DNA of 49,908 bases from an uncultured Bacteroidia bacterium (GTDB lineage Bacteria; Bacteroidota; Bacteroidia; J057; CALAJH01). Below the pieces are notes generated by a model. The model did no database searches and was not told the DNA's origin. It worked only from the letters and a program-made list of their open reading frames with translations. A program made the translations under genes and the position numbers. Location: positions 1-49,908 of the forward strand of contig CALAJH010000031.1 of NCBI GenBank assembly GCA_937922655.1, written 5' to 3'. Shown in pieces: positions 1-49,908 of the stretch; the stretch's first letter is position 1; every line of letters begins with the position of its first letter.

Positions 1-3000
1 CCTCCGTTTACCGTTTTATACAACCACTATTCCGAAGCCAATGTCATCACTTCGGCGACAACCCCGACCTGTTATCCGCCTTATACGTCGGATACATTGG
101 CAACGGGCACGTTTGTCGGTTGCCCCGGCAACTTAACTTGCGCTACGATGGATCCGCCCGATCAAAATACATGCGGCACACGGACGATATGGTATACTTT
201 CGAGGCCGAGCACAGCGGCTCCATATTCTTGCAGTTTGATAACAACGGATCGCCTACGTTCAACAACAATGACGTCTATTTATTTAAGCAAGTCGTGCCG
301 GGCGACTCGACGAGTAGTGGGTTGGTAAGGGTTACGTTAACGGGAACTCACGCCAGTCACCCCAATTTAGGCTATACGTATTGGGGGCGAGGATGCTTGG
401 AGCCGGGGAGATACTATATCATGTTCACGGGATGTACCAATCCTACCGCTACCGTTGTCCCTAGAATTTGGCTTGTGCCCAACTACGGCGATATGTGTGT
501 GTATCCCGGAGAAATTAACATTGACACTACGTCGGGAACTTTTACTGAAACTCTGAACGTAGATTGTCATGGCATTGGTGAATCTCCGGGTGAAGACGGT
601 TCGAACATGCAATGTTTGGGTACGCCCATTGGCATTAAGTCGCAGTGGGTGAAAATCAACGTTAATGTTCAAGATACCGTTGATATCGATATCGAATTGA
701 CGGAATACACGACCACCACGCCCGATCAGATACGTTATCGGGTGGCGATGGGGGATTGTAACGCTATGACCTTCGACAACTGTGTAACCGAAGGCGCGTT
801 TATTATTCTTAACCTTAAATGTCGATTGCCTGGAACATATTGGATACATTCTGTATTACCGCAATTCGCTTCGGGAACAATTCAATATAAAGTGACCATA
901 AGTCCTTCGGTGGATACGGCATGCAACCCTCTCAATCCCGAGCGTCCGCAGGCAAACTTTAACTTTGTCGCCGCATGTGTAGACGAACCGGTGATTTTCA
1001 CGAATTATTCCACTACGGGTTCCGATATGACTTATCATTGGGATTTTGGCAACAACTCAACATCTACCGACCCAAATCCTATTTACATGTACCCCTCGCC
1101 CGGAACATATCTGGTTAGGTTGTCGGCCTGTCGTGATTTAGGCGATACAACTTTATGCGACACCTTCTACCGAACGTTAAGCGTTTTTACTCGTCCTACC
1201 CCTTTATTCAACGTCCCTGATACCGTCATAGCGGGTGAACCAATAACACTTGTCAATCTTTCCACCAATACCATTGCCTCATCCAACTATCAATGGAATT
1301 TCTGTGCCGCTCCGGGCGTATGTGGTTCGAGTATGCTCAATAGTTTTGCTCAGAATCCCCCGCCCGTAACTTACAATACGCCGGGAACCAAGACAATATG
1401 CCTGACGGTATACAATGGAATTTGTATCGAAACGTATTGCGATACTTTCAAAGTATTTCCGGCGTTTATTTATGGTGGTGGCCCATACGACGGTTTTTCC
1501 ATAAGTGGAGTTTATCCCGACTGTTCGCCGGACATCTTTACCGGTGGCCCTTACGATGGGGTCGATTTGAAGAAACAAGTTTCGACGTGTACCGAGAACA
1601 TTTGGGTGGGTGGTCCGTATGACGGCTTTGCCGATGGCTTCGCGCCTGCGCTTTGCCTGCCTGATATTTTCACGGGCGGTCCGTATGACGGCACGGATAC
1701 GAAAAAGCAAGTTTCGACGTGTATCGAGAACATTTGGTTAGGAGGGCCATACGACGGTTTTGCTTCAAGCGGCGTTTTCCCCGATTGCTTCCCCGATATC
1801 TTTACCGGCGGTCCATACGACGGCACGGATACTGTGGTGGTTCGTAATCAATGCATAGTAACGACGATGTGGTCGGGGGGGCCTTACGACGGCCACGGCG
1901 ATGCTGCGGTTTATAATTGTCCCTTGCCCCCCAACATCTTTGTCGGCGGTCCATACGATGGTTTTGCGGAATCGGGAGTGTTCCCGAACTGTTTGCCCGA
2001 CTTTTTCACCGGCGGTCCCTACGACGGTACGGACTACGACAAGCAAATCACGGTTTGCACCGAGAACATATGGGTCGGCGGTCCGTACGACGGTTTTGCG
2101 GAGCTTGGAGTTTATCCGAACTGTTTGCCCGACTTTTTTACCGGCGGTCCCTATGACGGCACACAGGCAAGGACGCAATTGGGCACGTGTTATGAAAATA
2201 TCTGGGTTGGCGGTCCATACGATGGATTTTCCGAAGCGGTGCGCGATTACACCACCTTGGCATCCGGTAGCGCAGTTCCCGTTTGCCAAGGCGACGTTTG
2301 TCCGCTGACGGCCAATACGGTTGTCGAATGGTACGATGCTTCGACGGGAGGTACGCTTTTGCATACCGGTATCACCTATGTAACCCCGCCGCTTTACGAG
2401 ACGCGGGTCTATTGGTTCAAAGCCGTGTGCGCTCCCGGCAGCACTCGTTACCCCGTAGTGGCGCAAGTGTTGGGTAGCCTAAATCCTACATTTACCTACA
2501 TTCCCGGATGTTACCCCAACATTCCCGCTACTTTTGTTAATACGACGATAATTACCAACCGCAACACCCCGAGCTTGGGCGTGGAAATCACCAACCTTGG
2601 AACGACGGGATTGCCACCCGGGATTAGTCAGGTCTCCTTCCAATCCGGTAGGTCGGGAACACCGAACTTCGCCAACCTCATCGACGGCGTAAACAATGCG
2701 GCTTGGTACGGCAACGGCGCTACGGCCGGAACCCAATGGGTGCAATGGCGTTATTTACAGCCTAAGTCCGTTTATCGTATAACGTACACGAACAATAGTG
2801 TGAATCCCGGTCGTTCACCCAAATTGTTGCGTTTATATTATACGACGGGCGGACCGTGGGTGTTGGCAAAAGCGATCATTCCGCCTTATCCGTCGGGTGG
2901 TAATTTCGATAGCGGGTTAATCTTCGAAACGGACGGCATATTCGCCACGCGTTGGATGCTTTTGGTGGACGTGGAAGCTCAAGGGCCTGAATGGACGGAG

Positions 3001-3798
3001 TTCCAAGTTCATGCGGGTTATCCGACCATCGGCGCCGTCGGCGGACGTACCGCGTTTTGGGATTTCGACGACATGGGCGCCACATCGACGGCCAACAATC
3101 CTTCGCATCTGTTTTCCGAAATCACCACGCCCCACCATTTGGCTACCCGTGGTCAATACAACGTTACGCTCACCATGTCCGGGCCGAGTTTGTGTCCCAA
3201 AACCGGTCAGGAATGGGTGCCGAACATGCCCTGCGATGTTCCTTTATCGATACGATCCAATCGTTTGACTGCGGAACTTTTGCCCGACGGTGTGAGCGCT
3301 TTGTTGGATTGGCAAATCGACGGTGTGTTTGCCTTCGCGTCGTTTGAAAAACTCATGCCCGACCAATCTTGGGCCACCCTTAATGTGTTTGGTCATGAGT
3401 CCTTTACAAGGTTTAACTATACCGACAGTATACTTTATACCGATAGGCCCAACATATATCGTGTAAGGTATGTGGATTTCGACGGCTCCGTTGGTTACAG
3501 TAATTTGGCCGAAGTCCTTGCGGTGGTAGCCACTTACGACGAGTGCAAGGTATATCCGAACCCCGTCAAGTCGGGCGCCGTGTTGAACTTCGATCTTTAC
3601 GCCTCTATTCCGTCGCCCGTAGTTATTCGTATATTCGACATACACGGTCGGCCCATCGCCGAAAAATCAGGCATGGAAGCGACAATCGGTAAGAATACCT
3701 ACGAATGGGAGGTAACGGGATTGTCCAAAGGGATGTACATGGCGCATTTGGAAATGCGTCGCCGACGTTACGTCGTCAAGTTCGTGGTCAATGAATAG
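1..3798 (+). CDS. Giant T9SS-exported surface protein, 5'-truncated, with PKD domains and a GGPYDG repeat array
   Basis: The reading frame is open from base 1, so the start lies upstream and only the C-terminal ~1265 residues are visible. Order seen: Cys-rich N-terminal segments; a PKD domain (WDFGN at ~1040) and a second PKD-like stretch (~1200-1455); twelve GGPYDG motifs (1477-2226); an Ig-like segment (~2230-2470); a discoidin-like segment (~2560-3030, with the shape 'NLIDG...W...QWVQWRY'); another PKD-like motif (FWDFDD, ~3055); and a C-terminal T9SS type A sorting domain (YPNPVKSG, then GLSKGMYMAHLE) ending NE-stop. The family knowledge is that such tails direct export through the type IX system and attachment to, or release from, the outer surface. 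Function is inferred as adhesin or extracellular matrix component; no catalytic domain was recognised. It is closed by a strong hairpin at 3808-3850. Confidence 0.9.
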   Translation, partial: PPFTVLYNHYSEANVITSATTPTCYPPYTSDTLATGTFVGCPGNLTCATMDPPDQNTCGTRTIWYTFEAEHSGSIFLQFDNNGSPTFNNNDVYLFKQVVPGDSTSSGLVRVTLTGTHASHPNLGYTYWGRGCLEPGRYYIMFTGCTNPTATVVPRIWLVPNYGDMCVYPGEINIDTTSGTFTETLNVDCHGIGESPGEDGSNMQCLGTPIGIKSQWVKINVNVQDTVDIDIELTEYTTTTPDQIRYRVAMGDCNAMTFDNCVTEGAFIILNLKCRLPGTYWIHSVLPQFASGTIQYKVTISPSVDTACNPLNPERPQANFNFVAACVDEPVIFTNYSTTGSDMTYHWDFGNNSTSTDPNPIYMYPSPGTYLVRLSACRDLGDTTLCDTFYRTLSVFTRPTPLFNVPDTVIAGEPITLVNLSTNTIASSNYQWNFCAAPGVCGSSMLNSFAQNPPPVTYNTPGTKTICLTVYNGICIETYCDTFKVFPAFIYGGGPYDGFSISGVYPDCSPDIFTGGPYDGVDLKKQVSTCTENIWVGGPYDGFADGFAPALCLPDIFTGGPYDGTDTKKQVSTCIENIWLGGPYDGFASSGVFPDCFPDIFTGGPYDGTDTVVVRNQCIVTTMWSGGPYDGHGDAAVYNCPLPPNIFVGGPYDGFAESGVFPNCLPDFFTGGPYDGTDYDKQITVCTENIWVGGPYDGFAELGVYPNCLPDFFTGGPYDGTQARTQLGTCYENIWVGGPYDGFSEAVRDYTTLASGSAVPVCQGDVCPLTANTVVEWYDASTGGTLLHTGITYVTPPLYETRVYWFKAVCAPGSTRYPVVAQVLGSLNPTFTYIPGCYPNIPATFVNTTIITNRNTPSLGVEITNLGTTGLPPGISQVSFQSGRSGTPNFANLIDGVNNAAWYGNGATAGTQWVQWRYLQPKSVYRITYTNNSVNPGRSPKLLRLYYTTGGPWVLAKAIIPPYPSGGNFDSGLIFETDGIFATRWMLLVDVEAQGPEWTEFQVHAGYPTIGAVGGRTAFWDFDDMGATSTANNPSHLFSEITTPHHLATRGQYNVTLTMSGPSLCPKTGQEWVPNMPCDVPLSIRSNRLTAELLPDGVSALLDWQIDGVFAFASFEKLMPDQSWATLNVFGHESFTRFNYTDSILYTDRPNIYRVRYVDFDGSVGYSNLAEVLAVVATYDECKVYPNPVKSGAVLNFDLYASIPSPVVIRIFDIHGRPIAEKSGMEATIGKNTYEWEVTGLSKGMYMAHLEMRRRRYVVKFVVNE
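1477..2226 (+). repeat. Twelve GGPYDG motifs at a 66-bp period
   Basis: The GGPYDG codons start at 1477, 1543, 1609, 1675, 1741, 1807, 1876, 1945, 2011, 2077, 2143 and 2209. Spacing is 66 bp (22 codons) except for two 69-bp steps around the seventh copy. The sequences between motifs largely alternate between a form ending IFTGGPYDGTD and a form ending IWVGGPYDGFA, giving a 44-residue super-unit; each inter-motif stretch has a Cys. The synonymous codons differ between copies, so the array is old enough to have drifted while the protein motif was kept. It resembles in style the Gly-rich GGxGxG-type repeats of some T9SS proteins, but I do not recognise this exact motif. Confidence 0.95.
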
Positions 3799-3807
3799 CC
3801 TTCCTTC

Positions 3808-3850
3808 ACTTCAATGGGAACGCCTATTATATAGGCGTTCCCATTGAAGT
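3808..3850 (+). terminator. 20-bp perfect inverted repeat, transcription terminator
   Basis: Left arm 3808-3827 and right arm 3831-3850 are perfect reverse complements separated by the 3-nt loop TAT. It begins 10 bp after the stop codon of the giant surface protein. The right arm is followed by ATTTTG, a poor T-tract. It probably ends that transcript and isolates the WG-repeat gene at 3922. Confidence 0.85.
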
Positions 3851-3921
3851 ATTTTGTTGATTTAGTTTTCCCACGGCTTGTGGGATGCGGTTTTGGAATT
3901 TTATATCGAAATTTGCATTCG

Positions 3922-5148
3922 ATGAGCGCAGACTACGATTGGCGAGGCCCGTATATCAATGGCTACGCCGTGGTGCAGGTAGGCAGATCATACGGTATGG
4001 TGGATGAAGCCGACCGTTGGATCTTGCCGGCCGAATACCAAGAGGTAAAACCCATGAAAGACGGGCGGGCGCGTGTAAGAAAAGGCCTTAAATACGGTAT
4101 GGCGGACGCGGCGGGAAACATCGTCGTTCCGATTGTTTACGAAGGAATGGAAGACCTAAGCGAAGGAATCGCCGTTGCTCGTAAACAATGGAAGTACGGC
4201 TTTGTGGATGAAAACGGACGCGAAATTTGCGAGTTTATCTACGACCGTGCCATGTCTTTTAGCGAAGGGCGGGCCGCGGTAAAGTTGGGAAAATTTTGGG
4301 GATGCATCGACCGCAACGGCAATTTGGTCATTCCTACGATATACGACTCCGTAGATGCTTTTCGTAACGGAAGGGCTTTTGTTTCTAGAAAGGGAATACA
4401 GGAATACATCGACCTCGACGGTCGCCGAATAAGCGAATCTTTCAACGAACCCGGCTTTACTTCCCGATATTTTTATGGAAGAAAGTTGGTAAAACAAGGC
4501 AATTTATACGGCTTTATAGACGAAAATCTCCGGCCGGTCATTCCGCCAAAGTTTTCCAAGGCCCTTGACTTTTGCGACGGCGTTGCGGCTGTAAAATATG
4601 AAGGTAAATTCGGTTATATCGATGTAGAAGGAAATTTCGTTATCGAACCCCGTTTTTACAACGCACTCAACTTCTACGAGGGGTATGCCCCCGCCGCTAT
4701 TGAGGAATTGGGGTGGGGCTTGATTGACAAAAACGGAAACGTTGTTATTGAATTTCGGTACGATAATATGCTAAGGTATTCGGAGGAATGTGTGGGCGCC
4801 GAATATCTGGGTAAATGGGGATTTCTTCATGTCGACGGTACGGTTTTGATTGATTTCCAATACGATTTTGCCGAACCTTTTACCGGAGGAATAGCCAAGG
4901 TTAAGCAGGGTCGGGAATTGTTTTGTATCAACAAAAAAGGAGAGGCGGTGATTAGGTTTAACCTTAAACGCGACGACGATGAATCCGCTTTCCGTTGGGA
5001 TTTATCCGATTATTCCGCTCATCGTCTTTACGACGACGACGGCAACATCATCGACCACGATACCGAGTGGGACAAAGCCATTGCCGCCGCGGGCAAGCCT
5101 AAACGCTGGAAACCTAAAAGAAAAATAATTCACAAAGATTTTGATTGA
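3922..5148 (+). CDS. WG-repeat (KWG) protein
   Basis: A 408-residue protein made almost entirely of WG repeats: about nine units of ~45 residues with the pattern 'G.(Y/W)G(F/L/M).D..G...I...Y......F..G.A.V', for example KYGMADAAGNIVVP, KYGFVDENG, FWGCIDRNGN, WGLIDKNGN and KWGFLHVDGT. WG repeats form a repeat fold of unknown biochemical role. I start it at ATG 3922 (MSADYDW); in-frame extension would run upstream through a TTG into the terminator hairpin. No signal peptide or membrane segment is evident. The C-terminus is charged and Lys-rich. Two bases separate it from the next gene, so the two are probably co-transcribed. A second WG-repeat protein sits at 26589. Confidence 0.85.
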   Translation: MSADYDWRGPYINGYAVVQVGRSYGMVDEADRWILPAEYQEVKPMKDGRARVRKGLKYGMADAAGNIVVPIVYEGMEDLSEGIAVARKQWKYGFVDENGREICEFIYDRAMSFSEGRAAVKLGKFWGCIDRNGNLVIPTIYDSVDAFRNGRAFVSRKGIQEYIDLDGRRISESFNEPGFTSRYFYGRKLVKQGNLYGFIDENLRPVIPPKFSKALDFCDGVAAVKYEGKFGYIDVEGNFVIEPRFYNALNFYEGYAPAAIEELGWGLIDKNGNVVIEFRYDNMLRYSEECVGAEYLGKWGFLHVDGTVLIDFQYDFAEPFTGGIAKVKQGRELFCINKKGEAVIRFNLKRDDDESAFRWDLSDYSAHRLYDDDGNIIDHDTEWDKAIAAAGKPKRWKPKRKIIHKDFD

Positions 5149-5150
5149 CG

Positions 5151-5813
5151 ATGGAAGTTGTTGAGCGTCGATTGGCGCAAATTCAACAAACGGGGTACCG
5201 TTTGAGAATTGGCGACTATTTCAACAATGCTTTTGAAATATTCAAAGCGGAATCCGGGCTGTTTGTTCTCTTTACCTTTGTTAACTTGGCTGTGCAGGCA
5301 CTGCTTAATCTTGTCGTACCCGTTGTCGGACCGCTGGTCTCGGTGGTGATTACCCCTCCTCTTTCGGTGGGCTATTTTTTTGCGGTGTATAAAATCCGCA
5401 ATGGGCAGTCCGTAACTTTTAACGACTTTTTTCGTGGTTTCAATTTTCTTACCCCCTTGGTGGTTGCTTCGCTTATCGGAAGCGCTTTAACTTTGTTGGG
5501 ACTCGTCTTTTTGGTCGTTCCGGGCATTTATTTATCCGTCGCCTATTTTATGGCCAATTTTTTCATTGTTTTTTACAATATGTCGGGTTGGGAAGCTTTG
5601 AAAGCAAGTCGAAAATTTGTGCATCGTCAGTGGTTTGACGTATGGCTACTGCTTTTGTTGGTGCTTTTGATAGATATGCTGGGCTTGATTTGTTTGGGCG
5701 TAGGACTTTTGGTTTCCATTCCCGTTACGAACATCATGTTGTATCTTTTTTTTGAGGACGTTTTTGGTTTGGGCAACGAGGGCGACGAATTGGTGGATTC
5801 CTTGGGCGAGTGA
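5151..5813 (+). CDS. Polytopic membrane protein, function unknown
   Basis: A 220-residue protein beginning at ATG 5151, two bases after the preceding stop. After a soluble N-terminus of ~40 residues (IGDYFNNAFEIFK) there are several hydrophobic helices: LFVLFTFVNLAVQALL, VVPVVGPLVSVVITPPL, PLVVASLIGSALTLLGLVFLVV, IYLSVAYFMANFFIVFY and VWLLLLLVLLIDMLGLICLGVGLLV. The repeated 'GPL...ITPPLSVGYFF' and 'PGIYLSVAY' pattern resembles DUF975/GPDPase-membrane-domain type proteins, but I cannot assign a family securely. It ends by overlapping the next gene's GTG start by 4 bp, which argues for one transcription unit with the PLP enzyme. Confidence 0.75.
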   Translation: MEVVERRLAQIQQTGYRLRIGDYFNNAFEIFKAESGLFVLFTFVNLAVQALLNLVVPVVGPLVSVVITPPLSVGYFFAVYKIRNGQSVTFNDFFRGFNFLTPLVVASLIGSALTLLGLVFLVVPGIYLSVAYFMANFFIVFYNMSGWEALKASRKFVHRQWFDVWLLLLLVLLIDMLGLICLGVGLLVSIPVTNIMLYLFFEDVFGLGNEGDELVDSLGE

Positions 5814-6757
5814 ATCGACGAAGAGAAAAGTTGGTCCGTTGGGTGGGCGGGTATCCCTCTTCTCGTGTACATTCTTTGGACTTTACCCGTCGAATCAACG
5901 TCGATTTTTTCCTTAAACGCGACGACGAGTTGGGCTGGGCGGGTTCCAAAACACGAAAATATCTTTCGTTGATTCCTTTCTTGTCCGGTTTTGACGCGGC
6001 GGTGGTTGTAGGCAGTTTTTATTCCAACAACGTTCCCGCATTGTGTGCGCGATTGTTGGAGGTAGGAGTGGAACCGATTGCATTTTTGCACGGTTCGGGG
6101 CCGTGGGTCGGAAACGCCTTTCTTACCAAGCTTTTTTTACCCGAAAACCGAATCGTACGCGTCCCCAAGTCCGAAAACGTTTATGAGCTTGCATTAACGT
6201 ATGCCGAGGAACGGCGTGCAAAAGGCGAACGAGTTTTTGTCGTTCCCGAAGGCGCCAAGACGCCGGTCGCTGTTGCCGGTGCGGCTTCGCTTGCGCTCGA
6301 TTTGCCCGAATGCGAATTTTTGTTTTTGGATTCAGGTTCGGGAACTACCGCCGCCTCAACGATTCTTGCCCTCAAATATTTGCAGAGTTCCGTAAAAACG
6401 TTTGTCGTTTTAATTGCCGGCGATGCGCATGAGTTCGTTCAAACGATTCGAACGTTTTACGCGCACATGATTGAAAAGCTTGAGGAGGTTTTTACTTTGC
6501 CCGTTGCAGGAGAAGATTATTTTTTGTTGCCGGCGCCTTCCGCGTTTGGACGGGTTGCCCATGTGGATTTAAACGCGACGATTGTGCATGCAAGAAGCCG
6601 CGGATTGCTCGCCGATCCCGTTTACACTACTAAATTTTTATCCGTCGTTGCCCAAACGGTAAACGTCCATCGGCTGTATGGAAGAGTGGTGGCGGTTTTG
6701 TCGGGCGGTCATGGGACGATACACGGCTTTTCCGGACGTTTGTTGAAAATGAGTTGA
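5810..6757 (+). CDS. PLP-dependent enzyme, ACC deaminase / D-cysteine desulfhydrase family
   Basis: A 315-residue protein of the fold-type II PLP superfamily. Seen directly: 'FLKRDDELGWAGSKTRKYL' at about residues 39-57, matching the family's KRDD...G(N/S)K.RK block whose Lys forms the Schiff base with PLP, and 'DSGSGTTAAS' at ~residues 175-184 in the position of the Gly-rich phosphate-binding loop. Members cleave D-cysteine or deaminate 1-aminocyclopropane-1-carboxylate; many bacterial homologues act on other or unknown amino acids, so the substrate is left open. The start is GTG 5810, overlapping the preceding stop in a GTGA; no better ATG precedes the conserved block. Confidence 0.85.
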   Translation: MNRRREKLVRWVGGYPSSRVHSLDFTRRINVDFFLKRDDELGWAGSKTRKYLSLIPFLSGFDAAVVVGSFYSNNVPALCARLLEVGVEPIAFLHGSGPWVGNAFLTKLFLPENRIVRVPKSENVYELALTYAEERRAKGERVFVVPEGAKTPVAVAGAASLALDLPECEFLFLDSGSGTTAASTILALKYLQSSVKTFVVLIAGDAHEFVQTIRTFYAHMIEKLEEVFTLPVAGEDYFLLPAPSAFGRVAHVDLNATIVHARSRGLLADPVYTTKFLSVVAQTVNVHRLYGRVVAVLSGGHGTIHGFSGRLLKMS

Positions 6758-6782
6758 TGGCGACGCTTGCGCATCGCCATCA
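6755..6782. terminator. Bidirectional terminator hairpin between convergent genes
   Basis: TGATGGCGA (6755-6763) and TCGCCATCA (6774-6782) are perfect reverse complements. The left arm includes the stop codon of the PLP enzyme, and the right arm lies 5 bp from the stop of the convergent PAS-SpoIIE gene, so one hairpin can serve both strands. T-tracts are weak on either side. Confidence 0.65.
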
Positions 6783-6787
6783 TACGT

Positions 6788-8605
6788 TTAGCCTTTGTAT
6801 TTCAGACCGACGATAACGACGTCGTCGGTTTGTTTTCTTATTTCTCCCTTCCAATCGCCGAGATGTTGAAGCAGGGCGTTTTTTTGGGCGTTCATATCAA
6901 GGCCGGCGCTCGCCGAAAGAATATCCTTAAATCGTTTTCTGCCCATGGTTTTAGCGACTTTGTCTTCGCCGCCCAATTGGCTGAAGAAACCGTCGGAAAA
7001 CAAATAAAGACAGTCGCCCGGTTGTAGATTGATTTGTTTGGTGGTAAATTCTCCTTCGCCGTAAAGAGTTCCGCCGACGGGTCTTCTATCTCCCGCTATT
7101 TCGACGAGTTCTCCATTGTGTATGTGAATCGCTTGGCGCATGGCCGAGGCCAAGGATACGTTGCCTTTGCCCGGTTGAAGGCAGCAAACGGTTGCTTCCA
7201 AGGAATCTTGAATGTCGTCGGCTTGACCCGTTTGATTCAGGCCTCGACGCACTTCCTCGTCCAGTATTTCCAATATCGAACTCGGTTCGATAATTCCCCG
7301 GTCTTCGACGATTTTAGTTAATGCGCCAATGCCGACGATGGACATAAACGCGCCCGGGACGCCGTGGCCCGTACCGTCTCCCACGGCAACAATGGTTTTA
7401 TTTTTCCAATTGCCGACCCAATAAAAATCGCCGCCCACCCGGTCTTTGGGCATAAAAATAACAAAACATTCGTAACCTTCGGGCAAGCGTTGCGCAAACG
7501 TTTCGGGGGTGGGAAGCAGGGCGTATTGGATGCGTTCGGCGTAAACAATCGAGTCTTTGATTTCGTTTTGGGTTTCATCCATCGCCTCTTCGAGAAGTTC
7601 TTTGGCGGCGGCAAGTTCGGCGTTGAGCTTAATTTGGCTTTTTATACTTTCGGCAAGGTTTTCTTCGAGTTCGATTTGCTCGGTGACGTCCGTGCGAACG
7701 GATATATATTTCGCGGGTTTGCCGTCCGAGCCCAGTATCGGAGTAACCGTCGCACGAACCCAATAATACCCCCCGTCTTTTTTCTTGTTTTTGACTAGTC
7801 CCTGCCAAAATTTTCCCGCGCTTATCGTTTCCCACAACTCGACGAATATTTCGTCGGGTTGGTGTCCCGATTTTAGGATACGGTGGTTTTTACCCAACAA
7901 TTCATCGGCCGAATAACCCGAAATTTCACAAAATTTGTCGTTGACAAAGGTAATGTTACCCAAAAGGTCGGTTTCGGAAACAATGTTGGCGTTGTTTACC
8001 GCGTCCATGCGGCATTGCAGTTCGATTTGAAGGGCGCGAATATGACGGTTGGTTTCGTGAAGTTCGTCGTTGATGGTGCGAAGTTCTTCCTCGGTGGCTT
8101 TAAGTTCTTCGATGTGCAGTTGAAGCTCTTCTTTGAGCTCGCGTTCGTGCGTAATGTCAAAGCGAACCCCTACATATTTTATGGGTTTGCCGTCGACGCC
8201 GAGAACGGGGGTTATCGTAGCCGCCACCCAATAGTACGTGCCGTCTTTGGCGCGGTTGCAAATTTCCCCTTTCCAAAATTTGCCCGCCGATATTGTCTCC
8301 CACAATTCGACGAATATTTCGTCCGCTTGTTTACCCGACTTTAATATTCGGTGGTTGCGGCCGATAAGTTCCGCACGGCTGTATTTGGAAATGGCGCAAA
8401 AAGTATCGTTTGCAAAAATGATGTTGCCCGCAAGGTCGGTTTCCGAAACCAAGGCGGCGTTGTGAAGCGCCGCCAGCTGCCCGATGAGTTCGTATTCGGT
8501 GGATAGGTCTTGGGCTTCTTCGGTTTTGACTTTGGAAATCTCTTTGTTCGACGTGATTTTGTCTTCCGCGCCGAACCAGCTTTTGAATGTGTTTAACGAT
8601 AGCAT
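6788..8605 (-). CDS. PAS-PAS-SpoIIE (PP2C-type) serine phosphatase
   Basis: A 605-residue soluble regulator. Domain order: PAS/PAC 1 (~residues 40-165), a helical linker (~160-200), PAS/PAC 2 (~205-325), a coiled coil (~325-360), and a SpoIIE/RsbU-type PP2C phosphatase (~360-605). Both PAS units share the shape 'NxxxVSETDLxGNIxFxND...NHRILKSG...ITPVLG'. Phosphatase signatures are present: ERIQYALLP, KDRVGGDFYWV with the metal-binding Asp, GDGTGHGVPGAFMS, SDGFFSQLGG and the C-terminal QTDDVVIVGLKY. Such proteins usually dephosphorylate anti-sigma-factor antagonists or similar targets; no partner of that kind is in the window. The PAS units closely resemble those of the giant PAS protein at 29732-34960. 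No membrane segment is seen. Confidence 0.95.
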   Translation of the reverse strand: MLSLNTFKSWFGAEDKITSNKEISKVKTEEAQDLSTEYELIGQLAALHNAALVSETDLAGNIIFANDTFCAISKYSRAELIGRNHRILKSGKQADEIFVELWETISAGKFWKGEICNRAKDGTYYWVAATITPVLGVDGKPIKYVGVRFDITHERELKEELQLHIEELKATEEELRTINDELHETNRHIRALQIELQCRMDAVNNANIVSETDLLGNITFVNDKFCEISGYSADELLGKNHRILKSGHQPDEIFVELWETISAGKFWQGLVKNKKKDGGYYWVRATVTPILGSDGKPAKYISVRTDVTEQIELEENLAESIKSQIKLNAELAAAKELLEEAMDETQNEIKDSIVYAERIQYALLPTPETFAQRLPEGYECFVIFMPKDRVGGDFYWVGNWKNKTIVAVGDGTGHGVPGAFMSIVGIGALTKIVEDRGIIEPSSILEILDEEVRRGLNQTGQADDIQDSLEATVCCLQPGKGNVSLASAMRQAIHIHNGELVEIAGDRRPVGGTLYGEGEFTTKQINLQPGDCLYLFSDGFFSQLGGEDKVAKTMGRKRFKDILSASAGLDMNAQKNALLQHLGDWKGEIRKQTDDVVIVGLKYKG

Positions 8606-8651
8606 GGATTCGTTTTGGTTTCTGATTTGTTTGCCTGCTTAAAAGACAAAA

Positions 8652-8682
8652 CAAAATTACGTCATGTATTTTTTTTGACAAA
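8652..8682 (-). promoter_or_regulatory. Bacteroidota-type promoter of the PAS-SpoIIE gene
   Basis: On the minus strand TTTG (plus positions 8679-8682) is followed after 19 bp by TAATTTTG (8652-8659), an exact match to TAnnTTTG. The -7 element lies ~47 bp upstream of the ATG at 8605. This is the best promoter match in the window. Confidence 0.6.
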
Positions 8683-9106
8683 ACATTTTTATCAAATCAA
8701 TCGGAATTTTATTTCGCCTGCCCGCAGTCGTTGTGATTAACACGGGAAAAACAAATCGTTTTCCCATTTACGTTCCATGGTTGGAAAAAATCGTGATTTT
8801 ACAATTTTAATTTAATAACGCGGCTATAAATACAATAATTGAAATTTTATTTAAAAATAATTGAAATTTTGCCCGAACGAATCTGCAACGGCGGATGCCC
8901 GACCGCGGAGCGTTTTATTAGTTGGTAATTTAACGCCGATCGATAATTGTTTTGATTATCGCTACGTCTTGCACACCGGCGAAATCTTTGGGCCTCCTTT
9001 TGCCGGCGCCGTTTTTTTAACGTTCGAGATTATTCGTGTCGTGGCCGTTGTGTCAAGACTTGGTTAGGCGAATCGTTCCGCGGATTCAAATTTTTTGGGC
9101 GCCGAA
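8683..9106. other. AT-rich non-coding region between two minus-strand signalling genes
   Basis: About 420 bp with no gene I can support. It contains an inverted repeat GGGAAAA (8744-8750) / TTTTCCC (8759-8765), a 15-bp direct repeat (8834-8870), and an AT-rich core at ~8790-8870. A short plus-strand frame from 8861 has no good start and no recognisable product. Confidence 0.5.
8834..8870. repeat. 15-bp perfect direct repeat, 22-bp period
   Basis: AATAATTGAAATTTT occurs at 8834-8848 and again at 8856-8870. The 22-bp centre-to-centre distance is about two helical turns, which would put two protein sites on one face of the DNA. It lies in non-coding DNA ~230 bp upstream of the PAS-SpoIIE start. 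Confidence 0.7.
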
Positions 9107-9499
9107 TTACGCTACGGCGTGTAACGATGAGCGTACCTCTTCAAGAAGCCGATTTCTGTCCCAAGGTTTGTTGATGTAGGCGTTCAGACAGGCGTTGGCA
9201 ATGGCGTTTTCTATGGCTTCGTGGTGTGCTCCGCCCGTAAGCATGATTTTGGTCGCCGTTGGAAAGCGTCGGTGTACCTCTACCAAAAACTCGTCCCCTC
9301 GTCCCGACGGCATCGAGCAGTCGCTGATGACCGCCGCCAATATGTGGTCTTGACTAAACTCTTCAATGACGTCCCATGCCTCGTCGATGCTTTCCGCGAT
9401 TTCCACCACCACGTTGTCCAATCCCGATTGCAGTTCATATGTTAGAGCGTCGAGTATCATTTTTTCGTCGTCGACACAAACGATAAGATAAGGCTTCAT
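9107..9499 (-). CDS. Single-domain response regulator (receiver only)
   Basis: A 130-residue receiver domain with nothing attached. All key positions are visible: the acidic pair in VCVDDEKM (~residues 9-12), the phospho-acceptor Asp in VISDCSMPSGRGDEF (~61), the Thr in IMLTGG (~88-93), and the Lys in INKPWD (~114). The NKPWD form is common in receivers linked to HD-GYP or phosphatase pathways. Without an output domain it must act by protein contact, like CheY or Spo0F. Its neighbour downstream on the same strand, 501 bp away, is the PAS-SpoIIE phosphatase; a functional pairing is inference from position only. No histidine kinase is in the window. Confidence 0.93.
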   Translation of the reverse strand: MKPYLIVCVDDEKMILDALTYELQSGLDNVVVEIAESIDEAWDVIEEFSQDHILAAVISDCSMPSGRGDEFLVEVHRRFPTATKIMLTGGAHHEAIENAIANACLNAYINKPWDRNRLLEEVRSSLHAVA

Positions 9500-9543
9500 A
9501 TTTTTGCGGAAAATTTTGACTGCTATTTTTTTAGGGTCTTGTA

Positions 9544-9558
9544 CGAAGAAATTCTTCG
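9544..9558. promoter_or_regulatory. 15-bp palindrome upstream of the response regulator
   Basis: CGAAGAA (9544-9550), a single A, then TTCTTCG (9552-9558): an odd-centred perfect palindrome ~45 bp upstream of the start codon at 9499. Arms with a 1-nt centre cannot form an RNA loop without opening pairs, so a dimeric regulator site is more likely than a terminator. No regulator is identified. Confidence 0.35.
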
Positions 9559-9643
9559 GTGGTTGCGAAAAATGCTTGCTTTTTCGATGAATGTGGGCGG
9601 CTTAATGTTTAACCGTTTCAATTATGCCATGAATGCAATCAAA

Positions 9644-10417
9644 CTAATTTTTTATTAAGTCTTTTTTCTCCCGTGCTTTGACTTCGTCCCAAAGACGATT
9701 GGCCTCGTCGAGCGTCATTTTCGAAACGTCGCCGTGTTTTTCCATTTCGGTAAAGCGACGCTGGAATTTTCGATTGGCTTTTTCAAGGGCGTCGTCGGGA
9801 TTGACGTTCAAAAATCGGGCGTAATTAACGAGGGCGAAAAGCAGGTCGCCGAATTCTTCTTCCCTTTCCGCCTCGGGGGCGCGACGAAGCTCGTCAAGCT
9901 CTTCTTTGACTTTTTCGATAACGGGTTCGATTTCCGGCCAATCGAACCCCACGCCCGCCGCTTTTTCTTGGATACGGAAGGCTTTGATTAGCGCGGGCGC
10001 GGTTTGGGGTACGCCCGCCAAGACCGAGCGTTTTTCGCTTGTTTCCGATTGCTTAATTTTTTCCCAATTTTTTGTAACCGATTGCGCGGTATCGAGGTTT
10101 AGTTCTCCGTAGACGTGGGGATGACGACGAAAAAGTTTGTCGCACAACGAATCAATCACGTCGGCGACGTCAAATTTTCCCGTTTCGGATGCGATTTTGG
10201 AATAAAAAACGATGTGTAAAAGCACGTCGCCCAACTCTTTTTTTAGTTCGTCGTAGTTTTGCGAAAGAATGGCGTCGGAGAGTTCGTAGGTTTCCTCGAT
10301 GGTTAGGTGTCTGAGGGAATCAAGGGTTTGGGCGCGGTCCCACGGGCATTTTTCGCGCAGTTCGTCCATCATGTCGAGGAGTTTTTCGAAGGCGCGAAGG
10401 GCGTTGGTTTTGTTCAT
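9644..10417 (-). CDS. mazG: MazG nucleoside triphosphate pyrophosphohydrolase
   Basis: A 257-residue MazG with two MazG domains, close to the usual ~260. Seen: 'LREKCPWDRAQTLDSLRHLTIEETYEL' at the N-terminus, with the EExxE-type metal-binding helix, then 'ELKKELGDVLLHIVFYSKIA', and in the second half 'KVKEELDELRRA' and 'EEEFGDLLFALVNYARF'. The ExxE...ExxD pattern is kept in both halves. It hydrolyses non-canonical or excess NTPs to NMP and PPi, limiting mutagenic or stress-related nucleotides. The start is ATG 10417, which overlaps the rfaE1 stop in an ATGA; the frame stays open upstream but that region encodes rfaE1. Last gene of a four-gene minus-strand unit. Confidence 0.95.
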   Translation of the reverse strand: MNKTNALRAFEKLLDMMDELREKCPWDRAQTLDSLRHLTIEETYELSDAILSQNYDELKKELGDVLLHIVFYSKIASETGKFDVADVIDSLCDKLFRRHPHVYGELNLDTAQSVTKNWEKIKQSETSEKRSVLAGVPQTAPALIKAFRIQEKAAGVGFDWPEIEPVIEKVKEELDELRRAPEAEREEEFGDLLFALVNYARFLNVNPDDALEKANRKFQRRFTEMEKHGDVSKMTLDEANRLWDEVKAREKKDLIKN

Positions 10418-11382
10418 GATTGCAAAAGTTCTTGTAACAAGGGTTGGGGCTGGACGGGGGTGACTCCGGGTTTTTCGCAGACCCAGCCGCCCGCGCGATT
10501 GGCGGCTTGGGCCGCGGCGATGGGCGCCACGCCCGCGGCACAGAGGCAGGCGAGCGTAGCGACGACGGCGTCGCCCGCTCCCGAAACGTCGGTGATTTGT
10601 CGAACGTGGGCGGGCAGGTGCGTTGCACGACCTTCGGCGTCCACCCATAAGGCCCCGTGTTCGCTCATGGTAACGAACGTGTTTTCATGGGGCATGCTTT
10701 GGCGCAAGCGAAGCGCGGCTTCGGTCAAGGCCGCTACGTCGTCCCTGCGGAATTTTTGGCTCATGCCCGCGCTCAGTTCTTTGACGTTGGGTTTGAAAAC
10801 CGTAACCCCCGAATAGGCGTGAAAATTGCGTTTTTTCGGGTCGGCGAATATGGGAACCTCCGCTTTTTCTATGATGCGTCTTATCGAATATTCGCTTAAA
10901 ACGCCTTTATCGTAATCCTCTAAAATCACCGCGTGCGGACTAAAATCATTGACGGCCTCAATGACGGCGGCTAAAAGCGTTCGCGATTCGTCGTCGTCGG
11001 GAGCGGCGGCGTTTTCGCGGTCGATGCGCAAAAGCTGTCGGCCATCGCCCATGACGCGGGTTTTTACCGTCGTAGGTCTTCGATTGCTGACAACGGGACA
11101 AAACTTTCCGGGTATGAGCGCGGACAAGGTTTGGCCGTCTCGGTCGTTGCCGACCATCCCGACGGTCAAAGGCGAAGCGCCGAGGGCGGCGACGTTGGCC
11201 GCGACGTTGGCCGCTCCGCCGGGACGTTCCTCTTCGCTTTCCCAATCCACTACCGGCGCCGGCGCCTCGGGCGAAAGCCGCTCGACACGGCCCCACAAAT
11301 ATCGGTCGAGCATTACGTCCCCCACGACCATCACCCGCAAATGTTTTATGCGTTCAAACGCCGCGATCCAGTCGGTTTTCAT
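10414..11382 (-). CDS. rfaE1: D-glycero-beta-D-manno-heptose-7-phosphate kinase (PfkB family)
   Basis: A 322-residue PfkB/ribokinase-fold kinase matching the N-terminal (kinase) half of HldE. Seen: 'VVGDVMLDRYLWGRVERLSPEAP' near residues 19-41, typical of RfaE1; 'PGGAANVAANVAALG' at ~54-68, the first PfkB signature; 'FADPKKRNF' at ~165; and 'ITDVSGAGDAVVATLA' at ~265-280, holding the GAGD anion hole and catalytic Asp. The family phosphorylates heptose-7-phosphate at C1 in ADP-heptose synthesis for lipopolysaccharide. The cytidylyl/adenylyltransferase half of HldE is absent here and must be encoded elsewhere. ATGA overlaps on both sides place it in one operon with mazG and the membrane protein at 11379. 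Confidence 0.9.
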   Translation of the reverse strand: MKTDWIAAFERIKHLRVMVVGDVMLDRYLWGRVERLSPEAPAPVVDWESEEERPGGAANVAANVAALGASPLTVGMVGNDRDGQTLSALIPGKFCPVVSNRRPTTVKTRVMGDGRQLLRIDRENAAAPDDDESRTLLAAVIEAVNDFSPHAVILEDYDKGVLSEYSIRRIIEKAEVPIFADPKKRNFHAYSGVTVFKPNVKELSAGMSQKFRRDDVAALTEAALRLRQSMPHENTFVTMSEHGALWVDAEGRATHLPAHVRQITDVSGAGDAVVATLACLCAAGVAPIAAAQAANRAGGWVCEKPGVTPVQPQPLLQELLQS

Positions 11383-12518
11383 TTCGGAACGACGCGGAAA
11401 TCCATTTGCCTCTTGGCGTTCGATAGTTTTTTATAGACCCGGGGACAATAGATTTTTAAAAGGTGGGTGCCTTCGCCCGTGGCCGTATTCTTTTTAAACA
11501 CCAGATACTCCAAAACGTAACCTTCGAGTTTGCCCGCTTCCGAACCCGGCACGTCCGCATACCCCGACGAACCCTCAAATATCCCCTGCCTAATCGCCTT
11601 GACGACCACCCATTTGTCGAAGGCAACCGTGGAGTAGTGTACTATGTCCGGGGCGCTTTCCAACCGCGACTTGATAAAAGACAAATCCACGTGAACGTGC
11701 TTTTGGTCGCCGATGAAGAAGACTTTTTCGTTTTCGCCGTATTTGAATTCGCCGTTGACGGGTTGTGAGTCGTAGGTAACGAAGTTTTTTTCTATAATTT
11801 CAACGGTTTCCGGCCGATTGAAATAAATAAATATCGGATATCCCAAATAACCAAGGGCAACGTGTTCGGTGACGGCGCGTTCGTCTCCCGGAGTTCGGAG
11901 GGCTTTTTCCTGAGTCAAAGCGGCGTCGCCGGGGGATTCGGGAGAGGGAACGGACGTTTTTTCGCTCGTGGAAACGGTTGAGGCGGGCGGCTCGGCGCCG
12001 GAAGTTTCGTTTTTTTGCCCGTTCTCGATTTTTTCCTCCGTTAAAACGGGTTGTTTTTCGCGGAGCTTGGTTGTCGGCGGAGCCGGGGTTACGGGCGACA
12101 AGGAATGGGGAGCGGCGTACGCTTCGGATTTTGAAGCGGGAACGGAGTCGTCCGAAGCGGGTTCGGGGTGGGGGGGCGGCGGCGTCGGCGCGCTTGCCGG
12201 CGTTGAGAGCATGGAGGCCTCGTTGGGGGTGGCGTTTTCCACCACCGCGACCGTGCCCACGGCTACGCCCAACGCCGTACCCAAAGCCACCCATGCCGGC
12301 GCCGTTTTGGCCGCCGACAACGCCAACTGATACGCCAATGCAAGCGCCATGCCTACAAGTACTCCCCCTAAGGCCGCCAAAACAAACTTTGCCACACGTT
12401 CCGCATCCAAGTTTGTTTCGTAACCGTAGCGCCAAAGTACGTAGTACGGAATGCTTGCCGCCGTCAAGCAACCCGTCAACGTCAGCCAATAATCGTATCG
12501 CGTATAAAATCGTTTCAT
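11379..12518 (-). CDS. Membrane-anchored protein with Pro/Ser-rich linker, unknown function
   Basis: A 379-residue protein not recognised. The N-terminus carries hydrophobic helices (YDYWLTLTGCLTAASIPYYVLW at ~8-29; AKFVLAALGGVLVGMALALAYQLAL at ~43-68; APAWVALGTALGVAVGTVAVV at ~73-93). A low-complexity linker of ~130 residues follows (~95-225), rich in Pro, Ser, Thr, Ala and Glu. The last ~150 residues form a compact domain (IFIYFNRPETVEIIEKNF, KVFFIGDQKHVHVDLSF, HYSTVAFDKWVVVKAIRQGIF) with no family I can name. The layout suggests a domain displayed on a flexible stalk. ATGA overlaps with both neighbours. Start ATG 12518. Confidence 0.75.
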   Translation of the reverse strand: MKRFYTRYDYWLTLTGCLTAASIPYYVLWRYGYETNLDAERVAKFVLAALGGVLVGMALALAYQLALSAAKTAPAWVALGTALGVAVGTVAVVENATPNEASMLSTPASAPTPPPPHPEPASDDSVPASKSEAYAAPHSLSPVTPAPPTTKLREKQPVLTEEKIENGQKNETSGAEPPASTVSTSEKTSVPSPESPGDAALTQEKALRTPGDERAVTEHVALGYLGYPIFIYFNRPETVEIIEKNFVTYDSQPVNGEFKYGENEKVFFIGDQKHVHVDLSFIKSRLESAPDIVHYSTVAFDKWVVVKAIRQGIFEGSSGYADVPGSEAGKLEGYVLEYLVFKKNTATGEGTHLLKIYCPRVYKKLSNAKRQMDFRVVPK

Positions 12519-13051
12519 GGGGTGGAATCAAATAAATAGGCCAAAGTTAAAATCACGCTTGAAAGACCCAAGACATTGGGCAGAACGACGCCGTTGAGCA
12601 ACGATACTTGATGCTCGTCCTCCTTGCCGTATCGGCGAATCAACAGCGTCAAAAACACCAACATCCCCGTTTGCGAAATTAAAATCACTTGCAGGGCGAC
12701 GAAGGTCGATTCTATTCTTTCGATTTTTACTTCAAGTTCGGTCATTTGGGTAAGGCAAAGGGCCGCCACCTCGGTGATGGCCGCGTGTTTTTCCATTTCG
12801 GCCCGTACCGTCTCTTTTCGCGTTTCGAAGCTTTTTTGATAATCGTTTTGGAGCTTCATGTTTTGGGAATATTGGCCGACGGCAAAAGACATGGCAATAA
12901 ACACAAATTCAATGCCGAAATCGTAGGTTTCGCGCCGCTTGAATATTAAACCTTTGCGGGAACTCAACGCCTTAAAGAGCGTCGAAAGCGCGGCCGCCAC
13001 GAACGTAAAAAAATATTCGTCTAAAAGCAGGTTTCGAACTTCTCGCCACAC
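12515..13051 (-). CDS. Small membrane protein with central coiled coil, unknown function
   Basis: A 178-residue protein of no family I recognise. Predicted layout: membrane segments at FFTFVAAALSTLFKAL (~14-29) and FVFIAMSFAVGQY (~49-61), a charged helical region ~65-120 (KSFETRKETVRAEMEKHAA, TELEVKIERIES) likely to be coiled coil, then LISQTGMLVFLTLLI and VLGLSSVILTLAYLF. The start is GTG 13051 (MWREVRN): a TAA lies eight codons upstream in frame with no ATG between, and a promoter candidate begins ~27 bp upstream. Its stop overlaps the next gene's ATG by 4 bp, so it heads the operon to rfaE1 and mazG. Confidence 0.65.
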   Translation of the reverse strand: MWREVRNLLLDEYFFTFVAAALSTLFKALSSRKGLIFKRRETYDFGIEFVFIAMSFAVGQYSQNMKLQNDYQKSFETRKETVRAEMEKHAAITEVAALCLTQMTELEVKIERIESTFVALQVILISQTGMLVFLTLLIRRYGKEDEHQVSLLNGVVLPNVLGLSSVILTLAYLFDSTP

Positions 13052-13077
13052 GCCGCCCGGGTTGGATATTGGTTACG

Positions 13078-13111
13078 CAAAAATAGGGAAAATGTTGCGG
13101 GCGGCGTTAAA
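13078..13111 (-). promoter_or_regulatory. Promoter candidate for the four-gene minus operon
   Basis: On the minus strand TTTA (plus 13108-13111; one mismatch to TTTG) is followed after 22 bp by TATTTTTG (13078-13085), an exact TAnnTTTG. A transcript starting just downstream would have a leader of ~20 nt before the GTG at 13051. Confidence 0.4.
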
Positions 13112-13117
13112 CATTGC

Positions 13118-13146
13118 GTTGTTTTCGCTTTTGGAGCGAAAACAAC
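13118..13146 (-). terminator. 12-bp perfect hairpin after the FTR1 gene
   Basis: GTTGTTTTCGCT (13118-13129) and AGCGAAAACAAC (13135-13146) pair perfectly around a 5-nt loop. It lies 16 bp downstream of the FTR1 stop and upstream of the next minus-strand promoter candidate, so it probably separates the two transcripts. Confidence 0.7.
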
Positions 13147-13162
13147 CGTGTGGATAAGTACC

Positions 13163-14029
13163 CTAATTTTTGTTTTGCGCTTTCCACCAAAACGTCCCGC
13201 CGACGACGATGCACGTCGTCCACAAAAGAAGTTCGGGCCAGTTGGGGTCGGAATTGTAGCCGAAAAGCATTTTGAGGTATTGGCCGATCCTGCCCTTGTC
13301 GTGCATCCAGTGCACGTATTTTTCCCCTTTGAGGTCGTAGAACGCGGAAACGGCTTCGGTTTGCGGCGGAAACCAGACGTAAGGACGGGCGATGTTGTTT
13401 TTTTCCAGCCAACCCAAAGCGACGAGGCACTCTTCGGTTTCGTGAATGCCGTAGGCCGTCATGCCCGCGCCCAACAACAGCAAAAACGCCGAAGTCCAAC
13501 GGAAAAAAGGTTTGAGCGGCACTTTTTTTCCCCGTAAAAAAACGAGGTAGGCGATAAGGGCGGCGGCGGCGGCGCCCGTGAGCGCCCACGCCGCGCTCAG
13601 TCCTCCTTGCATTTTGGCCACCGAAAACAAAAACAGCACGGTCTCGAAGCCTTCGCGTGCCACGACGAAAAAAACGAAAATCTTCAACGAGGCGCCGCCC
13701 GCCAAAAGCGCGTCTTTTGTGCCGGCGCTGAGTTCTGCGCCGATGTTTTGGCGTTTGGCCATCCATACGACCATATAAAGCAAAAAGCCCGCCGTCACGA
13801 AAAGCATCGCGGCCTCAAGGCCCGCGCTCCACGCCTTGCTTGCCGACGCGTTGCCCAAACCGTACAAGCCCGCACCCAATGCCAACGACGCCGCCAATGC
13901 CAAGCCCAACCCCAACCAAACGTCGCGTAAAGCCTCTTTACGATTCAATTTGACCAGCGTCGCTCCGATGATGCCCACAATGAGCGAAGCCTCCAAGGCC
14001 TCGCGAAACACCACGATAAATTCGTTCAT
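13163..14029 (-). CDS. FTR1-family iron permease
   Basis: A 288-residue integral membrane protein. Two REXXE motifs identify the family: REALEAS at ~residues 9-15 in the first helix and REGFETVLF at ~124-132, which in FTR1/EfeU proteins bind and pass Fe(III). About seven hydrophobic segments are visible, including LGLALAASLALGAGLYGLG, AAMLFVTAGFLLYMVVW, AAAAALIAYLVFL, SAFLLLLGAGMTAYGI and LLLWTTCIVVGGTFWW. The C-terminal half has an extended periplasmic stretch (HETEECLVALGWLEKNN) before the last helix. It has the bare FTR1 length, without fused cytochrome or EfeO modules, and no EfeO/EfeB partner is adjacent. Divergent from the aldolase gene, sharing a 273-bp control region. Confidence 0.92.
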   Translation of the reverse strand: MNEFIVVFREALEASLIVGIIGATLVKLNRKEALRDVWLGLGLALAASLALGAGLYGLGNASASKAWSAGLEAAMLFVTAGFLLYMVVWMAKRQNIGAELSAGTKDALLAGGASLKIFVFFVVAREGFETVLFLFSVAKMQGGLSAAWALTGAAAAALIAYLVFLRGKKVPLKPFFRWTSAFLLLLGAGMTAYGIHETEECLVALGWLEKNNIARPYVWFPPQTEAVSAFYDLKGEKYVHWMHDKGRIGQYLKMLFGYNSDPNWPELLLWTTCIVVGGTFWWKAQNKN

Positions 14030-14213
14030 GCCCGAATGTTGCCGATTTATACGCGAAATTACGGACTTGCCCGTGAATTTTTTGCGAAGCGTTTGATTGT
14101 CGATCGGAACCTGTTAAGCACGCGGGATTTCTTCTCCGCGTTTGAAAAACGCTCGCGTTCCTAATTCGTTTTGAACCGCATGGACCGCGTTCGTCTACCG
14201 GGCGTCGGCTTTT

Positions 14214-14228
14214 TTGTAAAATTTACAA
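14214..14228. promoter_or_regulatory. 15-bp palindrome between FTR1 and aldolase genes
   Basis: TTGTAAA (14214-14220), one A, TTTACAA (14222-14228): a perfect odd-centred palindrome in the divergent intergenic region, 75 bp upstream of the aldolase ATG. Symmetry suggests a dimeric regulator site. It does not fit a Fur-box consensus closely, so no regulator is named. Confidence 0.45.
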
Positions 14229-14302
14229 GACCCTTTTGATTCGCGCGGATTTTGGCGAATTGGGCCAAAGTTGTTTATTTCGCAACCTAAACATTGCATC
14301 AA

Positions 14303-15355
14303 ATGGAAAAATTATTGTCGTTGCTCGGCGACAAAGCCCCCGCATTGTTGGAAAACTACGTTCCGGCGGTGGACAAATCGTTGTTGCATCTTCCGGGCCC
14401 CGACTTTGTGGACCGGATTTATGCCGTTTCGGACCGAAACTTACGGGTCTTGCGCAATTTACAGGCGCTTTTTGGACACGGACGCTTGGGGGGGACGGGT
14501 TATCTTTCGATTTTGCCCGTAGACCAAGGGGTGGAACATTCGGGCGCCGCCTCGTTCGCGCCCAATCCCGTCTACTTCGACCCCGAGAATATCGTCAAAT
14601 TGGCCATGGAGGCCGGTTGTAGCGCCGTTGCGTCCACTTTCGGCGTTTTGGGCATGGTCGCCCGAAAATACGCCCATAAAATCCCTTTCGTCGTTAAAAT
14701 CAACCACAACGAACTTCTAACCTACCCCAACAAGTTTGACCAAGTGCTGTTCGGTACCGTCGACGACGCCTACGACATGGGCGCGGTGGCGGTCGGCGCC
14801 ACGGTGTATTTCGGTTCCGAGGAATCCACCCGTCAAATTACCGAAATCGCCGAGGCCTTCGCCTACGCCCACGAAAAAGGCATGGCGACCATTTTGTGGT
14901 GTTATACGCGTAATTCCGCGTTCAAAACCGCCGAAAAAGACTTCCACGAATCGGCCGACCTTACCGGACAAGCCAATCATTTGGGCGTTACCATTAAAGC
15001 CGATGTTATCAAACAAAAATTGGCGACGAACAATGGCGGTTACAACGCCCTCAAATTCGGTAAAACCCACAAGGACGTTTACGGCAAGCTTTGCACCGAC
15101 CATCCGATAGACCTTTGCCGTTATCAGGTGTTGAATTGTTATTCGGGGCGGGCGGGGTTAATCAATTCGGGGGGGGCTTCGTCGGGCGCGTCGGACTTGG
15201 CGGAGGCGGTATTTACCGCCGTGGTTAACAAACGCGCCGGCGGTACGGGCTTGATTTTGGGGCGAAAAGCCTTCCAAAAACCCATGAACGAAGGGGTGGA
15301 GCTCATTCACACGGTGCAGGACGTATATTTGTCCCCGGAAATTACGGTGGCATGA
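14303..15355 (+). CDS. fbaB: Fructose-bisphosphate aldolase class I (FbaB/DhnA type)
   Basis: A 350-residue aldolase of the DhnA/FbaB class I type. Seen: '[13 protein letters not shown]' (~70-82), '[12 protein letters not shown]' (~132-143), '[15 protein letters not shown]' (~235-249), which contains the Lys expected to form the Schiff base, and '[19 protein letters not shown]' (~280-298), the phosphate-binding region. It cleaves or forms fructose-1,6-bisphosphate from the two triose phosphates in glycolysis and gluconeogenesis. I start it at ATG 14303 (MEKLLSLL); a TTG nine bases upstream is in frame but less likely. The stop overlaps the next gene's ATG in an ATGA. Fructose-1,6-bisphosphatase is encoded at 25585. 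Confidence 0.94.
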
Positions 15356-16194
15356 CCCTTGAAGTTTTACGCGCTGAAAAGCCGACGGGTTTTCCGTCGG
15401 CATCGGCGCTCGAATATTGGAACGGCGTACTTTACGCCCTCGGAGACGACTCGATGCGGCTTTACCGTTGGGAAAACGCAAGACTGCGTATGGACGACCT
15501 GCTTCTTTCCGCCGGCGCCGAAGCTCCGGGAGAACGCATTCCCAAAAAAGTCAAGCCCGACTTTGAAATGCTGACCGTTGCGGACGGCAGACTTTTGGGT
15601 ATGGGCTCGTGTTCCAAAGGCCCAGAACGCGAATCGGCGTTTCTTTTCGACGGCAAAACCTTTGCTTTTTTTCCCGTCTCCGCGTTTCGGGAAGCGGTCG
15701 AGGGTATCGTTAAGGCGGCGGGCGCGAAAAAAACGAATTTCGAGGGTTTGGCCGAAAGCGGTGGAAAACTTTACATCTTTCACCGCGGCGGCAACAACGG
15801 CGAAAATTTCGTTTTCATCGTTGGCTTCGATGAGTTTGTCGGTCAAAAAAAGATGTGCATCACGGCGGCCCCGGTTTGTTTGCCCGACATCGGTAAAGGG
15901 AAACCGGGCGTAACGGGTGCCACCTTTGTCCGCGACGACGTGTTTTTGCTTACCGCCGCCGTTGAAATTACCGACGACCCCGTTCTCGACGGCGACGTTG
16001 CCGAAAGCTATCTTTGTCTTTGGCGTGCGGCCGACCCTTGTCCCTACGACGTTCTTGCTTTAACCGCCGTTCTCAACACTTCCCGCCCCCCGAAAATTGA
16101 ATCCGTCGCGTTGCTCGAAGGCGACGGGCTTGTTTTGTGCGCCGACGACGACGAAGGCGGTTCCGAACTGTTTTTTTGTCGTTGGGAATTTTAA
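15352..16194 (+). CDS. Putative DUF6929-type protein, beta-rich, unknown function
   Basis: A 280-residue soluble protein translationally coupled to fbaB by an ATGA overlap. It shows repeated short beta-strand patterns with Gly/Asp turns ([80 protein letters not shown]), consistent with a small beta-propeller. The 'KPDFEMLTV' and 'TNFEGLAE' phrases recall Bacteroidota proteins classed as DUF6929; that assignment is from memory and should be tested. No signal peptide, membrane segment or catalytic motif is visible. Its place behind aldolase is the only functional hint. Confidence 0.7.
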
Positions 16195-16257
16195 CCGTCG
16201 TTTGCCCAAAGTTGGGTTCTGCAGTCCAACGGCGAAGCATTCGGTTATGTTCATATT

Positions 16258-16284
16258 CGTAAAAACGGTTTTTTATTTTTTACG
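16258..16284 (+). terminator. Terminator hairpin after the fbaB unit
   Basis: CGTAAAAA (16258-16265) pairs with TTTTTACG (16277-16284) across an 11-nt loop, 63 bp after the stop of the second gene of the fbaB unit. Stem is AT-rich, so the call is moderate. Confidence 0.45.
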
Positions 16285-16588
16285 GAAAAAGGGTAAAACG
16301 GTGTTTTTAGTGTGGGTAAGCAAATGTTTTTATTCAAGTCAAATTTAAAGTTTGAATCGTCTTTATCCTTAAAAACACGCAAAAAACGCCAATCCAGTTG
16401 AAGGTCGGGGACAAAAGATGTGGAAGGGGTGGAAAGTAAAAATACTCACAAAATCACGGGACGGGTTTGGGGGTGAAATTATGCGGCGAATAAATTAGAA
16501 AACTTTTTGTTGCATCCCCCCCACCCCCCCGTTAATTTTGAACGTTGAAAACGAGGCTTTTAACGGCTTTATAAATGTTTTTGGCGAT
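16285..16588. other. Leader region upstream of ftsQ
   Basis: About 300 bp without a supportable gene, rich in short A and T runs. It ends with the C7-A-C7 tract at 16516-16530. An exact TAnnTTTG promoter was not found near ftsQ. Confidence 0.4.
16516..16530 (-). repeat. C7AC7 homopolymer tract (G-quadruplex potential on the minus strand)
   Basis: Seven Cs, one A and seven Cs. The minus strand reads G7TG7, which can supply four G3 runs with one-base loops. It lies 58 bp before the chosen ftsQ start. Homopolymers of this length are also prone to slippage and to sequencing error. Confidence 0.7.
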
Positions 16589-17362
16589 ATGGTGCGTAAA
16601 ACACTGCTGAAACGGGGCATGAAAATGTTGGCGGCGCCTATGCTGGCGGCGGCGACGTGGGCGATACTCGGGGCCGGCGCCCGCCACCTCGAAGACCGTC
16701 TTTGCAAACACGTCAACATCACCATAGATTCCCAAGAGGAGAATTACTTTTTGGACGTGGGCGCAATCAAAAGACTCATCGGCGCCGACGAAAAATTACG
16801 TGGCGCCCGCGTGGGGCAAATCGGCTTGGACGAACTCGAGCGCACGATTTTGGCCACGCGCTACGCCGAGGACGTTCAGGCCTATTTGGGTGCGGCCTGC
16901 ACCCTCAACGTCCATATCAAACTCAAAAAGCCCGTGGCAAGAATCGTCAATACCGACGGTACGGGCTTTTATCTCGACCGTAACCGAGAACCCATGCCTC
17001 TTTCCGGACATTTTTCCGCCCGTACTTTGCCCGTGCGCGGAATGTTCTCCGAACGCGTGGACAGCCTTGGTCAAGCCGCCGATTCGGGCCTTGTCCGACT
17101 TTTTCCCATGCTCAATTACATCCACGAAACCCCGTTTTGGAAGGCGCAAATTGCGGAGGTCGTTACCCTTCCCGACGGCGAAATCATCCTTTTTCCCCAA
17201 ATCGGTCGAACGCCGATTCATTTCGGCGGCGTGGAAAATTACCCCGAAAAGTTCGAGCGTTTACAACTCTTTTATCGAAAAATTCTTGGCGGATTGGGCT
17301 GGAATTACTATCGCTCCATCAGCGTCAAATACGACAATCAAGTTATCGGCGAAAAGCGTTAA
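16589..17362 (+). CDS. ftsQ: Cell division protein FtsQ
   Basis: A 257-residue type II membrane protein: a short basic N-terminus, one membrane helix (MLAAPMLAAATWAILGAGA, ~13-31), then a periplasmic part with a POTRA-like region (~37-115: LDVGAIKRLIG, LDELERTILA, TLNVHIKLKKPVARI) and the Bacteroidota FtsQ C-terminus (DGTGFYLDRNREPMPLS, LPDGEIILFPQIGRTPIHFG, FERLQLFYRKIL, YRSISVKYDNQVIGEKR). It links the early and late divisome across the membrane. I start at ATG 16589 (MVRKTLLKRG); the frame stays open to a TTG at 16538. It is followed after 6 bp by ftsA, the usual order. Confidence 0.9.
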   Translation: MVRKTLLKRGMKMLAAPMLAAATWAILGAGARHLEDRLCKHVNITIDSQEENYFLDVGAIKRLIGADEKLRGARVGQIGLDELERTILATRYAEDVQAYLGAACTLNVHIKLKKPVARIVNTDGTGFYLDRNREPMPLSGHFSARTLPVRGMFSERVDSLGQAADSGLVRLFPMLNYIHETPFWKAQIAEVVTLPDGEIILFPQIGRTPIHFGGVENYPEKFERLQLFYRKILGGLGWNYYRSISVKYDNQVIGEKR

Positions 17363-17368
17363 ATAGAT

Positions 17369-18706
17369 ATGCCCTTAGGAATCAACGAGCGTAGGCCAAA
17401 CATGGACGAAATCGTCGTCGGCGTCGACGTCGGAACCTCGAAGGTTGCGGCCGTGGTCGGAAAATGGTCGGAAAACGATAAGATATCCATCATCGGTGCG
17501 GCCATGACCGATTGTAAAGGCGCCGAACGCGGCGAAATCACCGACATCAACGCGACGGTTCGCAAACTCGAAGAGGCGGTCAAACGGGCGGCGCAACAGG
17601 CGGCGGTCGAAGTCAAGTCCGTTCACGCGGGCGTGGGCGGCGCGCACATCCATTACAAAACCGCCAACCACATCATCACCAACAACCACGGCGGATATAT
17701 TTCCAAACAGGACGTCGAGCGCCTGATAGACGAGGTGTATAAATTCGACGCTTCGGGCGAACGGGTCATTTTGCACGTCATGCCGCAATACTTCGAGGTC
17801 GACGGCCAAAAAAACATCAAAGACCCGACGGGTATGGAAGGCTTGCGTTTGGCGGGACAATTTTTGGTCGTCAAGGCGGACACGCCCCCGACGCGCCACG
17901 TTTATACCTGCTTTAATCATGCGCGATTGGAGGTCAAAGACCTTATCGCCCAACCGATAGCCTCGGCCTATTCGACGCTCACGGACGAAGAGCGCGAAGC
18001 GGGCGTGTGCTTGGTGGACGTGGGCGCCGGTACCACGGACGTCGCCATCTATTCCGACGGACTGCTTCGCCACGTGGCCGTCATCCCCTTCGGCGGCGCC
18101 GTCGTTACCAAAGACGTGATGCGAGCCTGCGGGGTAACGATTGTCGCCGCCGAAAAATTGAAAACCCAATACGGCGCGGCGGTCGTTACCCCGCGCATGG
18201 AAATGGAACGAGTCGCCATCGCATCCGAATCCCATCCCAAGCGCGAAATTCACCGTACCATCCTCGTCGAGGCCATTCGTTGCCGGATGTGGGAAATTGC
18301 GGCGCAAGTCGCCAAAGAAATAGACGTCGCGGGTTATGGACGGGCCCTTCCAACGGGAATCGTCTTGACGGGCGGCGGCTCGCTTTTACCCGGCGTGGCC
18401 GACCTTTTTGCCGAGGTTACCTGTTGCGACGTGCGTTTGGGGCGCCCGACCGTCCTTTTGGGTATGGGATTGAGTCAAGAGGTTTCGCATCCGTCTTATT
18501 CGACGGCCATTGGACTGGTAGCCTACGGCCTTCGTCACGCTCCGTCGCAAAAATTGCCCTTCGCCAACCGAAAAATCGAAAACGAACCCGAAAATCGGAG
18601 TCGGCAACCCACCCAAGCCAAACCCGTCGAAGGCAAAGGCATTCTGGGAAAGGTCAAAAGCTTTTTCGACAACACCCTTAAAGAGGCTCACGACCTCATC
18701 GATTGA
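17369..18706 (+). CDS. ftsA: Cell division protein FtsA
   Basis: A 445-residue actin-like ATPase. Seen: 'EIVVGVDVGTSKVAAVVG' (phosphate 1, ~14-31), the SHS2 insert region (~85-180: VHAGVGGAHI, VILHVMPQYFEVDGQ, GLRLAGQFLVVKA), 'CLVDVGAGTTDVAIY' (phosphate 2, ~213-227), 'GGAVVTKDVMRACG' (~241-254), and 'GIVLTGGGSLLPGVADL' (adenosine, ~330-346). The last ~20 residues (GKVKSFFDNTLKEAHDLI) form the amphipathic membrane-targeting helix expected of FtsA. It tethers FtsZ filaments to the inner membrane. Start ATG 17369; ATG 17402 (MDEIVVG) is an alternative that fits FtsA N-termini as well. Confidence 0.95.
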   Translation: MPLGINERRPNMDEIVVGVDVGTSKVAAVVGKWSENDKISIIGAAMTDCKGAERGEITDINATVRKLEEAVKRAAQQAAVEVKSVHAGVGGAHIHYKTANHIITNNHGGYISKQDVERLIDEVYKFDASGERVILHVMPQYFEVDGQKNIKDPTGMEGLRLAGQFLVVKADTPPTRHVYTCFNHARLEVKDLIAQPIASAYSTLTDEEREAGVCLVDVGAGTTDVAIYSDGLLRHVAVIPFGGAVVTKDVMRACGVTIVAAEKLKTQYGAAVVTPRMEMERVAIASESHPKREIHRTILVEAIRCRMWEIAAQVAKEIDVAGYGRALPTGIVLTGGGSLLPGVADLFAEVTCCDVRLGRPTVLLGMGLSQEVSHPSYSTAIGLVAYGLRHAPSQKLPFANRKIENEPENRSRQPTQAKPVEGKGILGKVKSFFDNTLKEAHDLID

Positions 18707-18707
18707 C

Positions 18708-19268
18708 ATGACCCAAGTCGAAAAAAACTATCGCGACACGCCGGGGCTCGTTCCAACGTTCGCACGTGAATCTTCGAAGATTCCGATTGTCAAGTTCGGA
18801 CCCATGGTTGAAGGACGTCAATCGCGAAACGAGGGTGTCGATTCGTTTGTCGCCGCAAACCCATCCTCGTCTTCGAAACACACGATTATCGTAAAGCCCA
18901 TCGAAACATGTTTTCCAAACCGGGGTTGGTCTCCGAATATAATTCAAGTTCAAGGCAATTATTTCTTTTTTCAAACAAGACGCTTTTTCCGCGACAAGTT
19001 TTTTGAACGCTTCTTTCAAATCGAGGTGCGATTGGGGACGCTTGCGTCTAAAAATTTATTAAACCTTTTGCCAAAAAATCGTATTTTTGGGCACGGGGTA
19101 TTTTGGGAGAGGATAAATTTGACGCCGACGTTCATGCGGAGGCCCACGCTTTACGGCGGCTTGGGGCATCGGATAAAAACGAGAAATGATTGTAATTTTA
19201 TAAATGCCAAATACGACCAATCAATTCAATTTGCGACGAAATTCCGGCCCGAGTCAAAAATTCGTTGA
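18708..19268 (+). CDS. Doubtful ORF in the ftsA-ftsZ spacer
   Basis: An ATG one base after the ftsA stop opens a 186-residue frame ending at 19268. The first ~60 codons have a base usage not unlike the neighbours, but the rest is rich in Phe, Asn and Arg with no domain, signal or membrane segment, and overlaps a 107-residue antisense frame. I do not recognise it. It could be a fast-evolving division-associated gene, a decayed gene, or chance. ftsA and ftsZ are adjacent in most Bacteroidota, which makes a 709-bp gap unusual. Confidence 0.2.
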   Translation: MTQVEKNYRDTPGLVPTFARESSKIPIVKFGPMVEGRQSRNEGVDSFVAANPSSSSKHTIIVKPIETCFPNRGWSPNIIQVQGNYFFFQTRRFFRDKFFERFFQIEVRLGTLASKNLLNLLPKNRIFGHGVFWERINLTPTFMRRPTLYGGLGHRIKTRNDCNFINAKYDQSIQFATKFRPESKIR

Positions 19269-19360
19269 AATGCGCTTTCAATTTATTGTGGGAACAGATA
19301 AGTTTTTGATGTCCGGCGCATACCTTGGGTATTGCATTGACCACAATATTTTGGAAGGGG

Positions 19361-19393
19361 ATTGGCGCGGAACACATGAATATAATATATTTG
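19361..19393 (+). promoter_or_regulatory. Promoter candidate for ftsZ
   Basis: ATTG (19361-19364; one mismatch to TTTG), a 21-bp spacer, then TATATTTG (19386-19393), an exact TAnnTTTG. The -7 element is 22 bp before the ftsZ ATG, giving a leader of ~15 nt. This would let ftsZ be transcribed separately from ftsQA. Confidence 0.5.
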
Positions 19394-19415
19394 CAGGATT
19401 TATTTTTTAAGGGAC

Positions 19416-20873
19416 ATGGCATTGGATTTTGCACAACCCAAGCACGAGGACTACATCATTACGGCCCTTGGAGTAGGGGGGGGCGGCGGCAACGCCGTAA
19501 ACAATATGTATCGTTTGGGCATCAGCGGCGTTAATTTCATCGTCGCCAACACCGATTTGCAAGTGCTTACGGCCAGTCCCGTGCCGAACAAGTTGCAGCT
19601 GGGTGCAAAACTAACCAACGGCTTGGGTTCGGGCGGCGAACCCGAACGTGGGCGGCAGTCGGCGATAGAAAGCAAAGACGAAATTCGCAGGATGTTGGAA
19701 AACGGTACGCGAATGCTGTTCGTTACCGCCGGCATGGGCGGCGGCACGGGAACGGGAGCCGCACCCGTGGTCGCCGCCATTGCCAAAGAAATGGGCATTT
19801 TGACCGTCGGCATCGTAACCCTACCGTTTTTTCACGAAGGCCCTAAGCGTGTGCGTTCCGCATTGCAAGGAATCGAGGAGCTGGAAAAAAACGTGGATTC
19901 GCTTATCGTCATTAAAAACGACAACATCCGACTGGTCGCGGGAGCGAACACGAAAATGGCCGAGTGTCTCCTGCTCGTCGACCGCGTGCTTTACGACGCC
20001 GCACGCGGCATTGCCGAAATTATCACCAAACGCGGACTTATCAACGTGGATTTTGCGGACGTCTGTTCGATTATGCGCGACAGCAAGTGCGCCGTGATGG
20101 GCATAGGCTTCGGGCGCGGCGACGACCGTGCCGTTAAAGCCCTCACCGCCGCCGTTTCCAGTCCCTTGTTGGACAATCCTCGACTCGACCAATCCACGGG
20201 GATGATTGTCAATATCACTTCGGGCGAGGATTTTACCATCGACGAATTTTACGCCGTCATGGAAAAAGCCAACGAATTTACGGGGGCAAGCATGGACAAC
20301 GTCATCATCGGCCATACGTTTTCCGAGACCGATACCGACGGCGTAAGCATTACGGTGGTTGCCACGGGCTTTGAGCGCACGACGTCGCTTAAAGCGCCCG
20401 TATCGTCGGTTTCCGCCGCCATCCCCTCGTATCCTCATCCGACGCCCAAAGTTCAAACGCCCGTGGAAACTTTGCCTCCAACGAGCGTTGCGCTTCCGGC
20501 CGCCGTCGCCACGCCTCTCGCCGTCCCCGAAACGCCCGTTGCCGCGCCGCCGTTCGTGGCGCCAACCGAAGTTCCCGTTCCGACAAATGTAACGGAAACG
20601 CCGCCGCCCCTGCCCACTCCGCCTCCCGTCGAACCCTCGCAGTATTATCGTTACCGCGAAATTATCTCCCAAGCCAGCAGTCCGGGCTATGATTACCGCA
20701 ACCCCGCGGTACTCAAAAATTTGGAGGACGTACCCGCTTTTGAGCGAATGCAACGCGATTTCCATCAGCGGCCCGAATGGACGCAGACTTCCAAGCTCTC
20801 CGTCCAATACCATCCGCGACACGGCGCCGCCATTACCGACGTCAACGCCGCCATTTACCGGGACGTGGATTGA
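19416..20873 (+). CDS. ftsZ: Cell division protein FtsZ
   Basis: A 485-residue tubulin-like GTPase. The N-terminal ~315 residues are canonical: 'ITALGVGGGGGNAVNNM' (~15-31), 'FIVANTDLQVL' (~41-51), the tubulin signature 'GGGTGTGAAPVVA' (~108-120), 'LIVIKNDNI' (~164-172), and the T7 loop 'LINVDFADVCSIM' (~209-221), which completes the active site of the neighbouring subunit. From ~325 on the protein is a long Pro/Val/Ala/Thr-rich linker and tail, making it ~100 residues longer than a typical FtsZ. The C-terminus (DVNAAIYRDVD) does not look like the classic FtsA-binding peptide. Start ATG 19416, 10 bp after an in-frame TAA. Confidence 0.97.
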   Translation: MALDFAQPKHEDYIITALGVGGGGGNAVNNMYRLGISGVNFIVANTDLQVLTASPVPNKLQLGAKLTNGLGSGGEPERGRQSAIESKDEIRRMLENGTRMLFVTAGMGGGTGTGAAPVVAAIAKEMGILTVGIVTLPFFHEGPKRVRSALQGIEELEKNVDSLIVIKNDNIRLVAGANTKMAECLLLVDRVLYDAARGIAEIITKRGLINVDFADVCSIMRDSKCAVMGIGFGRGDDRAVKALTAAVSSPLLDNPRLDQSTGMIVNITSGEDFTIDEFYAVMEKANEFTGASMDNVIIGHTFSETDTDGVSITVVATGFERTTSLKAPVSSVSAAIPSYPHPTPKVQTPVETLPPTSVALPAAVATPLAVPETPVAAPPFVAPTEVPVPTNVTETPPPLPTPPPVEPSQYYRYREIISQASSPGYDYRNPAVLKNLEDVPAFERMQRDFHQRPEWTQTSKLSVQYHPRHGAAITDVNAAIYRDVD

Positions 20874-20913
20874 CATTCACCGTTAAGCGGACAAAACTTT
20901 ATAGCGGATACGG

Positions 20914-20971
20914 CCGTATACATGCTTTTTGCCGAGGTTTGAACCCCGGCGCGGCAAAACCATGTATACGG
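20914..20971 (+). terminator. Long interrupted hairpin after ftsZ
   Basis: CCGTATACATG (20914-20924) pairs with CATGTATACGG (20961-20971), and inside it TTTTGCCG (20927-20934) pairs with CGGCAAAA (20952-20959): 11 + 8 bp with a 2x1 internal loop. With wobble pairs the stem can be extended outward to ~20907. It begins 40 bp after the ftsZ stop. No T-run follows, so a structured 3' end or processing element is also possible. Confidence 0.6.
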
Positions 20972-21275
20972 TTGCGTCCATCATGTTATTGTTTCTCAAC
21001 TACCGTTTTATAATAATAACGGCAACCCGACTTGGGATGTAAATTTTTGTTTGTCGTTGTCGTTTGATTATGCACAAATTTGTAAAGTTGGGATGTCAAC
21101 GGTGGAAAAACACCGGCTCTTGGTACCATGGAAGCATTGTAATTTTACCCCGAAATCAACAAGCCGAAAGATTGTCGAAAATAGGCGGGTTGAAAAAAAT
21201 ACGTACGAAATTTGTTGGGGGGGCGCCTCAAACACAACTTTTACCTCCCGAAATTCGTACCCAAGTTAAAAAGCC
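20972..21275. other. Spacer between the ftsZ hairpin and the TPR gene
   Basis: About 300 bp. A frame from 21064 overlaps the TPR gene in another register and has no recognisable product. No promoter with an exact TAnnTTTG was found. I see no further feature. Confidence 0.4.
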
Positions 21276-22679
21276 ATGTGGATGCATTCGGAAAACGATT
21301 ACGACAACAGGCGCGTCGAAACCAACGCCGTTCGATTTGAAGAGTCGCTTCTGGAAAATTTTCCGGTACACTTCGACGCTCAAACGGTGCTTGAACTTTT
21401 CGATTACTTCATCGAAAAGGGCAAGACCGAAACCGCCTTTCGACTCATCGAATACGGCATGGAAGCCCATCCGCACGAGCCGGTTATGTTGTGCCGGCGT
21501 GCCGTTGCCCTCATGGAATTGCATCGTTACGTCGAGGCTTTTGTTTGTATCGAACGTGCGCTGGATATGGCTCCCGAAGACGAAGAAGCGTGGGTTGTCA
21601 AGGCCCAAGTTTTGGAGAAGACGGGCAATTGCGAACAGGCTTTGCAAACGCTTAAGCGGGGATTGATTTTTTTGGGTCCAAGCCCCGCCATAGATTTTGA
21701 GCTTGGGTTGATGTTTCAGAGCCGCGAAATGTATGAAGAAGCCTTGTCTCATTTTCGGTCCGCGTTGGAAAACGGCGGCCTTGAAGCCGCTTACGCCGAA
21801 TTGATTCTTTGTTACGAGGAGTTGGGTAGGGAGGACGAGTGCCTGCGATGGTTGGAAAGTCGTGCCGACCTTAATCCTTTCGATGCCGCCGCATGGTATC
21901 ACCTTGGATTGGCGCTAACCAAAAGCGAGCGTTACGAGGAGGCTATAGAAGCGTTTTTAAACGCCGTCGTTTTAGAGGAGGATAATTTTGCCCACCATTA
22001 CGCCTTGGCTTTGGCTTATGTTGAAGTCAAGCGTTATGCTCTCGCTATTCCCGCTCTCTTGGATGCGCTTGTGCTTTGCCCCGACGAGAAAATGATTCTC
22101 ATGTTTTTGGGGGAATGCTACGAAGAATTGGCCCAACCTTCGTCGGCCCGCATTTATTATTTGCGGTGTAAAAAATACCATCCTCGATACCCGGAAGCAT
22201 GGTACGGTGTTGGTTCGACGTTTGAGTCCGAAGGCAAATTTCTCGAGTCGGTGTATTATTACGAAAAGGCGTTGGAGCTCGACGAAAATTATTACGACGC
22301 GCTCTTGGGACTTGCCGCTTGCGAATACGAATTGGGCAACGAGGTTTCGGCATTTGAGGCTTTGGAAAAGGCCATTGCCCATATGCCCGAGGACGTTCTT
22401 TTGTGGGACGAATGGGCCGGACGACTCGAAGCCGACGGGCGCCTTGCCGACGCTTATGCCTTTGTCAAGCGCGGCTTGAATTACAATCCCGCTTCGCCCG
22501 AATTGATGTATCGCTTGGCGGCCTTGGCGTTCAAGCTCAATCGCGCGGCCGAATCTTTAGCCGCCTTTGAATCGGCGCTGATGGTGTTTTTCGACGGTCA
22601 TGAACAATTTTTCGAGATGTGCGTTGAAGCGGCGGACAAGCCTGCATATCGCGCTCTGGTCGCTCGTCATCGTAGGTAA
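21276..22679 (+). CDS. Tetratricopeptide repeat (TPR) protein
   Basis: A 467-residue protein composed of about twelve TPR units. The 34-residue pattern 'A...LG......G....A...Y..AL...P' recurs throughout, for example AWVVKAQVLEKTGNCEQALQ, DFELGLMFQSREMYEEALSH, AAWYHLGLALTKSERYEEAI, AWYGVGSTFESEGKFLESVY and ALLGLAACEYELGNEVSAFE. TPR arrays bind partner proteins; nothing shows which. No signal peptide is evident, so it is probably cytoplasmic. Start ATG 21276 (MWMHSEND); ATG 21282 is an alternative. Its 3' end overlaps the next gene by 80 bp in a different frame. Confidence 0.9.
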   Translation: MWMHSENDYDNRRVETNAVRFEESLLENFPVHFDAQTVLELFDYFIEKGKTETAFRLIEYGMEAHPHEPVMLCRRAVALMELHRYVEAFVCIERALDMAPEDEEAWVVKAQVLEKTGNCEQALQTLKRGLIFLGPSPAIDFELGLMFQSREMYEEALSHFRSALENGGLEAAYAELILCYEELGREDECLRWLESRADLNPFDAAAWYHLGLALTKSERYEEAIEAFLNAVVLEEDNFAHHYALALAYVEVKRYALAIPALLDALVLCPDEKMILMFLGECYEELAQPSSARIYYLRCKKYHPRYPEAWYGVGSTFESEGKFLESVYYYEKALELDENYYDALLGLAACEYELGNEVSAFEALEKAIAHMPEDVLLWDEWAGRLEADGRLADAYAFVKRGLNYNPASPELMYRLAALAFKLNRAAESLAAFESALMVFFDGHEQFFEMCVEAADKPAYRALVARHRR

Positions 22680-23445
22680 TACAAGCGGTGGCGCCGTCGC
22701 CCAAGTAAGCATCGCCGATTCGTCCATTTCCTTTGTCATGCCCGCCGTTTCTTACGGAGGAATGTTTCCCGTCGCTACGCTTGCCAAGCGTTTCGGCTAT
22801 ATCTCGCTTTTTGCTTTGGAATGCGGCTATAAGTTCAAGAAAAATTGGACGCTTACCGCCAACGGAGCCTATCTGTTCACGGACGTCGTTCGCGAGTCCG
22901 GTGTTTTTGACCGATTGGCGTTTTTGAAGTACGTTTCCGCCCCCGATGGTTCGGTTTCGGCCTATATTTTTTGGCCCGACAACAGCGGGGCCGGCTACGT
23001 GCCGACGTTTCAAGGACGAGGTTTTTCCCTTGCCCTTAAAGCCGGAAAAATATTCAACGCTCTTCGATTGCCCAAAAACAATCCCAACTCGGGCCTGTCC
23101 GTTGAAGCGGGCGTACAATTTGTGGAGCATCGAATTTTCGCCAATCTACCCATCGGTCGCGAACCCAACAACGTTTCAGGCGAGTATGCCAAAGGTTACG
23201 ACCGCTTGACCAACGGTTTGGGTCCCGTTGTGGCTTTGGGGTATCGCTTTTTTGGAAACAATCGTCTGATAAACTTTTTTTTAGCCGCCGAAGCGGGCTT
23301 GCATTTTACTCGAAGTCGCAGAAAAATCAACTACGATACCAATCAACCCGACGTGGCAACTCGTTCCGATGTTTTGGTTGGTTTTCGTTTTTCTTGGTGT
23401 ATTCCCATTTATCGAGTAGCGCCCGAAAAGTTTTATTATTACTAA
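22600..23445 (+). CDS. Outer-membrane beta-barrel protein candidate
   Basis: A 281-residue protein with an N-terminal signal peptide (basic stretch ALKRRTS, hydrophobic LHIALWSLVIVG, small residues ending GGAVAQ at ~35). The mature part has alternating hydrophobic strands and aromatic girdle residues (YISLFALECGYKF, WTLTANGAYLF, FSLALKAGKIF, LSVEAGVQFVEH, GPVVALGYRFFG, NFFLAAEAGLHFTRS, VLVGFRFSWCIPIY), the usual signs of an 8-12 stranded outer-membrane barrel. No specific family is recognised. Choosing ATG 22600 makes an 80-bp overlap with the TPR gene; it is preferred because it supplies the complete signal peptide. Followed directly by a terminator. Confidence 0.75.
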   Translation: MNNFSRCALKRRTSLHIALWSLVIVGNTSGGAVAQVSIADSSISFVMPAVSYGGMFPVATLAKRFGYISLFALECGYKFKKNWTLTANGAYLFTDVVRESGVFDRLAFLKYVSAPDGSVSAYIFWPDNSGAGYVPTFQGRGFSLALKAGKIFNALRLPKNNPNSGLSVEAGVQFVEHRIFANLPIGREPNNVSGEYAKGYDRLTNGLGPVVALGYRFFGNNRLINFFLAAEAGLHFTRSRRKINYDTNQPDVATRSDVLVGFRFSWCIPIYRVAPEKFYYY

Positions 23446-23473
23446 GCGTTGGTGTTCGTTGCGAACGCTTTTT
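23445..23473 (+). terminator. Terminator of the TPR/beta-barrel unit
   Basis: AGCGTT (23445-23450) pairs with AACGCT (23464-23469), with an alternative inner stem GTTCG (23454-23458) / CGAAC (23462-23466), followed by TTTTT. It starts at the last base of the stop codon. Confidence 0.65.
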
Positions 23474-23480
23474 CGGTCCG

Positions 23481-23507
23481 CTTTGCCGCCATCGGAGGAC
23501 GGCAAAG
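23481..23507. terminator. Second hairpin between convergent genes
   Basis: CTTTGCCG (23481-23488) and CGGCAAAG (23500-23507) pair perfectly around an 11-nt loop. It lies between convergent transcription units, 62 bp beyond the stop of the minus-strand gene. No T-run on the minus strand. Confidence 0.45.
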
Positions 23508-23568
23508 CCCGAATGTCGCCTTTTAACCGTCCGACGGACAATCCGCAAAACGGGCTTGCTTTCTTTGA

Positions 23569-24717
23569 TTATCTTTCTCGGCCCCGGTTAACGACGGTCG
23601 TGGCGACGTCGAGCAGATTGACGTTGCCGTCGCCGTTGGCGTCGAGGTATCTGGCGTTGATGGTTTCGCCTTGAAAGTTGGCGTTGGCGGGCCAATCTTC
23701 GGAGGGATAGGCCGCTTGCCATAGGGTGGAGGTTTGGGGACGTTCGGGGCCGACCAGCCCATAGCCTCCGGCAACGAAAAAGTAATCGAAAACATCGACA
23801 ATGCCGTCGTTGTTGGCGTCGCCGGGCCAAACGCACGCGCCGATGGAAAACGTTTGGGCCGACGGTTCCGACTCCGTTGTGGGTTGGGTGGCGGTGATTT
23901 TTAGTTTGTAGCCGTTGCCCGGTTCCAAAAATTCCGGGAGCGAAGCGTTAATCGTTTCCGAACCCGTGCCCGAAAGCGTGGCCAATGCCAACGGCGAGGA
24001 AAAGCCGCCTTCCGCATCGGAAAGTAGAAGGGTATAGACGTTGCCGTCATGGAAACTTCCTCCCGTAACCGTAAACGAGACGGCGATGTCGTTGCCCGGG
24101 CAGTATTGCGTGTTGGGGTTGGCGTTGATGGAGATTTCGGGAGTAACGACGGCTTCGGGGAGGGTGAGCGAGGAAGTGTATATGCGGTCGCCGGACGAAG
24201 AGTTGTTGTTGTTGGCGCAGTTGTAGGCAAGATAAAAGACGACGTTGCCCAATCCCGTAGCGGGGGCGTTCCATGTAAAGTTCCAAGTTTTGACGTTTGT
24301 GCCGGAGACGCCGCCGGAGTTGTGGTGAATATATCTTCTTGCGGAAAGACTGCCCGTGCCGTTGCCCGTGCTTGTGCCGGCTGCGGCGGTCCAGTTGCCG
24401 GCCATGGCGTTGCCCGAACCCAACGCCGTCATTTGAAAGCCAAATTTTGTCGTACCCGTACGGCTTACGGTAACCTCGACTTCATAGCTTTGCCCGGGTA
24501 CATAGGATTCAACGGCTTGGCCGTTTTGGCGAACGACGATTTGGGCGCTCGCTTCGAGGTCGGGATTGAGGCTGAAACCGGCATGGCACGAGCGGCAGGT
24601 GTTTTCGCCGGGCGCGCCCGTATTGGAAACCGGCGGACCGCTTGTATAGTCAACGGCATTGATTCCGATTAGCCCCACGAGCGTCAGTACTCCCACGACG
24701 AATAAATTTTTTTTCAT
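23569..24717 (-). CDS. Secreted 'choice-of-anchor V'-like protein with CxxCH motif and two dockerin-like repeats
   Basis: A 382-residue exported protein. Signal peptide MKKNLFVVGVLTLVGLIGINA (~1-21). Then 'GAPGENTCRSCHAGF' with a CxxCH motif at residues 41-45, a potential haem c site and characteristic of proteins annotated as choice-of-anchor V/Reeler-like. A beta-sandwich region follows (~50-185: FGFQMTALGSGN, WNFTWNAPATGLGNVVFYLAYN), then a second beta domain (~190-290). The C-terminus holds two calcium-loop repeats, 'GDANNDGIVDVFDYFFVAGGYG' (~297-318) and 'LDANGDGNVNLLDVATTVVNRG' (~358-379), in the pattern of type I dockerins. Dockerins bind cohesins; none is visible here. No T9SS tail is present. 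Confidence 0.88.
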   Translation of the reverse strand: MKKNLFVVGVLTLVGLIGINAVDYTSGPPVSNTGAPGENTCRSCHAGFSLNPDLEASAQIVVRQNGQAVESYVPGQSYEVEVTVSRTGTTKFGFQMTALGSGNAMAGNWTAAAGTSTGNGTGSLSARRYIHHNSGGVSGTNVKTWNFTWNAPATGLGNVVFYLAYNCANNNNSSSGDRIYTSSLTLPEAVVTPEISINANPNTQYCPGNDIAVSFTVTGGSFHDGNVYTLLLSDAEGGFSSPLALATLSGTGSETINASLPEFLEPGNGYKLKITATQPTTESEPSAQTFSIGACVWPGDANNDGIVDVFDYFFVAGGYGLVGPERPQTSTLWQAAYPSEDWPANANFQGETINARYLDANGDGNVNLLDVATTVVNRGRER

Positions 24718-24798
24718 TTGGAATGAATTTTGGGTGAAAACATATACGTCGCCTTAAACGTTCAATGATTTTGTATCGCATTGGGGTACAAACAACCG

Positions 24799-25404
24799 TC
24801 ATCGTGGTTGTCGTTTTTCAATGAAAGTCGATTTCGGACGATAAGTTGGATTTTCTTGTATTTTTATCATGATTCTACGAATTTTCTCCAAATCCCATGA
24901 ACAATCGCGTTGTACGAATATCACTTTGTTCTTGCACAAAAAAACCAGCCGTCCGGGTTGTTCTCCCGTATTGGCCAAAGGCGCTTTTCCGGGGGGCAAA
25001 AGGGTGAAGTCGCTTTCGTAACGAAATTTGAGGTCCATGAGGTTGCATCGGTAAGTGCAAAGCGGACGGTTGATGCGATATACGTCCATTTCAACGTAAT
25101 TGTAATACAATAGCCCATCCGGAATACGGTGCAAGGTATAATATATGCGAATTTCTTTAAGGTGGTCGGCGCTTTTCCAAGCGTTTTCCGCCGCCAAAAG
25201 CACGGGATACAGGGCAAAGGCGGCAATGGGAACGAACATAAATCCTGCGACGGCGTCCGCCGCCACCACCTTCACCAACAATACCGTTCCCAGCGCCACG
25301 GCAACCAGCGCCAGCGTCGAGTACGGTCCGGGCCGGAATCGCATCGCGCGGCGTTGAAACGGCACGTACTTGGGGCGCATTTTCAACGTGAAATAAGGCT
25401 GCAT
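24799..25404 (-). CDS. Small membrane protein, unknown function
   Basis: A 201-residue protein, not recognised. After a basic N-terminus (MRPKYVPFQRRAMRFRPG) come two hydrophobic helices, STLALVAVALGTVLLVKVV (~29-47) and AVAGFMFVPIAAFALYPVLLA (~51-71). The remaining ~125 residues form a soluble domain rich in aromatic and basic residues (IRIYYTLHRIPDGLLYYNYVEMDVYR, RLVFLCKNKVIFVQRDC), resembling a PH-like domain after a membrane hairpin, but this is only an impression. Start ATG 25404; ATG 25380 is an alternative. Same strand as the dockerin-like gene, 81 bp upstream of it. Confidence 0.65.
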   Translation of the reverse strand: MQPYFTLKMRPKYVPFQRRAMRFRPGPYSTLALVAVALGTVLLVKVVAADAVAGFMFVPIAAFALYPVLLAAENAWKSADHLKEIRIYYTLHRIPDGLLYYNYVEMDVYRINRPLCTYRCNLMDLKFRYESDFTLLPPGKAPLANTGEQPGRLVFLCKNKVIFVQRDCSWDLEKIRRIMIKIQENPTYRPKSTFIEKRQPR

Positions 25405-25584
25405 AACACCTTATTAACGTAATTTATCCCCGTTTTATTCTCATACCCCGCTAAATTATTGACCAAATGATTTTTTGGATAAAAAGAATAACAAAACATC
25501 TTCGTTTTTCGCCGTACGAAAGCGGTTTGGGAATAGAACGGAAAACGGAGGATTCGCTTTTCAAAAAAACGATTAAATTTGCGT

Positions 25585-26586
25585 ATGCAAACGACGCTGG
25601 GCATCGAACGACGCATGATGACGCTCGACCGGTTCATCGACGAACAGGAACGGGGTTTTGAGCTGGCGACGGGGGAGTTTTCCCAAATCCTTCGCGACAT
25701 AGTTTTGGCGGCCAAGGTCATACATCGGGAAATCAACCGTGCGGGATTGACGGACATTCTCGGCGCCGCCGGCGGCGCCAACGTCCATGCCGAACAAGTA
25801 CAGAAACTCGACCTTTACGCCAACGAACTCTTTAAACAATCGCTGGAAACGGGAGGGTTGGTGGCGGCTTTGGTCTCGGAAGAGGAGCAGGAACCTACGG
25901 TCGTCAATCCGTCGGGAAGATACGTTGTGGTTTTCGACCCTTTGGACGGCTCGTCAAATATTGACGTAAACGTACCGGTGGGTTCGATATTCGCGGTTTA
26001 TCGTAAGTTGGGCTCGCGTTTCGGCCCCGACGATTATTTGCGCAAGGGTTCGGAGCAGTTGGCGGCGGGCTACGTGGTTTACGGGAGTTCGACGATATTG
26101 GTCTACTCGACGGGCAACGGCGTCAACGGCTTTACGCTCGACTCGTCGATAGGCGAATTTGTTTTGTCCCACCCAAACATTAAAATTCCGGCGGTTTCAG
26201 CCTATTATTCGTTTAACGACGCGGAATTGCATCGGTTTTCGTCGCGATTGCAGGCGTACATTCACGATTTGCGTTCACGGGCGGCGACGGGGGAGTCGCC
26301 GATAAAACCGCGTTACGTTGGGTCTTTGGTTTCGGATTTTCACCGCAATCTGATGAAAGGCGGGATATTTATGTATCCCGGCACGTCCAAAAAGCCCGAA
26401 GGCAAGTTGCGTCTGCTTTACGAGTGCGCGCCGATGGCGTTCATCGTCGAACAGGCGGGCGGCGTGGCCACCGACGGCGTTCAACGATTGTTGGACGTTC
26501 GGGCCGACCACGCCCACAAACGTATTCCGTTTTTTGCCGGTTCGCCCGACGAAATGGCCATTGTCGAACGTTTTTTAAAGGCCTGA
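25585..26586 (+). CDS. fbp: Fructose-1,6-bisphosphatase class I
   Basis: A 333-residue class I FBPase. Seen: 'TLDRFIDEQERGFELATGEFSQILRDI' near the N-terminus, 'LVSEEEQEP' (~92-100; metal-binding Glu), 'VVFDPLDGSSNIDVNVPVGSIF' (~116-137; the metal-binding DPLDGSSN signature), 'GSLVSDFHRNLMKGGIFMYPG' (~250-270) and 'LRLLYECAPMAFIVEQAGG' (~277-295). It hydrolyses fructose-1,6-bisphosphate to fructose-6-phosphate, committing to gluconeogenesis. Start ATG 25585 (MQTTLGIERRMMTLD). A TAAATTTG at 25574-25581 matches the -7 consensus but has no -33 partner; if used, translation would have to begin at ATG 25615 or 25618 (MTLDRFI), which also fits FBPase N-termini. Confidence 0.95.
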   Translation: MQTTLGIERRMMTLDRFIDEQERGFELATGEFSQILRDIVLAAKVIHREINRAGLTDILGAAGGANVHAEQVQKLDLYANELFKQSLETGGLVAALVSEEEQEPTVVNPSGRYVVVFDPLDGSSNIDVNVPVGSIFAVYRKLGSRFGPDDYLRKGSEQLAAGYVVYGSSTILVYSTGNGVNGFTLDSSIGEFVLSHPNIKIPAVSAYYSFNDAELHRFSSRLQAYIHDLRSRAATGESPIKPRYVGSLVSDFHRNLMKGGIFMYPGTSKKPEGKLRLLYECAPMAFIVEQAGGVATDGVQRLLDVRADHAHKRIPFFAGSPDEMAIVERFLKA

Positions 26587-26588
26587 TT

Positions 26589-27413
26589 TTGTCAAAGTCT
26601 GAGAAAAAAAGGAAGGCGTCGCCGTCGGTCAGGCCGCCGAAGCGTCCGACGGCTTCGGAAACGGACGTGTCGCCCGTAGAAAAAATCGTCGTGCAAAATG
26701 AAGACCGTCGTGCGAAAGTCAAAACGTCGAAAAACGTTTCCGAGGAAAACATCGTCAATCCGACGGTGATGAATTTTTTGGGGTGGGGTGGGGGAATGTT
26801 CTTTTTTATTTACGCGGGTTTGACGGCGTTCGTGGCTTACGGTTCGCGTAGCATAACGGACGGTTTGGCGGCGTTGATTTACGCGGTTTGCGGCTTTTTG
26901 CTTTTTCCCCCCGGGCGCAAGACGCTCGAAAAAGCGACGGGCAAACCGTGGAGTCAAAAAAAACTTCTTAGGGCGTATTTTCTTTTGGCCTCTATGGGTT
27001 TTGTCTTGACGTTTATATCCATGAAAACGAACGCCCCCGAAAACGCGGTTTCCGTATCGCCGGCCGAAGTTACGCCCGCCTATCTGGCTCCCGCCAAACA
27101 GGATTTTTATTGGGGCTACATCGGTACGGACGGCCTGTTCAAAATCAAACCCGCCTATGATACCGCGACGGCGTTTTGTATGGGCCGCGCCCGCGTTCAA
27201 TCCAACGGCAAATGGAAGGTTATCGACCCCGCCGGCGCCGTCGTGAGCACGACCGTTGAAACCTCGGAGTGCGGCGACGCTTTCGAACACCGGTTGTACC
27301 GTCCCGCCTTCGATTCGCTGACCGGCAAGTACGGCTTTCTTGACACGAGCGGAACGTGGGTCGTGCCGCCGCAATTCGACCGCGTGGGCAATTTTCAATC
27401 GATTCAACGTTAA
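26589..27413 (+). CDS. Membrane protein with C-terminal WG repeats
   Basis: A ~274-residue protein. N-terminal ~70 residues are basic and disordered (KSEKKRKASPSVRPPKRPTA). Hydrophobic helices follow: MFFFIYAGLTAFVAYG (~75-90), ITDGLAALIYAVCGFLLF (~93-110) and RAYFLLASMGFVLTFISM (~130-147). The C-terminal ~110 residues hold two to three WG repeats (FYWGYIGTDGLFKIKPAYD, GKWKVIDPAGAVV, GKYGFLDTSGTWVVPPQFD). Start is uncertain: TTG 26589, two bases after the fbp stop, is the most economical choice and there is no ATG nearby. It overlaps nothing and is followed one base later by hisS. Related in repeat type to the protein at 3922. Confidence 0.75.
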   Translation: MSKSEKKRKASPSVRPPKRPTASETDVSPVEKIVVQNEDRRAKVKTSKNVSEENIVNPTVMNFLGWGGGMFFFIYAGLTAFVAYGSRSITDGLAALIYAVCGFLLFPPGRKTLEKATGKPWSQKKLLRAYFLLASMGFVLTFISMKTNAPENAVSVSPAEVTPAYLAPAKQDFYWGYIGTDGLFKIKPAYDTATAFCMGRARVQSNGKWKVIDPAGAVVSTTVETSECGDAFEHRLYRPAFDSLTGKYGFLDTSGTWVVPPQFDRVGNFQSIQR

Positions 27414-27414
27414 A

Positions 27415-28752
27415 ATGGCAAAGTTTTCCCCGCCGTCGGGAATGCGCGATTTCGACCCGCTTCAAACCCGGCGGCGCGAATATATTTTTTCCGTACTTAA
27501 AAACGTATTCGAAAAGTACGGTTACGAGCAAATCCAAACCCCTTCGATGGAATATTTGTCCGTTTTGACGGGCAAATACGGCGACGAAGGAGAAAGGTTG
27601 ATGTACAAAGTGCTCAATTCCGGGGATTATTTGGCCGGGGTGGAGGGTCCGTGGGAAAGCCGTTCGCTTACGCCGAAAATTTGTGAAAAAGCATTAAGGT
27701 ACGATTTGACGGTGCCGTTTGCGCGTTACGTGGCAAACAAACGCAACGAGTTGGCTTTACCGTTCAAACGTTATCAAATTCAACCCGTTTGGCGGGCCGA
27801 CCGTCCGCAAAAAGGGCGTTACCGCGAATTTTATCAGTGCGACGTGGACGCGGTGGGGTCGCGTTCGTTACAGTTCGAGGCTGAATTTGTCTTGATTTAC
27901 GACGAGGCTTTGTCGCGTTTGGGATTTTTGGACTTCACCGTACACGTTAATCATCGCAAAATATTGACGGGAATTAGCCGGGTTGTCGGTGCGGAGCACA
28001 AATTGACGGATTTGTGTACGGCGATGGACAAGTTGGATAAAATCGGCGTTGACGGGGTCAAAAAGGAATTGAGTGAACGAGGAATTGAAAATTTTGAAAA
28101 AATTCTTCCGATTTTACACGGTATCGACGTCAATGAATTGAAAAATTGGGCCGACGGCGATGAGGCGGTGGAAGAGGGTTTGCAAGAACTGAACGAAATT
28201 TATTCGTACTTGCAAATAACGTCGCCGGGCCGTGCAAAATTAAAATTTACTCCTTCGTTGGCACGCGGGTTGAATTATTACACCGGGCCGATATTCGAGG
28301 TAACGATAAACGGCGGCGGTGTCGGAAGCGTGGGGGGCGGCGGTCGTTACGACGATTTGACGGGCGCTTTCGGCTGGAAGGATTTGCCCGGCGTGGGTAT
28401 TTCTTTTGGCGCCGACCGCATTTACGACGCCATGGAGACCCTCGGGCTGTTCGAGAAACGAGATTTTTACGCTCCCCCGCTATTTTTCGTAAATTTTGGC
28501 GGTGAATGCGGAAAAAAAGCCTTTGGTATTGCCGGCGAATGTCGAAACGTCGGAATTTCGGCGGAAGTCTATCCCGACCCCGCGCACAAATTGGCCAAAC
28601 AATTCGCTTATGCCGACAAGCGCGGCATAAAAAAAGTGGCGATATTGGGTCCCGACGACTTGGCCGTGGGCAAAATCCAACTCAAAGACATGACGACGGG
28701 GGTGCAAGAAACCGTGGAAATTGCCAGCTTTATCGCAAAACTACGCGGCTAA
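27415..28752 (+). CDS. hisS: Histidyl-tRNA synthetase
   Basis: A 445-residue class II aminoacyl-tRNA synthetase. Seen: 'PPSGMRDFDPLQTRRREYIF' at the N-terminus (motif 1 region), 'YDLTVPFARYVA' (~98-109), motif 2 'RYQIQPVWRADRPQKGRYREFYQCDVD' in two conserved blocks (~118-144), the histidine-binding 'LARGLNYYTGPIFEV' (~280-294), and motif 3 'VGGGGRYDDL...PGVGISFGADR' (~308-336). The last ~95 residues form the anticodon-binding domain. It charges tRNA-His. Start ATG 27415, one base after the stop of the WG-repeat gene. Confidence 0.97.
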   Translation: MAKFSPPSGMRDFDPLQTRRREYIFSVLKNVFEKYGYEQIQTPSMEYLSVLTGKYGDEGERLMYKVLNSGDYLAGVEGPWESRSLTPKICEKALRYDLTVPFARYVANKRNELALPFKRYQIQPVWRADRPQKGRYREFYQCDVDAVGSRSLQFEAEFVLIYDEALSRLGFLDFTVHVNHRKILTGISRVVGAEHKLTDLCTAMDKLDKIGVDGVKKELSERGIENFEKILPILHGIDVNELKNWADGDEAVEEGLQELNEIYSYLQITSPGRAKLKFTPSLARGLNYYTGPIFEVTINGGGVGSVGGGGRYDDLTGAFGWKDLPGVGISFGADRIYDAMETLGLFEKRDFYAPPLFFVNFGGECGKKAFGIAGECRNVGISAEVYPDPAHKLAKQFAYADKRGIKKVAILGPDDLAVGKIQLKDMTTGVQETVEIASFIAKLRG

Positions 28753-28792
28753 GCGATAACGATGAAAAGCCAAGCAGGGTGTGGGGAATTTG

Positions 28793-28826
28793 TTTGCGCT
28801 TAAGCCGCGAATTTCGCTTATATTTG
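28793..28826 (+). promoter_or_regulatory. Promoter candidate for dapA and the long plus-strand run
   Basis: TTTG (28793-28796), a 22-bp spacer, TATATTTG (28819-28826), exact TAnnTTTG. The -7 element is 18 bp before the dapA ATG, implying a very short leader, as at ftsZ. Confidence 0.5.
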
Positions 28827-28844
28827 CATAATACATCGCAATAG

Positions 28845-29729
28845 ATGAAAATTGAGGGCGTCGGGGTGGCGATGGCCACTCCATTTACCCGAAGCGGCGA
28901 ATTGGATATATCCGGGCTGAGAAAGCTCACGGAAAAACTTTGCAACGAAACCGATTTTTTGGTTCCGTTGGGAACCACGGGAGAAACGCCAACGCTCGGC
29001 GCCGACGAATGCGACAAAGTTCTGGATGTGGTGTTCGACGTAAATTCGGGAAAATTGCCGGTTGTCGTGGGTTGTGGCGGCAACAATACCGCCGTCGTCG
29101 CGCAAAGAATGGTGTATTTGGAAAAAAAATACCGTCCTCAGGCTTTTCTTTCCGTAAGTCCTTATTACAACAAACCGAATCAATCGGGCATCGAACTTCA
29201 TTATCGAACGCTTGCGTTACAAGTGCAAACGCCGATATTGTTGTACGACGTTCCGGGGCGTACGGGCAGAGGATTGGCGCCCAAAACCGTGGCCCAACTT
29301 GCGGAATCGCTTCCGAATATTGTAGGATTGAAAGACGCATCGGGTTCGCTGGAACAGGCCAACGAACTTTGTCTTTTGACCGATACGTCGAAATTTCTGC
29401 TTGTTTCGGGAGACGACAAGTTCGCTTTTGCCCACCAAAAATTGGGTTATCGGGCGGTAATTTCCGTCGCCGCCAATGTAGTGGGACGGTATATGAAGAA
29501 GCTGTGGAACCTGTCAAAATCTTCCAATTTGTTTCAAGACCAACAACACGGTTACCGGGCGTTTGTCGAATTTTGCGATTTGATTTTTGAGCAGGGAAGT
29601 CCCGCCGGCATAAAATATGCCTTGAAAACGACGGGCGTTTGCGAGCCATTCGTTCGGCCGCCTTTGACGCAAATCTCCGATGATTTAGGTCGAAAAATTG
29701 AAGCTTCATTGAAAAAAATGGTTATTTAA
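28845..29729 (+). CDS. dapA: 4-hydroxy-tetrahydrodipicolinate synthase
   Basis: A 294-residue aldolase-type lyase. Seen: 'GVAMATPFT' (~7-15), 'PLGTTGETPTL' (~41-51) with the substrate-binding TT pair, 'SPYYNKPNQSG' (~106-116), 'LLYDVPGRTG' (~133-142) with the catalytic Tyr, and 'IVGLKDASGS' (~160-169) holding the Schiff-base Lys. It condenses pyruvate with aspartate semialdehyde in the lysine/diaminopimelate pathway, feeding peptidoglycan and lysine. The start is ATG 28845. The next gene follows after two bases, so dapA heads a likely polycistronic run. Confidence 0.95.
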   Translation: MKIEGVGVAMATPFTRSGELDISGLRKLTEKLCNETDFLVPLGTTGETPTLGADECDKVLDVVFDVNSGKLPVVVGCGGNNTAVVAQRMVYLEKKYRPQAFLSVSPYYNKPNQSGIELHYRTLALQVQTPILLYDVPGRTGRGLAPKTVAQLAESLPNIVGLKDASGSLEQANELCLLTDTSKFLLVSGDDKFAFAHQKLGYRAVISVAANVVGRYMKKLWNLSKSSNLFQDQQHGYRAFVEFCDLIFEQGSPAGIKYALKTTGVCEPFVRPPLTQISDDLGRKIEASLKKMVI

Positions 29730-29731
29730 GT

Positions 29732-32700
29732 ATGAAAATTCTTGGCGTCATAAAGTATGCTTTGCTCGCGCTGACCTTGTCCTTTTCGCTCGGATGGACG
29801 GCGTATGTGTATTTTTGGGTCAAGGACGAATGGGCCAAAGATTTGGAGACAAAGTCCCAATTGCTTGCCAACATCGGCAATATTCAAATTATACATTCGT
29901 CGCTCAATTCCAACGTTACGGCGTTGAAACTCAATCCTATTGACGACAAATACAATGCGTCCGCGCTAATAAAAATCATCAAAACCAAGCTCGACGAACT
30001 GGAAAAGGAATCGAAGTTTTTAGCCGATAACGATGCAAAAAACGGCCAAGTTAAGGCCCTAAACGAGAGTGTTGCCGAATTGATATTCACGGTGAAGAAG
30101 CTGGCGTATGTATATGAAATAGCGGTGTTGAATCAAGTTTCGGAAACCCCCGACGAAAAAATCGTACGCGAACTTCAAGGGGCGAAAGCCGATTTAAATC
30201 TTGTGGGCTATTTGTACAGCGGATACGTTAATTTGGTGGAAACCAAATTAAACAAGTCCCTAAGCGACGCGATAACGGTGATAAAAGACAATAAAGATTC
30301 CGAGAAAAAATCCGGCCGGCTTTTATGGCTTACGTTGGGTTCCCTGTTTAGTTTTTTGGCGGCGGGGGGGATGTTTGTTTACCTAATTTCGAGCAAAAAC
30401 AAATCCATTCGCAAGGATGTTAAGACGATCGAAACTTCATTGGAAAACATACTGAGAGGGAATTTTAACGAAAAAATTGGCGACGTTTCCGATGAGTTTT
30501 TACCGCTTAAATACACCCTTGTTGAAATTAACGAAAGTTTGGGGGGCGTGTTCAAATTCATCTCCAAATTGGGTGACGGACGTTGGGAAGAAATAAAAAT
30601 CGATGAACACGAGGATGCAATTACCTATCAATTGATTCAGGTAAAGAATCGTTTGCTGGAAGCGTCGAACGAGGAAAGAATAAGAAACTGGATGGTTGCC
30701 GGGGTTGCACAGTTTAGTGATTTGATAAAAGTTTCCGACAACGTTCAAAAACTATGCGATTCATTGATTTCATCGCTTTCCAAATATATCGAGGCTAATT
30801 TGGGGGCGTTTTACGTTGGCAATTTTGAAGAATTGAGCAATGACGAACGGCATCCCACTCAATATTCCATGATTAGCAGCTACGCCTACAACAAATCAAA
30901 ATACGGTTTGCGAACCTTTGGTTTAGGCGAGGGATTCGTGGGACAAGCGGCGGCGGAAAAGGAATTTATTTCCATTGTGGATTTGCCCGGAGAGTATATT
31001 ACTTTAACTTCGGGATTGGGTGAAGCCAAACCTAAAAGTTTGCTGGTCGTTCCTTTGGTTTATAACGACGTTGTATACGGCGTTTTGGAGTTTGCTTCGG
31101 TGGTGAATTTTAAAGAACATCAAATTGAGTTTGTCAATAAGTTTAGCGAAACGATAGCGATTGCATTGAACAATTTATATTCGCGTGCAAGGACGCTTAG
31201 TTTGTTAAACGAGGCGCAAAAATTGTCGTTGGAATTGCAAAGAAAACAAGCCGAATTGGTTGAAAAGTCCAATCGTTTGGAGGCAAACAACAAAGAACTT
31301 GTTGCCACCCAGTTGGAACTTACCGGTCAGTTGTCCGCACTCAACAATTCGGCCATTGTTTCCGAAACAGACCCGTTCGGAATAATTACTTTTGTCAATG
31401 ATACGTTCGTTCAAGTTTCCAAGTACGAAAGAAATAGGCTTTTAGGTGAAAATCATCGATTGCTTAAAACCGACGAATTTGGCATTGAATACTTCAAATT
31501 GTTGTGGGATACGATTTTGGCGGGCAAGGTATGGAGGGGCGAATTTAAAAACAAAACAAGGGACGGCGGAATTTACTGGGTGGACGCTACGATTACTCCG
31601 GTGTTGAGTTCCGAGGGAAAAATCGTTAAGTTTATCAGTGTACAGTTTGAAGTAACCATCAGAAAAATTCAAGACGACCAGATACGCATCGCACTCGACG
31701 AATCCATGGCAAAAGAGGAGGAGCTTCGACAAAATGCCGAAGAAATGGAAGCGGCGGCCGAAGAAATGCGTCGAACCCAAATCGAATTAACGGGTTTGAT
31801 TAATGCCATGCACAATTCCGCGATTGTTTCCGAATCCGATTTACAAGGAAGAATCATAAATATCAACGAGCAATTTGTAGCTTTGTCCCGCTATTCTCGT
31901 GAGGAACTTGTGGGTCAAAATCACCGGATTCTTAAGTCCGGGCATCAGCCCGACGACATGTTTGAGGCGCTTTGGGCGTCAATATCTTCGGGTAAGGTTT
32001 GGCGTGGCGAGCTGAAGAACCGAAGCAAAGACAACAATTTTTATTGGGTAACCACGACCATCACGCCGGTTTTGGATTCCACCAAGCGCCCAATAAAATA
32101 CATTTCGGTTGCATTTGATATTACCGCGCAAAAAAATCAAGAGGAGCAGATACGTGCCGCGCTTGAAATCTCTCAAGCGCAGGAGCAGGAGTTAAGACAA
32201 AACGCGGAAGAACTTCAACAAGCCCATGAGGAAATGCGTAAAACTCAAATAGAGTTGCGTGGACAAATTGGGGCTTTGAACAACGCGGGCATTGTTTCCG
32301 AAACCGACCTCAAAGGGAATATTACATTTGTTAATGAAGCGTTTATCGCTATTTCCGGGTATAGCCGGGAAGAATTGATAGGTAAAAATCATCGCTTGCT
32401 TAAATCGGCGGAACACAACGATGATTTTTATCTCAACTTTTGGGAAACGATAAGAAATGGAAGAATATGGAGCGGTATATTTATTAATGTGAACAAGTCC
32501 GGTTCCATATTTTACGTCAAGTCCACCGTTACTCCCGTATTGGGTTTTGACGGGAAACCGGTAAAATATATTGGAGTAAGTTTTGACATTAGTTCGCAAA
32601 TTGAACAAGAAAGAAGAATAGAAGAAGCTCTGATTAAGTCTCTTAAGCAAGAAGAAACGTTGCGAGAACAACAGGTTCTAATGCAAGAAACGCAACTTGA

Positions 32701-34960
32701 ACTTCAAGGAAATGTTCGCGCTATCAACAGCTCTTCCATAGTTTTTGAAACCGAGGTAAACGGTACAATTATATTTGTAAATGACGAACTTACCAAATTG
32801 TCCGCTTTTCAAGACCAAGAATTGGTTGGAAAGACGCCCCGTGTTTTCAATTCGGGTGTGCATCCGCCGGAATTTTTCCAACATTTATGGAACACGATAC
32901 TTTCGGGAAAAGTCTGGAAAGGTGAAATTACCAACAAGTCAAAAAGCGGGGAATTGTACTGGGTGGCAACCACCATATCTCCGGTTAAAGACATACAAGG
33001 CAACCTCAGAAAGTTTATATGCATACAATACGATATAACCGACATCATAAAGAAAGAAATCGAGTTGCGAAGAGCGCTTGAATTGGCTGAATTTCAATCT
33101 CAAGAAATTCGTAAAAAACAAGCCCAACTCGACAGCATATTTTCCAACATAACCGGAGCGATATATCGTCGTAGTAAAGATGGAAATATCATCTTTGTAA
33201 GCGATTACATCAAGTCGATAACGGGTTACGATGTTAATGATTTTACGGTAAACGGTATGGATTTTGTATCGCTTATACATGAAAACGACGTCGAAAGTTA
33301 TCGTGGAACGGTTAATGAAATGATACATAACCGTCTTTCTTTTAGTGTTGTGTACAGGATATATGACAAAGGCGGCAATCTAGTATGGATACGCGAGGAT
33401 GGAAGTGGCGTTTATAATGAAAGCAATGAACTGGAGTACATTGACGGTGTGTTAATCAATATATCCGTTGAAAAGCGTTTGGAGGATTCTTTGCGCGATT
33501 CGTTGGTAGAGCTTGAAGAAAAGCAAAATAAAATGCAAGAGTATGCTCGAATTCTTGAAGTACAAAAAATCGAACTCAACGGTCGAATAGGGGCGTTAAA
33601 CAATTGCGGCATTGTTTCGGAAACAAACATAAATGGAGAAATATTGTTTGTGAACGAAGAGGCGGAGCGTGTGTGGGGATATGCCAATAATGAGGTCGTT
33701 GGTCAAAAGCATAATATCATAAAATCAAATGAACACAGCGCCGATTTCTATCAGTCGTTGTGGAGTACAATTTCGGGGGGGAACGTATGGAAAGGGGAAA
33801 TCAAGAACAAGTCCAAGGACAGTTCCGATTTTTGGGTTCAACTAACCATCACCCCGGTATTGGATAACAACAACCGGCCAATAAAGTATATTGGCGTAGG
33901 CTTTGAAATTACAAGAATCAAGCGGCAGTCCATTAGGATTAAAGAGTTGTTCAACGAGTCCAAAAAACAAGAAGATGAAATGCGAAAACAGGCCAATCAA
34001 CTAAAAGAACTTCATCGAGAGATGTTGCTTACACAAACCGAGTTGAAAGGTCAAATTAGTGCACTTAACAATGCGGCTCTCGTTTCGGAAACGGATACGG
34101 ACGGTAAAATACTGTCTTTGAATGACGAGGCCGTTTATGTTTGGGGTTATTCCCGCGAAGAGGTCGTCGGTAAGAAACACAACATTATTAAGTCCGGTTT
34201 GCATCCCGACGAATTTTATGCCAAAATGTGGGAACGTATCTCGCAAGGTGAAGTATGGAAAGGTCAAATTCAAAACAAAGCAAAGGATGGTTCTATATTT
34301 TGGTTGGAACTTTCGATAACGCCGGTATTGGACGAGCGGCAAACCCCGATGAAGTACATAGGCGTAGGGTTTGAAATTACCAAGCAAAAAGTTCAATCTC
34401 AAAGGATTCGCGAGGCATTGTTGGCTTCGGAAAGACAAGAATCTGAATTAAGAGAGCAAATCGCTAATTTACAGGCTACTTTAAATCAATTTACAGGTAC
34501 CCAATCTTCAACAAAACATTACAATGAAATGCGACAAGTTTCAGGTGCAAGTTTAGTAGTAAACCGAAGTTATGAGACCGACGCCATCCGGCAAATTAAA
34601 GAATACATGAGTTCAATAGTTTCAAACGTCATGATATTCGAATTTAATTTGGAAGGCCGGATTTGTGACCTTAATAATACTTTTGTCAATAAAATGTCGG
34701 TTGAGAAAAGCAGTGTTTTGGATAAACCTTTTACCGCATTGTTTTCTCCCGACACTCCTCATGGCAAAGTTTCACAAATTGTCAAAGAACTTAAAGATTC
34801 CCAAGTGTGGACGGGAAAAGTCGAACTATTTAGTAAAAAGTACGGCGCTTTTGGTTGCACTCTGAAGATGTTTCCTTGCGCCGATGAATCGGGAACTTTC
34901 CAAAAGTTTATTTGCTTGGTTATAGAAGATAGAGAAGAAGTATTATACGCAACAACATGA
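29732..34960 (+). CDS. Giant membrane sensor with GAF and eight PAS domains, no recognised output domain
   Basis: A 1742-residue protein. Membrane helix ~6-28, an extracytoplasmic helical region (~30-195), second helix ~198-221 (LLWLTLGSLFSFLAAGGMFVY), a HAMP-like stretch (~225-300), a GAF domain (~330-490), a coiled coil, then PAS units starting near residues 530, 686, 841, 991, 1136, 1283, 1439 and 1627. Six share the shape 'LxGxIxALNNxxIVSETDxxGxIxFVN...NHRxLKS...W...SGKVWxGExKNKxKDG...WVxxTITPVLD', each followed by a short coiled coil. The fifth is a different, PAS_3-like unit and the eighth is divergent. No histidine kinase, cyclase, GGDEF, phosphatase or HTH follows; the protein ends eight residues after the last PAS. 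Stop overlaps the next ATG. Confidence 0.92.
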   Translation: MKILGVIKYALLALTLSFSLGWTAYVYFWVKDEWAKDLETKSQLLANIGNIQIIHSSLNSNVTALKLNPIDDKYNASALIKIIKTKLDELEKESKFLADNDAKNGQVKALNESVAELIFTVKKLAYVYEIAVLNQVSETPDEKIVRELQGAKADLNLVGYLYSGYVNLVETKLNKSLSDAITVIKDNKDSEKKSGRLLWLTLGSLFSFLAAGGMFVYLISSKNKSIRKDVKTIETSLENILRGNFNEKIGDVSDEFLPLKYTLVEINESLGGVFKFISKLGDGRWEEIKIDEHEDAITYQLIQVKNRLLEASNEERIRNWMVAGVAQFSDLIKVSDNVQKLCDSLISSLSKYIEANLGAFYVGNFEELSNDERHPTQYSMISSYAYNKSKYGLRTFGLGEGFVGQAAAEKEFISIVDLPGEYITLTSGLGEAKPKSLLVVPLVYNDVVYGVLEFASVVNFKEHQIEFVNKFSETIAIALNNLYSRARTLSLLNEAQKLSLELQRKQAELVEKSNRLEANNKELVATQLELTGQLSALNNSAIVSETDPFGIITFVNDTFVQVSKYERNRLLGENHRLLKTDEFGIEYFKLLWDTILAGKVWRGEFKNKTRDGGIYWVDATITPVLSSEGKIVKFISVQFEVTIRKIQDDQIRIALDESMAKEEELRQNAEEMEAAAEEMRRTQIELTGLINAMHNSAIVSESDLQGRIININEQFVALSRYSREELVGQNHRILKSGHQPDDMFEALWASISSGKVWRGELKNRSKDNNFYWVTTTITPVLDSTKRPIKYISVAFDITAQKNQEEQIRAALEISQAQEQELRQNAEELQQAHEEMRKTQIELRGQIGALNNAGIVSETDLKGNITFVNEAFIAISGYSREELIGKNHRLLKSAEHNDDFYLNFWETIRNGRIWSGIFINVNKSGSIFYVKSTVTPVLGFDGKPVKYIGVSFDISSQIEQERRIEEALIKSLKQEETLREQQVLMQETQLELQGNVRAINSSSIVFETEVNGTIIFVNDELTKLSAFQDQELVGKTPRVFNSGVHPPEFFQHLWNTILSGKVWKGEITNKSKSGELYWVATTISPVKDIQGNLRKFICIQYDITDIIKKEIELRRALELAEFQSQEIRKKQAQLDSIFSNITGAIYRRSKDGNIIFVSDYIKSITGYDVNDFTVNGMDFVSLIHENDVESYRGTVNEMIHNRLSFSVVYRIYDKGGNLVWIREDGSGVYNESNELEYIDGVLINISVEKRLEDSLRDSLVELEEKQNKMQEYARILEVQKIELNGRIGALNNCGIVSETNINGEILFVNEEAERVWGYANNEVVGQKHNIIKSNEHSADFYQSLWSTISGGNVWKGEIKNKSKDSSDFWVQLTITPVLDNNNRPIKYIGVGFEITRIKRQSIRIKELFNESKKQEDEMRKQANQLKELHREMLLTQTELKGQISALNNAALVSETDTDGKILSLNDEAVYVWGYSREEVVGKKHNIIKSGLHPDEFYAKMWERISQGEVWKGQIQNKAKDGSIFWLELSITPVLDERQTPMKYIGVGFEITKQKVQSQRIREALLASERQESELREQIANLQATLNQFTGTQSSTKHYNEMRQVSGASLVVNRSYETDAIRQIKEYMSSIVSNVMIFEFNLEGRICDLNNTFVNKMSVEKSSVLDKPFTALFSPDTPHGKVSQIVKELKDSQVWTGKVELFSKKYGAFGCTLKMFPCADESGTFQKFICLVIEDREEVLYATT

Positions 34961-37900
34961 TAAGCTTTATATATTTTTTGATAACTTCTTTGCATGGATG
35001 GTATACAATCGCTGCACGTGAGGCTAAATTCATGCGTTTTCCCAATACCAATGGAAAGGAAATAGTATTTACGCTAGATACGGATTTATACACCGTACCA
35101 ATTACGGGCGGGGTGGCCAAAAAGCTTACTTCACATTTGGGCATGGAAATATTCGCCAGGTATTCTCCCAACGGCGAATATATTGCTTTTACAGGTCAAT
35201 ATGATGGAAACAGCGAAGTGTATTTAATGTATTCGCAAGGTGGTATTCCCAAGCGACTCACGTATACTCCCACGCTTTCTCGAGACGATGTTTCGGACAG
35301 AATGGGGCCGAATAACATTGTTATGAGCTGGCATCCCCATGGAAATAGAATTGTTTACAGGACTCGCGGAATGACCTTCAACGATTTCAAAGGCCATTTG
35401 TTTTCCGTAAATATTAACGGTGATTTTCCCGAACAACTTCCTTTTTCCGTGGGCGGATTCAATTCTTACTCTCCCGATGGCTCAAAGATTGCTTACAACC
35501 AAATCTTTCGCGAATTTCGTACATGGAAATACTATCAGGGAGGTATGGCGGACGATATTTACATTTATGACTTCAATAAAAAAAACACTGAAAATATTAC
35601 CTCGAATCCTGCTCAAGACATATTTCCCATGTGGTACAACAATAAAATTTACTTCTGTTCCGACAGGGATAGGATTATGAACATTTTTTGTTATGATCTA
35701 AATACAAAACAGACCACCAAGATTACCAATTTTACCGACTTTGACGTAAAATTTCCATCTTTAGGCGGGGGTTACATTGCTTTTGAGAAAGGTGGAGATT
35801 TATATGTTTTAAACCTTGCCACGGAAAAGGCCAACAAAGTTGATGTTAAAATTAGCGATGACGCCGGTAGATTGAGTGGTTATGTTAATTTTTTCAACAC
35901 GATACAATCCGTAAAATTGTCGCATGACGGCAATAGAATTGCCACTATAGCTCGAGGTGATTTGTTTTCCATTCCTTGCACAAAAGGCGTTGTGCGCCAC
36001 TTGGTTTATTCTCAGCGTTCTCACGAAAGAGGGGCGGTTTGGGCGCCTAACGGGAAGTTTATTGCTTATATATCCGACATTACGGGAGAAGACGAAATAT
36101 ATATTATCAAGCCCGACGGGTCCGAAAAACCAAAGCAAATAACATCCAATAACAACAGTTATATTTTCAAGTTGGAAGTTTCACCCGATTCCAAAAAAAT
36201 TTTATGGTCCAATAAAAATTTGGAATTGAGAATGGTAGACATTGAAACGGGTAAAGCAATATTGATTGACAAAGCCGAATCATGGGAGTTCAGTCAGTTT
36301 ACTTTCTCAGCCAACAGCGATTGGGTAGCTTATATTCGGCCCTACATAATGGCCAAACCCCGTATGCACTTGTATGAAATAGCAAGTCAAAAGTCCTTGC
36401 CAATTACCGAGGAATGGTACGATGCTTCTACTCCGTTATTTAGTGGAGACGGAAAGTATTTGTTTTTTGTTTCTTCACGTGATTATTCTCCAACTTATAG
36501 TTGGACGGAATGGAATCATGCATACTTTGATATGCACAACGTATTCGCAATTTTACTAAACAGCGATGCAACCAATCCATTATTGCCTAAAAGTATCGAG
36601 GTTGGGGATACCGTAAAATCAAAAAATTCGGACGCATGCAATTATAACATTGACGTTAAGGAAATTGAGAAACGAGTGTTTGCCTTGCCTATACCTGCGG
36701 GTCAATACTCGAATTTGGCTTACAACAACAATAAGCTTTATTACGGTTATAAATCTTATAAGGATAAGAAATTGACGCTTAAATCGTTTGATTTTGAAAA
36801 TCAAAAAGAAAGCGATTATGGTGCATTCGACGACTTTTCTTTCTCATACAACGGCAAATTTTTGCTTGTCAATGATTCCAAAAAATATTTTTCTCTGCCC
36901 GTACCTACATCCGGAAAAATTGAACTTAAAGAGCAAATAGACTTATCCGAATATAAAGCTTTGGTAGATTATCGTGCCGAATACGAGCAGATATATTACG
37001 AAGCATGGCGTCAAATGCGCGACTTTTTTTACGCTCCTAATATGCACGGCGTCGATTGGAACGCCATGCGAGAAAAGTATGCCGTTTTGCTTCCATACGT
37101 AAATCATCGTACGGATTTAACTTACCTCATCGGCGAACTTATCGGCGAACTAAATTGTGGGCATGCATATGTTGGCGACGGCGATTGGAATAAAATTGAA
37201 CGTATTCCTTTGGGCTTGCTTGGCGCCGATATCGTCAAAGACAATCTTTCCGGATATTACAAAGTATCAAAGATATTGAGAGGCGACATTAAATCCGGCG
37301 CCGTTTTGTCTCCCTTATCCTCGCCGGGCGTCAATATAAGCGATGGAGATTATATTCTTTCGATATCGGGAATATCCACGAAAAACGTTACGAATATATA
37401 TTCACTCTTGGTGAATAAAGCCGGTAAACAAGTTGAAATTACTTACAATTCCAAACCTTCGGAGGAGGGAAAATCTACGGCTATTATTGTGCCTATAAAC
37501 GATGAAAGTTCTTTAAGATATTACGATTGGGTTCATAAAAATATAGATTTTGTTTCAAAACAAACCAACAGCGAAGTAGGATATTTGCATATTCCCAATA
37601 TGCTGGCCGAAGGACTCAATCAATTTGTTAAATACTTTTATGCACAACTTAATAAAAAAGCGCTCATTATCGACGACCGTGGAAACGGAGGAGGCAACGT
37701 ATCTCCAATGATAGTCGAACGTTTGCGTAGAGAAATGGACATGATGTTGATGAGTCGAAACACCGAACCTTATCCTTCTCCACAGCTTATGTATGGACCC
37801 AAAGTCCTGCTTTTGGACCGTTATTCCGCTTCCGATGGCGATCTTTTTCCGTGGCGATTTAAACACTATAAAATCGGCATAACAGTTGGCGAAAGATCGT

Positions 37901-38172
37901 GGGGCGGCACGGTTGGAATTAGAGGATCTTTACCATTTATTGACGGCGGAACTTTAAGTAAACCCGAGTTTTCAAGATTCGACGTCGATGGAAAAGAATG
38001 GATAATAGAAGGTTACGGGGTCGATCCGGATATTGAAGTTCGCAATGATCCGGTTCTCGAGTTTAACGGCCGAGATTTGCAATTGGAAAAAGCGATTGCC
38101 GTTGCAAAGGAACAAATTGCAAAACACAAGCCTTTGCCTAAAATGCCGCCTTATCCCGACAAGTCCAAATAA
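34957..38172 (+). CDS. Tricorn-like S41 protease
   Basis: A 1071-residue exported protease. The N-terminus (MISFIYFLITSLHGWYTIAA) looks like a signal peptide. Residues ~25-650 form WD40/TolB-like propeller blades (YSPNGEYIAFTGQYDGNSEVY, WAPNGKFIAYISDITGEDEIY, FSGDGKYLFFVSS). A helical domain follows (~675: YYEAWRQMRDFFYAP), then 'ELNCGHAYVGDG' (~731-742) with the catalytic His, a PDZ domain (~760-850), and the S41 core with 'GNGGGNVSPM' (~910) and 'RYSASDGDLFPW' (~953-964), whose Ser is the expected nucleophile. 'EGYGVDPDIEV' near the C-terminus matches the family's last conserved block. Tricorn-like enzymes trim peptides. The position of Tricorn Ser745 reads Gly here. ATGA overlap with the PAS gene. 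Confidence 0.93.
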   Translation: MISFIYFLITSLHGWYTIAAREAKFMRFPNTNGKEIVFTLDTDLYTVPITGGVAKKLTSHLGMEIFARYSPNGEYIAFTGQYDGNSEVYLMYSQGGIPKRLTYTPTLSRDDVSDRMGPNNIVMSWHPHGNRIVYRTRGMTFNDFKGHLFSVNINGDFPEQLPFSVGGFNSYSPDGSKIAYNQIFREFRTWKYYQGGMADDIYIYDFNKKNTENITSNPAQDIFPMWYNNKIYFCSDRDRIMNIFCYDLNTKQTTKITNFTDFDVKFPSLGGGYIAFEKGGDLYVLNLATEKANKVDVKISDDAGRLSGYVNFFNTIQSVKLSHDGNRIATIARGDLFSIPCTKGVVRHLVYSQRSHERGAVWAPNGKFIAYISDITGEDEIYIIKPDGSEKPKQITSNNNSYIFKLEVSPDSKKILWSNKNLELRMVDIETGKAILIDKAESWEFSQFTFSANSDWVAYIRPYIMAKPRMHLYEIASQKSLPITEEWYDASTPLFSGDGKYLFFVSSRDYSPTYSWTEWNHAYFDMHNVFAILLNSDATNPLLPKSIEVGDTVKSKNSDACNYNIDVKEIEKRVFALPIPAGQYSNLAYNNNKLYYGYKSYKDKKLTLKSFDFENQKESDYGAFDDFSFSYNGKFLLVNDSKKYFSLPVPTSGKIELKEQIDLSEYKALVDYRAEYEQIYYEAWRQMRDFFYAPNMHGVDWNAMREKYAVLLPYVNHRTDLTYLIGELIGELNCGHAYVGDGDWNKIERIPLGLLGADIVKDNLSGYYKVSKILRGDIKSGAVLSPLSSPGVNISDGDYILSISGISTKNVTNIYSLLVNKAGKQVEITYNSKPSEEGKSTAIIVPINDESSLRYYDWVHKNIDFVSKQTNSEVGYLHIPNMLAEGLNQFVKYFYAQLNKKALIIDDRGNGGGNVSPMIVERLRREMDMMLMSRNTEPYPSPQLMYGPKVLLLDRYSASDGDLFPWRFKHYKIGITVGERSWGGTVGIRGSLPFIDGGTLSKPEFSRFDVDGKEWIIEGYGVDPDIEVRNDPVLEFNGRDLQLEKAIAVAKEQIAKHKPLPKMPPYPDKSK

Positions 38173-38178
38173 ACGATT

Positions 38179-39510
38179 ATGGAACAAGAAAACAAAGAAA
38201 TACCGGTTTCCAAAGCCGGGCGGGCGGGAAGATTCCTGAAAACAGGACTTAACGTAGGAGGAATTGCCTTAAAACACAAGGTCAGGCAATCGTTAGGCGC
38301 CAAGACCGACGACGTGGCTTTTCAGGAAAAAATGGCTATGACGCTATTGGAGGGCATGATTAAATTGCGTGGGACGGCGTTGAAAATTTTGCAACTTTTC
38401 AGCCTTGACGACAGCGCTTTGCCCGAAGGAATGAAAAAAATACTTGCGCAATCGCAATATTCCGTTCCGCCCATGAGCCCTCCTTTGGCTGTGAAGGTTT
38501 TTACCAACGACGTCGGTTTACCACCCGACAAAGTGTTTGACAAGTTTAATCCCATTGCTTTTCGTGCGGCAAGTTTAGGGCAGGTTCATGAAGCTTGGAT
38601 TGACGACAAACGCCTTGCAGTCAAGATTCAATATCCCGGCGCGGCCGAATCCATTGCTACGGATATTAAAATGGCAAAACAACTTGCCGTTACCGCAATA
38701 AATTCTTTACCCAAACATTTGACCAACGTCGAAGCCGCCGAATTGGACCCTTATTTCAAGGAACTTGAAGCGCGTCTAATCGAGGAAACCGATTATCGTC
38801 TTGAGTTGCAAAACGGGTTGTTTTTTAAGGAAAGATGTGCCGAATTGGATGACGTTGTTTTCCCTAATTTTTATAAAGAATACAGTGGAAGACGCGTACT
38901 TACCATGGACTTTATAACGGGAACCCACTTGAACGAGTTTTTGGAAACGAATCCCGGTTTTGAATTTAAAAGAAAGATTGCACAAACGCTTTACGATTAT
39001 TACGAATTTCAACTTCACGTGTTAAACACCCTTAACTCCGACACTCATCCCGGTAATTTTCTTATTTTGGACGACGGGAAAATCGGTGTTCTTGACTTTG
39101 GAAGCATTAAACGAATTCCTTATAATGTTTATAAGGATTTTATTTTAATGTCTCAAAGAGAATTTGGAAACGACGTTGATTATGCCCGTAATATCTTTTA
39201 TCGTTTAGGCTTTCTTTTGCCCAACGACACCCCCGAGGAAGTCGAGCAACTAACAAGTGCGTTTATTAAAATGTTTCGTTTGGGTTCGCTTCCCTTTGAT
39301 TACGAGGAGTTTAATTTTAACCGGCCCGATTGGCAAGATGAAATCATTGAATCGGGCATGGAACTCAAAGGCGTAAAACATGTGCGCGGAAACAAAGATT
39401 TGCTTTTTGTCAGCAGAACTTATTTTGGATTGTACGCTATATTGAAGACGCTCGACGTACCGGTAAAAATTCACTCAAAATTCAGAAAGGCGGCCATCGA
39501 AAAATTATAA
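38179..39510 (+). CDS. ABC1/AarF/UbiB-family atypical kinase
   Basis: A 443-residue protein of the ABC1/UbiB family. Seen: 'LRGTALKILQLFSLD' (~62-76) in place of the usual KxGQ motif, 'FRAASLGQVHEAWI' (~132-145; A-rich loop), 'LAVKIQYPG' (~146-154; ATP-binding Lys), 'EARLIEETDYRLELQN' (~195-210; ExD motif), 'SDTHPGNFLI' (~287-296) and 'IGVLDFGSIKR' (~301-311; metal-binding DFG). Family members support quinone synthesis or lipid handling through ATPase activity. The KxGQ motif reads KILQ: Lys and Gln are kept but the Gly is Leu. Start ATG 38179, 6 bp after the protease stop. Confidence 0.9.
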   Translation: MEQENKEIPVSKAGRAGRFLKTGLNVGGIALKHKVRQSLGAKTDDVAFQEKMAMTLLEGMIKLRGTALKILQLFSLDDSALPEGMKKILAQSQYSVPPMSPPLAVKVFTNDVGLPPDKVFDKFNPIAFRAASLGQVHEAWIDDKRLAVKIQYPGAAESIATDIKMAKQLAVTAINSLPKHLTNVEAAELDPYFKELEARLIEETDYRLELQNGLFFKERCAELDDVVFPNFYKEYSGRRVLTMDFITGTHLNEFLETNPGFEFKRKIAQTLYDYYEFQLHVLNTLNSDTHPGNFLILDDGKIGVLDFGSIKRIPYNVYKDFILMSQREFGNDVDYARNIFYRLGFLLPNDTPEEVEQLTSAFIKMFRLGSLPFDYEEFNFNRPDWQDEIIESGMELKGVKHVRGNKDLLFVSRTYFGLYAILKTLDVPVKIHSKFRKAAIEKL

Positions 39511-39513
39511 GTT

Positions 39514-40686
39514 TTGCATATTCTTTATTTGCACAACTATTTTTGTCCTCCGGATGGATGGGGAAACAATCGCTCGTACGAATTTTCTCGATATTGGTCG
39601 GAATTAGGACATAAAGTTACGGTTCTTACCACCCCCGCTTATTTTCCTTGTCAATCGGCGCCGGACTATATTAATTACGGGTCGTTTGTTGTGTATGTTG
39701 TTTCAAATTCGTATCGGCAAACCATGGGATACCTTCGGCGTTCATGGTCGTTTTTGTCGTATATTCCACAGGCTCTTTTCAATGTAATTAACGCAATCTT
39801 TAAGCGCGAGGGCAGGCCGAACATAGTATATGCTTCGTCCACTCCTTTGACGGTTCCCGTCGTTGCTTACGCTTTAAAGTTGATGTTTGGCATTCCTTAT
39901 ATCTTTGAAGCGGTGGATGTTTGGCCGCAAGTTCCGATTGGGATGAATATCGTTAAAAACAAACAATTGGGTAATACCTTGCATTATTTTACCGATATAC
40001 TTTACAAACATGCCGCTCATATTGTTACACTGTCCGAGGGTATGAAACTTCAAATATTGGAAAGAAAAATCGCCGAGAGTAGAATCTCCGTCGTTCACAA
40101 CGGCACAAATACTTCCGTTTTTTTTCCAAATACCCAAGTCTCGAAAGACGAAAAAGTTTTTATTTACGCCGGGTCTCTGGGAGTGGCCAATAATGTTGAT
40201 TTTCTTCTCGACGCGGCAAAAATTGTGGGAGGAAGATGGTGGATATATGGCGACGGCTCTCGGAAATTGCAATTGCTTGAACAGGCTAAAACCGTCAATG
40301 CTTCTATGGGTTACGATTGCGTCAATATTTTTCTCCCGGTACCCAAATATAAACTTAATGATATATTGAACCGTGCCAATGTCGGCGTTTCCGTCTTTGC
40401 CAATTATTCCGTGCTTGAGGCCAACGCCGCAAACAAGTTTTACGATTATTTGGCGGCGGGTTTGCCCGTATTGACCAATTATCGTGGTTGGCAAGCCGAC
40501 GTTCTTGAAAAATATAATTGCGGTTATGCCGCCAAACAGGGCGACCTGAATGACTTTGTTTACGGCGCCAAATTGTTGGCAAACAGCGTTGTCAATATCA
40601 ACGCACGGCGAGCTGCAATGGAACTTTTTGACCGAAAATATCTGGCGAACAAAGCATTGGATATTTTAATCGCCCATGCAAAATGA
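39514..40686 (+). CDS. Glycosyltransferase family 4 (WbuB-like)
   Basis: A 390-residue GT-B fold glycosyltransferase. Seen: 'ILYLHNYFCPPDGWGNNRSYEF' shape at the N-terminus, typical of WbuB-type GT4 enzymes, 'GHKVTVLTTPAYFP' (~31-44), 'PYIFEAVDVWPQVPIGMN' (~128-145), 'HIVTLSEGMK' (~169-178), 'FIYAGSLGVANNVDFLL' (~211-227; start of the nucleotide-sugar domain), 'WWIYGDGSR' (~238-246) and 'EANAANKFYDYLAAGLPVLTN' shape (~301-321) with the donor-binding Glu. It transfers a sugar in surface polysaccharide assembly; donor and acceptor are unknown. The start is TTG 39514, three bases after the preceding stop; no ATG precedes the conserved N-terminus. Confidence 0.88.
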   Translation: MHILYLHNYFCPPDGWGNNRSYEFSRYWSELGHKVTVLTTPAYFPCQSAPDYINYGSFVVYVVSNSYRQTMGYLRRSWSFLSYIPQALFNVINAIFKREGRPNIVYASSTPLTVPVVAYALKLMFGIPYIFEAVDVWPQVPIGMNIVKNKQLGNTLHYFTDILYKHAAHIVTLSEGMKLQILERKIAESRISVVHNGTNTSVFFPNTQVSKDEKVFIYAGSLGVANNVDFLLDAAKIVGGRWWIYGDGSRKLQLLEQAKTVNASMGYDCVNIFLPVPKYKLNDILNRANVGVSVFANYSVLEANAANKFYDYLAAGLPVLTNYRGWQADVLEKYNCGYAAKQGDLNDFVYGAKLLANSVVNINARRAAMELFDRKYLANKALDILIAHAK

Positions 40687-41687
40687 TTCGTTTCGCTCTC
40701 TACGGATGCGGATTTGTTGGTGAAAAGCATATTGCCGCAATAAAACAAGCGGCGAGTACCAAGCTTTACGCCATTATTGATTCCAATCGCGACAGAAAGC
40801 TTGTCGCCAAGGCAAACGACATCCCTTTTTTCGAGTCATGGGACGAGTTTGTCGCTTCCATGCCTCCTCCCGAGGTCGTCAATGTTTGTACGCCCAACGG
40901 CTTGCACATCGAACATGCGAAACAAGCATTGGATTTTGGTTCCAACGTCTTAATCGAAAAACCGATGGGGTTGAGTTTCGAACAATGCAATCAATTAAAC
41001 CTTCATGCCATTGCAAAAGGACTCAAAGTTTTTTGCGTTTTGCAAAATCGTTACACGCCTCCGATTGTATGGCTAAAAAACCTATTGAAATCGGGGATTA
41101 TGGGCAAGATTTATATTGTTTCGGTACGCTGTTTTTGGAACCGTGACGATAGATATTATCAAAAAGGCGCTTGGCGCGGCAAGCTTGCTCTAGACGGCGG
41201 ACCCCTGTTTACGCAATTCAGTCATTTCATAGATGTAATTTATTATTTGTTTGGCCATGGAAAAAACTTTCATGCCAAGTTCAATAATTTTAATCATCGC
41301 CACAATACCGAATTCGAAGATTCGGGCAGCGTCTCTTTTGAATTTGAATCCGGCGCCGAATGTAATTTACAATATTCCACTTCCGTTTGGGATTCGAATT
41401 TGGAAAGTTCCCTGACAATCATTGCCGAAAAAGGAAGCGTAGTTATCGGAGGACAGTATATGAATCAAGTATCGAATTGCAACATAAAAGATTACGTAAT
41501 GCCCGATCTTCCTCCTTCGCCTCCTCCCAATATTTACCATGGATTTTCAGGGAGCGCCAATAATCACGCCCCGGTTTTTGAGAACGTGGTTAGCGCTTTG
41601 ACGGGAAAAGAACATTCAGGGATTGACGGAAAAGAAGGAGCAAACGTCGTTAAAATGATTGAAAATATTTATCGTCTAAGAAGCTAA
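40683..41687 (+). CDS. Gfo/Idh/MocA-family oxidoreductase
   Basis: A 334-residue NAD(P)-dependent sugar oxidoreductase. Rossmann motif 'FALYGCGFVGEKHIAAI' (~4-20), 'VVNVCTPNGLHIEHAKQAL' (~65-83), and 'VLIEKPMGLSFEQC' (~88-101), the EKP motif with the catalytic Lys. 'LDGGPLFTQFSHFIDVIYYLFG' shape (~169-190) contains the conserved His of the substrate site. The family oxidises or epimerises sugars; next to a GT4 gene it probably acts on a nucleotide sugar such as UDP-N-acetylglucosaminuronate, but that is inferred from position. Its ATG overlaps the glycosyltransferase stop by 4 bp. Confidence 0.88.
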   Translation: MIRFALYGCGFVGEKHIAAIKQAASTKLYAIIDSNRDRKLVAKANDIPFFESWDEFVASMPPPEVVNVCTPNGLHIEHAKQALDFGSNVLIEKPMGLSFEQCNQLNLHAIAKGLKVFCVLQNRYTPPIVWLKNLLKSGIMGKIYIVSVRCFWNRDDRYYQKGAWRGKLALDGGPLFTQFSHFIDVIYYLFGHGKNFHAKFNNFNHRHNTEFEDSGSVSFEFESGAECNLQYSTSVWDSNLESSLTIIAEKGSVVIGGQYMNQVSNCNIKDYVMPDLPPSPPPNIYHGFSGSANNHAPVFENVVSALTGKEHSGIDGKEGANVVKMIENIYRLRS

Positions 41688-41714
41688 ATTTACTTTAAAT
41701 TAAGTAGGATTTTC

Positions 41715-42806
41715 GTGTATTTCGTTAGGTTGTCGCTTCAGAACTTTCGTAGTTACGACTCCGTGGTTTGGGAGCCTTCTCCCTACGTAAACGTTATCGT
41801 CGGTCCCAATGGAACGGGAAAAACCAATATGGTTGAAGCCGTACATTTTTTGGCCTTAACCAAAGGGTTTCATACTGAAAAAGACGCGCTAAAATCCGGC
41901 GAACTGTTTTTTATGTTGTCCGGCGAACTTGCGGGTGAAGAAAACTTGCGCGTTGAATGCAACTATTTGTACGGCAAAGGGAAAAAAGTTTTGCACAATG
42001 GACATAAATTGGAAAAACTGTCCGTTCACATGGGACGTGTGCCGTTGGTCGTTTCGACGCCCGAAGACCCCGACTTGATAAACGAAGGCGGCGCCGGACG
42101 CAGAAAGTGGGTCGACGTTATGCTTTGTCAAGCCGAACCTCGGTATTTGGCCGAACTTTCGCGTTACGAACGGGCGCTTGCACAACGTAACGCAATATTG
42201 GATTGCGAAAAAGAGGGCAAGTCTTTCGACCCCGAAATATTTGAGTTTTTGACCAACTCGTTGATTGAATCCGGCGTGGAAATTCAACGTTTTCGCACCG
42301 CCTTTATGGAAGAATTCTTGGCTGATTTTCAGTTCGGCTATCGAAGCGTTTCCAGGGGGATGGAAAAATGTACGGCCGAATATTCCCCCAATGTTTCCAA
42401 TCCCGACCCCGATCTTTGGCGAAAAGAGGCCGTTGGTCGTCGCCGTGCCGAATTCGCTTTGGGCAGAACTTTGTTTGGCGTTCATCGCGACGATTGGCAT
42501 TTTTTTATCAACGAAAAGTCCGCAAAAAATTTTGGTTCACAGGGGCAAAAAAAAACTTTTGTTTTGGGGCTTAAATTTGCGCAGTACTTTTTTTTGGAGC
42601 GCCGTACGGGTCGCAAACCCGTTTTGATATTGGACGATGTTTTCGACAAACTCGACCCGACCCGAGTGGCGGCGGCGGCGAAATTTATTACCGATTCTTT
42701 GGGCGCCCAAACCTTTGTTACCGACGCCGACCCCGTTCGCGCCCGTCGCGCTTTCGAACGCGCCCACGTTTTTTCCACCGAAAAAGGACTTTTTCGTTCG
42801 ATTTGA
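41715..42806 (+). CDS. recF: DNA replication and repair protein RecF
   Basis: A 363-residue SMC-like ATPase of the usual RecF length. Seen: 'LQNFRSYDSVVWEPSPYVNVIVGPNGTGKTNMVEAV' region with the Walker A box GPNGTGKTN at ~30-38, 'GGAGRRKWVDVMLCQ' (~122-136), 'RNAILDCEKEGKSFDPE' (~158-174), 'FGVHRDDWHFFINEK' (~254-268), 'GSQGQKKTFVLGLKFAQ' (~274-290; signature region) and 'VLILDDVFDKLDPTRV' (~303-318; Walker B). It loads RecA at gaps with RecO and RecR. The start is GTG 41715; no ATG lies between the preceding stop and the conserved N-terminus. Confidence 0.96.
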   Translation: MYFVRLSLQNFRSYDSVVWEPSPYVNVIVGPNGTGKTNMVEAVHFLALTKGFHTEKDALKSGELFFMLSGELAGEENLRVECNYLYGKGKKVLHNGHKLEKLSVHMGRVPLVVSTPEDPDLINEGGAGRRKWVDVMLCQAEPRYLAELSRYERALAQRNAILDCEKEGKSFDPEIFEFLTNSLIESGVEIQRFRTAFMEEFLADFQFGYRSVSRGMEKCTAEYSPNVSNPDPDLWRKEAVGRRRAEFALGRTLFGVHRDDWHFFINEKSAKNFGSQGQKKTFVLGLKFAQYFFLERRTGRKPVLILDDVFDKLDPTRVAAAAKFITDSLGAQTFVTDADPVRARRAFERAHVFSTEKGLFRSI

Positions 42807-42953
42807 CGGCCCCTGCGTCTCCGATTTCATTTATCTCGATGTTTATTTCCATATTTTTACCGAACTTTGCTTTTGTATCTTCCCTTTTTCCGTCAAGACA
42901 AAAATATACCGATTTAAGTTTATCAGTCGGTCCTATTTACAAATTTAAACGTT

Positions 42954-45900
42954 ATGGGTTACAAATACAGTATCGTTTTTGCGATGACGGCGGTTTTGTT
43001 CGCCGGCCGTGTTTTAGCAAACGGACACCATTCCGGACACGACCACCACAATCCCAACGCCGGACTTTTCATCGAAAACAAAGGACAATGGGATTACCAC
43101 ATCGCTTATCGTGCCGATTTGCCTTATGGGCGGGTCTGGCTTGAACGCGACCGATTTACCTACGTGTTTCACAACCCGGAGCAGATAGCGGCTTTGCATC
43201 CCCGTCTCAGCATTGACCAACCCCTTACACTGAATTTTCATGCCGTGGCGATGCGTTTCGTCGGCTCCAATCCTACGCCCAATATTTCCCGGTTTCTCGA
43301 GGCGCCCGGATATTCCAATTTCATCATCGGAAACGACCGCTCCAAATGGGCAAGCCGCGTCAAGTCTTTTGCCGAAGTGCTTTACGAAAACCTCTACGAC
43401 GGAGTCGGTTTGTACGTTTATCACGGCGAGCAAGGTTTAAAGTACGATTATCGCATCGAACCCGGCGCCGACCCCCGGCAAATTCGGTTTTGGTACGACG
43501 GCGCCGACGGAGCTTTTCTCCTCGACGGGCGAATCGCTTTGCAAACCTCCGTCGGTCAATTGATGGAATACATTCCCGCCGCGTGGCAGGAAATCGGCGG
43601 CGCCCGTATACCCGTAAACATCCGTTATGTTCACGAAGACGGATATTTCGGCTTTGAGTTTCCCAATGGTTACGACCCCGCATACCCCCTTGTTATCGAC
43701 CCCACCCTTGTTTTTTCCACCTATTCCGGTTCGATCGCCGACAACTGGGGGTTCACCGCCACCTACGATTTGGATGGAAACGGTTATTCCGGAGGCATCG
43801 CCAACGGCGCGGGATATCCGGCTTCTACCGGAGCTTTCGACGTGACTTACAATCCCGGAAGCGGAACCGCAATCGGTAGTGTTCTTGCCGGTTATGGCTC
43901 CGACGTGGCGATTATCAAGTACAATCCCACGGGGACGGCAAGAATCTGGGCTACTTACATTGGTGGAAACAACAACGAAACTCCCCATAGCATCGTTACC
44001 AATACTTCGAGAGAGTTGTATATTTTCGGCGCTACCGCGTCTACAAATTTTCCCGTGGGTTTGGCAAGCTATCGGCCCAATAATGCCGGCGGCGTCGATG
44101 CTTTCGTTCTCAGGCTCAGCGCCGACGGCGCCACGCTTATCGGAGGTTCTTACATCGGCGGCGCCGCCGACGACGCCGTCAATACCGGCAATTTACGCAA
44201 CTTTTACGGAGACGAACATCGCGGTGAAATTGCCATCGACAATCAAGGCAACGCCTATGTAGCCACCTGTACGCGTAGTAACAACTTTCCGATTGTCGGC
44301 GGTTTTGACAACACTTTGGGCGGGCAACAGGATGCGGTCGTCTTTAAGTTTAACCCCGACATGACCGAATTGTTGTGGTCGACGTATTTGGGAGGGGGGA
44401 CTTTGGATGCCGGATATTCTTTGCGTTTGGCGAACGACGGTACGATTTACGTTTGCGGCGGCACCAATTCCAACAATTTTCCTACGACGGCGGGCGTTTT
44501 TCAAACCGCGCCCGGCGGCGACAACGATGGATTTGTAGCGCAAATTTCTTCAAACGGCGCCCAGCTCCTTCGTGCCGGTTATCTTGGTTACGCTCAAGCC
44601 GACCAAGCCCTGCTTTTGGATTTCGACAACGACGGATTTGTTTATGTCGCCGGAATTACGGCCAGTCCCGCTTTTCCTTTTACGGCCGCATACGGTCAAC
44701 CCACCGGCGGTCAGTTTGTTGTTAAATTGAACAGCGAACTTTCCGCAATAGAATGGGCTACTCGTTTGGGAACCCAAGTAAACACCCCTTGTCTGGCGTT
44801 TACCGCTTTTTTGGTCGACCAATGCAAAAACATTTATGTTTCCGGATGGGGCGGTGGTTTGGCCAGCGGTTCGGTGGCAGGGTTGCCCGTTTCGCCGGAC
44901 GCGCTTTATCCCACCGCCGCCGGAAACGACGCATTTTATTTGGGCGTCCTTGAAGCCGACGCCCAATCTTTGCTTTATGGAACTTATATCGGCGACCCCA
45001 ATGCCAACGACCACGTCGACGGGGGCACCAGTCGGTTTGACAAACGCGGCATTGTTTATCAGTCGGTTTGCGGTTCTTGCGGCGGTTCCGACAATTTTCC
45101 CACCTCGCCCAACCCCGGCGCGTGGAGCAATACCAACAACTCCTCCAACTGCAACAGTCTTCTTTTCAAAATCGCCCTCGATATCATCGACCCCGTTATA
45201 GCCAATTTTTCTTATACCGTCGAATCCGATTGCGATTCCATTTACGTTACGTTTACCAACCTTTCCGAAAACGCGACGAGCTATTTGTGGGACTTTGGCG
45301 ACAATACCACCTCTACGGCCGAAAATCCCGTTCATGCTTATGCGCTTTCGGGCATTTACAACGTGACCCTGACGGCGTTCAATACGGGAGAATGCGCCGC
45401 CTCCGACCAAATTACGCTTCCGGTATTTGCGCAATTCGGCGGCCCGCTTTACGATTTTGTTACCGCCAACGCCGGTACCTACATCGGCAACGGATGTTTT
45501 CGTTTGACCGAAGCGGTAAACAACCAACGCGGCGTGGTGTGGTACGGCGCCCCCATCAGCCTCAATGAACCTTTCGACTATACTTTTCAGGTTAATTTGG
45601 GTTCCATCGACGGCAACGGCGCCGACGGCATCGCTTTTGTTTTGCAGCGTCAAGGTACGACCAATCAAGGTACTTCCGGCGGGGGCATCGGTTACGGCGG
45701 CATGGCCCCGCCCAATCTCGCCATCGAAATTGACACGTGGAACAACGGCGCCGGCGACATCGCCTGCGACCACGTCGCCGTTCACCTCAACGGTCAAAAC
45801 ACCGTTCCCGTCGCCGGCCCCGTACAGGCTTTACCCAACAACTGCAATATCGAGGACGGTCAATTTCATACCTTCCGCGTCGTTTGGGACCCCGTTACCC

Positions 45901-48900
45901 AGACGTTTACCATATTTATGGACGGCTTCCAAATTTTGACCTACACCAACGACGTGGTCAATAATGTTTTTGGCGGCAATCCCCAAATGTATTGGGGCTT
46001 TACCGCTTCAACGGGCGGTGCGGTAAACGTGCATCAAGTGTGTATGCCCGACGTTCCCCCCGTGGTCTATGCCCCGCCCGTAGCCGTCGAAGCCACGGGC
46101 GTTACTTGCGGCGCTTTTCGTGCCAACTGGCTTCCGGCGCCCGGCGCCCAACGCTATTATATTGACGTTTCCACCGACCCGAACTTCGGTTCGTTCGTCG
46201 GTCCCTACAATCAGTTCGACGTTGGTTTCGAACTTTTTCGCGACGTTTCGGGATTGTCCTCCGGAACGACTTATTATTATCGTGTTTATTCGACCAATCC
46301 ATGCGGATTGGAAGGGCCTTCCAACGTTATTGCCGTTAATTTGCCGACGGCGGAGGTTTCCGCGTCGGGCGACGAAGCGGTTTGCGTCGGCGATCCCATT
46401 CGTTTGTTTGCCCTTGGGGAGGAGGGGGTAACTTATCAATGGACGGGACCCAACGGTTTCTCTTCTTCCGTCAGGAATCCCGTGATTGCTTCGGCAACGG
46501 GCGCCAACGCCGGTACGTACAACGTTGTTGCCGTTGCCGCGGGTTGTACTTCCGAAGTCGCCTCCATTGTTGTCGCCGTGCAACCGCCGCCTTTGTTGGA
46601 CGTTGTCGGCCCGACGTCCATTTGTTTGGGGCAATCGGCGACGCTTACCGCCGTCGGTTCCGAAGGGTTTGTGTATTGGTTGCCCAACAATCTTAATACC
46701 GGCTCGATTACCGTCAGTCCCACTTCCACGACCTCGTACACCGCCGTGGCTTACGAACCCGTTGGAACAAACCTCGTCGTAAACGGAGACTTTGAGGATG
46801 GAAACGTCGGTTTTCAATCCGATTACCTTTACTTTACAAACCCGCCGCTGGGTGAAGGAAGGTATGCGGTAACCAACAACCCACAGAGTATTCACAACGG
46901 TTTTGCCCCATGCTTCGACCATACCTCCGGCGCCGGCAATATGATGGTCGTCAATGGCAATACTTCTCCCAACGCCGTTGTTTGGCAACAAAACGTTACC
47001 GTCGTTCCCGGGCGCAATTATTTGTTTTCGGCATGGTTGCAAAGCGTTAATCCCACCAATCCGGCGCGGTTGAATTTCAGCATCGACGGCCAACAAATTT
47101 CCGACGTCCTTGTTGCGCCCGGCGTTAATTGTCAATGGATTAACTTTTCCGCTTTATGGTTTTCGGGTGACGCCGAGTCGGTTACTATTTCCATTGTCAA
47201 TGAAAACACTATCGCTTCCGGCAACGACTTTGCTTTGGACGATATTTCCTTTATCCCCGTTTGCCAGACGGTGGTGGTACACAACGTTGTAGTCAATCCC
47301 CAACCCGAACTCCTTGCTTATGCCGAACCGTCACAACTTTGCGAAGGCGCCGAGGCGACGCTTTTCGTTGGCGGGGCCCAAGACTTTGTTTGGAACGGCC
47401 CGGGCTTGGAAAACGAACAAGGTTCGGTTGTAAACTTTACTCCGCCGTTGGGGACGAGCGTCTATACCGTCGTAGGTACGTCTTCCGGCGGTTGCACCGA
47501 TGAAACCACCGTCGAAATCACCGTTTATCCCGTTCCCAACTTTGAGCTTACGGCTACGCCCCCCTCCATCTGCTCCGGCGAAACCTCGACGATTGAAGTT
47601 TCTCCTTCCGAGAACGTAAACGTATATTATTCTCCGCCCGGCGTTTTCTTATCCGACGGTATATATTCTTTTAGTGTGTCGCCTACCGCAACAACCGTTT
47701 ATACCGTAACCGTGTTCACGCCCGAGTTGAACTGCTCCTCGGAGCAGACTCTAACCGTCGAGGTACGCCAAACATCGGACGTGGTTATAGACCCTATACC
47801 CAATTTCTGCCCCGACGCCGAACCTTTTACGTTAACCGGGGCGCCGGAGGGGGGGGCGTTTTCCGGTCCCGGCGTTGTGGACAACGTATTTTTCCCGGCT
47901 TCCGTTTCCGCCGGAACATACTTCGTTCGTTATGAAGGTTACGAGAACGACTGTTACTTTGCCGACAGCGTGGCCGTTACCGTTTATCCGGCGCCGACGC
48001 CGAATATCGCCGGTTTGGCCAATTTGTACTGTACCGGGCAGTTGTGCGTGCAATTGAACTTGTCGCCTCCGGGCGGCACGTTGAGCGGTCCGGGGGTAAC
48101 CTCCCAAAATCGTTTTTGTCCGAACGTTGCGGGCGTGGGTTTTCATACCCTTACTTATTCCGGTTTTGATGAAAACGGTTGTTTTTATTCCACCTCGCGC
48201 CAAACCGAGGTTCGCTTAACGCCGTCGACGAATATATTCGATTTTGAACCGGCGTATTGTCGCGACGCCGCACCCGATCCGTGGACGGGAATTCCGGCGG
48301 GCGGTCAGTTTCTTGGCCCCGGCATGGTGGGCAACGTCTTTTACCCCAATCTTGCCAATGTCGGGCCGAATACCATAATTTATCGTGGAACCGTCAACGG
48401 CTGTCAATACCAAACGTCGGTGACGGTAATTGTCTATCCCTTGCCCCAACCGGAAATTCTCGGTTTGACCAACGTTTATTGTACGGGCGATTTGTGCGTA
48501 CAAATTAGTGGCTTGCCGGCAGGAGGAACGATGAGCGGCCCCGGAGTGACGGCCAACGGCACACGTTTTTGTCCTGCGTTGGCGGGCGTTGGCGTGCATA
48601 CGATAACCTACCAAGGTTTCACCCCCGAAGGTTGTTTTTATTCCACGACCCATACCTTGACCGTCAATTTAACCCCCGCGACAAACATCACCGACTATTT
48701 GCCGGCATACTGTTCAACGGACTCTCCCGACCCATGGACGGGAACTCCGCCCGGGGGGCAGTTTCTTGGTCCCGGCATGGTGGGTAACGTTTTTTATCCC
48801 AACCTCGCCAATATCGGCTCGAATACCATTGTTTACCGCGGTATTTTGAACGGGTGCGCTTACCAAACTTCGGTTACCGTTACGGTCAATCAAACGCCCA

Positions 48901-49908
48901 TTGGACAAATTGTCGGATTGGCCCCTCAATATTGCACAGGCGACTTGTGCGTGCAAATTAGCGGTTTGCCTGCGGGCGGCACGATGAGCGGCCCGGGCAT
49001 AACCGCCGATGGCACGCGCTTTTGCCCCGCAACCGCCGGCCCCGGAACCCACGTCATTGCCTATGCCGGCGAACTCAACGGTTGTGCTTATTCGACGACT
49101 TACACTTTGACCGTCAATCTTTCTCCCACGCCCGATATTGTGGGTTTGGAGCCGGGCTATTGTTTTACCGCGGGTTGTCAAGAATTGAACTTGTCGCCAC
49201 CCGGAGGTATTTTATTGGGCAACGGCGTGGTGGGCAACGCCTTCTGTCCGCATTTGGCCGGCCCCGGCGAACACGTTTTGCGTTATACGGGACAAGTCGG
49301 CGGTTGTTCGTACAACATTTTGCGGACGGTATTTGTCCGTTCACAAGTTTTTCCAACTATAGACGCACCCGAACGGGCGTGTGAAAACTCACCTCCCGTC
49401 GAATTGCGTGGATTTCCCGCCGGCGGAACGTTCTCAGGGCCCGGTGTGACGGATTTTTATTTTTACCCCTCCGAACTCGAACCGGGACGCTACGTCATTC
49501 AATACCAAGTGCCGGACGGCGAATGCGTCTATTCCACGTCGTTTGAAATTACGGTGGACGGTCAACCCGAGGCGTTGATTTTCGGTCCCAACGAGGCTTA
49601 TTGCGTTACCGACGGTGCGGTGGATATGTTCGCCTTCCCCGACGGCGGCGAATTTTCCGGTCCCGGGGTGGTCGGCAATCGCTTTTTGCCCTTCCAAGCC
49701 GGCCCCGGAACCCATATCGTTCGCTATGCCGGCCGCCTCAACACGTGTGAGTACGTCACGACCCTGCAAATCGCGGTTTTCGACGTTCCGGAAATCGTCG
49801 ATTTCGACATTGACGAGGTTTATTGCGTTACGACGGCGCCGTTTGCGTTGTCGGGCACGCCGTCGGGGGGCGTATTTTCTTGTCCGACTTCGGGGGTGGT
49901 TTTGGGCG
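42954..49908 (+). CDS. Giant secreted multidomain surface protein, 3'-truncated by the window
   Basis: One uninterrupted frame of 2318 codons to the right edge; I read it at several points and found no frame change. Order: signal peptide (MGYKYSIVFAMTAVLFAGRVLA), a His-rich patch (GHHSGHDHHN), a DUF7948-like domain (~34-255), SBBP-type beta-propeller repeats (~253-745), a PKD domain (YLWDFGDNTTST, ~748-826), an L-type lectin-like domain (~827-1032: GNGADGIAFVLQ, NLAIEIDTWNNG, DGQFHTFRVVWDP), fibronectin III (~1041-1130), Ig-like domains (~1133-1270), a carbohydrate-binding-like domain (~1273-1440: NLVVNGDFEDGNVGFQ), two further Ig-like segments, then about ten Cys-containing ~75-residue modules. 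This architecture belongs to Bacteroidota T9SS cargo; the sorting domain would lie beyond the window. Confidence 0.9.
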   Translation, partial: MGYKYSIVFAMTAVLFAGRVLANGHHSGHDHHNPNAGLFIENKGQWDYHIAYRADLPYGRVWLERDRFTYVFHNPEQIAALHPRLSIDQPLTLNFHAVAMRFVGSNPTPNISRFLEAPGYSNFIIGNDRSKWASRVKSFAEVLYENLYDGVGLYVYHGEQGLKYDYRIEPGADPRQIRFWYDGADGAFLLDGRIALQTSVGQLMEYIPAAWQEIGGARIPVNIRYVHEDGYFGFEFPNGYDPAYPLVIDPTLVFSTYSGSIADNWGFTATYDLDGNGYSGGIANGAGYPASTGAFDVTYNPGSGTAIGSVLAGYGSDVAIIKYNPTGTARIWATYIGGNNNETPHSIVTNTSRELYIFGATASTNFPVGLASYRPNNAGGVDAFVLRLSADGATLIGGSYIGGAADDAVNTGNLRNFYGDEHRGEIAIDNQGNAYVATCTRSNNFPIVGGFDNTLGGQQDAVVFKFNPDMTELLWSTYLGGGTLDAGYSLRLANDGTIYVCGGTNSNNFPTTAGVFQTAPGGDNDGFVAQISSNGAQLLRAGYLGYAQADQALLLDFDNDGFVYVAGITASPAFPFTAAYGQPTGGQFVVKLNSELSAIEWATRLGTQVNTPCLAFTAFLVDQCKNIYVSGWGGGLASGSVAGLPVSPDALYPTAAGNDAFYLGVLEADAQSLLYGTYIGDPNANDHVDGGTSRFDKRGIVYQSVCGSCGGSDNFPTSPNPGAWSNTNNSSNCNSLLFKIALDIIDPVIANFSYTVESDCDSIYVTFTNLSENATSYLWDFGDNTTSTAENPVHAYALSGIYNVTLTAFNTGECAASDQITLPVFAQFGGPLYDFVTANAGTYIGNGCFRLTEAVNNQRGVVWYGAPISLNEPFDYTFQVNLGSIDGNGADGIAFVLQRQGTTNQGTSGGGIGYGGMAPPNLAIEIDTWNNGAGDIACDHVAVHLNGQNTVPVAGPVQALPNNCNIEDGQFHTFRVVWDPVTQTFTIFMDGFQILTYTNDVVNNVFGGNPQMYWGFTASTGGAVNVHQVCMPDVPPVVYAPPVAVEATGVTCGAFRANWLPAPGAQRYYIDVSTDPNFGSFVGPYNQFDVGFELFRDVSGLSSGTTYYYRVYSTNPCGLEGPSNVIAVNLPTAEVSASGDEAVCVGDPIRLFALGEEGVTYQWTGPNGFSSSVRNPVIASATGANAGTYNVVAVAAGCTSEVASIVVAVQPPPLLDVVGPTSICLGQSATLTAVGSEGFVYWLPNNLNTGSITVSPTSTTSYTAVAYEPVGTNLVVNGDFEDGNVGFQSDYLYFTNPPLGEGRYAVTNNPQSIHNGFAPCFDHTSGAGNMMVVNGNTSPNAVVWQQNVTVVPGRNYLFSAWLQSVNPTNPARLNFSIDGQQISDVLVAPGVNCQWINFSALWFSGDAESVTISIVNENTIASGNDFALDDISFIPVCQTVVVHNVVVNPQPELLAYAEPSQLCEGAEATLFVGGAQDFVWNGPGLENEQGSVVNFTPPLGTSVYTVVGTSSGGCTDETTVEITVYPVPNFELTATPPSICSGETSTIEVSPSENVNVYYSPPGVFLSDGIYSFSVSPTATTVYTVTVFTPELNCSSEQTLTVEVRQTSDVVIDPIPNFCPDAEPFTLTGAPEGGAFSGPGVVDNVFFPASVSAGTYFVRYEGYENDCYFADSVAVTVYPAPTPNIAGLANLYCTGQLCVQLNLSPPGGTLSGPGVTSQNRFCPNVAGVGFHTLTYSGFDENGCFYSTSRQTEVRLTPSTNIFDFEPAYCRDAAPDPWTGIPAGGQFLGPGMVGNVFYPNLANVGPNTIIYRGTVNGCQYQTSVTVIVYPLPQPEILGLTNVYCTGDLCVQISGLPAGGTMSGPGVTANGTRFCPALAGVGVHTITYQGFTPEGCFYSTTHTLTVNLTPATNITDYLPAYCSTDSPDPWTGTPPGGQFLGPGMVGNVFYPNLANIGSNTIVYRGILNGCAYQTSVTVTVNQTPIGQIVGLAPQYCTGDLCVQISGLPAGGTMSGPGITADGTRFCPATAGPGTHVIAYAGELNGCAYSTTYTLTVNLSPTPDIVGLEPGYCFTAGCQELNLSPPGGILLGNGVVGNAFCPHLAGPGEHVLRYTGQVGGCSYNILRTVFVRSQVFPTIDAPERACENSPPVELRGFPAGGTFSGPGVTDFYFYPSELEPGRYVIQYQVPDGECVYSTSFEITVDGQPEALIFGPNEAYCVTDGAVDMFAFPDGGEFSGPGVVGNRFLPFQAGPGTHIVRYAGRLNTCEYVTTLQIAVFDVPEIVDFDIDEVYCVTTAPFALSGTPSGGVFSCPTSGVVLG
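47809..49908 (+). repeat. About ten 75-residue Cys/Gly modules with a 453-bp super-repeat
   Basis: Each module has the frame 'YC...G.P.GG.F.GPG(V/M)....F.P..A..G...I.Y.G...GC.Y.T'. Modules begin near 47814, 48027, 48255, 48477, 48708 and 48930 and continue to the edge. Two types alternate, so the strongest match is between every second module: 48255 with 48708 (453 bp apart), 48027 with 48477 (450 bp) and 48477 with 48930 (453 bp). These pairs are nearly identical in protein and clearly alike in DNA, pointing to recent two-module duplication. Modules after ~49155 are more divergent. Confidence 0.9.

Follow-up and report, generated by a model that had tools for sequence, protein, structure and literature searches.

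A GGxxDG repeat array in a giant T9SS cargo protein represents an undescribed Bacteroidia family whose genes lie next to a gene for an FGE-fold protein

The window analysed here (the whole stretch of 49,908 nucleotides from an uncultured Bacteroidia bacterium, genome G000) runs from base 1 of contig C31 and opens with the 3' part of a giant T9SS cargo gene (positions 1-3798, + strand; 1265 aa here, ~2,400 aa in full), whose reading frame is open at its 5' end; since the window starts at a contig end, the gene is cut. Its missing 5' part (1137 aa) is found in the same genome at G000:C75:9357-12767, as a frame that runs off its contig. When both were aligned to the complete orthologue L002, the C75 frame matched at 46% over residues 2-1041 and the window frame at 42% from residue 1122 on, with a gap of about 80 residues between the two parts, which puts the full protein at about 2,400 aa; complete orthologues have open frames of a similar length (2,262-2,827 aa). 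By eye, the 5' part at G000:C75:9357 begins with an N-terminal Sec signal, its hydrophobic run ending ...SPAKVYAQ, and such a signal is seen on full-length orthologues too. Within the window part, all on the + strand, a PKD domain (943-1176; Pfam PF18911/PF00801) lies upstream of a repeat array and an Ig_7 (CHU_C-associated) domain (2269-2469; PF19081) directly after it, followed by an F5/8 type C-like domain (2656-2862), which is below the Pfam cut-off and falls within the conserved C-flank used for the orthologue search, and by a T9SS type A C-terminal sorting domain (3550-3789). The latter scored above cut-off with both PF18962 (34.5 bits, cut-off 27) and TIGR04183 (35.3, cut-off 23), bearing out the first-pass annotation of the protein as a T9SS cargo.

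Elsewhere in the window, a gene for a WG-repeat-like protein (3844-5148) directly follows the giant gene on the same strand and was not seen at that position in the flanks read for the orthologues. Another giant exported protein, with an SBBP-like beta-propeller part and a PKD-like domain, is encoded at 42954-49907, where it runs off the window end; by eye it has about nine units of ~70 residues with GGxFxGPGV. At 29732-34960 lies the gene for a membrane protein of 1742 aa in which several PAS-like repeats were read by eye, and at 6788-8605 (minus strand) that for another such regulator, several of which are present in the window.

The array itself (1468-2235, + strand) consists of twelve units of 22-23 residues, each comprising [IFM][FWY]xGGPYDG and a linker, with one Cys per linker. 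The twelve GGPYDG hexapeptides lie in frame +1 of the window between 1477 and 2226 (starts at 1477, 1543, 1609, 1675, 1741, 1807, 1876, 1945, 2011, 2077, 2143 and 2209), and composition would lead one to expect 0.0003 copies in 1265 aa; the form GG.[YF]DG occurs in none of the other five frames of the window. Spacing is 22 residues in nine steps and 23 in two (units 6 to 7 and 7 to 8), so that the earlier count of twelve hexapeptides at a step of 22, with two of 23, was exact. The single Cys per linker noted earlier was found in each of the 11 linkers, and the first 16 residues after unit 12 contain no Cys. Linkers alternate, as had been noticed, between types A (FASSGVFPDCFPDIFT-like) and B (TDTKKQVSTCIENIWL-like), save for a distinct pair at units 6 and 7. 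Over all 66 hexapeptide pairs we counted 229 synonymous codon differences and no nonsynonymous one, which upholds the earlier view that selection acts on the protein. Moreover, DNA identity among units of the same type is no higher than 53-82%, which marks the array as old rather than freshly made by slippage. An assembly or slippage artefact, also considered, was ruled out by these differences of 18-47% among same-type units.

Units 6 and 7 (1798-1935, + strand), of 23 residues each (IFTGGPYDGTDTVVVRNQCIVTT and MWSGGPYDGHGDAAVYNCPLPPN), form a pivot pair recognisable in orthologues of other families. Between species a pivot unit is 39% conserved, compared with about 26% for other units; ordinary units are 51% alike inside one protein, a sign of lineage-internal amplification. 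Among orthologues with a pivot (L040, L041, L043-L047, L051 and L052 were considered), the numbers of units before and after it followed an n/n+1 pattern with n = 4 to 8 in eight of ten intact arrays (4/5 four times, 6/7 once, 7/8 twice and 8/9 once), the exceptions being L051 (6/3) and the window (6/5). L048 would be a ninth match (8/9), when read across two frameshifts, and a permutation test that ignores relatedness gave p = 0.0005 for the match, or 0.00008 with L048. This rule of arms is a lead only, because it was spotted in the very data to which the permutation test was applied, because the arrays are related, and because there are two exceptions, one of them the window itself. An orthologue with no pivot (L039) and a paralogue with only five units (L103) also occur. 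Equal arms around the pivot could reflect a folded-back rod.

Profile and literature searches placed the array in no described family, as the first-pass annotation had supposed. No Pfam or NCBIfam model covered it in the window protein or the relatives scanned, no paper containing the string GGPYDG was found, the strings GGxxDG and GGxGDG led to papers on unrelated proteins only, and the viral contigs searched held no relative of the array. A PDB sequence search with the array returned a designed beta-trefoil (E 0.0019) and chance matches, which were discarded. A search with the array turned up relatives among the near genomes (15 of 149) and in the class (22 of 395 genomes), and a profile built from three units detected units in 28 of 295 Bacteroidia genomes. 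From 338 units in 41 proteins we derived the consensus [FYW]-x-G-G-x-x-D-G-[FAYH]-[AS], in which D reaches 92% and the G positions were prescribed by the search pattern; one Cys per linker is the rule in 35 of the 41 proteins. The relatives fall into two groups. Giant-protein orthologues share a common C-flank module, found at E < 1e-69 in 13 of 395 class genomes and, in a 395-genome phylum sample, in the window's own genome only; those with an assembled array region have 5 to 18 units. The short proteins are built from a signal peptide, between 1 and ~20 units and a PVELLxF-type region, to which a sorting tail is usually added. The array is thus a member of an undescribed family of short GGxxDG units in Bacteroidia surface proteins. 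Frameshifts inside or after the repeats were seen in the array genes L048 (G315:C4) and L057 (G101:C1), the latter in a single-contig genome, where sequencing error or phase variation could both account for them.

These relatives do not sustain the fixed 22-residue rise that had been proposed as the defining feature of the array. The period is nearly constant inside most proteins and ranges from 19 to 29 across proteins; moreover, units occur singly after a signal peptide (L193 and L196), or are set among other domains at distances of approximately 115-213 residues (L185, L187 and L188). For these reasons the unit is more aptly regarded as a short, self-standing motif, frequently multiplied in tandem, than as a turn of a fixed 22-residue coil. 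Structure prediction, with alignments whose rows came from the window and L002 only, gave a mixed answer on the solenoid that had been envisaged: AlphaFold gave the 12 units an all-beta model, each unit having two short strands, yet at a pLDDT of 55, and a 5-unit model (4 alignment rows) was helical at pLDDT 38. Foldseek found no match in the PDB at E <= 0.001, and VIA-align gave tied matches (Z 8-11) to various beta-solenoids and to unrelated proteins. As the two models are of low confidence and contradict each other, we claim no fold for the array. One may still ask whether it is a mere structural rod, a stalk of the beta-solenoid or beta-roll kind by which adhesive domains are held away from the cell, the neighbouring gene described below being mechanistically unlinked. 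The near-constant period within each protein, the all-beta 12-unit model and the VIA-align scores to beta-solenoids speak for such a rod, but a period that varies between relatives, solitary or widely spaced units and conflicting models speak against it; together with a gene pairing that tracks the units across otherwise different proteins, these make the rod very improbable.

That pairing is with an FGE-fold gene. In the orthologue flanks, the gene directly upstream on the same strand encodes a protein of 480-506 aa, 49-57% identical to the L002 copy; all six upstream partners scanned matched PF03781 (FGE-sulfatase) above cut-off, and partners gave weak PDB sequence matches to FGE. A profile made from six partners (A6) was run over the flanks of all array loci. 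Upstream DNA of more than 300 nt was available at 39 loci, and in 38 of them a script located a same-strand FGE-fold gene upstream of the array gene; the 39th, L145, has one too, with overlapping reading frames, and the pairing is therefore 39 of 39. The usual gap between the two genes is -85 to +110 nt. Larger gaps are due to frameshifts in the giant gene at L048, and probably also at L054, and to a second array gene in between at L146; they occur too at L055, L103, L105 and L152. Two of these loci, L190 and L200, came in from the FGE side; the remaining 37 were found via the repeat sequence or as orthologues of loci so found, without the partner as query, so that for them the pairing is no selection effect. 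The window's genome conforms, with two tandem FGE-fold genes (L165; G000:C75:6047-9270) directly before the 5' part of the giant gene, and hence on another contig than the window. Several giant cargos have two to four partner genes in tandem ahead of them, with up to four in G010:C120.

When the search was turned round to start from the FGE homologues, many A6 homologues that had not been linked to an array turned out to be followed by units, a degenerate array or a giant-type gene; six FGE homologues from the same broad family (L192, L194, L195, L197, L198 and L199) were followed by no array. With 0 to 9 FGE-fold matches per genome, chance adjacency should be rare. Moreover, partner sequence tracks the type of cargo or array and not the genome: identity is 0.79 between the short-array partners of G101 and G220 but 0.49 between the two partners inside G101, and likewise 0.67 between the short-array partners of G002 and G014 but 0.34 within G002, as expected of a co-inherited pair. 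In titles and abstracts we found no paper describing a gene pair of an FGE-fold protein and a T9SS cargo. A diversity-generating retroelement was also considered as an explanation of the FGE-fold genes; the reverse transcriptase family PF00078 is present in only three of seven cassette genomes, off the cassette contigs, and absent in four. In the window's genome this reverse transcriptase (PF00078, in a 568-aa frame) lies at G000:C1:187884-188618, likewise off the cassette contigs. The strongest property of the repeat is its pairing with a repurposed FGE-fold protein, and not its periodicity.

The partners consist of an N-terminal domain followed by a recognisable FGE core. Their N-terminus is of Sec type with, by eye, no lipobox Cys at the predicted cleavage site, and no T9SS tail was detected; so equipped, the partner should stay in the periplasm, where we infer it to reside. 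The catalytic Cys pair of FGE (the copper site, with motif GGS-x-x-C-x4-C) is found in none of 56 partners, and since C-x4-C is absent from all of these homologues, the partner is not a classical formylglycine-generating enzyme. Seven partners scanned against NCBIfam hit none of its models, those of PorK, GldK and GldJ included, and left one trace, far below cut-off, to PvdO. Six arrays are without Cys (L145, L107, L108, L154, L190 and L200); between the partners of L145 and L107, which come from different genera, identity reaches 67%, so that cargo without Cys may have a separate clade of partners. Classical formylglycine formation on the array Cys was considered and rejected, because the partners have no Cys pair and some arrays no Cys.

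What the pairing suggests is that each GGxxDG unit is a docking, or modification, site for the FGE-fold partner. The array belongs to a conserved two-gene cassette, in which the first gene supplies the Sec-exported FGE-fold protein and the second a T9SS cargo with one to about twenty GGxxDG units. In the docking model that we propose, the partner, without catalytic cysteines, would remain in the periplasm and hold the GGxxDG turn in its former FGE substrate groove, one partner per unit. A tandem array would thereby allow multivalent docking of the periplasmic partner on a cargo of great length, either ahead of its passage to the cell surface or in the course of it. Of the mechanisms weighed, docking is the best supported, because PorK, which has the FGE fold without the catalytic cysteines, docks PorN through regions of the FGE groove (PMC12421860). 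By this analogy, use of the former groove to dock the GGxxDG turn has about an even chance of being right; direct contact between partner and unit, like reuse of the old groove, is inferred. The rule of one Cys per unit, which holds in 35 of 41 proteins, is superfluous to the docking model, and adjacency alone fits an enzyme-substrate or a chaperone-client pair too. The six FGE homologues that no array follows also count against docking.

The first of these alternatives makes the partner a periplasmic enzyme that modifies each unit (for example by oxidation at Cys, an aromatic residue or Asp), with the array as its multi-site substrate. Strict partner-cargo gene pairing speaks for such an enzyme, FGE likewise works on newly exported proteins and the partner is Sec-exported with no T9SS tail, and GG and DG are near-invariant (the G being set by the search pattern), with one Cys per unit in most arrays; but the FGE Cys pair occurs in 0 of 56 partners, five or six of 41 arrays have no Cys and still have a partner, and, by eye, no CxPxR-like sulfatase motif recurs in the arrays. 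Modification thus appears unlikely, with room left for other chemistries of the FGE fold; its fuller form, a new system of surface-protein maturation in which a secreted protein of the FGE fold, its chemistry altered, post-translationally modifies all GGxxDG units on the T9SS cargo dedicated to it, we hold to be unlikely too. The second alternative, a chaperone or export factor for unit-bearing cargo with no role at the mature surface protein, agrees with the partner gene lying directly before each cargo, with its signal peptide and lack of a sorting tail, and with the tandem partner genes (2-4) ahead of several giant cargos. Small single-unit cargos, however, have a partner too and would hardly need special help with export, and we consider this explanation quite improbable.

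With the pairing, a glycine-rich repeat that lacked an explanation becomes part of a partner system that can be tested. Were the pairing to reflect binding or modification, it would amount to a widespread Bacteroidia kit, in which short peptides repeated along secreted proteins are recognised by a repurposed FGE fold, and would add to the known PorK/GldK/GldJ hubs; the GGxxDG motif is short enough for use as a tag. If modification were true, one cell-surface protein would carry up to 18 or more modified tandem sites. The pairing also furnishes an annotation rule, in that an FGE-fold gene of the partner subtype predicts a GGxxDG cargo just downstream.

Among known systems, RTX proteins have units of GGxGxDxUx every 9 residues, which form a calcium-binding beta-roll. 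The window array is like them in being made of Gly- and Asp-rich tandem repeats in a secreted protein, but differs in its spacing of 22/23, in its GGPYDG and in its Cys-containing linkers, and a Pfam/NCBIfam scan of the window protein gave no match to RTX models. Sulfatases are the substrates of FGE (SUMF1), with which the partners share the FGE fold (PF03781 above cut-off) and export, FGE itself acting on exported proteins; by contrast, the partner has no catalytic Cys pair, the gene pair includes no sulfatase, and the motif is GGxxDG, not CxPxR. SprB-SprF offers another parallel, as a long T9SS adhesin tied to FGE-fold track proteins in which disulfides matter, SprF being an outer-membrane protein disulfide-bonded to GldK (PMC12635249). 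Here, however, the partner is itself of the FGE fold, and no SprF-like gene was identified in the flanks that were read. PorK, GldK and GldJ, for the last two of which the same FGE fold has been described (PMC12421860), resemble the partners in having an FGE fold without catalytic cysteines, in being exported and in their tie to T9SS; in PorK, a component of the T9SS ring, the former substrate groove takes up loops of its partner (PMC12421860). They are nonetheless lipoproteins of the core machine or track (see also PMC12635249), whereas the partners have, by eye, no lipobox, carry an extra N-terminal domain and are dedicated to one cargo each.
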